Below, piece by piece: positions 1 to 64,000 of a stretch of DNA of 64,000 nt. Positions within the stretch are counted from its first letter, which is position 1. Every line of letters begins with the position of its first letter. The stretch covers positions 5,587,001 through 5,651,000 of the forward strand of contig NC_088326.1 of the NCBI RefSeq assembly GCF_910592395.1, given 5' to 3'. The stretch is from Lineus longissimus (lineage: Eukaryota; Nemertea; Pilidiophora; Heteronemertea; Lineidae). The translations under genes were made by a program, and so were the position numbers. The notes beneath the pieces are model-generated. The model searched no databases, was not told the origin of the DNA, and saw only the letters and a list, made by a program, of their open reading frames with translations.

Positions 1-384
1 ATGAAAATAAAATTGTCGATTTGTTCTTGGTTTGAAAACGCATAGGAAATTCAGTTTTGAAGCTTTCAACGAGTTTCAGGTCGAAGTACAAACCTGTAAC
101 AATCTATTCTAACTAGATGATGACAGCTCCCTCTATCTTCTTTGGCTCTGTGATTATAGCACCATTCCTGTCGTCATCACCTTGGCCTGCATCTGGTATC
201 AGACGATTGAATTGAACATTCTGATACAAGCCTCCCTGTAGGAGCCGCCACAGCCTCCGTCCTGTGCTGATAGAGAGACATAAACTGTGTGGAGTAACCA
301 GTCATAGCACCAATCATGTCCTGATCTGATAAGATATCCTGCTCGGGGCGACTTCACATTCGAGCGCCTATGGCAAGACGTGTG
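1..384. other. unassigned, no gene seen
   Basis: No reading frame with recognisable protein features and no clear repeat. Ordinary intergenic or intronic DNA as far as I can see. Confidence 0.4.
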
Positions 385-635
385 TCCAATAATTAAGGAA
401 ACCTAGTTTTCAGTAAGAAAACCTGGTTTCCTTTAAAAACGTAGTTTAATGGAAGAAAACCATGTTTTATTCCACGAAATTAGGCTTTTATGGAAGAAGC
501 ATATTAGGTTTCTTATAAAACCCAGTTTTCTTGATCAAAAACCAAGTTTTTTTGCAAGAAAACTACGTTTAAAAAAAGTAAACTATGCTTCTTTAATAAA
601 AACCTAGTTTCGTAGAAGAAAACTATAGATGTTAA
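385..635. repeat. array of degenerate AAAACC-TAGTTTT palindromes
   Basis: About ten near-copies of a short palindromic word of the type GAAAACCTAGTTTTC follow each other at irregular spacing (for example near 405, 425, 460, 525, 555 and 605). Each copy can pair with itself or with a neighbour. The region is AT-rich and shows no coding potential. It could be a decayed satellite or part of a fold-back element. Confidence 0.55.
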
Positions 636-987
636 TTTGTTATCGAAATAAAAAAGAAAATCTCCAATGGTTGTTGCGTGATTTTAGTCACAAAATACAT
701 GCCTCGAATAGTTTAACTCCTTTAGTAGCGATTGTTAGGCTAATAAGCGCGCAGCAGAAAAGCCGAATGCTTTTCTGCGAAGCGCTACTATGGTTAACGT
801 GCATATACGACGTATCCAATGTAAACAATGTTTCTCAAGTCCATGGATTCGTTTCAAATATGGCTTAAATTTGACTTAAAATGGCCGCCAGAAGAGATAA
901 ACGCGCGAATGAAGCAACTCGACTATTCTGAGCTCCGAGAGAGAACCACACGATTATTCTCACTGTTTTTTAATCAAACTTCAATTT

Positions 988-1018
988 CTGGGGGGTTCGG
1001 GGGGGGGTTTCCCCCCGA
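988..1018. repeat. G-run/C-run hairpin, copy 1
   Basis: A G-rich run, TTT, then a C run, able to form a short perfect stem. A second copy with the same layout is at about 1898-1932, which suggests both are parts of one dispersed repeat family. Confidence 0.45.
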
Positions 1019-1897
1019 CATATAGTGTTTTGATTTTTGAGACTTTAGTAATAATATCCAAAAGACGCTTAAAATGGATATAATCCCGAATAATCAAGCA
1101 AAAACCGGGCAGGCGTTTCGAGAAAAAACAATTTTTGTTGAGATTTCAATAAACCTTTTGAACGAATTCCACATGGGCCGTGGTGGGATCCGAAGACCCC
1201 TTAAGGAGGAATGTATGTTTTTATGGGGTACTATTGGTTTTGCAGATCTTCTGGTTTTTCTACCGAATAATCAATATTCACTAGCAGGCTTTTTATGCTC
1301 CCAGGTATGAAGAGGGTTCTATGTTCCTCAGATTCTTTGTTCATCAGTCTGGTGTTCCTCAAGAGTCAAGTGTCTTCCAGTCTCTTGGCCTGCAAAAACC
1401 CTTTCCAACCAATTTTTTATGCATCAACCATTCGGCAACATGTTGGTGGGGGAAAAACCTGATCCCTGACCCCTTGAATCGGTTGCCCAGGTCCGACCAC
1501 AAGCAATTGTCTCAAGGAAGCCACCAGTACGACCTCTTGGTAGTCTTGCCAATATCATGCCAGTGAAAAGGAAGGGTAATGATGGTTGAGGGTTGCAGTA
1601 AGGGTACCATCAAAGGAGTACCTCTTCCTCGCTCTGGGTTAAACGTGTCAAAGGACTGCACCATCATGAAGGTTTGGAGGTTCCACTCAAGCGCCCCGGG
1701 GTAAGCAGCTCAGAAGGACTTATTGAGAGGCCAATAGGGGGGTTGAGGGGCATTCCCCCAATGCACTAGCTAAAACATGTCAGAAGGACGGGGGTTGGGG
1801 GGGGGGGGCTTTCTTTTCCGGCTATTAATGATGATGGAGTTGAGTTACTGCTAAAGCGATACAAGGAGAAAACTGTCTATCAAAACAAAAAATTCCC

Positions 1898-1932
1898 AAC
1901 CAGGGGGTTTGGGGGGTTTTCCCCCCCCAACC
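1898..1932. repeat. G-run/C-run hairpin, copy 2
   Basis: Same layout as the hairpin near 988-1018: GGGGG, TTT, GGGGGG, TTTT, then a run of C. Homopolymer lengths may be affected by sequencing. Confidence 0.4.
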
Positions 1933-2699
1933 TAAAGGCGCTGCGCGCTTACTAGGGCACTGCACTGATAATATTAAGGGAATGTTCTAAAACCCCTACA
2001 AGACAAAGAATGCCCATCACGTCATATAGCACGGGAAATTAAATAATCAATGTTGTCTCTCAAATGCTCTGTTAGGAGTTCAGAGCTTAATCAGGTATCA
2101 TTTTGTTCGTCTTGGTAATATATTTACTTTGAATCAATAACAGTATCTGAGTTCAGGAAACTTTTACCCACCTTTTTGAAAAAAACTTGAGTTTTCTTAA
2201 TTTCTGAAGATCCACGTTCTTAGTCTTTTTGAGTTCTTTGTTACACTGACATGTTGAAAGGTTTACAATGCAGATGTGGTGTACGGCGGTCTCACCGATA
2301 GCCTGTAGGTCTCGAGAGTTGATTGTGACACGAGGCGGTCAGCATGTGACACTGCCTAATAAAATTGTGGCACCAATCCCACACATGCATCTAGAGGACA
2401 TGCTGTGACAGGAGAGGGCCAGGCCCGAGTTTCATTCATACGATGTATCACTGTCCTGTCGTCTGCCTTGTACGTCTAGTGGACATATTGTGACACCAGA
2501 GTACCTGACTGACGGTTTAATAGGTCTTCTCCTTGACAAGGTCCGTGTAGTGTCAGTGATAGAATGTGATATTTTCTGCTCCTATTAGTAATGACTCCAG
2601 GACGTTACTAGTATCACGTCATGTGGGCCTGACCAATTGTTAAGTGTTATATCTATCGATGTTGGTATACTGCAGTGACTCTGTGCTAAGGATCTTATG

Positions 2700-3960
2700 T
2701 CATGCCATATTTTGAAATTTCGAGATGGCCTGTCAGATGTTTGGTTAATACTAATAAAATGAAATTGTCATTTATGGCGCAAACTTTCCAGAAAAGAGTC
2801 CTGTTCAAGTGCGCCCTCTCATATGTAGTAGTTCTGTCTGTAAAGTTCAGTTTTTATCTGTCTCCTGAATGCATCGCAAGTATTGTTTCTGTTTTTACTG
2901 CTTAGGCTATTCCATATCCTAGGGGATCTTCTGGAGAAAGCTCGGCCTCCAAACTTAATAGTGTTGAACCGTGGTTCAACGAGGAGAGCCTGTGCTTCTG
3001 ATTTCAGGGGCCTGGCTGGTGAATACAGTTTTAGCAGTTCTGTGAAGTATACTGGCGCACTGCCATTGATACATTTGTGGACGAGTGTTAGAATTTAAAC
3101 TATATTCGTGCTCGAATAGGTAGCCAGTGAAGCTCCTTTAGTATTGGCGTAATGTGAGCGCGTCTTCGTACTCGCATTACCATTCGGCGGCACTGTTTCG
3201 GACCCCTTGTAGCTTGTGCAAGAGTTCCTCGTTGATGTTAAACAGCATAGCATTGCAATAGTCTAGCCTTGATAAGACTAACGCTTGGTCGAGTGTTCTG
3301 ATGGCATCCTTCGCGAGGCAGTTTCGTGCATTTGCGATGTTGCGCAAATGGAAAGTTTCCTGAACAAACAACTGAATTGACATGAGCCATCATTGAGAGT
3401 GTCGAGTCAAAAATAACTCCCAGGTTTCATACTCGACCACTGGCAACACTATCTGTCACCCCAGCTACAGAGATTGATTCGATGCACAACGCCAATAGAC
3501 GTTGCTGCGTGCCAAACAGCTAAATATCAGTTTTAACTGGATTTCCTTTGAATACGTTTTCAGTGAGCCTGTCCTGTGGACCACAGACATATATTTCAAC
3601 GTGTGTGCAAACATACCGCACTTCCTCTGCCTGAGCATCTCGGATGCGACGAATTGCTGTGTATATTTGATTATCGTCAGCAAAGCCATGTCTTGCCATT
3701 GGATCTGCACTGATAAGATGCCCAAGTGGTAGCTATAGCACATGTATCAGAAAGAGGAGCGGCCCGAGAACTGAGCCATGCGCCCCACTCCGTCCACAAG
3801 AAGACTAGCAGCAGATATTGTTCCCTGTGAATAATAACGTATCGGTATCGTCCCGACAGGTATGATCTGAACAACTTGGTTATGATGATGTCTTCTCTAC
3901 GTGTCTTCAGAGACGTCATGACGAGCATTCTTTAGTTGGTTGCTACACTGCCTTCTAGTA
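2700..3960 (-). pseudogene. LINE reverse transcriptase 3' fragment (CR1/L2-like)
   Basis: Read on the minus strand, the frames joined across several frameshifts and stops give the second half of a non-LTR reverse transcriptase. The catalytic box FADD lies near 3675-3688, inside HGFADDNQIY. Downstream comes a segment with SRLDYCNAML near 3250, then HWLPI near 3130 and a WNSL segment near 2915, an order typical of the C-terminal part of CR1/L2-group ORF2 proteins. The endonuclease and the start of the RT are missing, as expected for 5' truncation during target-primed reverse transcription. It is multiply broken and cannot be active. The clade is inferred from motif style only. Confidence 0.8.
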
Positions 3961-5310
3961 CTTTGACGCCTCTATGAGATATCAAAACAAGGAAAAGAAA
4001 GCAGATTACCTGAGCGACGATCATTTGATGTCATCTTCAGGGCTGGCAGAACGGTGCTTTTGTAAGCTAAAGGACGGATGTTCGAAATTATCATCAGTGT
4101 TTGTCACCTCTGTTCGGTTGCGGGTCATTTAGAACCCAAGATGGTTTATTTTGTTACAGCCTGTATGCTGCTAGCCTTTGTGGACGCCAGTGAGACTTGT
4201 TTACAAACACGGTTTAGATTAGGCCTATGCATTTACTTACTTATGAAAGCGCAAAGGTTCATTTCTGGCAGAGTTTTCTATACTCAGCCATTCGTGTACA
4301 GAGCTCTGTGGTTTGCAGACCAGAATAACGTTTGCTCCTGTTTCTCCTTCTTGGACAATTTACTCCAAGGTTCGACGTTTGTGATTAATTCTTTTCAAGC
4401 CTAATAAAATATATAATTGAAAGAATGCTTTTCTAACTGTGTGTCGGGCTACGTGTCTCGCGGGATATTTCAAACTATGTATTGGCACAGTCGTACATAG
4501 ACTCGTGCACATGTGATACAGCTATATCGTAACGTCGTTTAAAACAAGTCTCTGGCGGCCGCAAGGAAGAGCACTTTACGTGTACGTGTACTCGTACGTG
4601 TTGTCGTACTTCCTGTTAGATACATGTATATGTACTTCCTGTTTGATGTGTACTTTCTGTTTGTCATTCAAGGCCTTCGTAAACCGTGACTTTTCTTTGT
4701 CACTCACTTCCGGTACCGGACTTACACTCATCCTATTCTTCTTCGTGCCGTCATCTCTACATGTACATGACTGTGTTTCTACTGGCGGATGTGTCTTTCA
4801 GTTATAGACGGATCGAACTGTTCCTAGCATTCAATGAGCTCTGGTGTTGACAATTATAATCTGTTTATGTTTACCTAACTTGTTCCTGTTATTGTAAATA
4901 AATTGTGTTTGTGTCAAAAACAGCCTTGAAGTTTTGTTCTTGGGGAAAATATTGGGTGTTTTATGTAGCTACAGTACAACCCCCGAGGCCCTTCACACAG
5001 CTCTTCATGCTACCTACCAGACAGCCATGGATTCGTCAATGTTTCCAATTTCATTATACTTTTCAAAGCAAATCACCAATGCAATTGTTAACAGCTAAAC
5101 TATTATTGATGCTCAGAAGCTCTTTAACTCAGAATTTCAGCCTGATTAATACTTTAATTATACACGTGCCACTGTATGTTACTGCATCTCCAGAACCTAT
5201 TAAAACAGATCAGAAGACAGTCTGTCAGATTTTCTGATTGATAGATTGTAACACAGTATGATACACGTCTTTTAGACACCGTTTGGCCAGTGCAGCCTAC
5301 GTGGGCACCC
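3961..5310. other. unassigned
   Basis: No supported gene. A frame from the ATG at 4141 to 4404 begins with a hydrophobic stretch like a signal peptide and its stop overlaps an AATAAA, but nothing else supports it (see rejected items). 4575-4800 is rich in TGTACTT-type sequence. Confidence 0.35.
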
Positions 5311-5753
5311 AAAGCCCGCAGCACACTAGCCGCCAACTTTGGCGACAAGAAGCGTTCAGCTGACGCCTCTCGACGCCGAAGTTGGCGGCCAGTGGATCCC
5401 GGTCAGAGCACACCTACCCAGAATCGGCGTCCAGTAGCGTCTTTCCGCAACTTTAGGCTGCCATTTTGAAATCATGTGACATCAAGACGCATACTGATTG
5501 GCCATAGCCTCGCCGCCGACGCCAATTCAGGCGGCAATCCGTAGCACACCTGGCTTCTTCTTGCGTTCAAACGCGGCGACACGCGTCAAAAATCAAACAT
5601 GTTAGATATTTGGCGTTTAGTTGCGGCAAGTGGCGGCAAGTGGCGTTCGCCGACGCCGTTCGTAGCAGACTAGGGATTTTTCAGGCGTTCAGGACTCTTG
5701 CGCCAAAAAGCGCCTGTGAACGCCGAAGTTGGCGGCTAGTGTGCTACGGGTTT
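5311..5753. mobile_element. 443-bp MITE-like element with ~33-bp terminal inverted repeats
   Basis: The left end (5311-5344) and the reverse complement of the right end (5721-5753) match over about 33 bases with two or three differences; the shared core is GCACACTAGCCGCCAACTT. The interior is rich in further GGCG/CGCC words in both orientations, has no coding frame, and is more GC-rich than its surroundings. This is the form of a non-autonomous DNA transposon. I could not identify a clear target-site duplication, so the superfamily is open. Confidence 0.75.
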
Positions 5754-8700
5754 AAACGATTAGGAGTAATGGACACAGCGGAATGCTAGTGCCAGGTAGC
5801 AGTAGTGCAGACACCAGTCCACATCCTTCAGGTTGAACGCAGAAGAAGAAGTAGAAGACGAAGACACTGTTTGACGGGTTTTTAGAGTTAGTGACATTGT
5901 CTTCGTCGGTATGTTGGTCTCAGACAGGCAGGAAATTGAGAGGTAAAAGTAAAGTCTTAAAGGTACGGTATTATAATTGTTGAAGAAACACTATTAGTTG
6001 ATGTATTACAAGTCCAGTGGAACTAACATATGTCTTCGACGTTTCATTGCAGCGCTTTGATACAATTTACTAGGGTACTTTGGTACATGTGATAGATCAG
6101 CCTTTCTGACATTCCCAATACCGCTGAAGATGTTCGACCTCCTTTAAAAAGTAGACAAATTGGAAGAAGTTATTCAATAAGTTGTACCATTTATTTAGCA
6201 GATAAATTGACATTTCAAAGACAGATTCATAAGAATCTCACAGATACAATGCAACCTAGTCCCTTTTTAGATGACATGGCTGTTATCTGTGCCAACAAAA
6301 ATGCGCAATGGCATTCAATTTAAGTTACATGAAATGTAGAACTCAACATACTGTTACTTGTAAAACGTAGTGTTGTAAAACGGACACAAGGCATGATCAG
6401 ATAGATAACAAGCTACAAGCTAATTATTGCCAATAGATCGAAAGGCAGTCTCATTCAAAGTACTACAATAACGCTAGACAACCATAATTAGTTAAATACA
6501 TTTTTACTCCTGCCCGGCCGCCTCTAGAAAATACACAAAAACACAACGTTTTGCGAAATTGAACTTACAAGTTAAATTCTCTGCATGGATGTTCCGTGCA
6601 GGGTAAAGGGTAGACATATTATTGCTACAACCTTTTTGTAAGTAAGCCCCTATTAATATACATTTCTATCTCAAATACAGCCTTCTGTGAAAGGAAATAT
6701 ATATTGTTCTGGTCCGATGAATATGATATCACCCCCGGCCGCAGGGAGGATGATAACAAATCGGAGGATATTACGTCATCAGGCATAACATCAGTTTTTA
6801 CGTACCGGGTAAGCTATTTTGCTTTATTTTATTTGTCAAATATGGTGCGGGGGTTAATGGTGGATATGTAATAATGATAATTTAATTCAACACCAACCAT
6901 GTAACATCGAAACAGGTGATGTTCCCGACTTATAATATTCAACAATAATGTCACATAAATACCTAAAACTGACATCATCATGAAATACAGCACAAAAAAA
7001 CAACTTATTTACAATACAACACAACACAACACAATTACAAAATATAACACAGTTCAGCACCGTCAACTCGATCAAACGCGTCCTCTCAAAGTCACCTGCT
7101 GTACAAAATAATGCAGGATCACTGTGAACCATTATGTTCCGCCTTGTTAAGGTGATCGACACTTTGTCTACACTCTAAAATATTGGTTTGTTTTTTTCGT
7201 CCAGGATTTGGCCAGAGATCCCGCCAGCGAATGAGGTAACGCCAGGAGATCATTATCAAGTCAACGTAAATATTGATATATAACTCAAATCATGCAGAGA
7301 GGCACGTTTACAACTTTTAACAGTACGTATTTTAAAGATTTTAATCTCGAAGAACAATTTTTACCCCTTGCCCACTCCTTTGGGGAATTCGAATGAGCAA
7401 CTCAGTCGGCAGTTCGAAGTCGGACCAAATTTCTAGATTTGATCCGATTACGCATGCGCATTGAAATTACGTAATCAATGTAACCAAGCCGTAACAGAGG
7501 GATACTTATTTACACGCAAGCATGACCGGAAGCAAAATCTGACAGTTTTGTTTGAACTTCAGCCGCCTGCGATCCTGATTAGTCCGATCGCGAGCTGGAA
7601 TGTTCATTGTTCGTCACCAGATCAGAGGTTTCCTGCAGACGTACTGGTGATGACAAAAAGGTTAATACCTGTTGACCCTTCTTCGTATATATACCTCAAA
7701 CCCATTAATTTTCGCGCCGTTCTATTTTTGCGAATCGCGAAAATTTCTAAAGGAAACATGTAATCGTTGCAGTTTTTCCAGTCGAAAGTTTTTTTTCGCA
7801 TATTATCTAGGTTATTCGCAAAATACGCGAAAATAAAACGCGCACAAAAATGGCAGTAGATGTGGTAATTCCCAAAAATTTACAATAAACTATTTTGATC
7901 ATAACATAATACGATATGACCATTTAAGGGTAATATAAATCAATATACAAACATGTAGGCCAGTCTATAATATTATAAAGGCAGGAGGAAAAAGATAACT
8001 ATAAAATAGTTATGTTTACTAATTCATTTTAGGAGTGTATATTACACTCTAGTAGATGCCCGGCACACTCATTTAAACTGAACGATGGTGTCATATCATG
8101 CATGTTTCCTATTTATCCAACGACGCATGATTATTTGTGGATAAAGACAATTAACAAGCGAACCAAAGTAGTTTAATTGAAAAATATATACACCATCCAT
8201 ATGCAGGAATTGCGTTCCGTATCGGCGCATATCCGGATGGACGCGGTTCGGTCAACTTGGAAATCAAAATTTCGTAAGGCAACTGTAGTGATGCATATTA
8301 TTAGGAAAACGACCCATCAAATAGCTCCTTACTGAGAAGAAAGCAGCATGACCCCCTCCCCCTTGGGTTATATATATGTGAATTCTTGCCATATACAACT
8401 ACTGAACGACCATTAAATGTATTGTATGAACACATTTAAAACTATGGCCTGTCGCGGCTTGTTTTTATTTTAGTTAAGACGAGAAAAACTTACCGCTAGA
8501 ACCCTTTTTAGTCACATGCCTAAACACTATTTTATAAACTTGTTACTTGAAATTCATAGTATTTACTGCGCAATCAGCATGCAAAATAAGCATGATACTT
8601 TTACTTTATAGTATATACTACCAATAGTAGAAGCACCAAGTGTGTATTCGTCTGGTGTTTACTCAAAGAGTAGTAAATATTTCAATCAACATTGCATAGA

Positions 8701-9112
8701 ATGAAGAAAATCCACGGTACATCTCAGAGTAAATACTTTAAATCCTAAGGTATCCAGGCCAACTTTGGAAGTCAAGCACAAATGACATACTTCTCTGAAT
8801 GGCAGCATATAAGAAAGTTTGAGGACGAGGACGAGTAATTAGAAATATCATGTCCAAATACCAACATCCTGTCTAGTAAATCAAATCTGAATCATGGTTT
8901 GATGAAGAAAACGCTCTTGGATCTCCGGGGAATAAAATGATCAGATGCCACATATTTCAAGTAAATGTATAGCGCATTCACCAGTTTTTTCATTGCTACA
9001 ACATGTATGACAGAAATGACAAAAGGGGCATCATAAGTAAGCTTATCATAACCCCTGTCAAGGCTTCTACCACTAGTGTCCAGTGTCAAATCGTCAGTGC
9101 CAATCAGATTGC
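5754..9112. other. unassigned intergenic or intronic DNA
   Basis: About 3.3 kb without a supported gene. Between about 7705 and 7845 words of the type TTTTCGCG / CGCGAAAA occur several times in both orientations, as in some short inverted-repeat elements. CGGCCG words occur near 6515 and 6738. No frame has recognisable protein content. Confidence 0.4.
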
Positions 9113-9176
9113 TGGGTTAGGGGGTTAGGGTTAGATTTAAGGTTAGGGTTAGGTTTAGGGTAACGGTTAGGGTTAG
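9113..9176 (+). repeat. interstitial telomere-like (TTAGGG)n block
   Basis: About 64 bases made of TTAGGG units, several exact and others with one extra or changed base. TTAGGG is the telomere repeat of most animals. The block is short, degenerate and embedded in ordinary sequence, so it is an interstitial site and not a chromosome end. Confidence 0.85.
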
Positions 9177-9363
9177 ACATATATTAGTGTATACAATACA
9201 ATGCAATACACGTCTGTCGATTTGGTAGGCGACGGACCTCCCACTGATGATAAATAAGCTGACATCACGTACAGTTGTGAACAAAAATCCAAGACTAATA
9301 TAGGTCGATGATTTGATTGAGCGCCTCTTACACACCTATAGCTACTTGGCACAATTTCTCATA

Positions 9364-9560
9364 ATTGTGACCCGTCATCACAGCAAAAGTGGGCGCATGT
9401 CGCTCTGAGCTTGGCAGGTTGAGACGGACTGTTTGTTCATTTCTCTGTTTTCTGACTTTTGTGAAATATGAGCTCATCAATTTCTGCAATTATCTCCTGG
9501 TGTCATTAAGACTCATCTTCTGTGTGACATGCGCCTGGTTTTGCTGTGACGGGTCACAAT
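9364..9560. mobile_element. 197-bp MITE with terminal inverted repeats
   Basis: The left end begins ATTGTGACCCGTCA and the right end is TGACGGGTCACAAT, exact reverse complements; the match continues inward through TCACAGC and a GGCGCATG segment for about 40 bases with some mismatches. No coding capacity. Superfamily not determined. Confidence 0.8.
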
Positions 9561-10617
9561 ACATGTTATATTACATACTATTTATGACGAGTGTTCCTGT
9601 GTAGAAGTGGAAAATCTATCTCTAGAAAAAGTGTCTGACAATACTGTACCGTCTATAGAGTCTATGAACGTCAATAGCTCAGAGAACGAAGCGCATAATA
9701 TAATCCTGTTTGATCCCCGGAATTTCTTCCTTATGACATTTCGAACTTTCACACCGGGTCATTTATGATACAACAGTGGTGTCTAATAATGATATACATG
9801 TAGTGATATACGCCGCTGGCACAAACACAATGGCGTTACGTATTTCGTTTAACTTGAGTTCCCCGATTTGAAGAACTCGTAACATCTCATCCGAACACTC
9901 AAGTTAAAAAAAATATTCAAAATACTTCTTTGCCAGAAGCGGAGAAAGTATGAACAAAGAAAGAGCCATATAAGCAGCGAAATACATACAGATTTTCTTT
10001 ATTTTTTTTATTTTTTCTTCTTCATAAACTGCAATTTAACATCCCCACCAACATACACACAGAGCATCATTTCATGCATAAGAGTTGATTATTAAATATT
10101 TACAACATCTAGGCTACATACAATTTGAATATTTTACATCCATTTATCTTCATCCATCTACAGCAGTCCCGGGTCAGACTGATCATGATCTAACAAAGTT
10201 ATTTGTTTTACCAAAAGCTGAGTAGTGAGAGGTTGTATATATTCACAACATCTTGTTTTGAATATTTTACATCTACAGGAGTCCCAGGTCACACTGATCA
10301 AACAAAGTTTTTTTTGTCATCAAAAGCTTAGTCCTCCTTCCCGTAGAACTTATCATTGGACGCGTCCAGATGGTAAATACACTCCCGTCTCCGCATTTTG
10401 ACTTTCAAACCTCATGAATAGGTCACCCTTCAGATGCATTGCACCCTTCGAGATCGAAGCGCCCCATTAGAATATGCCGCAAGCATCATATTCTCAACAT
10501 TACCTGAGCACGAATTTTTATTGGTTGTTATTCTACCGATGGAGGAGAAACCATGAGTTTTCTATAGCGTCCACACTGTGATCGGCAATTGGCGTTATAT
10601 CATTTAGTACATGCTTC
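9561..10617. other. unassigned; possible 3' flank of the ankyrin gene
   Basis: No gene on either strand. A TTTATT word on the plus strand near 9997 (AATAAA on the minus strand) could serve as a distant polyadenylation signal for the minus-strand gene upstream of it, but this is only a possibility. Confidence 0.3.
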
Positions 10618-11160
10618 TGCTATAGCCGTGACGAATTGACAGAGAAAGGTTAATCAAGAGGTTCCGAGACCTCTACACTGGCCTCAGTCCCAAGTCGCTC
10701 ACCAACCGGCCCTATTGCCGTGACGGATTGACAAAGAAAGGTAAATCAAGATGCTCCGCGACCTTACACTGATCTCAGACCCGGACAGCTCATCAACAGG
10801 CCCAATATCCGTGACGGATTTGCCAAGAAAGGTCAATCAAGAGGCTCCGAGACCTCTACACTAGCCTCAGACCCAGTCAGCTCATCAACAGACCCTATAC
10901 CCGTGACGGATTGACAAAGAAAGCTCAATCAAGAGGCTCCGAGACCTCTACACTAGCCTCAGACCAAGTCAGCTCATCAACATACCCTATAGCCGTGACG
11001 GATTGACAAAGAAAGCTCAATCAAAAGGCTCAGGTACCTTACACTGGTCTCATGCCCAGACCGCTCATCAACAGGCCCTATAGCCATGACGGATTGACAA
11101 AGAAAGGTCCAAGAGGCTACGAGACCTTCAACTGACCACAGGCCCTGACCGCTCATCAAT
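10618..11160. repeat. six-copy tandem repeat, ~92-bp unit
   Basis: Six successive units begin near 10618, 10712, 10803, 10895, 10987 and 11078. Each contains CCGTGACGGATTGACAAAGA or a close variant, then TCAATCAAGAGGCTCCGAGA-like sequence, then CAGCTCATCAACA-like sequence. Units differ from each other at a modest number of sites and the last is shorter. The array lies 320 bp downstream of the stop codon of the minus-strand ankyrin gene and may be part of its 3' untranslated region. Confidence 0.9.
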
Positions 11161-11477
11161 GTAAAGTTGTTGCCTCAACATGCGTAAGATTCTCTTCTGT
11201 ATTCAACTCTTCGGAATTTTCTGTTGATCCTGTGTGTTCTACTATAGCCTCTCCATAACCTTGTCTCTCTTTTGCCAGCGGTCTTACATCTTCACCTGAA
11301 ATCTGTCTCTTCTTCAAATGAGAAATTGCTCCTTGTGGGCTGACAGTACATCTACTAAGAATGTTTGTGTCAAGTTCAATCAAATCTGAGCCCATCGATC
11401 GTCAGCCTCAGGTTGATTGTTCAATCATACTCGATCTATGACTATGAGCTTGCCCCACTGCTCTCTCTCTCTTATGA
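11161..11477 (-). other. 3' flank / probable 3' UTR of the ankyrin-cGLR gene
   Basis: Sequence directly after the minus-strand stop codon. A CT/GA dinucleotide run (11459-11471) follows the stop by a few bases. A 79-codon minus-strand frame (11156-11395), hydrophilic and rich in Glu, starts 80 bp after the stop; I see no domain and no splice signal tying it to the gene, so I do not call it coding. Confidence 0.4.
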
Positions 11478-14400
11478 TTAGACATACTGTTGCAACAGAT
11501 ATAAAGGTCGGAAATATGGCATTGGGTCTTTCGGCTCTGAATCGGCCCAATGTCTATCACCCGAATTCCATTTTCTCAGCTCTAGTACATAGCTTCGTTT
11601 CCTTCTTTCAAACACTGCCTTGGTCCGATAATACTTCAAAAGCGATTTCCCCTCTTCGTCAGAGTCGTTGTCCTTTACTGATGCGAAATCCCTCTCGTAC
11701 AGCGATCTCACATGATTCGACATGATCCGGGAAACTGTGAGGCTCTCTTTCGGACTCAACTTGGATCCTTCCAAAATATTCACACCTGGATTAAAGAACA
11801 TAGGAAGATGCTCAGCCTCGAGACATTTCTCCAAATGTTCATACACCATCAGTACCATTTTTCCGAGGGACATGTTCGAATACTGGAACAGCTGGACTAG
11901 ATGCAAGAACACAGATTTCAATCGATAGCTTGTAATATACTCACCTACCGGCTTAACATCCCCTTTTTCATTCTTGACTTTAAACCCGCACACCTCAGGT
12001 TTTCTCAAACACTTTGCCGTTATATACACGTTCTTGACACGTGCATCCAAGGTCTGTAGGTGTTTTACTTCGAGAGTTGCGTATGCCACTCTTCCAAGCT
12101 GACTGCGTTCATCAGGTGTGAAATTGGCCGCCATTTTGCTGTTTTCATGCGGAATTTTAGGTACTCTGTAACAGTGCATTTCTTTCAACTCATCTATTGT
12201 CATACTCCATGTTGCTGTTAAGTTGGATTCGTTGATAGGAATCTCAACAGCTGGAACAAAATCAATTGACACTGGCAGGTCATTGAACAAGCCATCACTG
12301 TACAACATGACCCATGTCGTGCAGGTCTTGTGGTCAGGATGTCGCTGTGGAGGTAACGTCATCTCAAGTCGTCTATCTTCACAACTAAGCACTGACTGGC
12401 CCTTACTTTGGCATTTATTCCAATAAGCCATCAATTTCTTCCACAGCCATATTCCGTATGACCCGATGATGTTAAGCCGCACTGCGGCCTGTTCGTCTCT
12501 TTCCATCTTTGCATAACCCTCACGTGGAGGCAACGGCGCCTGCGGAAGCTGTCTCACTTCATGTCCAAGGGCCTTATTGCAGTCATCCAAAAAGGACCTC
12601 TTCCCGTGTGTATTCCTCTCAGAGTTGACATGGGACAAGCTGATCATGTAGTCGAATTCATCAGGGAGGCCGTTCTTTGTACCTTCGAAAGAACTTCCAA
12701 CACCAATGACTTTCACCGAATGACTCTCATCATGAATAGCGCTGCGAATTATCTCGTCAACTTTATTCCTAACAAAATCAACGTATAGATAATTTGTATG
12801 TCCGTCAATGGCTTCCACTGATCCTATGTATGGTTGATGTACAATCTCATAGAATTTCGGACATTTTGAAACGTCTGGGCAACGTGGCTGGTCATGGTCA
12901 AGTGACAATATACTGAATCCTTTCGGTTTTTTGTTGAGTACTCTCGATATGACAGACACACTTTCACAACCAAACATATAATCTTTGGGCGTTTTTCCTT
13001 TACAGTCTTTCCTCTCAAATCCCGGATCGTCATTTGACTTCAGCAATACACTCACCACACCTGCGTTTCGGTACATAACAGCATAATGCAGACTATTCCT
13101 CCCAAACTTGTCAACCTGATAGGGGTCTATATTTCTGCCCATAATCAGTTTTGCAAGACTGGAATGGCCATAGATCGAGGCAATATGGAGAACCGACTGC
13201 ATTGCCTCATCGGTATCATCTATTTTACAGCCAGCATCAAGGAGGTCACTGAATGCATCTACATTTCCTATCTCACTAGCACAATGAAGGGGATTTTTAC
13301 CAAATATGTCTTTTGGATTTAAGTCGATACCTGATGTAGTCACTAAACATCTCATGTGTTCATGACATCCTAGACGTGCAGCTAGATGGAGAATGGTCAT
13401 ATCATAATCCCCTGGCGCATTACAATATATTTCATCAGATAAAATAGCCTGTAATGTGTTTGGGTCAGATTCCATAAGTATCATATGCAGTAACGACATT
13501 TCGGCTGTATCATTCACATCTATCGTAGCACTGGCCCCTATCAGTTTTTGTATTACTGTTGTATGTCCATATAATGACGCGCAGAAAATAGGTTTAAGAC
13601 CTAGCGCATTCTTGGAGTTTACGTCTGCGTCTTTGTCAATCAGCATCGCGACAGTCGTGGTATGGCCTTTTAAAGACGACCAATGCAAAGGCGTGAAACG
13701 ATACAAGTCACTTTCATTGACATCAGCGTCAGCCTCAATCAATTCCTTTGCAATCCCAGTATAACCAGAACGACATGATATAAGCAAAGCTGTGTCATTG
13801 TTACCATTCTTCATATTGACATCAGCCTTAGCTTTGATAAGTGCCTTTGCAATATCCGTGTAACCTCTTCCAGATGCTAATCCTAAAGCAGTGTCATTTC
13901 CAAAGCCCCCCTTGACATTTAGGTCAGCTTTAGCGTCAATCAGTGCCGTTGCAATATCAGTATGCCCATTATGAGAACATACATGCAAAGCTGTGAAATT
14001 GTCAACACCCTTTAAATTGACGTCAGCTTTAGCGTCAATCAGTGCCTTTGCAATATCTGTATGACCAAATTTACAACATAAATGCAAAGCTGTGTAATTG
14101 TCAACACCTTTCATATTGACGTCAGCTTTAGCTAGAATCAGTGCCTTGGCAATTTCAGTATGGCCATGCTGAGCACATAACTGCAAAGCTGTGTAATTGT
14201 CAATGCCAATACAATTGACATCAACATTAGCTTCAATTAATGTCTTGGCACTATCAATGTGGCCATGTCGGCATGTTGAAAGCAAGGGTGTTTCATTGTC
14301 CATCACAACTTCAGTAAATGCTTTGGTTGAACCATCGCTAGCAGGCGGCAAAAGCTGCAAGGTTTCATGTTTTTTCAAGTCATTGACACAAGCTTTCTCC

Positions 14401-17400
14401 TCAATCAGTGCCTTGGCAATATCGAGGTGACCAGCCTCCGTTGATAAATGCAAGGCAGTTGCATCGTTAATGTCCCTAATGTGAATATCAGCACCAGCTC
14501 CAATCAATGCAATGGCAATTTTGAAGTGGCCATTTGCAGATGCTGTATGCAACGCAGTAGTATTTGTTTGTTGCGACGTTATGTTTACGCCAGCTTTAGC
14601 CTCAATCAGCGCTTTGGAAATTTCAACGTGACCATTCCGAGATGAATAGTGCAGTGCGGAGAGATTGTCAGCGCCCTTAGCATTGACATCAACGTTAGCT
14701 TTTATCAATGCCTTGGCAATGTCAATGTGACCATTGGCTGATGCGAGATGCAAAGTAGTCTGATTTCTATCATTCCTGACATTGACATCAGCTTTAGCAT
14801 CGATCAATGCTTCGAAGATTTCAGTGTGACCATTCATTGATGACATGTGCAGGGCCGTGGCTTTGTTGATATCCTTGATATTGACATCAATGTTTGCCTG
14901 AATCAATGCCCTGGCAATATCAGTTTGACCACTGGCTGCTGATAAATGTAATCCTGTCTGACCGTTCCCATTAGTCTGGTTGACATCAACTTTGGCTTGA
15001 ATCAATGCCTTGGCAAAATCTGTATGATCATGTAATAATGATAGATATAAAGCTGTGTTATTGTCTCTGTTCTTCACATTTACGTCAGCATTAGCTTCAA
15101 GCAATTCCCTGGCAATATCAGTGTGACCTTCCTGACACGATATATGCAAAGCTGTGTCTCCGTCTAAAGAATGTGGTACTTGGTTCATTTGGTCAGTATT
15201 AACAGGAGTTATGTTCTTAATGTTGACATTAGCTTTGGCGTCTATCAATGCCTTGGCAATATCAATTTCACCTGCTTTAGCTGATAAATGTAAAGCTGTG
15301 TTATTGCCATAACCCAGGATGTTGACATCTGCATTGTTGGCTGCAATCAAAACCCTCGCAATATCAGTGTAACTTCGTCCACGCGAACGGAATGAGATTT
15401 GGTTGGTGTAGCAGCCGGGGTATGCTAATCGCATCAGAGCACGAGTAACATGATCTCCATCTATTGAAATGTGCAACGGTGCGTGATCGTCTTTACTCTT
15501 GATGTTCACATCAGCGCCATCTTCAATCAATGCCTTGACAATATCAAAGTGGCCGTTCAGAGTTGACAGATATAAAGCTGTGTTATCGTTTATATCTTTG
15601 GCGTCGACATCAGCATGAGCTTCAATTATGATCTTGGCAATCTCTGTGTGACCGCATGCTGACGACAAATGCAACGCAGTGACATTGAAACTGTCACGTT
15701 CATCGACACTAGCGTTAGCTTCAATGAGTGCCTTAACAGTATCTATGTGGCCTGCCTTTGAACAGTAATGCAAAGCAGTCTGATTGCGCTGATCCTTATC
15801 ATTGACGTCGGCACCAGCGCCAATGAGTGCTTTGGAAATGTCAATGTGACCGGCGCCAGCCGAGAAATGTAAAGCTGTACGATTTGCTTGATCCTTCAAA
15901 TCGACATCAGAATAAGCTGCAATGAGAGCTGCAACGTGACCTGCAAGTGAACAGGCATGCAAAGCTGTCTGATCGCACCAATTCTTAGCATCGACATAAG
16001 CATTGGCCGCAATGAGCGCTTTGGAAATATCGATATGACCTGCTGCAGACGAGAAATGCAAAGCTGTGTGATTGGTCCAGTCCTTCAAATCCACATCAGC
16101 ACTGGCCTTGATCAGTGCTTTGGCAATATCTGTGTTCCCAAGCTGAGACGATAAATGCAAAGCCGTGCGATTATCAACACCTTTGATATTGACGTCAGCT
16201 TTAGCGCCAATCAATGCCTTGGCTATGTCACAGTGACCGGCCAATGTGCATAAGTGCAAAGCTGTCTGTTCGTCTGCACTCTTGTTGTTGACATCAGCAT
16301 TAGCTTCAATTAGCATTTTGGCAATTTCAGTGTGACCTGTGCCCGATGATAATTGCAAGGCTGTGTAATTTGCAATACCTCCCTTGCTGTCTATATCAGC
16401 CCTAGCCTCAATCAGTGCCTTGGCAACATCAATGTGACCCCCCCTAGATGCTAAATGCAAAGGAGTGTTATTGTCTGCATCCTTGTCATTGACATCAGCA
16501 TTGGCTTCAATCAAGGCCTTGGCACTATCAGTGTGACCAGCATGTGCGCAGAGATGCAACGCTGTGAGGCTGCCCTTATCCTTAGAACTGACGTCAGCGC
16601 TGGCCGCAATCAGTGCCTTCGTAATATCAATGTGACCACCCACACATGAAAAGTGCAAAGCTGTACGATTGTTTAGACTTTCTGTGGCATTGACATCAGC
16701 ATTAGCTTCAATCAAGGCCTTGGCACTATCAGTGTGACCACCATTTGCACAGTGATGCAGAGCTGTGACGCTGCCTTTATCTTTAGAATTGACGTCAGCG
16801 CTGGCCGCAATCAATGCCTTGGTAATATCACTGTGACCACCCATACATGAAAAGTGCAAAGGAGTGTTATTGTCTACGTCCTTGTCATTGACATCAGCAT
16901 TGGCTTCAATCAAGACCTTGGCAATATCAGTGTGACCAGCATGTGCGCAGAGATGCAGAGCTGTGAGGCTGCCTTTATCCTTAGCATTGAGATCAGCGCT
17001 GGCCGCAATCAGCGCATTGACGATATCAATGTGACCACGGAGAGATGCAATTTGCAAAGCTGTACGATTGTAAAGACCCCCTGTTGTATTGACATCAGCG
17101 TTAGCTTCAATGAGAGCCTTGGCAACTCTAGTGTGACCTGTCCATGCGGATATTAGCAAAGCTGTCTGATTGCGCAAATTTGTAATGTTGACATCTGCAT
17201 TTGCTTTAATTAATGCCTCAGTAATATCAATTTGACCACCCATACATGATAAATGCATAGGAGTGTTGTGGTCTGCGTCCCTAACATTGACATCAACATT
17301 GGCTTCAATGAGTGCCCGTACACTGTCGGTGTCGCCATCCTGACATAACACAAGCAAGACCGCCGCATCAGCCTTTGCTTCAATTAATACGTTTGCTAGA

Positions 17401-17978
17401 TCTGTGTGACCTCCCTTTGATAAAAGCAAAGCTGTTCCTTTGTCTCGATGTTTGCTATTAACAGCGACTTTGGCTTGAAATAAAGCCTTGGCAATATCAG
17501 TCTGACCTTTTCTGGACGATAAATGCAAAGCTGTATCATTGTCTTCGTTCCTGATATCGACATCAGCATTGGCGTTGATTAATTCCATGGCAATATCAAC
17601 ATGACCTGCACTAGACGCTAAATGCAAAGCGGTGTTTTTAGAATAATTCAATGCATTGATATCAACACCAGCTTTGATCAGCTTCTTCACAACATCGACG
17701 TTACCTTTTCTGCATGAAAAATGTAAAGCAGTTTCATTGAAATCGTCCATGATATAGAAATCAACATAGGCTTCGAGTAGTAATTCAGCAAAGTCAGAGT
17801 AACCAGTTCTCGATGATAATTGCAACGCGGTGTCAGTTGGCCTGACGGTATCTTCAACCCTTTCCTTTTCCCCTCTTTTGAACTTACTCTGCACCATCTC
17901 TGCATAACATTCTTGTATCGCATCCACGATGTGTTGATTCAGTGGAATCGACCGTTTCTTCCTTGACGTGCCTCTCAT
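11478..17978 (-). CDS. giant ankyrin-repeat protein with C-terminal cGAS-like (Mab-21) nucleotidyltransferase
   Basis: An uninterrupted 2,166-codon frame. Residues ~49-1690 are about 47-49 ankyrin repeats of about 33 residues with consensus features TALHLS, GHTDIAKALI and ANADVN. Residues ~1700-2166 form a Mab-21/cGAS-type domain: the turn GSSFEG at 1761-1766, then DEFDY with E1774 and D1776, then SIDF with D1906. These match the three acidic metal ligands of the family. A later SYRLKS motif fits the helical Mab-21 C-terminus. Known family members (cGAS, cGAS-like receptors) bind foreign nucleic acid or other ligands and make cyclic dinucleotides that signal through STING; others have lost activity. 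Because the acidic triad is intact I infer a possible active enzyme. The ankyrin array could be sensor, scaffold or inhibitor. The ATG at 17976-17978 is the first after an in-frame TAA at 18036-18038, but a good splice acceptor lies between them, so coding may begin in an upstream exon. No signal peptide or membrane segment is visible; a cytosolic location is inferred. Confidence 0.93.
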   Translation of the reverse strand: MRGTSRKKRSIPLNQHIVDAIQECYAEMVQSKFKRGEKERVEDTVRPTDTALQLSSRTGYSDFAELLLEAYVDFYIMDDFNETALHFSCRKGNVDVVKKLIKAGVDINALNYSKNTALHLASSAGHVDIAMELINANADVDIRNEDNDTALHLSSRKGQTDIAKALFQAKVAVNSKHRDKGTALLLSKGGHTDLANVLIEAKADAAVLLVLCQDGDTDSVRALIEANVDVNVRDADHNTPMHLSCMGGQIDITEALIKANADVNITNLRNQTALLISAWTGHTRVAKALIEANADVNTTGGLYNRTALQIASLRGHIDIVNALIAASADLNAKDKGSLTALHLCAHAGHTDIAKVLIEANADVNDKDVDNNTPLHFSCMGGHSDITKALIAASADVNSKDKGSVTALHHCANGGHTDSAKALIEANADVNATESLNNRTALHFSCVGGHIDITKALIAASADVSSKDKGSLTALHLCAHAGHTDSAKALIEANADVNDKDADNNTPLHLASRGGHIDVAKALIEARADIDSKGGIANYTALQLSSGTGHTEIAKMLIEANADVNNKSADEQTALHLCTLAGHCDIAKALIGAKADVNIKGVDNRTALHLSSQLGNTDIAKALIKASADVDLKDWTNHTALHFSSAAGHIDISKALIAANAYVDAKNWCDQTALHACSLAGHVAALIAAYSDVDLKDQANRTALHFSAGAGHIDISKALIGAGADVNDKDQRNQTALHYCSKAGHIDTVKALIEANASVDERDSFNVTALHLSSACGHTEIAKIIIEAHADVDAKDINDNTALYLSTLNGHFDIVKALIEDGADVNIKSKDDHAPLHISIDGDHVTRALMRLAYPGCYTNQISFRSRGRSYTDIARVLIAANNADVNILGYGNNTALHLSAKAGEIDIAKALIDAKANVNIKNITPVNTDQMNQVPHSLDGDTALHISCQEGHTDIARELLEANADVNVKNRDNNTALYLSLLHDHTDFAKALIQAKVDVNQTNGNGQTGLHLSAASGQTDIARALIQANIDVNIKDINKATALHMSSMNGHTEIFEALIDAKADVNVRNDRNQTTLHLASANGHIDIAKALIKANVDVNAKGADNLSALHYSSRNGHVEISKALIEAKAGVNITSQQTNTTALHTASANGHFKIAIALIGAGADIHIRDINDATALHLSTEAGHLDIAKALIEEKACVNDLKKHETLQLLPPASDGSTKAFTEVVMDNETPLLSTCRHGHIDSAKTLIEANVDVNCIGIDNYTALQLCAQHGHTEIAKALILAKADVNMKGVDNYTALHLCCKFGHTDIAKALIDAKADVNLKGVDNFTALHVCSHNGHTDIATALIDAKADLNVKGGFGNDTALGLASGRGYTDIAKALIKAKADVNMKNGNNDTALLISCRSGYTGIAKELIEADADVNESDLYRFTPLHWSSLKGHTTTVAMLIDKDADVNSKNALGLKPIFCASLYGHTTVIQKLIGASATIDVNDTAEMSLLHMILMESDPNTLQAILSDEIYCNAPGDYDMTILHLAARLGCHEHMRCLVTTSGIDLNPKDIFGKNPLHCASEIGNVDAFSDLLDAGCKIDDTDEAMQSVLHIASIYGHSSLAKLIMGRNIDPYQVDKFGRNSLHYAVMYRNAGVVSVLLKSNDDPGFERKDCKGKTPKDYMFGCESVSVISRVLNKKPKGFSILSLDHDQPRCPDVSKCPKFYEIVHQPYIGSVEAIDGHTNYLYVDFVRNKVDEIIRSAIHDESHSVKVIGVGSSFEGTKNGLPDEFDYMISLSHVNSERNTHGKRSFLDDCNKALGHEVRQLPQAPLPPREGYAKMERDEQAAVRLNIIGSYGIWLWKKLMAYWNKCQSKGQSVLSCEDRRLEMTLPPQRHPDHKTCTTWVMLYSDGLFNDLPVSIDFVPAVEIPINESNLTATWSMTIDELKEMHCYRVPKIPHENSKMAANFTPDERSQLGRVAYATLEVKHLQTLDARVKNVYITAKCLRKPEVCGFKVKNEKGDVKPVGEYITSYRLKSVFLHLVQLFQYSNMSLGKMVLMVYEHLEKCLEAEHLPMFFNPGVNILEGSKLSPKESLTVSRIMSNHVRSLYERDFASVKDNDSDEEGKSLLKYYRTKAVFERRKRSYVLELRKWNSGDRHWADSEPKDPMPYFRPLYLLQQYV
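12261..12704 (-). other. nucleotidyltransferase catalytic motifs of the cGAS-like domain
   Basis: This is the active-site core inside the large reading frame. The GS turn (G1761-S1762) is encoded at 12693-12698, the E-x-D pair (E1774, D1776) at 12651-12659, and the third Asp (D1906, in SIDF) at 12261-12263. In the cGAS family these residues hold two magnesium ions and the nucleotide triphosphate. The spacing between the E-x-D pair and the third Asp is about 130 residues, longer than in human cGAS. I see no H-CC-C zinc thumb, so it resembles invertebrate cGAS-like receptors more than vertebrate cGAS. Confidence 0.8.
16500..17110 (-). repeat. higher-order two-ankyrin repeat inside the gene
   Basis: Within the ankyrin array, units of two ankyrin repeats (about 66-67 residues, ~200 bp) are repeated three times with very similar DNA: on the plus strand the word CAGCGCTGGCCGCAATCA and the word GCACTATCAGTGTGACC or a close variant recur about every 198-201 bp (for example near 16522, 16723 and 16921). 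This points to recent unequal exchange or gene conversion within the array. Confidence 0.8.
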
Positions 17979-18008
17979 TCTGTTTGTGTCTTCGGCCTTC
18001 GACGGTAT

Positions 18009-18030
18009 GCTGCAGAAAAAAAGAATGAAT
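18009..18030 (-). promoter_or_regulatory. probable splice acceptor upstream of the ankyrin-cGLR start
   Basis: On the minus strand a pyrimidine tract (CTTTTTTTCTGCAG) ends in AG at 18011-18010. From 18009 the frame is open through ten codons into the ATG at 17978. An exon boundary here would mean a 5' exon further up, carrying either untranslated leader or additional N-terminal coding sequence. Confidence 0.6.
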
Positions 18031-18499
18031 ACATGTTAAGTAATGGTCGTCAGTTGTTTTTAAACATTTTGTTCAGCTTTTCATATATTAAACTACTATC
18101 GTAATAGTAAAAGCAAAATGTCCGTAGGGAAATAACAGACCAATCATTTCTGGGGCATCTTAAAATGGCATGTACAAAGTATTCGGCGGTTGGTGAGGGT
18201 AGAGTGATCAAGGCACATCATTTTCCTCTAATTAAACAAACAACAAAATAATTGACAGGTCGGTATTCAGAAAGTAGTCTCAAACATAGACTTTACAAGC
18301 TAAACCTTAATACCAAACATGTGACTTTCGCTCAATGAGCTCTAGTTCACAAACGGGGGTCAGTTCAGACCTACTGAGTTTCCAGTAATGCCTCTAACAG
18401 ACACCAGACTCAAACCAGGACCTCTAAACCCGATCCGAGCATTCCAGATGTGGTTAAAGGCTTAATCTGCTGCAGCATTACCAGGAGTAACACGTTATA
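18031..18499. other. unassigned; upstream intron or promoter of the ankyrin gene
   Basis: No coding frame of note on either strand. If the acceptor at 18010 is used this is intron sequence. I did not find a convincing upstream exon. Confidence 0.35.
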
Positions 18500-19560
18500 T
18501 TTTTAGCTCAGCTGACAAAGTCAGCGAAGCTGGTCATATTACTAAGGGAATGGTGTCCGTCCTTCCTGCCATCCTGCCATCCTGCCATCCTTCCATGTCA
18601 ATTTTGGGCATTTTGTAACCGTAAGACCTAGACACTTTTTTGACGCTGCTAAATTAGGAGTAGCCCATGGGGAACTCAGAAACCAAAAATCAGCGCGATC
18701 CGACCTACATTCGGCGAATGAGGTCATCGGGAAGTTTAAACTTCTTTCCTTTCTACCTCGGGCCACAGAGGAAATATTGGTATCAAATCTGGCCGAATAC
18801 TTTTTAATAATATTTCATTTTGACTTGTAATGGAATTAGTTTAGTTTTCACCGCCAGTTGGCGCTACAGGCACATTTGACAGATTTTTTGACGATTCAAA
18901 AGCCTGGGTTATGACGTATAGTTGCGCAGTTGTATTCTGCGCATTGAATTTGCCAGGGAACCAGGCTATATTTCAGCATACCCACTGTGACCAGTGTAAA
19001 GATAGAAGATTGATTTTGCAACAAGTAACCAATTTTCTGCTAAAAAAGTAGTCAAGTAGGCGATATTATCACTAATTCCTTTCAGTGGGTAGTCATAAAG
19101 TCTTAAGGGAATACTTTCAGAAATTAGTTCTTGAAAATTTGGCCACAATTCTGTGAAAACGATATCGGAAGTGCACGCTCTGTTCGCGATGTATTTTGAA
19201 GTGGAGAATTCCCACAGTATGTGCAGTGAATCGGCATGATTCTGTTTGCATATTAGTTTTTAGTACTACGATTCTTACATGAGTAAAAAGTAGACGTTTT
19301 AAGCAACACAATAATGTTACTCCCATAAAAATTGATTGCAAATTGACGGAGCTACGGCATTCTGTTCGGCACTTGTCAGCGCTGATAAAAAACATTGGAT
19401 GCTAATGCATGCCAAATGGCACACTTTAAAAAGCGCTCATTGGACAACGTAGGGAATCACCAGAAATGACGTCATCGCTGGTCTAAATCTTCTATATAAT
19501 AATATTAGAAGGGGGACGAATAAAGTCACACTTAGAGGCCTTGGATCGCCTTGAAATTTT
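18500..19560. other. unassigned, repeat-like
   Basis: The segment opens with TTTTAGCTCAGCTGAC and a short CCATCCTG tandem (18560-18595), both reminiscent of the abundant AGCTCA-ended MITE family represented near 54.3-54.65 kb. The rest shows no gene. Confidence 0.4.
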
Positions 19561-20055
19561 GCATGAATGGTGGTGACACCTTACCCTGATGCAACGTCTT
19601 GGTTTTATTCAAAAAATTACTTCAGCGGATCAGAAATGAGGGATTTTTAATCGGACACTGTCAATTCTCCTTACCACTCACAGAAGCCAAGCCATTGCTG
19701 TTAAGTTATGCAGGGGCTTATAATCAATTACCTGCACTCCCTGTGGGGTGAATAACATTACCTTTGAACAGCTGGCTGTAGGGGGATGATTGGAACAGCC
19801 GGTATACCTGCTGACCTGCTGAACCCAGATAAATGTTATTTTCAATCCACGATTGCAGGTCACCTGATTTTCGAGATTTCGCGGGAAATTGTAAACAAAC
19901 GCATGTGTGCAGTTCAAAAGTAAACAAAAATGTATTTTTGGTACTTTTGGTTGCTGGACTTGGGCTTTCCCGCAGTTAGGAGCTCGGGTCAAATTGGTGG
20001 TCTATTGTTTATGGGTGCTGTTTTAATCAGAGGTAGCCCTTGATTATGAAGGGAT
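19561..20055 (-). repeat. dispersed repeat, copy 1 (inverted relative to 54.65-55.15 kb)
   Basis: The reverse complement of this stretch matches 54656-55145 over most of its length. Shared words include CTTACCACTCACAGAAGCCAAGC here and its complement there, a CACCTGA/TCAGGTG segment and a GATGCAACG segment. The identity is clearly partial, so the copies are old. No coding frame is shared. Probably a non-autonomous element or a LINE tail. Confidence 0.75.
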
Positions 20056-21639
20056 TTTCAAATATGAAAACGACCCTTTGTATTGTAAATTCCAATCACC
20101 TGCAGGACAGCCTACAGGTCAATTTCTCTCAATAAAATTAATTTTGTTGACTCCTGTAATCTCTACCTTATCAAAAAAAAGGCAGTGGTGTTAGTCCCAA
20201 ACTGGTCATTTCTATTTATTTTGACCTCTGTTAAATCAGGATACCTCTCAATTACAGACAGCATTTTGTATCGTTGTGCTGTACAACCCAGCCTGGACAT
20301 ACCACAGTTGTCCATGTAGAAGTCTCATCCTCTCTGACACTTCTTTTCTGTAAAGCTGCCGATACAACATACTGAACTAGGGATATCTTCCGTTGCCTCC
20401 TGTAATATTTACATACCATGGCTGATTAGTTCAATCATATTTCATCCAGCGGCAGCTCTGCATTGGAAATATTAGTGGTATAACGTGTTCTCTTGACCTT
20501 CAAACAGTAGTATAAAGCTGATATTTACTACTTTACACCCTCAGTCCCATGTTATTAGGTCATCAAGCTGAGCGCCAGGCCCTTGGGCCTCTTGTTCATT
20601 TCATGCTGATATCAGTAGGTGCGGTGGTTGGGCCTATGGCCGAAAATGTAATTATTTTGATGATGATTTGCGCTTCGCATCATACCTCGCCGTCTGACCC
20701 AGGCCTGCGCTGGTTTCCAAAACTTTCTCAGGGCATCGAAGTTGTCAATTTTTACCCTAACAATAGCGGGCTGATGACCCTCCGAATGGGATTAAAGACG
20801 TCATTTAATCATTACTGGGCAAACTACTCCCGCATACGATAGTAGCAGGGTAATGAGGATTCAATACCGATCATTGACTCAGACTTGTGTGAAACACTTG
20901 TTTCATGTGAAGTCTTTATGGTGATTATGACATTATTGCTATTATTGCTATTATTGCTATTTGATGTTCCTCAGCCATTGTACTTATATGTACACGTATG
21001 GCCATGATGACAGTTGATGAAGATGGTGAGAGTGTATGTATTTCAGTGTATGTAAACTATGTATATCGGCATCACTTTGCTCCCACTGCATGCCTGTCGA
21101 CATCGAACGGTGTACAAACGAGCCTGCTATCCTCGTGATGCAGATACCAAATATTTTGAAACTCTTACTCCGTCAATTTTCTTAAGGATTGTGCTGAATG
21201 TTCTTCCATATACCATAAAGAAACGGTAGCTTTATGGCGGTGCTCTTCCCATTTATCCCCACTTGAAATACTCAAACTCCAAATTTACGGCTGCTTATAG
21301 GCCGTCGCAAATTATACAAGTAAGTACTGTATAGCAAGCAGTTGATAGGAACATTATTCCAAAATACCTTGATTTACCCAATTATAATTTCAAATGTAAA
21401 ATCACCCAGCCTCGTTTGGAGTGCAGATAGGGTCTTGTTTGGGTGAGAAAATCAATACCTCCAGTTCGGTATCAATTTCTATTTTAAAACATCTCAAACT
21501 GAATATCGAAGAATGTGGTTTTAAGTGCCTTTTGAAATGCTTCCACATTCTGCCCCAACCCGGGTTCTCACCCAAAATGCTGTGGTGAAAATGAGGCTAT
21601 ATACATGACCATTATGGAAATGAAATATTCTCACTCGGG
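20056..21639. other. unassigned
   Basis: No supported gene. A microsatellite of ATTATTGCT units is at 20932-20960. Frames of up to 97 codons show no recognisable sequence. Confidence 0.35.
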
Positions 21640-23598
21640 TACGTGTTTTAGAATACTACACCAAGAACCTCCTTATTTATAATGAATGTTTATACTCACT
21701 TCTCACCAAGAGGCATTTTATAATTGAAAAAGACTCCGAAGGGCCTTTTAGCTCCACGTGAAGATGTTGAGTCTGCCTTGGGATTTGCAGATAGTGGCTC
21801 CACACAGCCCCCCCCCCCTTGGGAACTTAAACGTGAGGAAAATGCATATTACAGAGTATGGTCGTCAATTTTAAAACACTATTTTTTTAATCTGCCAGTA
21901 CATGATATATGCCCGTCGTTCAGCACGCCGGAAATGTTATGCCGCGAAAATTTCATGTTGGGCCTGATGATATTTAGGCTATACAGACTCTTCGCCTTCA
22001 TTTTGAACCACAGGCCAACACTTGGCACTAACGACCGAGCCTAAATATGTAACGTGCACTGGGAGGAGCATAAGACTGACTCTGGTTTTTCGAGGATGCT
22101 TCGCTTTAATTCGCCACTCAATTAAACAATGGCTAAGACGCGGTGCAAGAGAAAACGAACACTCATATGGGGTATGTTAAGACTGTTACAACCGATGTTT
22201 CTGTTTGAGTCTACCAGCACATTCAGATATCATGCAAAATATTAAAATCGTCCGATTACGCACCGAAGCCGTACCGCACGTGCCATAAAACCATTGTCGT
22301 GATATTGTTATGATATAGGACAGAACACGGAGCCGATCTTTTCACGTAGCTATCATATAGTTCATGCTGTTTTGAATAATTTGTCATAAAAATTCGTACA
22401 TCTGATTCAATGGTAACCCGATATCCTGGTGAATTGGCACGGACTCACAAATGATTCTGGATCGGGTTTTCAAAGTGTTTAAAAAGAAACCGTGGCGCAT
22501 TCATCGCCTGGTAGTTCGTGTATATGTAGTTGGAAAGGACTGTGTCACGGTTTCGTTTCTATAATGTCAAATTACTCTCCACAGTGCATAGAAAAATATT
22601 TTCTATTTGCCATTTCTACATCCAGCGTCGGTCACTGAAGATTTCCTAAGAAATCTCGTTGCGGGCAAGTGTCGGAAGTTGCTTCTAGTACCACCGAACC
22701 GAGAAGATTTCGGCTCCCAATGCCCGGCCATAAAACTGAATTGTGAGCAGAACGTACAATGCAAACCTCCGGAAAAGAAATCCGTTTGCAACCCTCGACG
22801 AAACCTGACGTCCCTAAGCTATGTATCCCGAGTGTGGATACGGAGTTTACCCATGCTATGTATGTGTACGGAATCGGGATAACGTGTCTGATTGGCATTA
22901 TATCAAACACATTCAATATTATAATCTTCACCAAGGTTAATCGTACGAAATCACTTGGGTTATATCTTCTGAGATGTTTAGCCTTCTGTGACCTTGCCCT
23001 TCTCGTTGTCTCTTTCATCGCCTTTCCCTTAAGGCACATCATAGCCAGGCTTGAGCTCGGTGACAGGAAATTCTTTCTCCGGGACGACACGCAGATCCTG
23101 CCATATCTATACAACTCCGTTCACGTGCCGTACTATGTCTGTTTACAAGTCAGGAATCATGCCATGGTGGTAATAGCACTAGACAGGTAAGAGCAGAATT
23201 TGTGAGGTCATCCACATTTAAATTACCCCCTTTTGCCCCGGAGGACTGCATGCACGCAGATGATGTGATCTACTTTTATAGCTTTAGTACGAATTTTGGC
23301 CACGGTATGATAACCATTATGGGCCTACTCCGATGATTTAAGGAATTGATACCGAACTGGAGGTGTTGATTGTCTCACCAAAACCGCGAGGGTGGAGCTA
23401 AAATGAACATCACCCAGTAGTTTCGGTGAGACAACCAATACTCCCTCCAACAAGTCAATCATTGCCACCACTTCTCCCCTCCGTGTCATGGCTCCTGTCT
23501 TCAGTTGTGAGGCCAAATGTCTACCGGTCCCTCGCCGGTGACACTTGGTACCGTCTCCTCTCTCTGTTCCCCACTCCAGCATCCTGTCTAGAAACATT

Positions 23599-23680
23599 AT
23601 ACTGGACGGGACTTGATCGGCACAAAGTCAAGTCGACTTTGTGCCAATAAGTCGATTTTGTGCCAATCAAGTCCAGTTTA
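23599..23680. repeat. short hairpin repeat in the copy 1 intron
   Basis: The stretch from ACTGGAC to GTCCAGT folds on itself: the arms contain ACTTGATCGGCACAAAGTC and a matching GATTTTGTGCCAATCAAGT. Sister introns lack it. Probably a tiny MITE or fold-back. Confidence 0.6.
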
Positions 23681-24147
23681 ATGAGACAATATTTGCTTCC
23701 TATTTGTGAAAGTATATATGCCTACTGATTGTCCTGACAATGGTGTAAGTACGTTGAGGTGCTCAGAGACATTTTAAGTTTGTATGATATCACTGATAGC
23801 AATTACCTGTCCATTGGTGGGGAATCGAATACAGATTTTGACCGGCCCCGGTCTGGCCACACTGTAGCACTGCAACAATTCATTAATGAGGAAACCCTGA
23901 GGTGCGGTATAAACCACAGAAAGGCTCAGGTTTATTTCACCCTTGATAGTAAGAGTAGAATGATAAAGGATGTACGATTACAACGATTAATATCTGCGTA
24001 ATATCCTAAACTTCGTTTTCTTGCCCAAATCACATATATTTAAACTTGTCAAAACGCCACCACTGTCCTTCTACTACACCCTGTAAACAGCATTCTGAGC
24101 AAGAATGGGTTTCGCCCCTAACATAGTATCGATTCTCGCTATGTACA

Positions 24148-25056
24148 ATCATGGTCAAAAGTTTATGGACACCAGTTTTTGCACATTTTCTCAAAAACGG
24201 CTAATCCTATTGAACCCAAATTTTTACCAATGGTGGAAAATCTTCTTGGCTATCGAATGACGTGATAGTTGATATCAGGACCAATTGCATAACACAGTTA
24301 TTACATAGTTTTGAGAGGCATCTTTTTTACTTTTTTGTTAATCAATTTTTCAAAACCAAATTTACCCTACATTATATCTTACACATTGCTAAGACTTTCT
24401 GTGAAAAAAAATTGGAAAAATCTCATTTCAGTTTTGAGATATATCGAAATATCAAAATTTTGATATTTTGATAATTTGATATTTTTTGGTTTTTTTTGCA
24501 ACTGTATCATTGAGAAGTCATACCCAAATAATGATAGGCAGCATTTTAGTACAGCTAGCAACTAATATTGCTGAGAAAAGGTGGATACTTGGAAGTATGA
24601 AAATTTTCATATTATAATTTCAAGATGTTCCTTTAGTTGAAAATCAGAAAAAAATCACCATTCATTCAGGGGACATGGGTACTACTAGGATATATCGAAA
24701 AATCAGAAAAATCTCAAAATTTTCAGAATCTCAAAATTTTGATATTTTGATATATCATGAAAAGTAAATGATATTTTCAAAAACTTTCTCCACAGAAAGT
24801 CTTAGCATTGTTATCTGTATGATGCAAGATTTATACTTCGATTTAGAAAAACCCATCAACCAAAAAGTGAAAAATAGATGCCTCTCAAAATTATGTAATG
24901 ACTTTGTTATGCAATTGGTCCTGATATCAACTATGATATCATTCGATAGCCAAGAAGATTCTCCACCATTGGTGAAAATTTGGGTAAAAAAGAATTAGCC
25001 GTTTTTGAGAAAATGTGCAAAATCTGGTGTCCAATTGGCGAAATTGGTAAGAATGA
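24148..25056. mobile_element. ~0.9-kb fold-back element with Tc1-like terminus
   Basis: The two halves are long inverted repeats: the left half reads inward from TGGACACC through a segment with CTTCTTGGCTATCGAATGA and GGCATC, and the right half carries the complement of each in reverse order, meeting in an AT-rich centre near 24440-24750 built of GATATTTTGATA words. The left tip, TCAAAAGTTTATGGACACC, resembles termini of Tc1-like transposons. The right tip stops after GGTGTCCA and then diverges, so it is truncated or was rearranged. No transposase frame remains, so it is non-autonomous. Confidence 0.8.
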
Positions 25057-25557
25057 GAAGTTGTCCGTCACATATCTGGAGACAAAACCGAACATCCTTC
25101 TGAATGTACAGTCTTGTCCGAAGTGATCAGTGAAGGAATAAAAAAGAACGATGCAAATCCCGCCCTAAAGTTCTACATAAATAGGACAAAACCTCCCGGT
25201 ATCCGCCAGGGAAGAGAGCGTTTGTTTTTGTCCTTTAAGGAGGGAAATAAACGAGAGATAGCGGCCGCCACTATTTCAAGGTGGATTGTGGAGACTATTC
25301 GTCTTTCCTACAACACCTTGAAGACTTCCTCTGATCTTCGTGCGCTAGCTAACATCTCAGCGCACGAAGTTAGAGCACTAGCCACCTCCTTGGCTAACTA
25401 CCGAGGAGTTGCTCTTCAAGAAGTCGTTTCCGCTGCATGTTGGAGTAATCACTCCACATTCTCTCGTTTCTACCTACGAGACGTTTCTTCCCTCGTAGAT
25501 GGCATGCACACAATCGGCCCGATCGGTCTGCGGGGCATGTTGTTTGATCCTGGCTAG
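25057..25557 (+). pseudogene. tyrosine recombinase C-terminal fragment of a DIRS-like retrotransposon
   Basis: An open frame of 148 codons from 25114, with open sequence before it, matches the catalytic end of tyrosine recombinases: SAHEVRAL (the H-x-x-R pair) near 25353, CWSNHSTF with the Trp, then FYLRD with the nucleophilic Tyr. The first catalytic Arg lies upstream and is lost. This layout, and the sequence style, are those of DIRS/Ngaro-type retroelements, which integrate with a tyrosine recombinase instead of a DDE integrase. Reverse transcriptase and gag are absent, so this is a 3' remnant. The two hairpin-related repeats downstream support a DIRS origin. Confidence 0.78.
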
Positions 25558-25977
25558 ATCAAAAAAGGGGGGGAAGCCCGATTGAAGAGTCAAACGCGCA
25601 TCTTGCGCCATTTTTGATATGCCCTATCTTCAACAATCCAGGCAACCCCTAGTAGACTAGAAAGGACGCAATTTCTTATTGTTGTTTAGCAATAACTCAT
25701 TCTACACCCTTGAACATGCCTTACTTGCTCTAAGCTCTGTTGTCGGAAAGAAGATGGTTTTATTACGCAATTCTAGCGCTTTCCGGAGAATGGGTCTATT
25801 ACTCTCTATAATATGATTGTAATACCGAGATCAAAATACCGGTCCTCCGGTTCTCCCCATTTCTTTCCCCTGGCGGTCCTCCTTAGCTAATATGCCGGTG
25901 GTGCCTCCTGGATGGAACAACAGCTCAGCCTTAGGTAAGTCCTCGTTTCCCACCTCCAATAGGTTGCTGGGATTCGA

Positions 25978-26078
25978 TGCAAAAGTGTTCCATAGGTAAG
26001 TTTGAATGACACTAAATGCCCATTTCCTTACACGAAATGGCCATTTTGTTAGTTCATACTTACCTATGGAACACGGCC
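25978..26078. repeat. palindrome, candidate internal complementary region of the DIRS-like element
   Basis: About 100 bp that fold on themselves: GTGTTCCATAGGTAAGT at the left and ACTTACCTATGGAACAC at the right, with ATGCCCATTTCC and GAAATGGCCATTT between. Its reverse complement matches the repeat at 26268-26340 over more than 60 bases. DIRS elements carry an internal region complementary to the joined ends of their inverted terminal repeats, which would be palindromic in just this way. Confidence 0.65.
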
Positions 26079-26267
26079 CTCCCGCCGTCCCCACAAACGG
26101 GACATACTCTTTATTAACGCTCAAGAGTAAAGACTAAATATGGCGGCATGAGATCGGCGCGATCTCGCGGGATCGGTCAGGGCGCCGCCTGGCGGCCGAG
26201 CTGTTAACTCAGTTCTCAATTTAGAAAATTAAAGGGATACTCTTGTGTTTGAGCCCAAATGGAGTAA

Positions 26268-26340
26268 CATGCAAAAGTGTTCCATAGGTAAGTATGAACT
26301 AACAAAATGGCCATTTCTTGTAAGGAAATGGGCATTTTGT
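26268..26340 (+). repeat. candidate right inverted terminal repeat of the DIRS-like element
   Basis: Begins TGCAAAAGTGTTCCATAGG and continues through AATGGCCATTTCTTG to GGGCATTTTGT. It repeats in one orientation half of the palindrome 200 bp upstream. Placed 0.7 kb after the recombinase stop, it is where a DIRS right end would be. The left end of the element is not present in this window. Confidence 0.6.
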
Positions 26341-26418
26341 GGTTATCGTTTTGAATGGGAATGAGAAAATGGAAGATGTTAGGGAGAAATTTATGAACTT
26401 ATGTCACATTAGGTCGAA

Positions 26419-26493
26419 CTTTGTTCTCTTGACGAAGTCAAGTTTACCTTAAGTTAAATAGTAATGGACTGTGACTTCGTCAAGAGAACAAAG
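26419..26493. repeat. perfect 22-bp inverted repeat
   Basis: The arm at 26419-26440 (CTTTGTTCTCTTGACGAAGT plus CA) is the exact reverse complement of 26472-26493. The right arm lies within the first codons of the virus-like frame that follows. It may be a terminal structure or a local inversion duplicate. Confidence 0.8.
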
Positions 26494-27241
26494 CTCCACT
26501 TTATAAAAAGAGAAGAAGCTTGTAATGAAGCCACTTTTGAGTATTACTTACCTGAACAATCAAACATAGAGTATATTACTTTGAAATCGATAGCCTTTTA
26601 CAATTCTTGGTGGACAGTTGATGTCATTCCAGGTATCATTGAATTGGTCAAAACGAAAACTGAAATGGGTGGGGAAACCATCTAACTCTTTCACAATTAA
26701 TTTTGATGCTCATTTTACTTTAGCAGAACTGTGTTCCTTTATCACGGAGCACCTCAAAACTATTGCAGGGCCTGTTCAATTCAACTATGACAACAATAAC
26801 TACATTACAATTGAACTTACTGAAGACAGGCCGTTTATGCTGAATGATTACTATTCCGGGGATGAGTATTTTACAATAGTGAATACCGGTAAGTGGTTTG
26901 GATTTAAACAAGAAAGATTCACCAAGAAAGGAAAATAATACACCACCAAACCACTTAACTTTTACAGAACACAATTTAATTTAAGATCGAATTTGGTTGA
27001 CCAAAGTAAGACGCTCTACAACAATAAACCTTCTGACATCTTTTGCATTGTACCAGTGGAAAATGGCGACCAGATAAAGAACCAGAGATACGAGCTTAAT
27101 TGTACTAAAGTTGTGAACAAATGTACAAATCATCTCAAATTTGAAATCATTGATGATTGGGGTAAACTGGTTAATTTCAGAGGAATGCCAGTTGTTTTTG
27201 ATTTTTCATTTGTAACTGTAGACAATGTATTCGGTGAGTAA
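26464..27241 (+). pseudogene. virus-like structural protein remnant (unrecognised family, possibly minor capsid of a Maverick/adintovirus-like element)
   Basis: Three neighbouring open pieces (26464-26685, 26618-26938, 26993-27241) read as one protein broken by a frameshift near 26650 and by a stop near 26938. Features: alternating beta-strand-like sequence, a first part with YITLKSIAFYNSW, and a late segment with VNFRGMPVVFDF. This style resembles small structural proteins I associate with large DNA mobile elements and related viruses integrated in invertebrate genomes, but I cannot name the family with certainty. It is the only plus-strand gene of a compact cluster whose other members are on the minus strand. 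Not functional as it stands. Confidence 0.45.
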
Positions 27242-27307
27242 CTATGCCATCAAGAATAATTTTGGTTCTTTAACCACCTCTTTCACCACAGGCCAGGGTA
27301 TCTACCA

Positions 27308-27655
27308 TTACAAGGGTATCATCACAACTTTCTCTTTAACACTCTTTAACTTTTTCTTAAACTTAAAGTAAATGATAATGAAAAAGGCAATACCTGCTCC
27401 AATTACATAGAATGTCATATTAGATGAGGTCCTAGAGACAGTTTCACTTGATTCATACCCTGGTTCTGGTCCAAGCGACGCTCTCTGGACTTTGTCCGGT
27501 TCTGGTTCTGGTTCAGCTTTTTGTTCTTTGAATGTTGTCTTGTCCCTTTTAACCGCTTGAATTCCTGAGACCTTTTACCTAACTCCCGTGACCAATTGCT
27601 TCTCTGATCTGGCTTTCTTGGGTTTCTCAATGGTTGTCACTCGCGTTACAGGAGC
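27308..27655 (-). pseudogene. basic, Pro/Glu-rich protein with one C-terminal membrane segment (virus-like cluster)
   Basis: The minus-strand frame ending at the TAA at 27308-27310 encodes, in order, a Lys/Arg-rich part, a PEPEPE stretch with GPEPGYESS, a hydrophobic helix around FYVIGAGIAFFIIIYF and a Lys-rich tail. That is the layout of a tail-anchored or single-pass membrane protein with a cytoplasmic basic end. The upstream part (RSEKQLVTG region near 27600) is in another frame, so a frameshift lies near 27570. No family assigned. It sits tail to tail with the plus-strand structural-protein-like remnant. Confidence 0.5.
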
Positions 27656-27659
27656 CTTC

Positions 27660-28110
27660 TTATTCTCTATTTATCGTAATTGATTTTTCCTGGTCCTTAC
27701 CGATGTTATCTTTGGTATCGGTCTCATTATAATGTCTTAAAGTGATAAGAGTTGATGATGCCAAAGCAAATAACGCTTCCATCCTCAGACTCACCCACCC
27801 TAACCATTTGTCCAGTTCATTGGTAACTACGTAATCATTTCTTAAGTCTTTATAGAGAGCATCTGCATCATCAACAGGCAAGAACAACTTTGTTAATTTA
27901 GTGTAAGCGTTTTAATACTGTCTTACCCAATGAATCTTTAAGTGTAGCAGCCATCTTTGTCTGGTAGATTCTATGGTGTTTCAAGATTTCCTTCTCACTT
28001 ATGTTGTCTAAGTCATTAAATGTAATATGTTTATTCAGGAAGTCCTTGCTTTTACCAGTAGCTACAAGCACTTTAAGATCTTGTTTGGCTTGAAGGCCAC
28101 TATCAGTTAA
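27660..28110 (-). pseudogene. helical protein remnant (virus-like cluster)
   Basis: A 75-codon frame (27660-27887, with LPVDDADALYKDL and LASSTLITL) continues upstream in a shifted frame to about 28110, where QDLKVLVATGKSK and ISEKEILKHHRIY are encoded. A stop and a one-base shift separate the parts near 27900. Predicted mostly helical, no membrane segment I am sure of, no family recognised. Codon use and AT content fit its neighbours in the cluster. Confidence 0.45.
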
Positions 28111-28149
28111 GGTTTGTTGACTGCTAGTCGAGGCTTGTTGATTCGTAGT

Positions 28150-28345
28150 CTAGACAAGGCCTTGGCGAGGGGGGCACTCGATTTGAACAAATTGGCGACT
28201 TAATATTAGCACCTTGTTGCTTTGTTGTGTAATTCTGTTGACAACTAGCATTGTTCTGTTGAAAGTTAGCTGCATTCTGTTGAAAGTTAGTTTGAAATGA
28301 GATAAGCTGGATTTGAACTTTCGTTAACTGGATTAATTACTCCCA
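28150..28345 (-). pseudogene. Gln/Asn-rich frame (virus-like cluster)
   Basis: On the minus strand a frame encodes repeated NFQQN-type units (FQTNFQQNAANFQQNNASCQ region), followed by KQQGANIKSP. Low-complexity Gln/Asn-rich segments occur in structural or assembly proteins but give no function here. Boundaries are uncertain and stops occur at both sides. Confidence 0.35.
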
Positions 28346-28436
28346 TGTGTTTCATTTGCTGCTCAATTATCGTTGATGTTTGACTATTCATTGTATTTAA
28401 TAGTAGGTAAAATCACCCTGAATCAGTCTTGTGACC

Positions 28437-28520
28437 TGAAAGCAAAGCTCGATCTGACTATGTTATGAGAGCAAAGCTCGGTCTGACTACTTCATAAGAG
28501 CAAAGCTCGATCAGTCTTTT
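28437..28520. repeat. three-copy GAGCAAAGCTC tandem repeat
   Basis: GAGCAAAGCTCGATCTGACT, or a variant, appears three times at about 32-bp spacing. The core GAGCAAAGCTC is palindromic except for its centre. It lies between two minus-strand frames of the cluster and could be a promoter or terminator relic, or simple duplication. Confidence 0.65.
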
Positions 28521-28541
28521 GACTTGTGACCTCTTTGGCTT

Positions 28542-28943
28542 TTAAGGCGCTTGGTAAAACCTGACTTTTCTACTCAGACACAGTCCTGATGGATAGCTAC
28601 TTTCTTGACATTCCAGAACACAAAGTAAAACGTCACTCTGCTGCGTTAATGCGTCTTCCTCTTCCTTCACAAGTCTGTAGGTCTTGAAGAAAACACTACT
28701 TGTGAAAGCATACCATAATTGATTCAAATCATTCATTCTATCCTTGTTTGTTGAATAAAGATTCAGCACTAAATAATCTATTTTCAATTTATCAAAAGCT
28801 TGGTTTAAAAATACATGATTTTTTATGGTTACTTTAATCCAACAATAATGTAGGTATCTGAGATATGCATGGTAAACCAACCTCAGATCTGTAAAATTGT
28901 CTTCAGTTAATTGAGGCTTACCGAGTGCTCTGTTAATTAACAA
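28542..28943 (-). CDS. unrecognised 130-residue protein (virus-like cluster)
   Basis: An open frame with helical character (LRLVYHAYLRYLHYCW near the start, LNQLWYAFTSSVFF in the middle). It has no ATG at its beginning; the open part starts with TTG and overlaps the end of the upstream frame (28933-29337) by 11 bases. Either the two are overlapping genes, or they are one gene broken by a frameshift at that point. No domain recognised. Confidence 0.45.
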   Translation of the reverse strand: MLINRALGKPQLTEDNFTDLRLVYHAYLRYLHYCWIKVTIKNHVFLNQAFDKLKIDYLVLNLYSTNKDRMNDLNQLWYAFTSSVFFKTYRLVKEEEDALTQQSDVLLCVLECQESSYPSGLCLSRKVRFYQAP

Positions 28944-29337
28944 ATTCTGCCTCTAAAATCCAGTCACAGTCACCATAATGAATTTCAAAAAGCAGTGCAT
29001 GCCGAGGTAACCCTTCACGCCTTAATTTAGATGGGAGATTGCTGACGCCAGTTTCAAATGCCCGCTGAATTGTCCTTTCGTATCTGGCATTACACAACCA
29101 TTTCATTGGGCTTGAGAAGTGGCACTGCAAAGACGCTTCAACATTAATCTCAAGACCCTGGAAACCATCATCATTGTAAACAACCACATTACAATAGATG
29201 CATAACTCGTATGTAAACGTATCACCAGGCCTCGTTGGGTTTAAGTCCTTCTTGTATTCATACAGTGTCCATATTTTACAATTGTGGCATAATACGGCAT
29301 CATACGGCATAACATCGGCATCATACGCAGATATCAA
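28933..29337 (-). CDS. unrecognised 134-residue Cys-containing protein (virus-like cluster)
   Basis: The frame encodes LCHNCKIWTLYEY and later CIYCNVVVYNDDG, two Cys-x-x-Cys pairs about 30 residues apart that could form a zinc ribbon, then a C-terminal part with EIHYGDCDWILE. It is the most upstream minus-strand member of the cluster. The start is uncertain because the codon at the start of the open stretch need not be the true one. Function unknown. Confidence 0.45.
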   Translation of the reverse strand: MISAYDADVMPYDAVLCHNCKIWTLYEYKKDLNPTRPGDTFTYELCIYCNVVVYNDDGFQGLEINVEASLQCHFSSPMKWLCNARYERTIQRAFETGVSNLPSKLRREGLPRHALLFEIHYGDCDWILEAEFVN

Positions 29338-29447
29338 TCGTTGTTATCGTGCATTTATCCTTTTACTAGTAAGATCTATGTGAAAGGTCGAAGTTAGACC
29401 ACTTCATAGTTTTTCACAATATTTTTGATTTAATAAAAAGCCATTAT

Positions 29448-31250
29448 GTGGTACACAAGGGGCAAATGTATCTGATCATTCCAGCCTGTACATTACAATG
29501 GAAGTGCCAGTTCAGGTATCACAATGACATTGGCAATGCTTGTTTGCTGGCCAGTGAGGCAAGTATCCGAAATATTAGATCACAACAGGCTAACAACAAA
29601 CCTGATGAGATAGCGGGTTGGAATGATCAGGTTCGTGCGCGAAAGGAAAGGGCAGTGTAGTACTGTTGTGACACATGGAAGGATAATGGGAGACCTAGAA
29701 ATTGTGGCACACGTGCTGAATATCATGTTGCTGTTAGAAATGTGAAGAGGGATAGGGAGCGGGTGTCCGCTGATGAGCTAGCAAATGCTCTTACGGACAC
29801 TGAGGGCGATGACTTTTGGAGTGAGGTCATGCAAATGCGTGGAAAAGCTATAAGCCCCTGTCGATGACAATGGACGTTAGATTGGGCAATGTTGAGATCG
29901 GGGAATCGTTTGCTGAAATATTTTGAACCCTCTATATATCCACATCATATCGGGATGAAGATCTTACAGTGTTGCAATATGATACTAGAAATGATATTTA
30001 CAATAGATGTGGTAGAGATGAATGTGTGAAACCACATCATTTTGATGTTCATGATTGGCAGGTATCATCAGCCGTCTGAACAAGGGAATAACGCCACTCG
30101 TATGCTGACCGTTCATCTGTGCTTCTTGCTGACCTCCATATTATACCATGGTTTTTGTCCAAGTGACCTTTCTAGGTCTACCCGTTATCCTGATCCCTAA
30201 AAATACCAGGAAATCGCGAGAGCAGTCTAAAAATTACCGGGGCAATGCCCTTAGTAGTATCATTGGTAAGGTACTTTATTATAATATTCTTGAGAGATAT
30301 AGTGATATTCTTACCTCAAGTGACAGTCAATTTGGATTTAAAAAGGGTCTTTCGACAACTCTTTGTAGCTTTGTTACGGAAGAGGTGATCAGATATTACA
30401 TCAATAATGATACCCCAGTAGTGTATTCTGCAATGCTTGACGCATCCAAGGCATTCGATGGTATCAACTTTATCAAGTTATTCAGGATATTGCAACGCAA
30501 GGAACTGTGCCCCTCATTTCACGTTTTTTAGCGACTTTGTATACCAATCAGAGAGTGAATGTTAGGTGAGATGATTATACCTCCCTCTTTTTTCCTTTGT
30601 AATAGAGTTGAACAGGGGGGGGGAGTGTTGCCTCCGATTCTCTTCAACCTTTACATAGGCGAACTTCTCGATAAGCCGAAGAGTTCAAAAGTAGGGTGCC
30701 ATGTAGGCCATCCCGCTGGAACTTTGGCGTGTGTCGACGACGTTATCATTCTTGCCCCGTCGCTCTGGGCTCTGCGACAAATTCTCATATTGTGAGATGA
30801 CTATTCTAAAGAGTGTAAGATCAAGTTCAACGCTGGAAAATCTAAACTGCTACTTTTTGGCATAAGGAATGTAGAAGTCATTATGGTCCGCTTTAATGGC
30901 ATTGACATGACCCCTAGTTTAAAGGAAATACGTCGTGGGATTCCTATAGGGCGAAATATAGGGGGAGAACGAATCGAAACAACAATATCTGACATGTACA
31001 AACGTACAGATTTATTATTAGCGAAGTTTCAATATGCCTCTACTGTGGTGAGATATGCTCTATTAAAAAGTTTTAGTATATCCCTTTACGCAGCCCAATG
31101 CTGAATTTGGCTCACCCCCATATCCAGCGGTATACTCTGCGTGGAGAAAATGAGTGCGTTGGGTTCTGGGTATTTCACCCAGAACTAGGAGGACGTTGCG
31201 ATGTCAAAGCATTTGGGGTGTTTCTAACTGATAACTCCCTATAGAGAGCC
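29448..31250 (+). pseudogene. LINE ORF2 fragment A, in GPCR copy 1 intron
   Basis: Frames from 29448 encode a linker between endonuclease and reverse transcriptase (RYHNDIGNACLLASEASI); 30148-31100 encode RT with FGFKKGLSTT, DASKAFDGI and a damaged active site (CVDD where the related copies have ADD). Indels and stops break it throughout. It keeps more of the 5' side than the fragments in copies 2 and 3, so those two lost that part by deletion, or the unit from which they came did. Same orientation as the receptor gene. Confidence 0.85.
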
Positions 31251-31321
31251 TACGTTTTGTATTTTTACCGCATTTTAGCCTGATCTTCCAATCACCCTAA
31301 AAATTGTGTCTATCATTTAAG

Positions 31322-31928
31322 ATTCCTGCAGCTGACCAACCCTCTAAAGGCAAAGATCTACGCAACTCGGGAAAATGCCAATAAAGTCTTTGCGGCGATT
31401 ACTTTCCTTGCCGTGGCTTGCAACGCATGACGATATGCTTGGTCATTTATTGACGATCGAGGCGAATTGGGGAATCCGTGTTACCCAAAAGGATTGTCAA
31501 GGTTATCAGGATATCCATGGGGGGACGATCCCGACATCTACTTTTACATAATTGTCATGTTTGTAACTCCTCTTTTACTATTACTATTTTTCAATGTTGG
31601 TGTTGTCTTTTCGCTAATAGCCAGCATGCGCAAAAGTGACGCATTTGCGCAGTCCAAATCTAAAAGTAACGCTGCGCATGCGCAGCATCGGTTATCCATC
31701 ATGGCAACTTGTATTATCACATTGTTCCTTATTTGTGAAATACCCTCTTGTCTTGATCGAATGCTAAGTCTGGCAGGCCACCAGTGGACAGTATTGACTA
31801 ATTTCAGCAGGAGAACAGGTCTATGGCTTGTTGCTATTGATTCCTCTTTTAATTTCGTCATCTATCTGGTAACCAATCGGTCGTTTCGAAGGTGTCTGTT
31901 TCGTAACGATCAACCATCCTTAACATGA
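31322..31928 (+). pseudogene. GPCR copy 1, exon 2 with premature TGA
   Basis: Homologous to exon 2 of copies 2 and 3: helices 4 to 7 and the C-terminal tail. TGA at 31428-31430 interrupts it after 35 codons; beyond that the frame is open to 31928, so the damage is confined to this codon and the altered tail. The single lesion suggests recent loss of function. Confidence 0.85.
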
Positions 31929-33841
31929 TGAAGGGATATCGCAGCATCGATGTAAGCGTTGCGCATGGCAACGCAATGGACGGATGTTGGCCAACTCTGA
32001 CGAATTCAGAAGCAAGCTCTTCAGCGTCTGGTCATACATCTGTCGGCTGAACTGATGCAATTACACCACAATGCTAAGGCGTTTTGAGGACGATTTTACA
32101 ATAGTTATGCCGCATCTCTCCCTCTAACATGTCTACAGTAATTTTGGATTTGAAAATATCGTGGAAATCAACTGTTCACGATGAATACAACAGTTCATCT
32201 GACCGCACAATTAAAGAGGATTTTGCACAATGAACGTTTCTCCCTACACGTTACATTTTCTCGGGCGGTGAAAATAAAACGTTCTCAATTTCGGTTATGA
32301 GTGGAGTACAGATCAGGAAGGTAAACTCGGCCTAATGAAAATGTGGACAATAGGGCCCGCAACACGGTTCCACTCAGAAACTCGCGAGCATGTATGACTG
32401 ACTGCTTTGATACCGACAAACAGGCGTGATAATGGCATTGTATTGCTCGTACGAAGTTAAAAATTCCTATGCAATCCCCCTTCAGACAATTTATATTCAC
32501 TTCAAATAAGCATTAGGAAATCCATTGACACTGAACATGATTTGCGTGGTGTTGTCCACACTTTTATGCAATTAAGATGATTGTGACAACAGCGAAACGT
32601 TATAAAAGGAAAATGTCGTTACGACAAGTATCCACACCTGATTATTTTAGCCATGAAACGTGTGTTTTAGAATACTACACCGAGAACCTCCTTGGTTATA
32701 ATCAATTTTACTAACTTCTCACGAAGAGGCACTTTATAATTGAAAATGACTCCTCTGTTAGCGAAGGGCCATTTAGCGCCACCCTCAAGGGTTTGATATT
32801 TGTATGTCACAGGAAGATGCTGAGTCTGCCTTGGGATTTGCAGATAGTGGCTCAGCACAGCCCCACCCTCATTGGGAACTTAAACGTGAGGAAAACGCAT
32901 ATTACAGAGTATGGTCGTCAATTTCTAAACACTATTTTTTTGATCTGCCAGTACATGATATATACCCGTCGTTCAGCACGCCCGGAAATGTTACGCCGCG
33001 AAAATGTCATGTTCTACAGTGTTCTCGTCGGGCCTGATGATATTTAGGCTATACAGACTCTTCGCCTTCATTCTGAACCTCAGGCCAACACTTGGCACTA
33101 ACGACCGAGCCTATATTATGCAACGTGCGCGGGGAGGAGCATAATACTGACTCTGGTTTTTCGAGGATGCTTTAATTCGCCACTCAATATTAAACAATGG
33201 CTAAGACGCGGAGCAAGAGAAAACGAACACTCCTATGGGAATGTTAAGACTGCTACAACCGATGTTTCCTTTTTGAGCAGTCTACCAGCACATTCAGATA
33301 TCATGCGAAATATTAAAATCGCCCGATTCCGCACCAAAGCCGTACCGTACGTGCTATAAAACCATTGTCGTGATTGTTATAATATACGACAAAACACGGA
33401 GACGTTCTTTTTACGTAGCTATCAATTTCATGTTGTTTCCAATAATTTGTCATAAAACTTCGTATATCTGATTCAATGGTAATCCGATGTCCTCGAATCA
33501 TGACGTGCCTGGTGAATTTGCACGGACCTACAAAATGATTCTGGATCGGGTTTACAAAGTGTTTAAAAAGAAACCGTGGCGCATTCATCGCCTGGTAATT
33601 CGTGTATATGTAGTTGGAAAGGGCTGTGCCACGGTTTCGTTTCGATAATGTCAAATCACTCTCCGCAGTGCATAGACAAATATTTTCTATTTGCCTTTTT
33701 TACATCCAGCGCCGGTCACTGAAGATTTCCTAAGAAATCTCGTTGCGGACAAGCGTCGGATGTTGCTTTTTGTACCATCGAACTTAGAAGATTTTGGCTC
33801 CGAATGCCCGGCCATATAACTGAATTGTGAGCAGAAAGTAG

Positions 33842-36499
33842 ATGTTAATAATGCAAACCTCCGGAAAAGAAACCCGTTTGCAACCCTCGACGAAACCTGA
33901 CGTAGCTGAGATATGTATCCCGAGTGTGGATACGGAGTTTACCCATGCTATGTATGTGTACGGAATCGGGATAACGTGTCTGATTGGCATCATATTAAAC
34001 ACATTCAATATAATAATCTTCACCAAGGTTAATTGTACGAAATCACTTGGGTTATATCTTCTGAGATGTTTAGCCTTCTGTGACCTTGCCCTTCTCGTAG
34101 TCTCTTTCATCGCTTTTCCCTTGAGGTTTATCATAGCCAGGCTTGAGCTCGGTGACAGGGAATTCTTTCTCCGGGACGACATGCAGATCCTGCCATATTT
34201 ATACTACTGCGTTCACGTGCCGTACTATATCTGTTTACAAGTCAGGAATCACGCCATGGTGGTAATAGCACTAGACAGGTAAGAGCAGAATCTGTCAAAT
34301 CATACACATTTAAATTACCCTCTGACAGCACGCAGATGACGCGATGTATTTTATAGTTTTAGTACGAATTTCGGCAATGGTATGATAACCCTTAGGCCTA
34401 CTCCGATGATTTAAGGAATTGATACCAAACTGTAGGTGTTGATTGTCTCACCAAAACCGCGAGGGTGGAGCTAAAATGAACATCACCCAAGCAATTTTGG
34501 TGAGACAATCAATACCAACAGTGAGTTATCAATTTGTATTCGACTAAAACATCTCAAATCAGAAAACGAACAACGCGGTTTGAATGATTTCATTTTGACT
34601 GATTCCATATCATGCACCAAACCAAGCGCTTATGGTTGCCTAACCATAACCGCTGAATTCAAAACGAGGCCCCGTAGGCGCACAGTGCATTTACACTGTA
34701 AACTCTGTTTCATTATACTGTTGTGTTGTGTTGACATCAGAGAAGTTGAGGCTCTGGATAGCAAATTGGCCCTTCTCCCTCCAACAAGTGACTTAGGATT
34801 ATTGGTAAGGTACTTTACTATATATTTCTTGAGATATAGTGATATTCTTACCTCAAGTGACAGTCAATTTGGATTTAAAAAGGGTCTTTCGACAACTTTT
34901 TGTAGCTTTGTTACGGAAGAGGTGATAAGATATTACATAAATAATGATACCCAAGTAGTGTATTCTGCAATGCTGGACGCATCCAAGGCCTTCGATTGTA
35001 TTAACTTTGTCAAGTTATTCAGGATATTGCAGCGCAAGGGATTGTGCCCCCTCAATTCACATTTCTTAGCGACTTTGTATACCAATCAGAGAGTGAATAT
35101 TAGGTGGGATGATTACACCGCCCCCTTATTTCCTGTTTGTAATGGAGTTGAACAGGGGGGAGTGTTGTCTCCGATTCTTTTCAACTTATACATAGGCGAA
35201 CTTCTCGATAAGCTGAAGAGTTAAAAAGTATGGTGCCATGTAGGACATTATTTCGCTGGAACTTTGGCGTATGCCGACGACGTTATCTTTCTTGCTCCGT
35301 CGCTCTGGGCTCTGCGACCAATCCTCATATTGTGTGATGACTATTCTAAAAAGTGTAAGATCAAGTTCAACGCTGGAAAATCTAAACTGCTAGTTTTTGG
35401 CATGAGGAATGTTGAAGACATTCTGGTCCGCTTTAATGGCATTGACATGACCCCTAGTTGACATGAAATACATCTCAGAATTCCTATAGGGCCAAATATA
35501 GAGTTAGAACGAATTCAAACAACAATATCTGACATGTACAAACGTACATATTTATTATTAGCGCAGTTTTAATATGCCTGTGGTGAGATATGCCTTATTC
35601 AAAAGCTTTAGTATGTCCCTTTACGCAGCCCAATGCTGAATTTGGCTCGACCCCATATCCAGAGTGTGTACACTGCGTGGAGGAATTGTGTGCGTAGGGT
35701 TCTGGGTATTTCACCCAGAACCCACATCCTTGGCGAGCACAAGGGGACGTTGCGATGTCAAAGCATTTGGGGTGTTTCTAACTGAAAACTCCCTATAGAG
35801 GGCCTACTTTTTGCATTTGTTTACCGCATTGTAGCCTGTTCTTCCAATCACCTGTACCAAGAGAATTCACACCCTAAAAATTATGTCTATCATTTAAGAT
35901 TCCTGCAGCTGACCAACCCTCTAAAGGCAAAGATCTACGCAACTCGGGAAAATGCCAATAAAGTATTTGCGGCCATTACTTTCCTTGCCTTGGCTTGCAA
36001 CGCATGGCGATATGCTTGGTCATTTATTGACGATCGAGGCGAATTGGGGAATCCGTGTTACCCAAAAGGATTGTCGTGGTTATCAGGATATGCATGGGGA
36101 TACGATCCCGACATCTACTTTTACATAATTGTCCTGTTTGTAACTCCTCTTTTACTATTACTATTTTTCAATGTTGGTGTTGTCTTTTCGCTAATAGCCA
36201 GCATGCGCAAAAGTGACGCATTTGCGCAGTCCAAATCTAAAAGTAACGCTGCACATGCGCAGCATCGGTTATCCGTCATGGCAACTTGTATTATCACATT
36301 GTTCCTTATTTGTGAAATACCCTCTTGTCTTGATCGAATGATGAATCTGGTAGGCCACCAGTGGATTGCATTGAATAATTTCAGCAGGAAAACAGGTCTA
36401 TGGCTTGTTGCTATTGATTCCTCTCTCAATTTCGTGATCTATCTGGTAACCAATCGGTCGTTTCGAAGGTGTCTGTTTCGTAACGATCAACCATCCTAA
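33842..36499 (+). CDS. class A (rhodopsin-like) GPCR, peptide-receptor type, copy 2
   Basis: Two exons, 33842-34278 and 35899-36499, joined at GACAG|GTAAGAG ... TTTAAG|ATTCCTG, give 345 residues. Helices at about 36-61, 70-95, 118-145, 167-188, 216-246, 269-293 and 311-329. The helix 3 end is DRF (145-147) in place of DRY, and helix 7 has NFVIY (323-327) in place of NPxxY. C123 and C199 could form the usual loop disulphide. The intron falls exactly inside the Arg codon of DRF. Variants such as NFVIY are familiar in FMRFamide/myosuppressin-type and related peptide receptors, so a neuropeptide ligand is inferred, not shown. A nearby in-frame ATG at 33851 could also be the start. No break seen. 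Expression signals were not identified. Confidence 0.85.
34790..35870 (+). pseudogene. LINE ORF2 fragment B, in GPCR copy 2 intron
   Basis: Reverse transcriptase region with FGFKKGLSTT, DASKAFDCI, GVEQGGVLSP and an intact-looking AYADD box near 35270. A stop after position 35224 and further stops after 35461 break the frame. It is homologous to fragments A and C at the same place in the sister introns, showing insertion before the triplication. A short piece of a different frame precedes it (34580-34790), shared with copy 3. Confidence 0.87.
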
Positions 36500-37974
36500 A
36501 CACGGTGGAGGGATATCGCAGCCTCGTTATAAGTGTTGCGTATGTCAACGCAATGGACCGATGTTGGCCAACTCTGACGAAATTCGGAAGCAAGCTCTTC
36601 AGCGTCTGGTCATACATCTGTCGGCTGAACTGATGCAATTACACCACAATGCTGAGGCGTTTTTTAGGACGATTTTACAATAGTTATGTGGCACCTCTCC
36701 CTCTAACATATGTACAGTAATTTTGGATGGGAAAATATCGTGGAAATCTACTGTTCACGATGAATACAACAGTTCATCCGACCACACAGTTAAGGAGGAT
36801 TTCGCACGATCAACGTTTCTGCCTGCACGTTACATTTTCTCGGGTGGTGAAAATAAAACCTTCTCAGTGTCGGTTATGAGAGGAGTGCAGATCAGTAAGG
36901 TAAACTCGGCTGTTGAAGCAATACAAGACCGACCGATATACAGTACCTACTTGTATAATTTGCCGCGGCAGGTAGGCCTAATAATTTTTTCAAGTCTATA
37001 TTGCGGTTTATACAGTAGGGGTGATGGTACCTAGAGTACAGCCTATTATGATAATACGAATCCTCGGATGATCAGGTATGCGTAACACACTGAACTAGGA
37101 ACAACAAGCAAGACTTTATAACTTTTGAAATATTACGAATGTCTGTGATTTTTATTAGGTCCTTGATTATTGTTTATTCTTTTGATGACACTGTACGATT
37201 ACTGTCACTTCAAATAAGCATGAGGTTATCCATTGACACTGAACATGCTTTGCGTAGTGTTGTCCACACTTTTATGCAATTAAGATGATTGTGACAACAG
37301 CGAAACGTTATAGAAGGAAAATGTCTTTAAGACAAGTACCCACACCTGATTATTTTAGCCATGAAACGCGTGTTTTACAATACTACACCGAGAACCTCCT
37401 TCGTTATAATGAATTTTACTAACTTCTCACCAAGAGGCATTTTATAATTGAAAATGACTCCTCTGTTAGCGAAGGGCCTTTTAGCTCCACCCTCAAGGGT
37501 TTGATATTTGTATGTCACATGAAGATGCTGAGTCTGCCTTGGGATTGGCAGATAGTAGCTCAGCACAGCTCCACCCCCATTGGGAACTTAAACGTGAGGA
37601 AAACGCATATTACAGAGTATGGTCGTCAATTTTTAAACACTATTGTTTTGATCTGTCAGTACATTTTTGGGGCGATGGCAGTCAACCATGGAATGACACA
37701 TGGACTTTTTCAGGTTTCTCTATTAAAACCCGTTGATATGTCAACTTTCTGGTCTACTGAAGAAATGGGAGTAGCATTGAACCCGTGTTGTGCAGGTGTT
37801 AAGAAGAGATAAGCCTCTTGGGTTGATCGAGAAGAGGGAAGCAACGATGATTCGGGACAGCGCAATAAAGGTTGGGAACCGTTGGATGATACCACTACCA
37901 TGGCGTCGTGATCTGCCGAGTTACCAGACAACTATAATCAAGCGAAGGCCAAACTTGTCAGCACAGAAAAACGA

Positions 37975-39369
37975 TTGATGAGAAACCCTGAGCATGGGAA
38001 AATGTATGATGGACAAATCAAAGCGCTTGTGGAAAAGGGATCAGCAAGGAAACTAACTCAAGAGGAGATCCAAACGCATACAGGGCCTGTACACTACATT
38101 AGTCATCACGCAGTAGACCGTCCGGAAAAGAAGACAACTCTGTGTCGCATCGTCTTCAATTCAGCTGCGAGTTATCAGGGACATGTACTAAACGAATATT
38201 TGCGGAAAGGACCAGATTTGCTCAATAATCTTCTGGGGGTGCTAACACGATTTCGAGAGAACCACGTAGCCATCGTAGGGGATGTATCAAAAAGGTATCA
38301 CCAAATTCTAGTTGATCCCGTACGTGATGCACACACCCATCGATTCTTATGGCGGGACTTCGAAAAGCGCGCGCCAGACGTGTATGTTAAGCAGATGCTA
38401 ACATTTGGAGATGTCTCATCACCAGCACTAGCTAACACAGCTATTGACCTCACCACAGAAGAATACGAAGAGACCTTCCCGGAGGCTGTGGCCACGATCA
38501 AGCGGTGTCGCTACATGGATGACATCGGCGATTCGTTACCTACTATCCCAGCAGCAACCAAACGTACTGAGGAGATCGATGAAATATTCGATAGCGGACA
38601 CTTCAAAATAAAAGAATGGATTTCGAATGAACAACTTGGGAGAAATGGAAACCCAGCATCGGATAATTCGGATCAGATGGGAGACGAGAAGTTTTTGGGA
38701 GTGTTGTGGGACAGGGACCAGGACAACATATCAATACCCATGAAGATACCCAAATGTTTCTCAGCAACCGTGGAACGCACATGCTGGAACATGCCTGACA
38801 AACTAACAAAACGGATAGTTCTAAGCGCGTTGGCAGAAGTGTATGACGTTATAGGCCTCGTTACACCCGTTATCCTGACTGCAAAAATTGGTCTACAAGA
38901 CTTGTGGAAGGAAGGTTACCAATGGGACCAGGAACTCCCTGAATCCGTCAGAACCAAATGGATGAATTGGTTCACAAGTTTGGAACGCCTGAAAACGCTT
39001 AAGTTTGAACGCTGTCTGACTCCGTTGGCGTGCGAGGGACGTCCAGTACTTGTAATCTTTTGTGATGCGTCTCTGAGTGGGTTCGGCAGTGTTGCATATC
39101 TCAGGTGGGCAACCACAGACGGTTATCAGATTCGGTTCGTTATGGCAAAGTCACGAGTGGCCCCCCTAAAGCCACTTACTATTCCGCGGTTGGAATTACA
39201 AGCTGCTGTGATGGCTAGCAGGCTGAATGACTTCATCCGAGCTGAAACCCGACTTCAACTGGAGAAAACCATTCTTTTTTCGGATTCAATGATTGTTCTC
39301 TCATGGATAAAGCGAACAACCAATAAGCAAAATAGTTGTTCTGCTCCCCGCAGAAGGCTGGTCTGAGGA
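37975..39369 (+). pseudogene. BEL/Pao reverse transcriptase-RNase H
   Basis: A 463-codon open frame. It has GPVHYISHH, RIVFNSAAS, GDVSKRYHQI, FLWRDFE, then the RT catalytic box YMDDI near residue 179, and after that RNase H signatures FCDASLSGFG and SDSMIVLSWI. The order and wording are those of BEL/Pao pol. The frame is open upstream of the first listed Met, but an extra frameshift near 37920 parts it from the preceding pol segment, and it stops at 39366 before any integrase. Not functional as a whole element, though this domain itself is uninterrupted. Confidence 0.88.
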
Positions 39370-39890
39370 TGATTGATTTGGCTCCGGCGCGTTTGCCTTC
39401 GTCGTCGAGGTGGGAAAGTGTTTCGCTGATAATGCGAATCTTGGACTTTCTTTTATTCTATTTACCAGTTTTAAATTTCGCGAACTTCGCACTTCGGTTT
39501 TGGCGGTACTTTTTACGTCACGAACTATTTTTGCCTTTTAGGCTTCTTTTACGCCCTTTCTGTCATTCACAATTTTTACTGCACTTGGTCTGGGAGTACA
39601 TATAGTAAGGGCAGGTTCTTTGTCCCGGATAACCACACATTTCGGTTTCGGTAGTTTCGGATTTGTAAGTAATTTTATGCATTTCATTTAGTTCCACGTT
39701 GTATTACTGTCTTGTAGGTTCCTTTTTTACATATATTCTTAAAATACCAAAAAATATTCTTTTTCACTTTTGTAATGTCACTGTTGGTAATTCATGTCTA
39801 TTTTACTGTCCGGTGCTAAATGTAGTCCATATGTTTCAGGTTTCAAATAAAACTATATATTGAACATCCGAGTATCCGAGTCTTCAATAT
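39370..39890 (+). repeat. LTR-like 3' end of the BEL/Pao fragment
   Basis: Non-coding, AT-rich, follows the pol stop directly and runs to the insertion boundary. It holds a TATA-like ACATATAG near 39598 and an AATAAA at about 39846, the elements expected in an LTR. The left LTR boundary is not certain and no second LTR is present for comparison. Confidence 0.5.
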
Positions 39891-40771
39891 ATACCCGTCG
39901 TTCAGCACGCCCGGAAATGTTATGCCGCGAAAATGTCATGTTCTACAGTGTTCTCGTCGGGCCTGATGATATTTAGGCTATACAGACTCTTCGCCTTCAT
40001 TCTGAACCTCAGGCCAACACTTGGCACTAACGACCGAGCCTATATTATGCAACGTGCGCGGGGAGGAGCATAATACTGACTCTGGTTTTTCGAGGATGCT
40101 TTAATTCGCCACTTAATATTAAACAATGGCTAAGACGCGGAGCAAGAGAAAACGAACATTCCTATGGGGAATGTTAAGACTGCTACAACCGATGTTTCCT
40201 TTTTTTAGCAGTCTACCAGCACATTCAGATATCATGCGAAACATTAAAATCACCCGATTCCGCACCAAAGCCGTACCGTACCTCCTATAAAACCATTGTC
40301 GTGATTGTTATAATATACGACAAAACACGGATACGTTCTTTTTACGTAGCTATCAATCTCATGTTGTTTCCAATAATTTGTCATAAAACTTCGTATATCT
40401 GATTCAATGGTAACCCGATGTCCTCGAATCATGACGCGCCTGGTGAATTGGCACGGACTCACAAATGATTCTGGATCGGGTTTTCAAAGTGTTTAAAAAG
40501 AAACCGTGGCGCATTCATCGCCTGGTAGTTCGTGTATATGTAGTTGGAAAGGACTGTGTCACGGTTTCGTTTCTATAATGTCAAATCACTCTCCGCAGTG
40601 CATAGACAAATATTTTCTATTTGGCTTTTTTACATCCAGCGCCGGTCACTGAAGATTTCCTAAGAAATCTCGTTGCGGACAAGCGTCGGATGTTGCTTTT
40701 TGTACCATCGAACCGAGAAGATTTTGGCTCCGAATGCCCGGTCGTATAATTGAATTGTGAGCAGAAAGTAG

Positions 40772-43445
40772 ATGCTTATAATGCAAACGTCCGGAAAAGA
40801 AACCCGTTTGCAACTCTCGACGAAACCTGACGTAGCTGAGATATGTATCCCGAGTGTGGATACGGAGTTTACCCATGCTATGTATGTGTACGGAATCGGG
40901 ATAACGTGTCTGATTGGCATCATATTAAACACATTCAATATAATAATCTTCACCAAGGTTAATTGTACGAAATCACTTGGGTTATATCTTCTGAGATGTT
41001 TAGCCTTCTGTGACCTTGCCCTTCTCGTAGTCTCTTTCATCGCTTTTCCCCTGAGGCACATTATAGCCAGGCTTGAGCTCGGTGACAGGAAATTCTTTCT
41101 CTGGGACGACATGTATATCCTGCCATATCTATACTACTGCGTTCACGTGCCGTACTATATCTGTTTACAAGTCAGGAATCACGCCATGGTGGTAATCGCA
41201 GTAGACAGGTAAGAGCAGAATCTGTCAGGTCATGCACATTTAAATTACCCCCTGATGCCCCGGACTACACGCAGATGACGCGATGTATTTTTTATAGTTT
41301 TAGTACGAATTTCGGCAATGATATGATAACCCTTAGGCCTACTCCGATGATTTAAGGAATTGATACTGAACTGTAGGTGTTGATTATCTCTTTAAAACCG
41401 CGAGGGTGGAGCTAAAATGAACATCACCCAAGCAAGTTTGGTGAGACAATCAATACCTGCAGTGACTTATCAATTTCTATTCGACTAAAATATCTCAAAT
41501 TTGATAACGAATTACGCGGTTAAAATGATTTTATTTTGAATTATTCCATATTATGCACCAACCCAAGGCTTATGGTTACCTAGCCATAACCGCTGAATTC
41601 AAAACGAGGCCCTGTAGGTGCACAGTGCATTTACACTGTAAACTCTGTTTCATTATACTGTTGTGTTTTGTTGACATCAGTGAAGTTGAGGCTCTGGATA
41701 ACGAACTGGCCCTTCTCCCTCCAACAAGTGAATTAGGATTATTAGTAAGGTACTTTACTATATTATTCTTGAGATATAGTGATATTCTTACCTCAAGTGA
41801 CAGTCAATTTGGATTAAAAAAGGATATTTCTGAAACTTTTTGTAGCTTTGTTACGGAAGAGGTGATAAGATATTACATCAATAATGATACCCCAGTAGTG
41901 TATTCTGCAATGCTAGATACATTCAAGGCATTCGATTGTATCAACTTCATCAAGTTATTCAGGATATTGCAACGCAAGGGATTGTGCCCCCTCAATTCAC
42001 ATTTCTTAGCGACTTTGTATACCACTCAGAGAGTGAATATTAGGTGGGATGATTATACCTCCCCCTTATTTACTGTTTCTAATGGAGTTGAACAGGGGGG
42101 AGTGCTGTCTCCGGTTCTTTTCAACATGTACAGAGAGGAACTTCTCGATAAGCCGAATAGTTAAAAAGTAGGGTGCCATGTAGGCCATTATTTCGCTGGA
42201 GCTTTGGCGTAGGCCGACGACGTTTATATCATTCTTGCTCCGTCGCTATTGGCTCTGCGACAAAAGCTCATATTGTGAGATGAATATTCTAAAGAGTGTA
42301 AGATCATGTTCAATGCTGGGAAATCTAAACTGCTAGTTTTTGGCGTAAAGAATGTAGAAGACATTCTGGTCCGCTTTATTGGCATTGACATGACCCACAG
42401 TTTACATGAAATACATCTAAGAATTCCTATAGGGCCAAATATAGAGTGAGAACGAGTTCAAACAACAGTATCTGACATGTACAAACGTACATATTTATTA
42501 TTAGCGCAGTTTTAATATGCCTGTACTGTGGCGAGATATGCCTTATTCAAAAGTTTTAGTATGTCCCTTTACGCAGCCCAATGCTAAATTTGGCTCGACC
42601 CCATATCCAGAGTGTATACACTGCGTGGAGGAAATGTGTGCGTAGGGTTCTGGGAATTTCACCCAGAACCCACATTCTTGGCGAGCAGACGGGGACGTTG
42701 CGATGTCAAAGCATTTGGGGTGTTTCTAACTGATAACTCCCTATAGAGAGCCTTCTTTTTGCATTTTTACCGCATTTTAGTCTGTTCTTCCAATCACCTG
42801 TACCAAGAGAATTCACACCCTAAAAATTATGTCTATCATTTAAGATTCCTGCAGCTGACCAACCCTCTAAAGGCAAAGATCTACGCAACTCGGGAAAATG
42901 CCAATAAAGTCTTTGCGGCCATTACTTTCCTTGCCTTGGCTTGCAACGCATGGCGATATGCTTGGTCATTTATTGACGATCGAGGCGAATTGGGGAATCC
43001 GTGTTACCCAAAAGGATTGTCGTGGTTATCAGGATATGCATGGGGGTACGATTCCGACATCTACTTTTACATAATTGTCCTGTTTGTAACTCCTCTTTTA
43101 CTATTACTATTTTTCAATGTTGGTGTTGTCTTTTCGCTAATAGCTGGCATGCGCAAAAGTGACGCATTTGCGCAGTCCAAATCTAAAAGTAACGCCACGC
43201 ATGCGCAGCATCGGTTATCTATTATGGCAACTTGTATTATCACATTGTTCCTTGTTTGTGAAATACCCTCTTGTCTTGATCGAATGCTAAGTATGGCAGG
43301 CCACCAGTGGATTGTATTGAATAATTTCAGCAGGAGAACAGGTCTATGGCTTGTTGCTATTGATTCCTCCCTCAATTTCGTCATCTATCTGGTAACCAAT
43401 CGGTCGTTTCGAAGGTGTCTGTTTCGTAACGATCAACCATCCTAA
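40772..43445 (+). CDS. class A GPCR, peptide-receptor type, copy 3
   Basis: Exon 1 is 40772-41208 and exon 2 is 42845-43445, with the same splice words as copy 2, giving 345 residues. Helices, DRF and NFVIY are as in copy 2. Differences from copy 2 are scattered single residues, including several in the second extracellular face and in loop 2 to 3 (for example FLWDD for FLRDD, MYIL for MQIL), which could alter ligand preference. No stop or frameshift seen. An alternative start Met lies four codons in. Upstream DNA is interrupted by the BEL fragment about 0.9 kb before exon 1, so regulatory sequence may be changed relative to copy 2. Confidence 0.85.
41740..42780 (+). pseudogene. LINE ORF2 fragment C, in GPCR copy 3 intron
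   Basis: Same RT segment as fragments A and B. Here the active-site box is preceded by a TAG where copy 2 has Tyr (near 42210), and FGLKKDISET replaces FGFKKGLSTT. Stops after 42164 and more downstream. Dead. Confidence 0.87.
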
Positions 43446-44200
43446 ACATGGTGAAGGGATATCGCAGCTTCGTTATAACTGTTGCGCATGGCAACGCAAT
43501 TGACGGATGTTGGCCAACTCTGACGAAATTCAGAAGCAAGCTCTTCAGCGTCTGGTCATACATCTGTCGGCTGAACTGATGCAATTACACCACGATGCTA
43601 AGGCGTTTTGAGGACGATTTTACAATAGTTATGCCGCATCTCTCCCTCTAACATGTCTACAGTAATTTTGGATTGGAAAATATCGTGGAAATCTACTGTT
43701 CACGATGAAAACAACAGTTCATCCGACCACACAATTAAAGAGGATTTCGCACGATCAACGTGTGTGCCTGCACGTTACATTTTTACGCCGGTGAAAATAA
43801 AACCTTCTCATTTCCTGTCGAGTGCAGATCAATAAGGTAAACTCGACCAAATGAACATGTGGACAATAGAGCCCGCAATAGGGTTCCATCCCGGGATGAT
43901 CAGGTATGCGTAATACACTTAACTAGGAACTACAAGCTAGACTTAATAACTTTTGAAATATTACGAATGTATGTGATTTTTATTAGGTCCTTGATTATTG
44001 TTTATTTTTTTATGACACTTTACGATGTTACTGTCACTTCAAATTAGCATGAGGCAATCCTTTGACACGGAACATGATTTGCGTGGTGACGTCCACACTT
44101 TTATGCACTTGAGATGATTGTGACAATGCAGCGAAACGTAATAAAAGGAAAATGTCTTTACGACAAGTATCCACACCTAAGTATTTTAGCCTTGAAACAT

Positions 44201-44870
44201 ACCAGGGCAGTTGTTTACCTGTCATCGGCAGGGGCGGGATCATCTGAGTCTTCCTCGTGGTTCCCGTTTTCCATTGCATGGCAGCTGGTAAACAGCATTC
44301 ACGAAATTCGCAAAATTCGCTAGATGATTTAACAGGACCCTATAGACACAATGAACCTGCAATAATATGTTCTCATGAGCACCGCGAATAATACCACCAA
44401 AGACAGTTTCAGTTCCTAAGCTAGTCTTCAGATGACGTAGTAGGAGAACCACGCAGGCGGGTTTAGGCGATACGGTGCCTGAAGTGTTAAATCAACCTAT
44501 TTCATTTACAATTTCTCTCTCAGTTCAGGAATAACGGCATTGACTACATGGTTTGATGATATTCATTACAAAAGTCCCGATTGAATACAGCATTAAATTT
44601 CTAGCCATGGCTATAATAGTGAGAAATATGGCCGCCGAGAATAATTTATTCCGGTAATGCCCATTTATAATTTAGTGATTGCCAAGGCCATCACGTGGCG
44701 TGATAGAGGTTTGACTGGTTCAATCTGTGTTTCAATAGTGAAACTAACAGATCTGAAGTAGAGTGAAATTAACAACTGTCACGAGCTTTGAGTGGAAATG
44801 AACGTTGTTGCATGGTATAAAGACCATGACTGCTTGAAAGACTTCATAGAAGCCCTAGCTTAGCTTGCAT
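44201..44870. other. unassigned; possible upstream region of the pogo-like gene
   Basis: No gene seen. A TATAAA lies at about 44816, some 55 bp before the ATG of the pogo-like frame, and a CACGTG word near 44694. Confidence 0.4.
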
Positions 44871-44874
44871 AATC

Positions 44875-46152
44875 ATGGCACGCAGAATGTTCGCGTCTTA
44901 CTCTCTAAAAGAAAAACTGAAGTACACAGACGGGTACCGAAACCAACAAAGATGCGTACGTAAGGCTGAATTCAGAAGCGCACAACATCAAGAAGGCCAT
45001 GTTCCTGTCTTGGTTGCGCAAGGAGGAGACAATTCGCCACAATTTTGACCACAGCAAAAAAGGGGCCAAGAGCGCAAGGTCAAGGACCGCGATGTCGGTG
45101 AGTTGCACTTTAACCCTTCACTCTGAAAACTAGGGGTACAATAGAGGTGCTATGGCGTGTACATGTATAGCAATTTTTTTGCTGTATAGCACCTTTTTTA
45201 CCCATCAGCCCGACGGGTATTGTCGTAGCGTCCGATGTCCGTCTGTACGTTTGTGGACAATTTTGCCATGAAACTTGTTGTTGTGTATCTTGGGGTGACT
45301 ATAGAGGAAGGTTCCTTGCGAAATTTGGCGTGATTCGATATTCAATATGGCTGTCAGGTTGCAAATAATGAATTACTTTGTTTTGTCTTTCAGGGTATTG
45401 GCCTGAGATGGAAGTTGAGATGTCGGAGTGGTTTCGTGATAAAGACAAATTGGTATGCTAGTCAGTATCGAAGATCTAAAGGAGAGGGCGATGATCGAGT
45501 TTCAACAGTGGTGGAACCAGCTTCCTGAAGAAACCCAAGCCGACATTGTAACTAGTAAACCTGAACGCTCTAACTTTGCTGCATCAAATGGTTGGTTTGA
45601 AGGTTTCAAGAAAAGGTAAGCTCAGAATGAGTCTATTGTTTTCAAGTGAAACAACAATTCTGCTGATAAGCTGTTTCTCTTAGTATACCTCTCAAAATGC
45701 TTAATGCCAAAATGGTTAAATAAAGTGTATAGCGCTTTCATCATGTTCATCCCAATCATGTTAACATCTCTGCTATTTCAGTTTCTAGACAACACATTTC
45801 CCTGTGGAAAGTGACGAAAGATACCAGGACGATACGCGAGGACGCTGAGAATCTCATTGCCGAGTTCCGTGCCAACTTTTTTCAAACAGTTGAAGAGATG
45901 GCATTCCGCATCATCGGCAACATGGACGAAACGTTCATGCAGATGGACAGTATACACAACAGGACGTACGAACAAACAGGTTCTCCACAGATCAACATCA
46001 AGAGCAGTCGGGGAAATCATAAGCTTGGCTGTACCGTTGTGCTTTGCTGCACCAGGAATGGGGAGAAGGCACCTGCACTTGTCATCATAAAAGCAGCTCC
46101 CAATGGACCACTGGTACGGAGGATAAGGGCAACACCTCCAAACAATGTTAAG
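44875..46152 (+). pseudogene. pogo/Tigger-like transposase with introns, broken
   Basis: Three exon-like blocks: 44875-45097 (donor TCG|GTGAGT), 45394-45615 (acceptor TTTCAG, donor AAG|GTAAGC), 45789-46152 (acceptor TTTCTAG, donor AAG|GTAAAC). They encode an N-terminal helix-turn-helix-like part, a CENP-B/Tigger-type middle with GWFEGFKKR followed by QHISLWKVTK, and the start of the DDE domain with the first Asp in NMDET. The remaining two acidic residues are absent; the sequence ends at a donor and is followed by a minus-strand LINE. Frameshifts occur near 44930 and 45455. Introns in a pogo-like frame are typical of domesticated copies (jerky/tigger-derived genes), so this may be a decayed domesticated gene, but the breaks argue it is dead. 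Confidence 0.72.
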
Positions 46153-46290
46153 GTAAACTACATTTTGTTCAATCAAACCTAAGAAGCCATTAGAAACAGC
46201 TAGGGCTGCAGCTGATCCTGATTATTCATTGTTTCCTGTGATGAAGTTGTCACTACAAAGTTCACATGGAACATGCTGTGTTTTTAAAAA

Positions 46291-46995
46291 TCATATCTCC
46301 GCAATGCACCATCTAGTGTGGCCGAATCTATTCTCAAGACGTTTGAGGAGAATTGGGTGGTCCAGTGTGTCAAAAGCAGCAGACAGATCCAGTGCCACAA
46401 ACAGAACAGCTTTGTTAGAATCCATGGCATGGACAATATCGTTGTGAACTTTAAGCAAGGCAGTTTCTGTGCTATGCTTAGCTCGATATGCTGACTGCAT
46501 TGGATCAAACAACCTGTTTGTGTCAAAGTGATCTGACAGCCTCTTTGAAACAACCTTCTCAACAACTTTTGACATGAAAGGAAGGTTTGATACTGGACGG
46601 TAATTTGACGATACCTCAGGGTCTAGAGAGGGTTTCTTCAGAAGCGGGCGCACACGAGCCTTTTTGTAACATTCTGGGAAAGTCCCACTTGACATTGATT
46701 CATTGACTACAAGTGTTAAAATCGGAAGAAGGTCCCCAATGGTCTTTTTAGGAGCCATGTGGGGATAAGATCTATTTTCGCATGACTTAGTAGCCATGGA
46801 CAAAATTATCTTTTTCATTTCGTCTTCTGTAGCTGGAGTGAAACAGTCAAGTGGAATTCCTGAGAATGCTTGTTCAGAAATCTCTGAAGGTGCATGTGTT
46901 GGCACCACATTGTCAAGGTTCGTACGGATCTTGATGATCTTTTCACTAAAGAAGGTTGCAAAATCGTTTGCCACGACAGACAATAATTCCAGCCA
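46291..46995 (-). pseudogene. LINE reverse transcriptase fragment (CR1/L2-like)
   Basis: A 230-codon minus-strand frame with NYRPVSNLPF, QSAYRAKHSTETAL and LDLSAAFDTLDH, motifs of the fingers and palm of CR1/L2-group reverse transcriptases. The frame stops before the catalytic FADD box, and the endonuclease is absent, so both ends are lost. Its upstream boundary, near 46995, coincides with the start of a repeated block shared with 47851, suggesting it inserted into or next to that block. Confidence 0.85.
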
Positions 46996-47296
46996 TTTGG
47001 AGCAGTCAATATAGACGATGAAGATGATAAAATGGACTGCATATTAGTCGAGTTTTCTGAAACGTTTGACCAAGTAGCAAACATTCCATTTGCCAATCAT
47101 AGATCTAACAAGATTTGCATTGAAGCTTTTTAAAACATGTTAGGTAATATCAATGTAACTTACATACTCCAACCAAAGACACTCTTAGCAGATAGGACTA
47201 CCTCCAACTCGTTCAGCAGATTTATACCACTCGCATCGATTGTTGACACTAACCAAGTTCTCTCGTAAATGTCTGGGTAATATATTATTTCCTCTT
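46996..47296 (-). repeat. ~0.85-kb tandem unit A (conserved block plus exon-like block)
   Basis: 46996-47100 matches 47851-47960 (shared words GCCATTTGGAGC, AAATGGACTGCAT, TTTGACCAAGTAG), and the exon-like block at 47164-47296 corresponds to 48016-48131. Offsets are 855 and 852 bp, so the two are one tandem duplication. Confidence 0.75.
47164..47296 (-). other. candidate exon A of an unrecognised repeated-exon gene
   Basis: On the minus strand: acceptor CTATTTATTTTTCAG, 133 bp, then donor GTAAGTT. The reading frame gives a short beta-rich-looking peptide with WLVSTIDASGINLLNELE and KSVFGWS. The same layout and the same flanking splice words recur in exon-like blocks B (48016-48131) and C (53873-54003); aligned, they share a D-A/R-x-G-x-x-LL core. 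Relative to block C this copy may hold a frameshift in its first half. I do not recognise the domain. Confidence 0.55.
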
Positions 47297-47428
47297 CTGA
47301 AAAATAAATAGAAATGATCATTCGTAGACAAAGTATTGAATCACGTACACCAGACCCAACTTTCTTCCCTGAGATCACCTAACCTAGGAGCACGTGTGCA
47401 CTTACACTGCGGTCAACAGGCGACATAC

Positions 47429-47542
47429 CATCAATCTCAATGACGTCTAGATAATCGTGGCTTGGGACAAAACCAGGGAGGATGACTGGTTCCAGCGCAG
47501 AGTCAGGGATACCATCCTCATGTGAACTAACAAGCCAAGTCC
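47429..47542 (-). other. candidate exon between A and B
   Basis: Minus strand: acceptor TGTCTTTGTAG, 114 bp open, donor GATG|GTATGTC. It encodes TWLVSSHEDGIPDS, then VILPGFVPSHDYLDVIEIDG. TWLVS recurs in block A, which hints at relation. No family recognised; a host gene exon is plausible. Confidence 0.5.
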
Positions 47543-47850
47543 CTACAAAGACAAGGGGCCCCACCAATTGCCCGACATCAAGGACAACGCCTTAAACTTG
47601 CGCATGCGTTCTGCGCACGCTCAACACTGACCAAGCACATTAGATAATAAGTGGAAGCACTGACTTATTTTCCCTGAGCTAATAATGTACATTACAAAGT
47701 TTTAAACTGGACTACTTGTGATAGGAACGTACAGATGATGGTCACGACCTGTTGACCTTTGCCAATTAAAGATTTTTATTTGGCGACACAAAACCCGTTG
47801 GTATCCTCATGCAACACTCACTTGCCAATTATCAAGCCAAAAAAGTTCCC

Positions 47851-48131
47851 GCCATTTGGAGCTGTCCATAGAGGGGAGACGATGAGAATGACGAAATGGA
47901 CTGCATGTTAGTCCAGTTTTCTGAGACATTTGACCAAGTAGTGTTTGATCGGACCAAGTAGAACAAATACACATTGAAGCCTTGACTTATAATTGAAAAC
48001 TAATACGCAACTTACATGGTGACTACACCCTCAACATAGTCGTCTGAACCGTTCAGAAGATGACCACTCCTATCAAATTCCGAGCTTCGTTGCAACTAAT
48101 CCTGTTGGAGTCTATATGGCATATGCCTTCT
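47851..48131 (-). repeat. ~0.85-kb tandem unit B
   Basis: Second copy of the unit described at 46996. The match is good but with several indels, so the duplication is not recent. Confidence 0.7.
48016..48131 (-). other. candidate exon B, with an in-frame stop
   Basis: Minus strand: acceptor TTTTTTTTCAG, 116 bp, donor CAT|GTAAGTT. In the frame that matches blocks A and C the peptide has FDRSGHLLNGSDDYVEGV, but a TAG falls in its first half, so this exon is likely dead or read differently. Confidence 0.5.
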
Positions 48132-48279
48132 CTGAAAAAAAACCCTTGAATATATAGGAAATAATCCAACGTTTGATTATTTCTATGGCAAGTTGTTTGG
48201 ATGGGCCAGAATTCGACAGTTCCACTCGATTGCTGCACAATATCATTAAATTATGTAGATAGTATTTAAACCGTTTAAT

Positions 48280-48301
48280 GCCCCCCCCCCCCCCCCCCCC
48301 A
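48280..48301. repeat. poly-C tract
   Basis: About twenty consecutive C. Length is likely unreliable. Confidence 0.9.
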
Positions 48302-48675
48302 GTCAACCTAGTTTCTAATCGGGCCAATTCATGGCCAGAGACAAACTCTAATACACGGTTGTTGTTTTCTATATTGCTATTGCTTGTCATGACAGCCAGA
48401 CGTGTCTCACATCGGCTCTGACTTTTTCAACAATTACATGGACTTAATTCTTTAAAATGGCCAATGGACCTTTGCTCTGAAAATGTGTTAGTATCAGGAG
48501 ATTGCCAGAAGTTGGTGTTAGTCGTCGGATATATGAAATAGTGATGATTCAGGCGGTTTTGTGAGCCATTTGTCCACAGGTATATCTTTCTTCGGTTTAT
48601 ACCTTTAATATGTACAGTGCATTTTGTACACTCGCCCACAACTAGGACGGATTAATTCGTTAAAAAAACGCAACC

Positions 48676-49551
48676 ATGGGCAAGAACAAAGGGAATAAGC
48701 ACTCGAGGCCGAGCTCCAGTTCGACAGGCATGAATACTCCGGACAAGCGGCCAAAGCTAAGTGAAACGACAGGTGAGGAAATTCCTGTTTTCGAGGACTT
48801 AGTCAATAGTGAAAACGTTGAGCAGGCTCTGCATGATCTTTTATCAGGCCCTAAAATGAAAACGCTCATAATGGGTTTCGTAGACAATGCGTTGTCCCTG
48901 TTAAAAGACGAGCTTATGAAAAACTGGGAAACTTCAGTGAATCGCTTAGAAGGTGAAATCTTCAACCTGCAAAAAGTAAACGACTCCTCGAAGGAAGAAG
49001 TCAGGCGTGCGCATATGGAACTTGATAAATTTCGTGATGAGAACATTGCTATGAAAAATCGATTAATCCGTGCAGAACGGGACATTGATGAATTAGAAAT
49101 GTACGGGCGTCGGAATGGGATTCGCATATTTGGAATTCCAGAACGTGACCGTGAGAACTGTATCGATATAGGAGTCAAACTGTTTCAGGACAAGCTGAAC
49201 ATCGCGGTACCGATCACTGAGATAGGTAGAGCCCACAGAGTAGGACGGTTTAACCGGGATCCCCGCACAGGGGCGAAACCCCGCCCGATAATCTTCAAGT
49301 TCGTGAGACACGAGATGAAAGCATTGGTGATAAGGGCACGGCGCCGCCTCAAAGGAACGGGTAAAGTGATCAGGGAAGACTTGACTGCGTACAGGAAAGG
49401 ATTAATCGATTCTGCCAGGGCGATACAGGGTGTGACTTCCGTTTGGTCAAACGACGGTCGGGTCACAGCACTCTACAACGGAGGGAAGCATATGATATCT
49501 TGTGAAAAAGACATTGAAAAACTGCGAGCCATCTCTAACTCTGGCTCATAG
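48676..49551 (+). CDS. LINE ORF1 protein
   Basis: 291 codons, intact, with a strong start context (CAACCATGG). The N-terminus is hydrophilic and Ser/Lys-rich; a helical, coiled-coil-like part spans about residues 70-140 and leads into LEMYGRRNGIRIFGIPE, a hallmark of LINE ORF1 proteins, followed by a basic RNA-binding-like part with RPIIFKFVRHEMK and GRVTALYNGGKH. ORF1 proteins bind the element RNA and form the particle used for retrotransposition. The last 18 codons are repeated downstream as part of a tandem array, although the frame itself ends normally with TAG. Confidence 0.9.
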   Translation: MGKNKGNKHSRPSSSSTGMNTPDKRPKLSETTGEEIPVFEDLVNSENVEQALHDLLSGPKMKTLIMGFVDNALSLLKDELMKNWETSVNRLEGEIFNLQKVNDSSKEEVRRAHMELDKFRDENIAMKNRLIRAERDIDELEMYGRRNGIRIFGIPERDRENCIDIGVKLFQDKLNIAVPITEIGRAHRVGRFNRDPRTGAKPRPIIFKFVRHEMKALVIRARRRLKGTGKVIREDLTAYRKGLIDSARAIQGVTSVWSNDGRVTALYNGGKHMISCEKDIEKLRAISNSGS

Positions 49552-49905
49552 TTCCGATGGACTCTTCTGAACCAATATGTTCTTCGAACTTTCAGCGTAT
49601 GATCTCTTGTGAAAAAGACATTGAAAAACTGCGAGCCATCTCTAACTCTGGCTCATAGTTCCGATGGACTCTTCTGAACCAATATGTTCTTCGAACTTTC
49701 AGCGTATGATCTCTTGTGAAAAAGACATTGAAAAACTGCGAGCCATCTCTAACTCTGGCTCATAGTTCCGATGGACTCTTCTGAACCAATATGTTCTTCG
49801 AACTTTCAAGCGTAATGATCTCTTGTGAAAAAGACAGTGAAAAACTGCGAGCCATTTCTAACTCTGGTTCATAGTTCCGGTGGACTTTTCTGAACCAATA
49901 TGTCA
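49490..49905 (+). repeat. ~107-bp tandem repeat made from the ORF1 3' end
   Basis: About four units. Each has TCTTGTGAAAAAGACATTGA, then CTGCGAGCCATCTCTAACTC, the stop, then GACTCTTCTGAACCAATATG and TTCGAACTTTCA. Units 2 and 3 look identical; the last is diverged (GACAGTG, CCATTTCT). The repeat begins inside ORF1, so ORF1 C-terminal codons are duplicated into the spacer. Confidence 0.92.
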
Positions 49906-50339
49906 TGATACTTGTACTCAGCTACTCGCTCTCTTAGATTGGACTCTAAAAAATATGAACCTAGATAATTCGGACTTTACGCTTTTGATCGTAATACGTG
50001 ACAGGTACAGAACTTTTATTTTATTGCCATATTGCTTACTAGCCTCATCTCACCAAATCGCAATGAGTTTGATATACCTTTTCTGGCTCATCTTCTTCGA
50101 GCAACTGATGTTTATCAATCACTTAAATCTTAACTGTAAATATTTATCACGTCATTATTTTCCACAATTGTTAACCAACCTTTCAGCACTTTTAATTCTG
50201 TTTCCTTTGCCCATATACATGTACAGGATAAATTTACATATTGTTATTTCATCTCCACTATGTCATTTTATGACTGACACAATCGTATACATTGTTTCTT
50301 TTCTAGGCAGTTCACTCCACACCTACTTGTTCTCTCTTA

Positions 50340-53300
50340 ATGACATCTCTCCTTGACTTTCTTATAGACCCAGAAGACAACACACAGGAACCTTTAATAA
50401 ATCTAAAAGACTCCCCTTATATCTCAGATGATGACCTTCTAAAAATTAATACCCAAAAAAGTCTTGTATTCTTGAGCATGAACTGTCAAAGTCTTAACGC
50501 AAAATTTAATGAAATTCTACTATATTTGGAACGCTTAAAAAAGGAAAATTTTGAATACACCGCTATCTGCCTCCAAGAAACCTGCATCAAAGACAAATCC
50601 CTTGCTGATTCCCTTTATAAAATCCCTGGTTATACTGCTGTCCACCAACAAATAACCTGCTCCGCTCATGGAGGCCTTACAATTTATATCAAAGAGGGCT
50701 ATGATTTTAATATACTTTCAAACTTACCAACTCATACCTCATGGGAAAATCTATTTATTGAAATCAAAGGGAAGTCAACTAACCAAAGTAGAATAATCCT
50801 AGGAAACATCTACAGGTTGCCACAGCACAAAAACGAAAACTATTATCAATTTATAAATGAATTCAGCGAGCTGATGGTAAATTTCAAAAACATGAATAGC
50901 GAATGCTATTTAGCAGGAGATTATAACATTGATCTATTGAAAATCAAAGAAAAAAAGGCGATCAATGATTACATCGACAACTTATTCACACTATCAATCT
51001 ATCCAACAATAACCCGACCGACGCGAATAACCCCACATAGTGCAACTCTCATTGACAACTTCCTATGTCGATTCTCAAAGACATTCACAACACTATCAAC
51101 TGGTATATTAAACCATCGTTTTTCAGACCATCAACCTTACTTCCTGGAAATAAAAGATGACCGGAAGATTTGCAATGAAACTAACAATCCTAAACACATT
51201 CAATTCAGGAATTTCAACACTGAAAATATTATGAATTTTAAAAGAACTCTAAGTGTAACCCTAGCAAATCTCCATCATGATCCAACTTGGTCAACGCTGA
51301 GCATAAATGATAGCTTCAATAAATTTCATACCATAATTACCAAGTGCAAAGAGAAACACTTTCCACTGATATCTGTTAAGTTTAATAAACATAGACATAA
51401 AAAGGAACCCTGGATTACAAGCGCTCTTGTCAAATCAATTACGAAAAGGGACAAACTCTACAAAAAACTTAAAGGAACTCCAAGAAACTGTCAACTCTAT
51501 GAAACAAGACATAATCAACTCATAAATTATAATAAGATTCTAAGACGACTCATTCATGGAGCAAAAAGGTCATACTACACTGAGCAATTCAACAAATGTG
51601 CGAATGACAGCAGAAAAACCTGGTCAAATATAAACTCGATCATAAAGAAAAAATCAAACAATAAGGGTGAACAAATACCAAGTTCGTTCAGTGTAAATAA
51701 TGTACAAACAACCGATAAAACAGTTATAGCCAATGGTTTTAATGACTTCTTTGTAAATATCGGTCCTAAACTTTCAAAAAACATAAAGCCTATCACCACT
51801 GATTTCAAACATTACCTTGATAATCAAAGAGATAAGACCTTTCAATTTACGAAAACAAACCGAATGGATATTGCTAAAGTAATTGACAATCTAAATCCGA
51901 AACCTAGCAGTGGCTGGGATGGTATATCCACTAAACTCTTAAAAATGTGCAAATTTGAAATTCTTGACATTGTCACAGCTTTAGTAAACCGCTCTCTTGA
52001 ATCAGGCATTTTCCCAGACAATCTTAAAATAGCAAAAGTTATTCCGTTATTTAAAAAAGGGGAAAAATATTCATTTAACAACTACCGGCCAATATCCCTT
52101 CTTCCATCAATCTCAAAAATCTATGAAAGAATCATACATGATCAACTCACTAAATATCTCGTCGACAACAAAATGATCTTTGAAAGTCAATATGGTTTCC
52201 GAAAAAAACACTCAACAGACCTCGCCGCAGCAGAGTTAATTGATAGAATAACTAAAACCTTGGATAACAACAAGAAATCAATTGCCATATTTATGGATCT
52301 GTCCAAGGCTTTCGATACATTGGATCATAATATCTTATTACATAAACTTAGCCTTTACGGTCTTACTGACTCTGCTCTAAATCTCATGAAAACTTATATA
52401 TCCAACAGACGTCAATATGTTGATTTCTCTGGTTACACCTCCGACCATGCTGTCATTAAAACGGGTGTACCCCAAGGGTCGATCTTAGGGCCTCTCCTTT
52501 TTACCATTTACATCAATGATCTAAACAAAGCAAGTAAATTCTTCAATTTTATAATGTTTGCGGACGATACAACTTCACTTAGCGAATTACATTCTTTCTC
52601 TATCAAGGTAAACCACATATTAAACACCGAGCTATTAAACATAGCAAACTGGTTAAAAGCAAATAAATTATCTTTAAATATCTCAAAAACTAAATTTATG
52701 ATCTTTGAACGAACACAATAAATTTTTAATGGCATCCTAGATTTACAAATTGAAGGCACGAAACTCGAATGTGTTGAATCGTTTAACTTCCTTGGATTAC
52801 TTATAAATAAGGATCTTACTTGGACTTCACATATTAATCATATTTCAAAAAAAATATCAAGGGCAACCGGCATTATCAATTACTTAAAACATTTTATTCC
52901 ACAGAAAATTCTAATAACGATTTACCACTCTCTTATCTCTGCTCATCTCAACTATCAAATATTATCTTGGGGCTATGATCACAACGAAATTTTAAAATTA
53001 CAAAAGAAAGCTATTCGTGCCATTACTCTCAGTCATCCTATTAGTCGCACTGACCCTTTATTCATAAAGCTGAAACTACTCAAACTACCGGACTTACACA
53101 AATTAATTGAAATAAAATGTCTCTATAGATTTTAAAAAAAGGATTTACCAGTGTACTTCATGCACAATCTTTTCTCATTTAACAGTGATGTTCATAACTA
53201 TCCCACAAGAATTAATGATAAATTTAAAATACCAAATGTAAGACACGAATATGCCAAAATGACACCACGATACAGTTTAACTAAATTATATAATTCTCTC

Positions 53301-53435
53301 TCAAAACAAACTCTAAACAAACTCCACTCAAATTTTAGCTTAACATCCTTTTCAACATACTACAAAAATGAAATTTTGGGTTCCTATAATAAAAAGTGCC
53401 AAATTCGCAACTGCTATGTTTGCGACATTCGTTAA
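50340..53435 (+). pseudogene. LINE ORF2: AP endonuclease and reverse transcriptase, two stop codons
   Basis: The frame from ATG 50340 runs 793 codons to TAA at 52719-52721, then continues in the same frame past a second TAA at 53133-53135 to 53435 (1,032 codons in all). Endonuclease motifs: SMNCQSLN near the start, CLQET, AGDYNID and SDHQP. RT motifs: IFMDLSKAFDTLDH, GVPQGSILGPLLF and FADD near codon 740. The part after the first stop is the LINE C-terminal region. ORF2 would supply nicking and reverse transcription. The two nonsense codons in an otherwise well-kept frame suggest a rather young but dead copy. No frameshift was noticed. Confidence 0.9.
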
Positions 53436-53649
53436 ACTTTTTTCGTCTTATAACTGTTATTACTCACTCCTTCACTGTAAAATAGAACTGTCTTGTAAAT
53501 TAAATTGTAAATCCTGTATATAATAATTAACATTGTACTACATGTAATTCATAAGGGAGCAGGCATTAAGCGGCCAATCTGGTCTTGTTCTGCTCCCGAC
53601 CACAATCAATATCATGTATTTCATTAATGCACCTTGTAAATTTTGTTGG

Positions 53650-53692
53650 TCGAATAAATATTCATATTCATATTCATATTCATATTCTTCTG
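53650..53692 (+). repeat. TATTCA microsatellite, LINE 3' tail
   Basis: After AATAAATA come about five TATTCA units, then unrelated sequence. Such short-unit tails mark the 3' end of CR1/L2-group LINEs. Confidence 0.85.
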
Positions 53693-53872
53693 TTGGGTGA
53701 GGTCTAGAAAGTCCTCAAGTTCATCGACTACTTCTGAGTCCAGCTACCTCAAGACCCAAATTACAAAAATGAAAATGAACCTACAGTTACTTCACAAAGA
53801 TAAGAATTATTTTGGAATACAGTATCACAGAGGCATCAAACAGGATCTGGGTCCCAGTTGTAATTAACTTAC

Positions 53873-54003
53873 CTATGTATTAAGCGAAAGACACCCTTGA
53901 CAGACTCTCCGAAGTACTTAGTACTCAGCAGATTATCACCCGCATCAAATTTGATGTTCACACCAATTACCCTCGCGTAATGGACATTCTGGTTTGTCCT
54001 CTT
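53873..54003 (-). other. candidate exon C of the repeated-exon gene
   Basis: Minus strand: acceptor TTCATTTTTCAG, 131 bp open, donor ACATAG|GTAAGTT. It encodes NVHYARVIGVNIKFDAGD, then NLLSTKYFGESVKGVFRLI, with no stop. It is the best preserved of the three related blocks. The LINE lies between this and block B, so the three could have been within one gene. Confidence 0.6.
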
Positions 54004-54289
54004 CTGAAAAATGAATTAAAAATGTTTTTTAACATCTCAAAACTGTTATGCTTCCTCCTTTAAAAATATGCAGAATGGACAAGTCTATTTTTGGTAATTA
54101 AGGACCATCGATCGTTATCTAAAGTGACAGTAGATAGCATTTGAAATCATTCGAAACACATGCAATCGACCTGTAGACCAGCGAGAAAACTCAGCTCCTT
54201 GATAAGTCGATGCCAAATTCAGAGTGCCTCTTCTGATACGTCTAGTATTGAAAGCTGTGGTGAGCACATAGACAGACCATGGTCACCTT

Positions 54290-54655
54290 TATTTGAAAAA
54301 TGGCCAGGGCCATTGTGCTCACCTCATGTGGAGGAAAGATGGATAAAGAGCATGGTATTGTGTCATGTAGTGTTAGGTTTGATGTAGGTCCAAGCAATTA
54401 CAATTTCCCCAAAATGGCCAATTTACAGTACATTCGACCCCCTGGTGGCCAAACCATGAAACGAATCGGACCGAAACTTGGTCTCCAAGGTGTCATTACA
54501 TAAGGGTACATGTGTACTAAGTTTCAACTCAATAGCTTTAACAGTTACAAAACGTGCCCTGCTAACGGACGACGACAACGACGACGACGACGACGACGGA
54601 CGACGGACGCCACGGTATGGGATAAGCTCACCTCTGCTAAGAGGTGAGCTAAAAA
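54290..54655. mobile_element. MITE of the AGCTCACC-ended family
   Basis: The right end is GAGGTGAGCTAAAAA preceded by a GACGAC/GGACG-rich stretch (54566-54610) and GATAAGCTCACCTC; inside are CCCCTGGTGGCC and AATAGCTTTAACAGTT. From general knowledge, elements with these features are very abundant in marine invertebrates. It seems to have landed next to, or in, the dispersed repeat that follows. The left boundary is approximate. Confidence 0.65.
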
Positions 54656-55150
54656 TCCCTTTATAATCAAGGGCTACCTCTGGCTAACACAGTACCCATA
54701 AACAATAGACCACCAATTGACTACCAGCTCCTACCTGCGGGAAAACCCAAGTCCAGCAACCACTCAAGTACATTTTTGTTTACATTTTAACTGCACACAT
54801 ACGTTTGTTTACAATTTCATTTCCCGCGAAATCTCAAAGATCAGGTGACCTGCAATCGTGGATTGAAAATAACATTAATCTTGGTTCAGTAGGTCAGCAG
54901 GTACAGGCTGTTCCAATCATACCCCTACACCCAGCTGTTCAACAGTAAATGTTAGTCACATCACAGGGAGTGGAGGTAATGGATTAAGCCCCCGCATAAC
55001 TAAACAGCAATAGCTTGGCTTCTGTGAGTGGTAAGGAGAATTGACAGTGTCCGATTAAAAATCCCTCATTACTGCACCACTGAAGTAAATTTCCGAAAAT
55101 AAACAAAACGTTGCATCAGGATAAGATAGCACTTCTAAAGGTGCAACATT
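54656..55150 (+). repeat. dispersed repeat, copy 2 (inverted partner of 19.56-20.06 kb)
   Basis: Matches the reverse complement of 19561-20055, in the same internal order. Shared features include the CAATAGACCACCAATTGA region, a CCCGCGAAATCTC region and ATCCCTCATTAC. No open frame in common. Confidence 0.75.
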
Positions 55151-56289
55151 TCGAGACGAAGCACTACCCCCATATTGCCTCTAATCGAGCCGCCTATAGT
55201 GTAACAAAATTAGGCTACCGCTATTAGTCAGTATACACAGTATGTTCAGGGTTCAGAAGCTGGGCCTTTGTTTTGTGCAATTTTTTTGTGCATTTTGAGA
55301 TACAGTAGCAGTAGTTGAATTTTAGGGTGATGACGTTGGCCCTGTTTGGCCATATGCTTAGATATTTCAGCAGGATTTGATGTTATAACTTAGTTGTATG
55401 AGTTTTGGAACATATAAGTTCCAATTTTGTCAAGTTAATTGGACTTTTGTTTTAGATTATGTAAACACTACCACCGACCACTCTGCTGTAATGTTCCACT
55501 TGCTAACCTCGCTTAACCAACCTTGATACCAGGATATCGGTATAAAATCTGTGGAACGGGCTGGGGCAATCAGAATGGTTTGCCAGAACGACTTAACCCA
55601 CAAAGCGAACCTACTGGAGAGTGCCTGCCAGCTAGACTGGCATGGGAGGTAGCCAATCCTCAAATTTCTAGTCTAAGGGACAATGCTAGCAAAGCTCAGT
55701 ATGAGAGGTGGCCATATCCTCTTGGGAAAGCCTCTTCGCAGAATGCTAGCACAACTTAGCATGAAAGTAGTCTATCCATTCTCTGGAAATGCATCAGTGG
55801 CATGATGGAGGCTCTTGTATCTATACGCCTCACGAGCCAGCCTGTTGGGCCTACTGTTTTGCACTTTGTTTGCGGGTGTGCTTCAGAAAGGATAAATCAT
55901 GTGGTGATTATGAGGAAGATATCAGTGTGCGTAAGTGTTTTGCTTAGAATTAAGATGCTGTTGAAATGTGAAAGTACTGTAAATAGTTAGGAGCTCAGTT
56001 TATTATTAAAACTTATTAATTTGATATGAAGTCTTAGCTCCTTGGTTCCTTGGTCCATTAGGATAAGATTTGTGACAGATCAGTGGTGATATAGTACTTG
56101 ACGAACTAGTTAATGTCGTCGATATTTGGATGCCCTGGGTTGTGACATTGTCTTTGTTTCCTTACCGCTCGACCCGGTCATACGCTACAATAGTATTATG
56201 ATATAGATTGTCATTATCTTATTTAGTTTCCATGTACATTGTATATATACAGAGGATGTATTTGGATATCTAATGAGGTCATCTTCAGT
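55151..56289. other. unassigned
   Basis: No supported gene. A degenerate tandem motif with GCTAGCA and AGTATGAGA recurs at about 55620-55770. Confidence 0.35.
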
Positions 56290-57185
56290 GTACTTTGTAC
56301 CGGTGTACTGTGGTTGTGTATCATCTCGGCTGCCTTTGACAACATTAGTCATGATATTCTTATTTCTCGCCTTGAGAGTCACTATGGTGTCAAGGGCACA
56401 GCCCTGGACTGGTTCAAGTCGTACTGCCAGCCAGGAGTTACAGTGTTTTGGTGGATGGGAAGAAATCGGATCCAATGCCTTTGTTCCCAGGAGTGCCGCA
56501 AGGCTCTGTCTTTGGTCCGTTACTTTTCTCTCTTTATATTTAGCCGCTTGGCACAGTCATCAGTGATCATGATATGTATCGTCATGGTTTCGCAGACGAT
56601 ATACAGTTGTACGACATGTTTACGTTCACTCCGGAAGGTTTAGGAGAAGTGATTACAAAGGCTGAGGCATGTGTACGGGATATAAGGAAATGTGCCCGTG
56701 TAATAAATGCCTTGGTTACGTCCCGTCTCGATTTTCAGAACGGCCTGCTTCTTGGTCTGCCACATTAGGAGTTACATCGGCTGCAAAAAGCACAAAATGC
56801 TACAGCTCGACTTCTCACCCAGACCAAGAGGCGGGATCATATTACACCTGTCTTAAAAGAATTGCATTGGTTGCCCGTGAGTTCGCGCATTGAGTACAAG
56901 GTCCTCCTGATTGCCCACAAATCATTGCATCAGGAGGATAGTCCCAGCTACTTGAGGGGGTTGTTCAGCCTGCGAGTGCCGTCCCGTGGGCTTCGGTCCT
57001 CAGATGATCCATGGCTTCTTACCCTTCCACGTTCCAAGGGGTCATATGGGGATCGGAGTCTTGGTGTGATGGTTCCCAGGTTGTGGAACTCTCTCCCTGT
57101 CTCTTTGCGCGAGCTTGCGGACACCAATGCATTCAAAAAGCGCCTAAAAACTCAGCTTTTTATAAAATGTTTTAGTAATGTCTAG
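56290..57185 (+). pseudogene. LINE ORF2 3' fragment (CR1/L2-like)
   Basis: Successive frames give SAAFDNISHDIL, HGFADDIQLY (active site, near 56585), then, after an internal deletion, VTSRLDFQNGLLLGLPH, ELHWLPV and RLWNSLPVSLRE to 57185. This is the usual order for the C-terminal half of a CR1/L2 protein, but about six frameshifts divide it. The 5' portion is missing. It is a separate insertion from the LINE fragments at 2.7 kb and 46.3 kb. Confidence 0.85.
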
Positions 57186-57669
57186 TCAACTTTTTTATTC
57201 AAAAATGTCAAAGTGTATTTAATAAATGCCTTTTTCGTTATAGGCGGCACACACACCGCCTTCAGCGGGAAACGACTGTTCTGCGCCCATCTGTATTTTC
57301 TCGGAAAAAAAACCTGAATCGTTAGGGTTTTCTTTGCAAATTAGCGACCTTGAGTCCTAGCTGGAACCGAGTTGGGCTTCATGGTAGAGTGTGACAGAGA
57401 TCATCTGCGCGGAGGGCCATGTCGATTTTTACTTAACGAAATCGACGGAATCAACGGAAACTGGTCTGTAACCGATACAACCTGGTTCCATCCTTGTATC
57501 TGTATCGGTGGTGGAGGTGGGGGGGGGGGGGGTGGAGGGGGGGTTATACTGCGGGGAATCCCGTTAGGGGAAATACCCGATTGGTTCAAGGTCTTTCACG
57601 AGATGGCAGACGATTTCGCTGGTTTTGATCATGTTGATGCAAAAACCTTTTAAAGGTGGGCGGCCAAAA
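57186..57669. other. unassigned, with poly-G tract
   Basis: No gene. A run of G with T/A interruptions is at 57508-57543, giving a Gly-rich apparent frame that is not meaningful. Confidence 0.4.
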
Positions 57670-58045
57670 AAATGAACAACAAATGGTATTGGTATAGAAA
57701 TATAGAAATAATTAAATAAATAACTTGTTTAATGTGTACTATAATTTACCACTTGGTCAGACAGACAAAGGTAGCACCGACAGGCTGACACTATGATAAA
57801 ATTGCATATACATTACAAATAGCACCAAATGAGGCACCTTTCCTGTATAGGAACAACAAATGATGACAGAATAGAAATAATTCGAAGAATTGTTTATTGT
57901 GTTCTATAATTTACCATTTGGTCAGAAAGACAAAGGTAGCACTGACAGGCTGACTCTATGTTAACATTTACAGATACATTCATTTAGTACATTGTTAAAA
58001 ATCTTTTATTTTAAAATTAAAAAATAACACAAAATGAGTTACTTT
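57670..58045. repeat. ~185-bp tandem duplication
   Basis: TATAATTTACCACTTGGTCA and the following AGACAAAGGTAGCACCGACA occur near 57740 and again, with a few changes, near 57905; a shared CTTTTCCTGTAT or CTTTCCTGTAT ends both units. Two diverged copies. Confidence 0.75.
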
Positions 58046-58149
58046 TCCTGTATGTGTGGTGGCGGAGGAGATCTTGCAGATCCTGGTGGACTTGATAGCA
58101 AGTCCTTCAATATCATTAGTTGAACATGGCCATAAAACGGATGAAGCTC

Positions 58150-58260
58150 CTGGACAATTCGTCCCCGCACAATTCGTCCCACAGGAAAATTTGTCTCCTA
58201 GCATTCAACATCATTGGATGAATTGTCCATGGGATGAATAGTGCGGGAATGAATTGTCCT
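58150..58260. mobile_element. ~110-bp hairpin MITE
   Basis: GGACAATTCGTCCCCGCACA at the left pairs with TGCGGGAATGAATTGTCC at the right; inner ATTCGTCCCA pairs with TGGGATGAAT. A short non-coding fold-back. Confidence 0.75.
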
Positions 58261-59018
58261 CTAACCATATCATATTAGAATGTTGATGAACAATGTCCAC
58301 AAGGCCAAGGAAGAAGAACACTTTTTATCAACAAGTATTTTTTTGCAGTGGACCCTACATCTCTTTAATTTAACAGACATTGACAGAACAATAGTCAAGA
58401 ACAAACAAGGAAAAACCTCTTCATCATACATGCAGGCAGCCATGACAAATCAATCCACCTTTTCAGGTTACAATCTGAAATGTAAATAGGCATATAATGA
58501 TTCAGACAAAACCATTAAAAGGGACCTGTACATTATGCCTATTATGCCTTTCATCATTGGGAGGAGATGGCCATATTATTATCAAGTTTCAGGCCAAGGA
58601 CAAAAAAAGTTGTTCTCATCCCCTCCCCACCTGTTCAGTCAAAACAGGCAGGCCCCTGGCCCTCCCCTCCAACGTACTCTCTACTATACAACAGTAGATC
58701 ATTTCACTGTTGTCGATATCGCATTAAACAGTGAACATTCTACTGTGTGTTTGTTTTTGCGCACATTCTCTGCGCAACGAAGAATACCATTGAATATTCT
58801 GGAATACTGTTGAATGATCACGTGTTTTTAATTTGTACTATATATACAGTTTTTGACGGTAGCCGAATAGATAATCAATCAATAAATCAATTTGAATTTG
58901 AAATTTTGACTCTTTGATTTCATTTTAGCAGTGAGGATGGGCGGCTGCAGACGGTATCATTTCCAACAACATGTCACAATAAGAGACCTTTGTCCCCTAT
59001 GTGCCAGGAGTATGAGGG
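58261..59018. other. unassigned
   Basis: No gene seen. Ends of an AATCAATAAATCAATTTGAA tail near 58875 look like a retroelement 3' tail. Confidence 0.35.
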
Positions 59019-59975
59019 GTTGGGGCGGTTAGGTTCTCTCATTCCCAGCCGCCAGTCACAATCTGGTAAACTTTTGTCTCAAGTATGAATTTTGGCAATG
59101 ATCATGGGTCGGGGTCCTATCATTCACAGCCACGAGTCACAATCTGGTAACTTTTTGTCTCACGTATGAAGTTTGGCAGTGATCATGGGTCGGGGTCCTA
59201 TCATTCCCAGCCGCCAGTCACAATCTGGTAACTTTTTGTCTCACATATAAAGTTTGGCAGTGATCATGGGTCGGGGTCCCATCATTCACAGCCACGAGTC
59301 ACAATCTGGTAACGTTTTGTCTCACATATAAAGTTTGGCAGTGATCATGGGTCGGGGTCCTATCATTCACAGCCACGAGTCACAATCTGGTAACTTTTTG
59401 TCTCACGTATGAAGTTTGGCAGTGATCATGGGTCGGGGTCCTATCATTCACAGCCGCCAGTCACAATCTGGTAAATTTTTGTCTCAAGTATGAATTTCGG
59501 CAATGATCAGGGGTCGGGGTCCTATCATTCACAGCCACGAGTCACAATCTGGTAATTTTTTGTCTCACGTATGAAGTTTGGCAGTGATCATTGGTCGGGG
59601 TCCTATCATTCCCAGCCGCCAGTCACAATCTGGTAAATGTTTGTCTCAAGTATGAATTATGGCAATGATCATGGGTCGGGGTCCTATCATTCACCGCCAC
59701 GAGTCACAATCTGGTAACTTTCTGTCTGACGTATGAAGTTTGGCAGTGATCATGGGTCGGGGTCCTATCATTCACAGCCACGAGTCACAATCTGGTAACT
59801 TTTTGTCTCACATATAAAGTTTGACAGTGGTCATGGGTCGGGGTCCCAGCATTCCCAGCCGTAAGTCACAATCGGGTAACTTTTTGTCTCACATATAAAG
59901 TTTGGCAGTGATCAGGGGTCGGGGTCCTATCATTCACAGCCACGAGTCACAATCTGGTAACTTTTTGTCTCACGT
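59019..59975. repeat. 81-bp tandem repeat array (~12 units)
   Basis: Units contain GTCACAATCTGGTAAC, TTTTTGTCTCACGTATGAAG, GTTTGGCAGTGATCATGGG and TCGGGGTCCTATCATTC, spaced exactly 81 bp in most places (for example ATCATGGGTC at 59101 and 59182). Two unit types alternate, marked by GCCGCCAG and GCCACGAG. No coding role. Confidence 0.95.
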
Positions 59976-61071
59976 AGGGCCACTCATTGTTAGTTCAAGA
60001 AGCGGATAATAGACGGCGAAAGCATCTGGCCAACTGTGACCTGTCCACTGTGTAAGCGGAAAGTGGAGGCAGTGAAGAGTTCACCGTTTTGTATAGAAAC
60101 AAAAATTAAATCATATTTCTCAATAGGGTGATTCATGTTTTTCATCAACCGCAAAGGGTACTTGTTAACATGGTAGTGTTTTAAAAGCAATTCATGTTAC
60201 GGTTTAAGCGCATGCAGTGTGTTTATTACGTACTTTTTGTCTCACGTATGAAGTTTGGCAGTGATCATGGGTCGGGGTCCTATCATTCACAGCCGCCAGT
60301 CACAATCTGGTAAATTTTTGTCTCAAGTATGAATTTCGGCAATGATCAGGGGTCGGGGTCCTATCATTCACAGCCACGAGTCACAATCTGGTAATTTTTT
60401 GTCTCACGTATGAAGTTTGGCAGTGATCATTGGTCGGGGTCCTATCATTCCCAGCCGCCAGTCACAATCTGGTAAATGTTTGTCTCAAGTATGAATTATG
60501 GCAATGATCATGGGTCGGGGTCCTATCATTCACCGCCACGAGTCACAATCTGGTAACTTTCTGTCTGACGTATGAAGTTTGGCAGTGATCATGGGTCGGG
60601 GTCCTATCATTCACAGCCACGAGTCACAATCTGGTAACTTTTTGTCTCACATATAAAGTTTGACAGTGGTCATGGGTCGGGGTCCCAGCATTCCCAGCCG
60701 TAAGTCACAATCGGGTAACTTTTTGTCTCACATATAAAGTTTGGCAGTGATCAGGGGTCGGGGTCCTATCATTCACAGCCACGAGTCACAATCTGGTAAC
60801 TTTTTGTCTCACGTAGGGCCACTCATTGTTAGTTCAAGAAGCGGATAATAGACGGCGAAAGCATCTGGCCAACTGTGACCTGTCCACTGTGTAAGCGGAA
60901 AGTGGAGGCAGTGAAGAGTTCACCGTTTTGTATAGAAACAAAAATTAAATCATATTTCTCAATAGGGTGATTCATGTTTTTCATCAACCGCAAAGGGTAC
61001 TTGTTAACATGGTAGTGTTTTAAAAGCAATTCATGTTACGGTTTAAGCGCATGCAGTGTGTTTATTACGTA
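59393..61071. repeat. 839-bp direct duplication of part of the satellite plus unique sequence
   Basis: Two abutting copies, about 59393-60231 and 60232-61070. Each has about seven 81-bp units followed by the same ~255 bp of unique sequence ending in GTTTATTACGTAC. I see no difference between the two by eye. Each unique part contains the same 66-codon minus-strand frame (59990-60190 and 60829-61029), which I do not consider a gene. Confidence 0.92.
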
Positions 61072-61116
61072 CTCGGTTCGACTACGTCTTTTCTGACTAA
61101 TGGCCGCTGTTGAGAG

Positions 61117-61172
61117 AGTTAAGACGGTAAAAGAAGCTTCTTTGAAGTATTTTTTCTTTTATCGTCTTAAGT
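61117..61172. repeat. hairpin
   Basis: GTTAAGACGGTAAAAGAA at the left pairs with TTCTTTTATCGTCTTAA at the right, with one mismatch, around a 20-base loop. Confidence 0.75.
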
Positions 61173-62625
61173 TCTAAGACTACATCACATCATGATTGAA
61201 CCTAATACGCCTGTTTCAAGGGAAAATATAACAGAAACTGTTGAAAGTAACTATTAATATCCTGCGTTAAGCTTGCTGTGGATTTTAGAGAAAATTTCAG
61301 TATCTCTTGATCATACAAACCTTCTCTATTTACCTGAAAATCGGGGGAAATCTATGACCAAACACACTGATATGTTCTGACAGGAGAATGGGGATTCCCA
61401 GAAAAAAACTCGTATAAGGTCTCACTAGCCAGTGCGGAGGGCAGTCCTACCTGCCTCCAAAAATGACGCGACGTCATTTCATGCATACCCCAGTTCCAGC
61501 GGCTGTAGACTTGGCAGTACCTTACTCTCACACATTTCTTAACAGCTTGTCACTTCTAAAATACATCTGGCCTAGTTTCAACGTCGCCTAGACATACAGT
61601 CATGCATAGACTGATGCGACACAATGCATGATATACCCTGTATGTTAACGCAAATTTGAAAAATTTCACCTTTATGCTTTATAACTCCATGATTATCGAG
61701 GATGGTGAAAAAAAAGGTCATGCACATCTACTCATGATCACTACCTTTAGAAAGCGAACTGTCAACTATTTCAATATTCCATAGGTAGCTCTTAAGCGAG
61801 CTATCTGGTTAGAGTGTGTGTGTGTATACCGTCAATGAAAAAAAGTTGACCCGGAACCAGAAAACCTCCTCGCCCAGGTGAAATTTTTGCACGCGAGTCG
61901 TATACGCCGATGCACAGCAATTTACCTGCGGAGAGATTTTCTTTTCATAAACCATGCAGCGGGACCGATGATTTTTACGCGGAGTAGCCGCTGTTCGGTT
62001 GGCGATTTCGTCAAAACAGGGCAAATCAAAGTGTGACGCTACCCTGGTGCGAATCGAAATGCATTAAACAACACTCTGCATCGCTGCCAGAGATTATTTT
62101 TCTCTTTCCGCGAAGAAATCGTGCTTTGAACTTGCAAAAGTCCGCAAAAGATTTCGAGTCTGCTAACTTTTCCGTAGTGCGCATGCGCACCAACATGATC
62201 GGTCCGGGGCTGCTAGTTTCGACGACGATTTCGTCAATGTCAAAGGGCGTGGGAGTATGTTGACGGCTTGGTCCCATTTATAATGCAATAATCTTGAAAG
62301 TACATTGGTCTCAATGTTTATTTCCCCGTTTCCATGACAAAATCCCACCGTGAAACCTGAAACCACTCGTCCACAACACAAGCCATTTCAATTTTCCGTA
62401 GAAAGCGCATGCGCACTAACTCAAACGCACTTGCTGCCCTCAAACTATTCACGCTTATTAGACAAATCCTACACTTGGGTCTTGGGATCATTATGCTCAT
62501 CTCCGGGCACAAGTACCTATCCTTCTCCTGTTGTGTTTAGTTTTCTTCCCACATTCTCCCCATCTATTTTCTATACTGCGTCAGCGTCTATTGGGTCAAC
62601 TACCATGATGGCATCATCCTAACTA
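61173..62625. other. unassigned, with two NRF-1-like palindromes
   Basis: No recognised gene. Two copies of TGCGCATGCGCA-type sequence are at 62178-62189 and 62405-62415, each preceded by TTTTCCGTAG and followed by AC-AAC. Such palindromes are typical of NRF-1 binding sites in CpG promoters of animals, so this may be promoter DNA of a gene beyond my recognition, or a duplicated element. Confidence 0.4.
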
Positions 62626-62628
62626 TAT

Positions 62629-62683
62629 ACCCCCCCCCCCCCCACCAACACCACCACAACCACCACCACCACCACCACCACCA
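62629..62683. repeat. poly-C and CCA microsatellite
   Basis: A run of about fifteen C (62629-62643), then ACCACC-type units to about 62683. Confidence 0.9.
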
Positions 62684-62689
62684 GAGTCT

Positions 62690-63600
62690 TCTCGCTCACA
62701 AGCCCTATCAATGCCTGAGCCTTCCCCATATCATAAAAAAGGGGTGTCGTTTCGGCATGTGCAATCTCACAGGAACCAGTCTCTGTCAACTTCCTGTTGA
62801 GCTACAACTAGCATTCGGAGCCTGCTAACCGCGTAAGTGCACAGAACAAGTTGGAATTTTCCTCAAATAATCGTCAGAGCTACCCCTTCACAAAATACCT
62901 CGGACATTTACATTTGAACAAGTAGCAATAGGGATAGAGTAGGCCCATCTGTATCCATGGTAATCGCCCGTTTTGTGTCTTCATCATCATGTAGATATTG
63001 TGTTTTATTCTGAACTAATGTTATTTTATGACATAATGTAAGAGGTCTTAGCGAACTGTTTTATTATCCATTTATCTATATTTTTTAATAATAAAGTTAT
63101 TTAAATTGAATTAAATTAAAATTGAATTAAATTAAAAATTATAGACAGGATAGTTTATTACTCACTTCACAGACCCTTATCTGCATTTGCAGCTTTCTCA
63201 GCTCTTCATCGAACTTTTGATAACGACAACAAGTATGCATTTACACGGTAACTTTAGTCTTATGCCTGAATAAGAAGTAAAACACACACATTGTATACTT
63301 TTATAGGGGTATATTGATGGAGCGAGGGGACCCCTTTGTTGCCCTTGATCTAATGGGATGGAAATATACAAGAGCTGCTCAGCGAAGTTCTTTTGTACAC
63401 AAATACATGACTGTATTTACCCATGAAGATTGTGTAGGTTGGCGTTCAGATTGCCTACGGTCAATTCTAAGAAAAAGATCATCCTTAGTTTTCTGAACCT
63501 ATTGAAGCCTGCCTACCTTTGATTTTTCAATGACTACATTTGGCCGCCATTTCAATCTTCATCATCATCTGAACTGAATCATCATCATCATCAGTCAGCA
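62690..63600. other. unassigned, with AT-rich retroelement-like tail
   Basis: Around 63090-63140 AATAAAG is followed by AAATTGAATT units, a form common at the 3' end of LINEs and SINEs. A 60-codon frame at 63314-63496 has no recognised sequence. A CATCAT run is near 63580. Confidence 0.4.
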
Positions 63601-64000
63601 CGTGCGTGTGTAACAGAGAGGTGTGTGGGATTGAACCCGGGACCTCTCGCGAAGGGAATTTCCCATTTAGCCTGGGTTGATGCCACCACTACATACTCCC
63701 CTGTTCGGGAAAGTTGTGTCCTCACAACCGGGTTCTTCCGTGATACACACCAGCACCCTTTTACCACATGTTGGGCGCCAAATGTAACAGAGGAAAAACA
63801 TCAAGGTCCAACTCTACCGACTGGGCTAGTAGGAATGATGCCACCTCTCGTACTCCCCCTGTTCGGGAAAGTTGCGTCCTCACAACCGGGTTCTTCCGTG
63901 ATACAAAGGATTAATTCATTGTCCAAAGACACACCAGCATTCATGAGAGGTCCCGTTGGGCGCCAAATGTAACAGATGAAAAAGATCCAAGATCCAACCG
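63600..64000. repeat. repeated block with GGGCGCCAAATGTAACAG, cut by the window end
   Basis: About 63679-63799 is repeated with an insertion at 63836-63982: both have CTGTTCGGGAAAGTTG, CTCACAACCGGGTTCTTCCG and GGGCGCCAAATGTAACAG. On the minus strand GGTTCAATCCC (near 63640) and TAGCCCAGTCGGTAGA (near 63820) resemble tRNA-gene B and A boxes, so a tRNA-derived SINE or an LTR end is possible. The spacing is wrong for an intact tRNA gene. Confidence 0.6.

Follow-up and report, generated by a model that had tools for sequence, protein, structure and literature searches.

Ankyrin arrays fused to a cGAS-like nucleotidyltransferase in a Lineus longissimus gene family, with rapid change at would-be contact positions in some members

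The window analyzed here, a stretch of 64,000 nucleotides of contig NC_088326.1 of Lineus longissimus, carries a gene in which a single reading frame encodes about 48 ankyrin (ANK) repeats followed by a Mab-21/cGAS-like nucleotidyltransferase (NTase), and the same genome holds at least 15 further open frames with this fusion. With middling confidence, we read the gene as a cGAS-like receptor (cGLR) in which the ANK solenoid would serve recognition and control and the C-terminal NTase is the predicted signaling enzyme. The features on which this reading is built are as follows.

11478..17978, minus strand: open reading frame (2,166 codons and a stop) encoding the ANK array and the Mab-21/cGAS-like NTase, apparently in a single exon
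18010..18025, minus strand: splice-acceptor-like polypyrimidine tract plus AG just 5' of the exon, from the sequence
13005..17837, minus strand: ANK array (residues 48-1658), in which 44 units were scored over a length equal to 48.8 units
16195..17309, minus strand: section of the array that recurs every ~198 bp (two ANK repeats) and every ~399 bp (four), its copies being ~78-83% alike
12651..12698, minus strand: GS...E-x-D motif, residues 1761-1776 (E1774, D1776), from sequence and alignments
12522..12590, minus strand: ~23 residues (~1797-1819) between the second and third acids, aligned with a gap in 14 of 15 paralogues and with 5 residues in L014
12258..12269, minus strand: SIDF from residue 1904, with the third acid D1906, from sequence and alignments
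11754..11972, minus strand: Mab-21_C (PF20266) helical domain, residues ~2003-2075, from Pfam

The frame runs from an ATG at 17978 to a stop at 11478-11480 and predicts a product of 2,166 amino acids, which confirms the fusion in one reading frame that the original prediction had proposed; the strand, which that prediction did not give, is minus, and its boundary at 18009 is accounted for by the splice-acceptor-like ttctttttttctgcag ending at 18010. A chance frame is ruled out by the 2,166 codons without a stop together with purifying change between the repeats, since omega is below 1 in six pairs of duplicated repeats within the frame. The window is rich in retroelements, and neither Rfam matches nor tRNA genes were found in it. 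A 92-bp array 3' of the stop had no DNA match among the compared loci, including those with tails on contig C17.

The ANK array is recognized by Pfam Ank_2 with an E value of 4.2e-274. Units were scored with a matrix trained on 17 frames and a threshold derived from shuffles, which replaced a model made from the window alone that undercounted the relatives. In this way, 44 units exceeded the threshold over residues 48 to 1658, a span equal to 48.8 units, in agreement with the 47 to 49 repeats counted earlier. A single-sequence structure model of eight repeats (pLDDT of 53.0) was not usable.

Within the genome, the Mab-21 NTase model (PF03281) finds 25 places, of which 15 share an uninterrupted frame with ANK repeats; in a 16th, L027, a stop interrupts the frame that holds both ANK repeats and NTase, and in the other nine, no ANK repeats were seen. 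The genome contains 16 open ANK-Mab-21 frames, the window gene and 15 others, plus one interrupted copy. In the tree, the 16 fused NTases form one side of a branch with a support of 100/99, the window NTase sitting on a long branch (1.56). The top PF03281 match in the genome, L001 (E value of 5.8e-43), has no ANK repeats in its frame and falls outside the ANK group; we interpret it as a Mab21L-like protein, with only the superfamily in common with the fused genes. Searches of the viral_contigs and genome_contigs sets found no relatives.

The members of the family on contig C17 have NTases with 93.0 to 98.8% DNA identity and arrays that span 9.9 to 45.5 units, and they offer a ready comparison of nearly one enzyme with arrays of about 10, 19, 37, 41, and 46 repeats. 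These arrays rest on a 67-residue module of two repeats: the self-identity of L023, L028, and L029 reaches up to 0.72 at a lag of 67, against 0.13 to 0.14 at a lag of 33, and 7 of 11 gaps between C17 arrays have lengths that deviate by at most 2 residues from a multiple of 67. The arrays vary in length largely by two-repeat modules.

Selection was evaluated at repeat positions 2, 3, 5, 13, 14, and 33, the positions through which designed ankyrin repeat proteins (DARPins) contact their targets, against all other positions; a first set of seven positions was replaced, as one of them had been added after the entropy of the window had been viewed. In the C17 genes, omega is 4.98 (bootstrap, 2.5 to 19) at the contact positions versus 0.73 elsewhere, and the comparison with random positions gave a P value of 0.0001 for pN and of 0.06 for omega itself. 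Furthermore, in the six arrays tested, pN was raised at the contact positions (P values of 0.0056 to 0.018) but pS was not (P values of 0.11 to 0.77); these include L020, from another subfamily, where repeat similarity is also present. The repeat pairs used in these tests are not independent, and the excess was not significant in single C17 gene pairs. Relaxed constraint may contribute to the pattern, since omega in the C17 genes is also high outside the contact positions (about 0.75 between genes and 0.55 to 1.55 within arrays) and in the NTase (0.65 to 1.12). The array of the window gene has no excess at the contact positions (omega of 0.56 versus 0.42, six repeat pairs, Fisher P value of 0.37), its repeats being under purifying selection outside them (omega of 0.37 to 0.42), and in L013 to L015, contact omega stays below 1 (0.44 versus 0.12), with silent sites saturated. 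Judging from sequence, the repeats of some relatives appear to change fastest at the would-be target contacts, as expected of a rapidly diversifying immune sensor, and this selection in paralogous arrays provides indirect support for a sensor role.

It is possible to conceive of an ordinary cGLR, in which the NTase itself would detect its ligand (nucleic acid, for instance) with its back face and the ANK array would do no more than localize or inhibit the enzyme, as ANK arrays of great length are often scaffolds and some paralogue NTases are basic (L029 has a net charge of +8.7 and a pI of 8.84). We consider this arrangement rather unlikely, given that the window NTase has a net charge of 0.0 and a pI of 7.0, that 6 of the 15 paralogue NTases are negatively charged, and that selection on the array contact positions of paralogues is unexpected for a constant anchor.

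Returning to the reading of the gene as a receptor with a recognizing array, its enzyme half is homologous to cGAS and Mab-21 proteins, as had been proposed. A profile (A1) of the window NTase and the 15 paralogues matched 44 distinct PDB sequences at E values up to 0.1, of which 42 are cGAS, cGLR1, MB21D2, a Mab-21 protein, or the "uncharacterized" chains 4jlx and 4kb6, presumably pig cGAS; the remaining two are ribonuclease P entries (E values of 0.04 to 0.08). The E values were 1.5e-12 for 4jlx, 1.4e-11 for cGLR1 (8gjw), and 1.8e-11 for cGAS (5xzb), the last with positions 60 to 378 aligned. Since the PDB matches are almost all cGAS and Mab-21, an origin from OAS-type or bacterial CD-NTases was set aside; PADLOC assigned no family. 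In the three profile-PDB alignments inspected, the GS, the E-x-D, and the third D fall on corresponding residues. The cGAS chains (5xzb and others) and cGLR1 (8gjw and 8gjy) thus share with the fused genes the NTase by profile, the aligned acids, and a Mab-21-type C-terminal domain, but they have no ANK array, and the spacing of 129 residues between the second and third acids belongs to the window gene; in human cGAS, this spacing is 92 residues.

In the window NTase, GSSFEG begins at residue 1761 and DEFDY at residue 1773, and E1774, D1776, and D1906 are all present where first reported. Mab-21_C passes its curated cut-off (32.9 bits versus 24.1), as it does in six of eight paralogue frames scanned, whereas PF03281 stays below (18.5 bits versus 24.1; E value of 0.0022); the latter model is over the cut-off in all eight paralogue frames scanned and below it in L028 (22.6). 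A single-sequence structure model of the window NTase (pLDDT of 36.3) was not usable. The columns of the three acids are invariant in all 16 aligned NTases even though the window NTase is only 28 to 35% identical to the other 15 (26 to 32% in alignment A1), which argues that the metal site has been kept. The published cGLR pattern, h[QT]GS X8-20 [DE]h[DE]h X50-90 h[DE]h (Li et al. 2023, PMC9980059), does not literally describe the window NTase, whose upstream motif is GVGS; with this motif and the 129-residue spacing, the gene is not classed among the high-confidence cGLRs under that rule, so that the "intact active site" of the original prediction stands for the acids and not for the motif or the spacing.

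The unusual GS motif and spacing, the PF03281 score below the cut-off, and the C17 NTase omega of 0.65 to 1.12 would also suit a noncatalytic Mab-21-type protein, an ANK scaffold whose NTase fold is structural, as is possible for Mab21L1-like proteins; in view of the three acids invariant in 16 of 16 sequences at such low identity, we find this improbable. Finally, a decaying copy or chance join, a frame that no longer makes a functional protein, is very improbable despite the retroelement-rich surroundings, the stop in L027, and the long branch, because 2,166 codons are open, the repeats are purifying outside the contact positions, and 15 other open frames hold the identical fusion.

Although the original prediction knew of no characterized protein of this architecture, cGLRs fused to ANK repeats had already been reported (Li et al. 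2023, preprint PMC9980059): the accessible text describes three cGLRs of Stylophora pistillata as fusions with additional domains, ANK and death domains among them, and states that 87% of cGLRs have no extra domain, in keeping with the expectation that most lack such arrays. Those proteins likewise combine the cGLR NTase core, a C-terminal helical domain, and ANK repeats, but that text gives no array length, ANK gene family, or ANK selection and names none of them as active; the present gene has ~48 repeats and belongs to a set of 16 open frames of a single genome, with modular arrays. As far as the literature was searched, it is new that a genome holds 15 further open frames of the ANK-Mab-21 type plus an interrupted one and that the 16 NTases compared form one group, as are the modular C17 arrays and the excess of amino acid change at their contact positions. 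A second parallel is offered by fungal NLRs with ANK, TPR, or WD repeats, in which the concave face of the ANK repeats is described as positively selected (Dyrka et al. 2014, PMC4986451). The C17 genes resemble them in repeat number variation, repeat similarity within arrays, and, among paralogues, an amino acid excess at contact positions, the last being absent from the window gene itself; the fungal proteins differ in their NACHT/NB-ARC core, in their other effectors, and in that the variation is polymorphism between strains rather than between paralogues of one genome.

It is possible to hypothesize that a target protein, perhaps a component of a pathogen or an infection-altered self protein, docks on the concave face of the solenoid and that this binding would release or cluster the NTase, which would then link NTPs by means of metals coordinated by E1774, D1776, and D1906; the presumed cyclic nucleotide product could activate a STING-type receptor. 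A candidate STING ligand-binding exon on contig C11 scored 27.4 bits against a cut-off of 27 and, upon rescanning, 26.5, below the cut-off; the frame next to it had no PDB match.

In characterized cGLRs, ligand recognition is reported to take place on the enzyme itself, and those ligands that are known are nucleic acids. Tentatively, animals may hold a germline-diversified class of cGLRs in which specificity no longer resides on the NTase surface but in a modular ANK array, which gains and loses two-repeat modules and whose target contacts are under diversifying selection, that is, an NLR-like sensor repertoire with a cyclic nucleotide output. If the arrays sense, they would represent a second, evolvable trigger of cyclic nucleotide signaling in animals, able to follow protein targets.

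The gene of interest is a single frame of 2,166 codons on the minus strand, running from an ATG at 17978 to a stop at 11478, with matches to ankyrin (ANK) Pfam models (best E 4.2e-274) and to Mab-21_C, so that the original prediction of an ANK array joined to a Mab-21/cGAS-type nucleotidyltransferase (NTase) was right. An acceptor-like ttctttttttctgcag precedes the frame and ends at 18010, which suggests that the frame is probably one large exon, with further exon(s) 5' of it. Translation confirmed the motifs GSSFEG (1761), DEFDY (1773), and SIDF (1904), and the Pfam check of the NTase succeeded in part, since Mab-21_C exceeded its cut-off (32.9 versus 24.1 bits) and the Mab-21 NTase model remained under its own (18.5 bits, E 0.0022). 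An iterated position matrix recognized 44 ANK units at residues 48 to 1658, a span of 48.8 units, and DNA self-similarity revealed periods of 198 bp (two repeats) and 399 bp (four repeats) at 16.2 to 17.3 kb of the window. About 320 bp 3' of the stop lies a 92-bp tandem array of 5.9 copies (10620-11159), for which no DNA match was found in the collected paralogue loci, including the tails of the genes on contig C17. The other elements of the window are the following:

21642-44198: several copies of segments (mutual similarity 88-95%) that hold fragments of Pao-type peptidase and of reverse transcriptase
26594-29343: open frames side by side, on either strand; no Pfam family above cut-off in the seven frames scanned
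42759-43442: 7tm-like frame, inside one of the repeated 21642-44198 segments
48676-53432: LINE-like element; frame 1 with an L1 RBD-like domain, frame 2 with endonuclease (weak) and reverse transcriptase, a 107-bp tandem array between both frames
59032-60815: two blocks of an 81-bp satellite

The PF03281 search of the same genome (391 Mb, 30 contigs), in which the window occupies G000:C20:5587001-5651000, returned matches at 25 or more places, the window gene not being among these; because only the best candidates are scored, the family count is a lower bound. The open frame was inspected around all 25 places, and in 15 of them NTase and ANK repeats occur within a single open frame. The 16th, L027 (G000:C15:1819000-1828900), is a C17-type copy off C17 in which the NTase follows an ANK frame and the reading frame is broken within the catalytic motif by a stop codon (8073-8075), an instance of gene decay within the family. 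At the remaining nine places no ANK repeats were found in the locus's own frame, eight being called by models and L033 by eye. Ten of the 16 ANK loci were scanned with Pfam; the calls for L012, L015, L023, L024, L026, and L029 depend on the position matrix, which assigns 7 or more ANK units to each of the 16. Five ANK-Mab-21 genes (L023, L024, L025, L028, and L029) lie on one common strand of C17 (G000:C17:0.28-0.92 Mb). The ANK-less L033 frame (G000:C6:16938000-16941000) adjoins a same-strand frame with hydrophobic, membrane-like stretches, and the two are possibly one transmembrane Mab-21 gene.

The window NTase was aligned with 15 paralogues (profile A1), L027 being excluded because its NTase is split. 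The E-x-D pair and the third D (E1774, D1776, and D1906 in the window protein) are invariant in all 16 sequences, GS is read in 15, and L020 aligns as GG; the window NTase is 28-35% identical to the others (26-32% in A1). The A1 profile matches 44 PDB sequences at E <= 0.1, the best being 4jlx (E 1.5e-12), labelled "uncharacterized protein" and which we take to be pig cGAS, cGLR1 8gjw (1.4e-11), and cGAS 5xzb (1.8e-11); MB21D2 matches more weakly (6.4e-4), as do two ribonuclease P entries (0.04-0.08). In the three A1 alignments examined, the family's acids fall on corresponding PDB residues, which are the cGAS catalytic ones. The sequence of the window gene alone has cGLR1 8gjy as its top match (E 1.3e-4, two short stretches). 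The pattern required of cGAS-like receptors (cGLRs) in the sections consulted of Li et al. (2023, PMC9980059), h[QT]GS X8-20 [DE]h[DE]h X50-90 h[DE]h, has no match, strict or relaxed, in the window protein, which features GVGS in place of h[QT]GS and 129 residues between the second and third acids. In the paralogues this spacing is 85-112 residues, with about 23 window residues of the interval corresponding to a gap in 14 of 15, and the residue before GS is mostly C, V, or I, with T in L010 only. On profile homology and invariant acids, we regard the domain as a cGAS homologue with its acids kept, yet, given GVGS and the spacing of 129, outside the literal published cGLR pattern; thus, of the proposed intact active site, the three acids stand and the literal motif does not. 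The NTase-region charge is 0.0 in the window gene and ranges from -7.5 to +8.7 across paralogues, so no nucleic-acid-like charge is common to the family.

A single STING ligand-binding exon match was detected on contig C11 (27.4 bits, cut-off 27; 26.5 bits in a second scan), next to an open frame that by eye resembles further domain sequence and gave no PDB match; the presence of STING in the genome is probable.

In a tree of the 16 aligned ANK NTases and eight ANK-less Mab-21 frames of this genome (L027 and L033 left out; drawn with a midpoint root only), one branch separates all ANK NTases from the rest (support 100/99), and the window gene has a long branch (1.56) and an unsure placement. 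Within this genome, a single fusion followed by duplication is the simplest reading.

The NTases of the C17 genes share 93.0-98.8% DNA identity, and despite this their arrays span 9.9, 18.9, 37.3, 41.4, and 45.5 units. Self-identity at a lag of 67 residues is 0.69-0.72 in L023, L028, and L029, 0.54 in L025, and 0.29 in L024, and at lag 33 it is 0.12-0.14, which indicates that the module is a repeat pair. In five pairwise alignments, 7 of 11 array gaps have lengths that differ from a multiple of 67 by at most 2 residues; the remaining ones measure 129, 206, 301, and 33 residues, 129 and 206 together making five modules. Variable NTase columns number 24 of 90 across about 1820-1924 (window numbering) and 5 of 180 in the helical part that follows, which is therefore clearly held constant. 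All five genes also carry tandem 31-residue repeats C-terminal of the NTase and, 5' of the exon and in the same orientation, a separate repetitive open stretch.

We defined as contact set the ANK positions 2, 3, 5, 13, 14, and 33, those randomised in DARPins. In the window array (40 units before residue 1480) variability is highest at canonical positions 2, 13, 5, 14, 32, and 3, five of which belong to this set, as likewise in natural ANK repeats. Among 47 distinct, non-identical reciprocal-best repeat pairs between the C17 genes (of 64, identity >=85%), the ratio of amino-acid-changing to silent change (omega, with parts pN and pS) is 4.98 at contacts (bootstrap 2.5-19.5; 63.8 versus 3.2 differences) and 0.73 (0.57-0.98) elsewhere. 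Random six-position sets gave p 0.0001 for contact pN and p 0.06 for omega, the latter because silent differences are few; because the repeat pairs are related by descent and could have exchanged sequence, these p values should be read as indicative and not as proof. Adding weaker-scoring repeats and L027 (91 pairs) gave 2.86 versus 0.75, contact omega remained 2.7-2.9 under other identity thresholds, and single C17 gene pairs, each too small, reached no significance. Within arrays, omega (contact/rest) is 2.15/0.48 in L020, which the tree places in a different subfamily from the C17 genes, 3.22/1.14 in L023, 6.33/0.59 in L025, 1.69/0.55 in L027, 3.88/1.49 in L028, and 1.46/0.75 in L029; in these six arrays, the window and L024 being left out of this test, contact pN is raised (p 0.0056-0.018) and pS is not (p 0.11-0.77). 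L024 has zero silent change at contacts (2 pairs) and 1.55 at the rest, L010 and L021 yielded no pair, and seven further arrays were left out. The window array has no contact-position excess (0.56 versus 0.42, 6 pairs, p 0.37). Between L013 and L015 both classes are below 1 (0.44 versus 0.12) with silent sites saturated, and the comparison of L017 with L022 gave one repeat pair only.

Some cGLRs bear ANK or TPR repeats, 87% of cGLRs being without an extra domain, and in three of S. pistillata additional domains occur, ANK repeats and death domains among them, according to the sections consulted of Li et al. (2023, preprint, PMC9980059). The architecture is therefore already known. The same sections name no ANK-cGLR as active and contain no array analysis; the portions consulted of PMC9334734, PMC6321704, and PMC13319465 make no mention of such a fusion, and ANK arrays of cGLRs are the topic of none of the matches listed in the open-licence literature (titles and abstract starts). 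As far as searched, the repeat dynamics and contact-site selection are new, resting on the paralogues and not on the window gene. For fungal NLRs, the part consulted of Dyrka et al. (2014, PMC4986451) describes repeats that resemble one another, are polymorphic in number, and are under positive selection, chiefly at the concave ANK face; the C17 arrays behave similarly. The C17 genes themselves are not NLRs and have a cGAS-type enzyme as presumed output.
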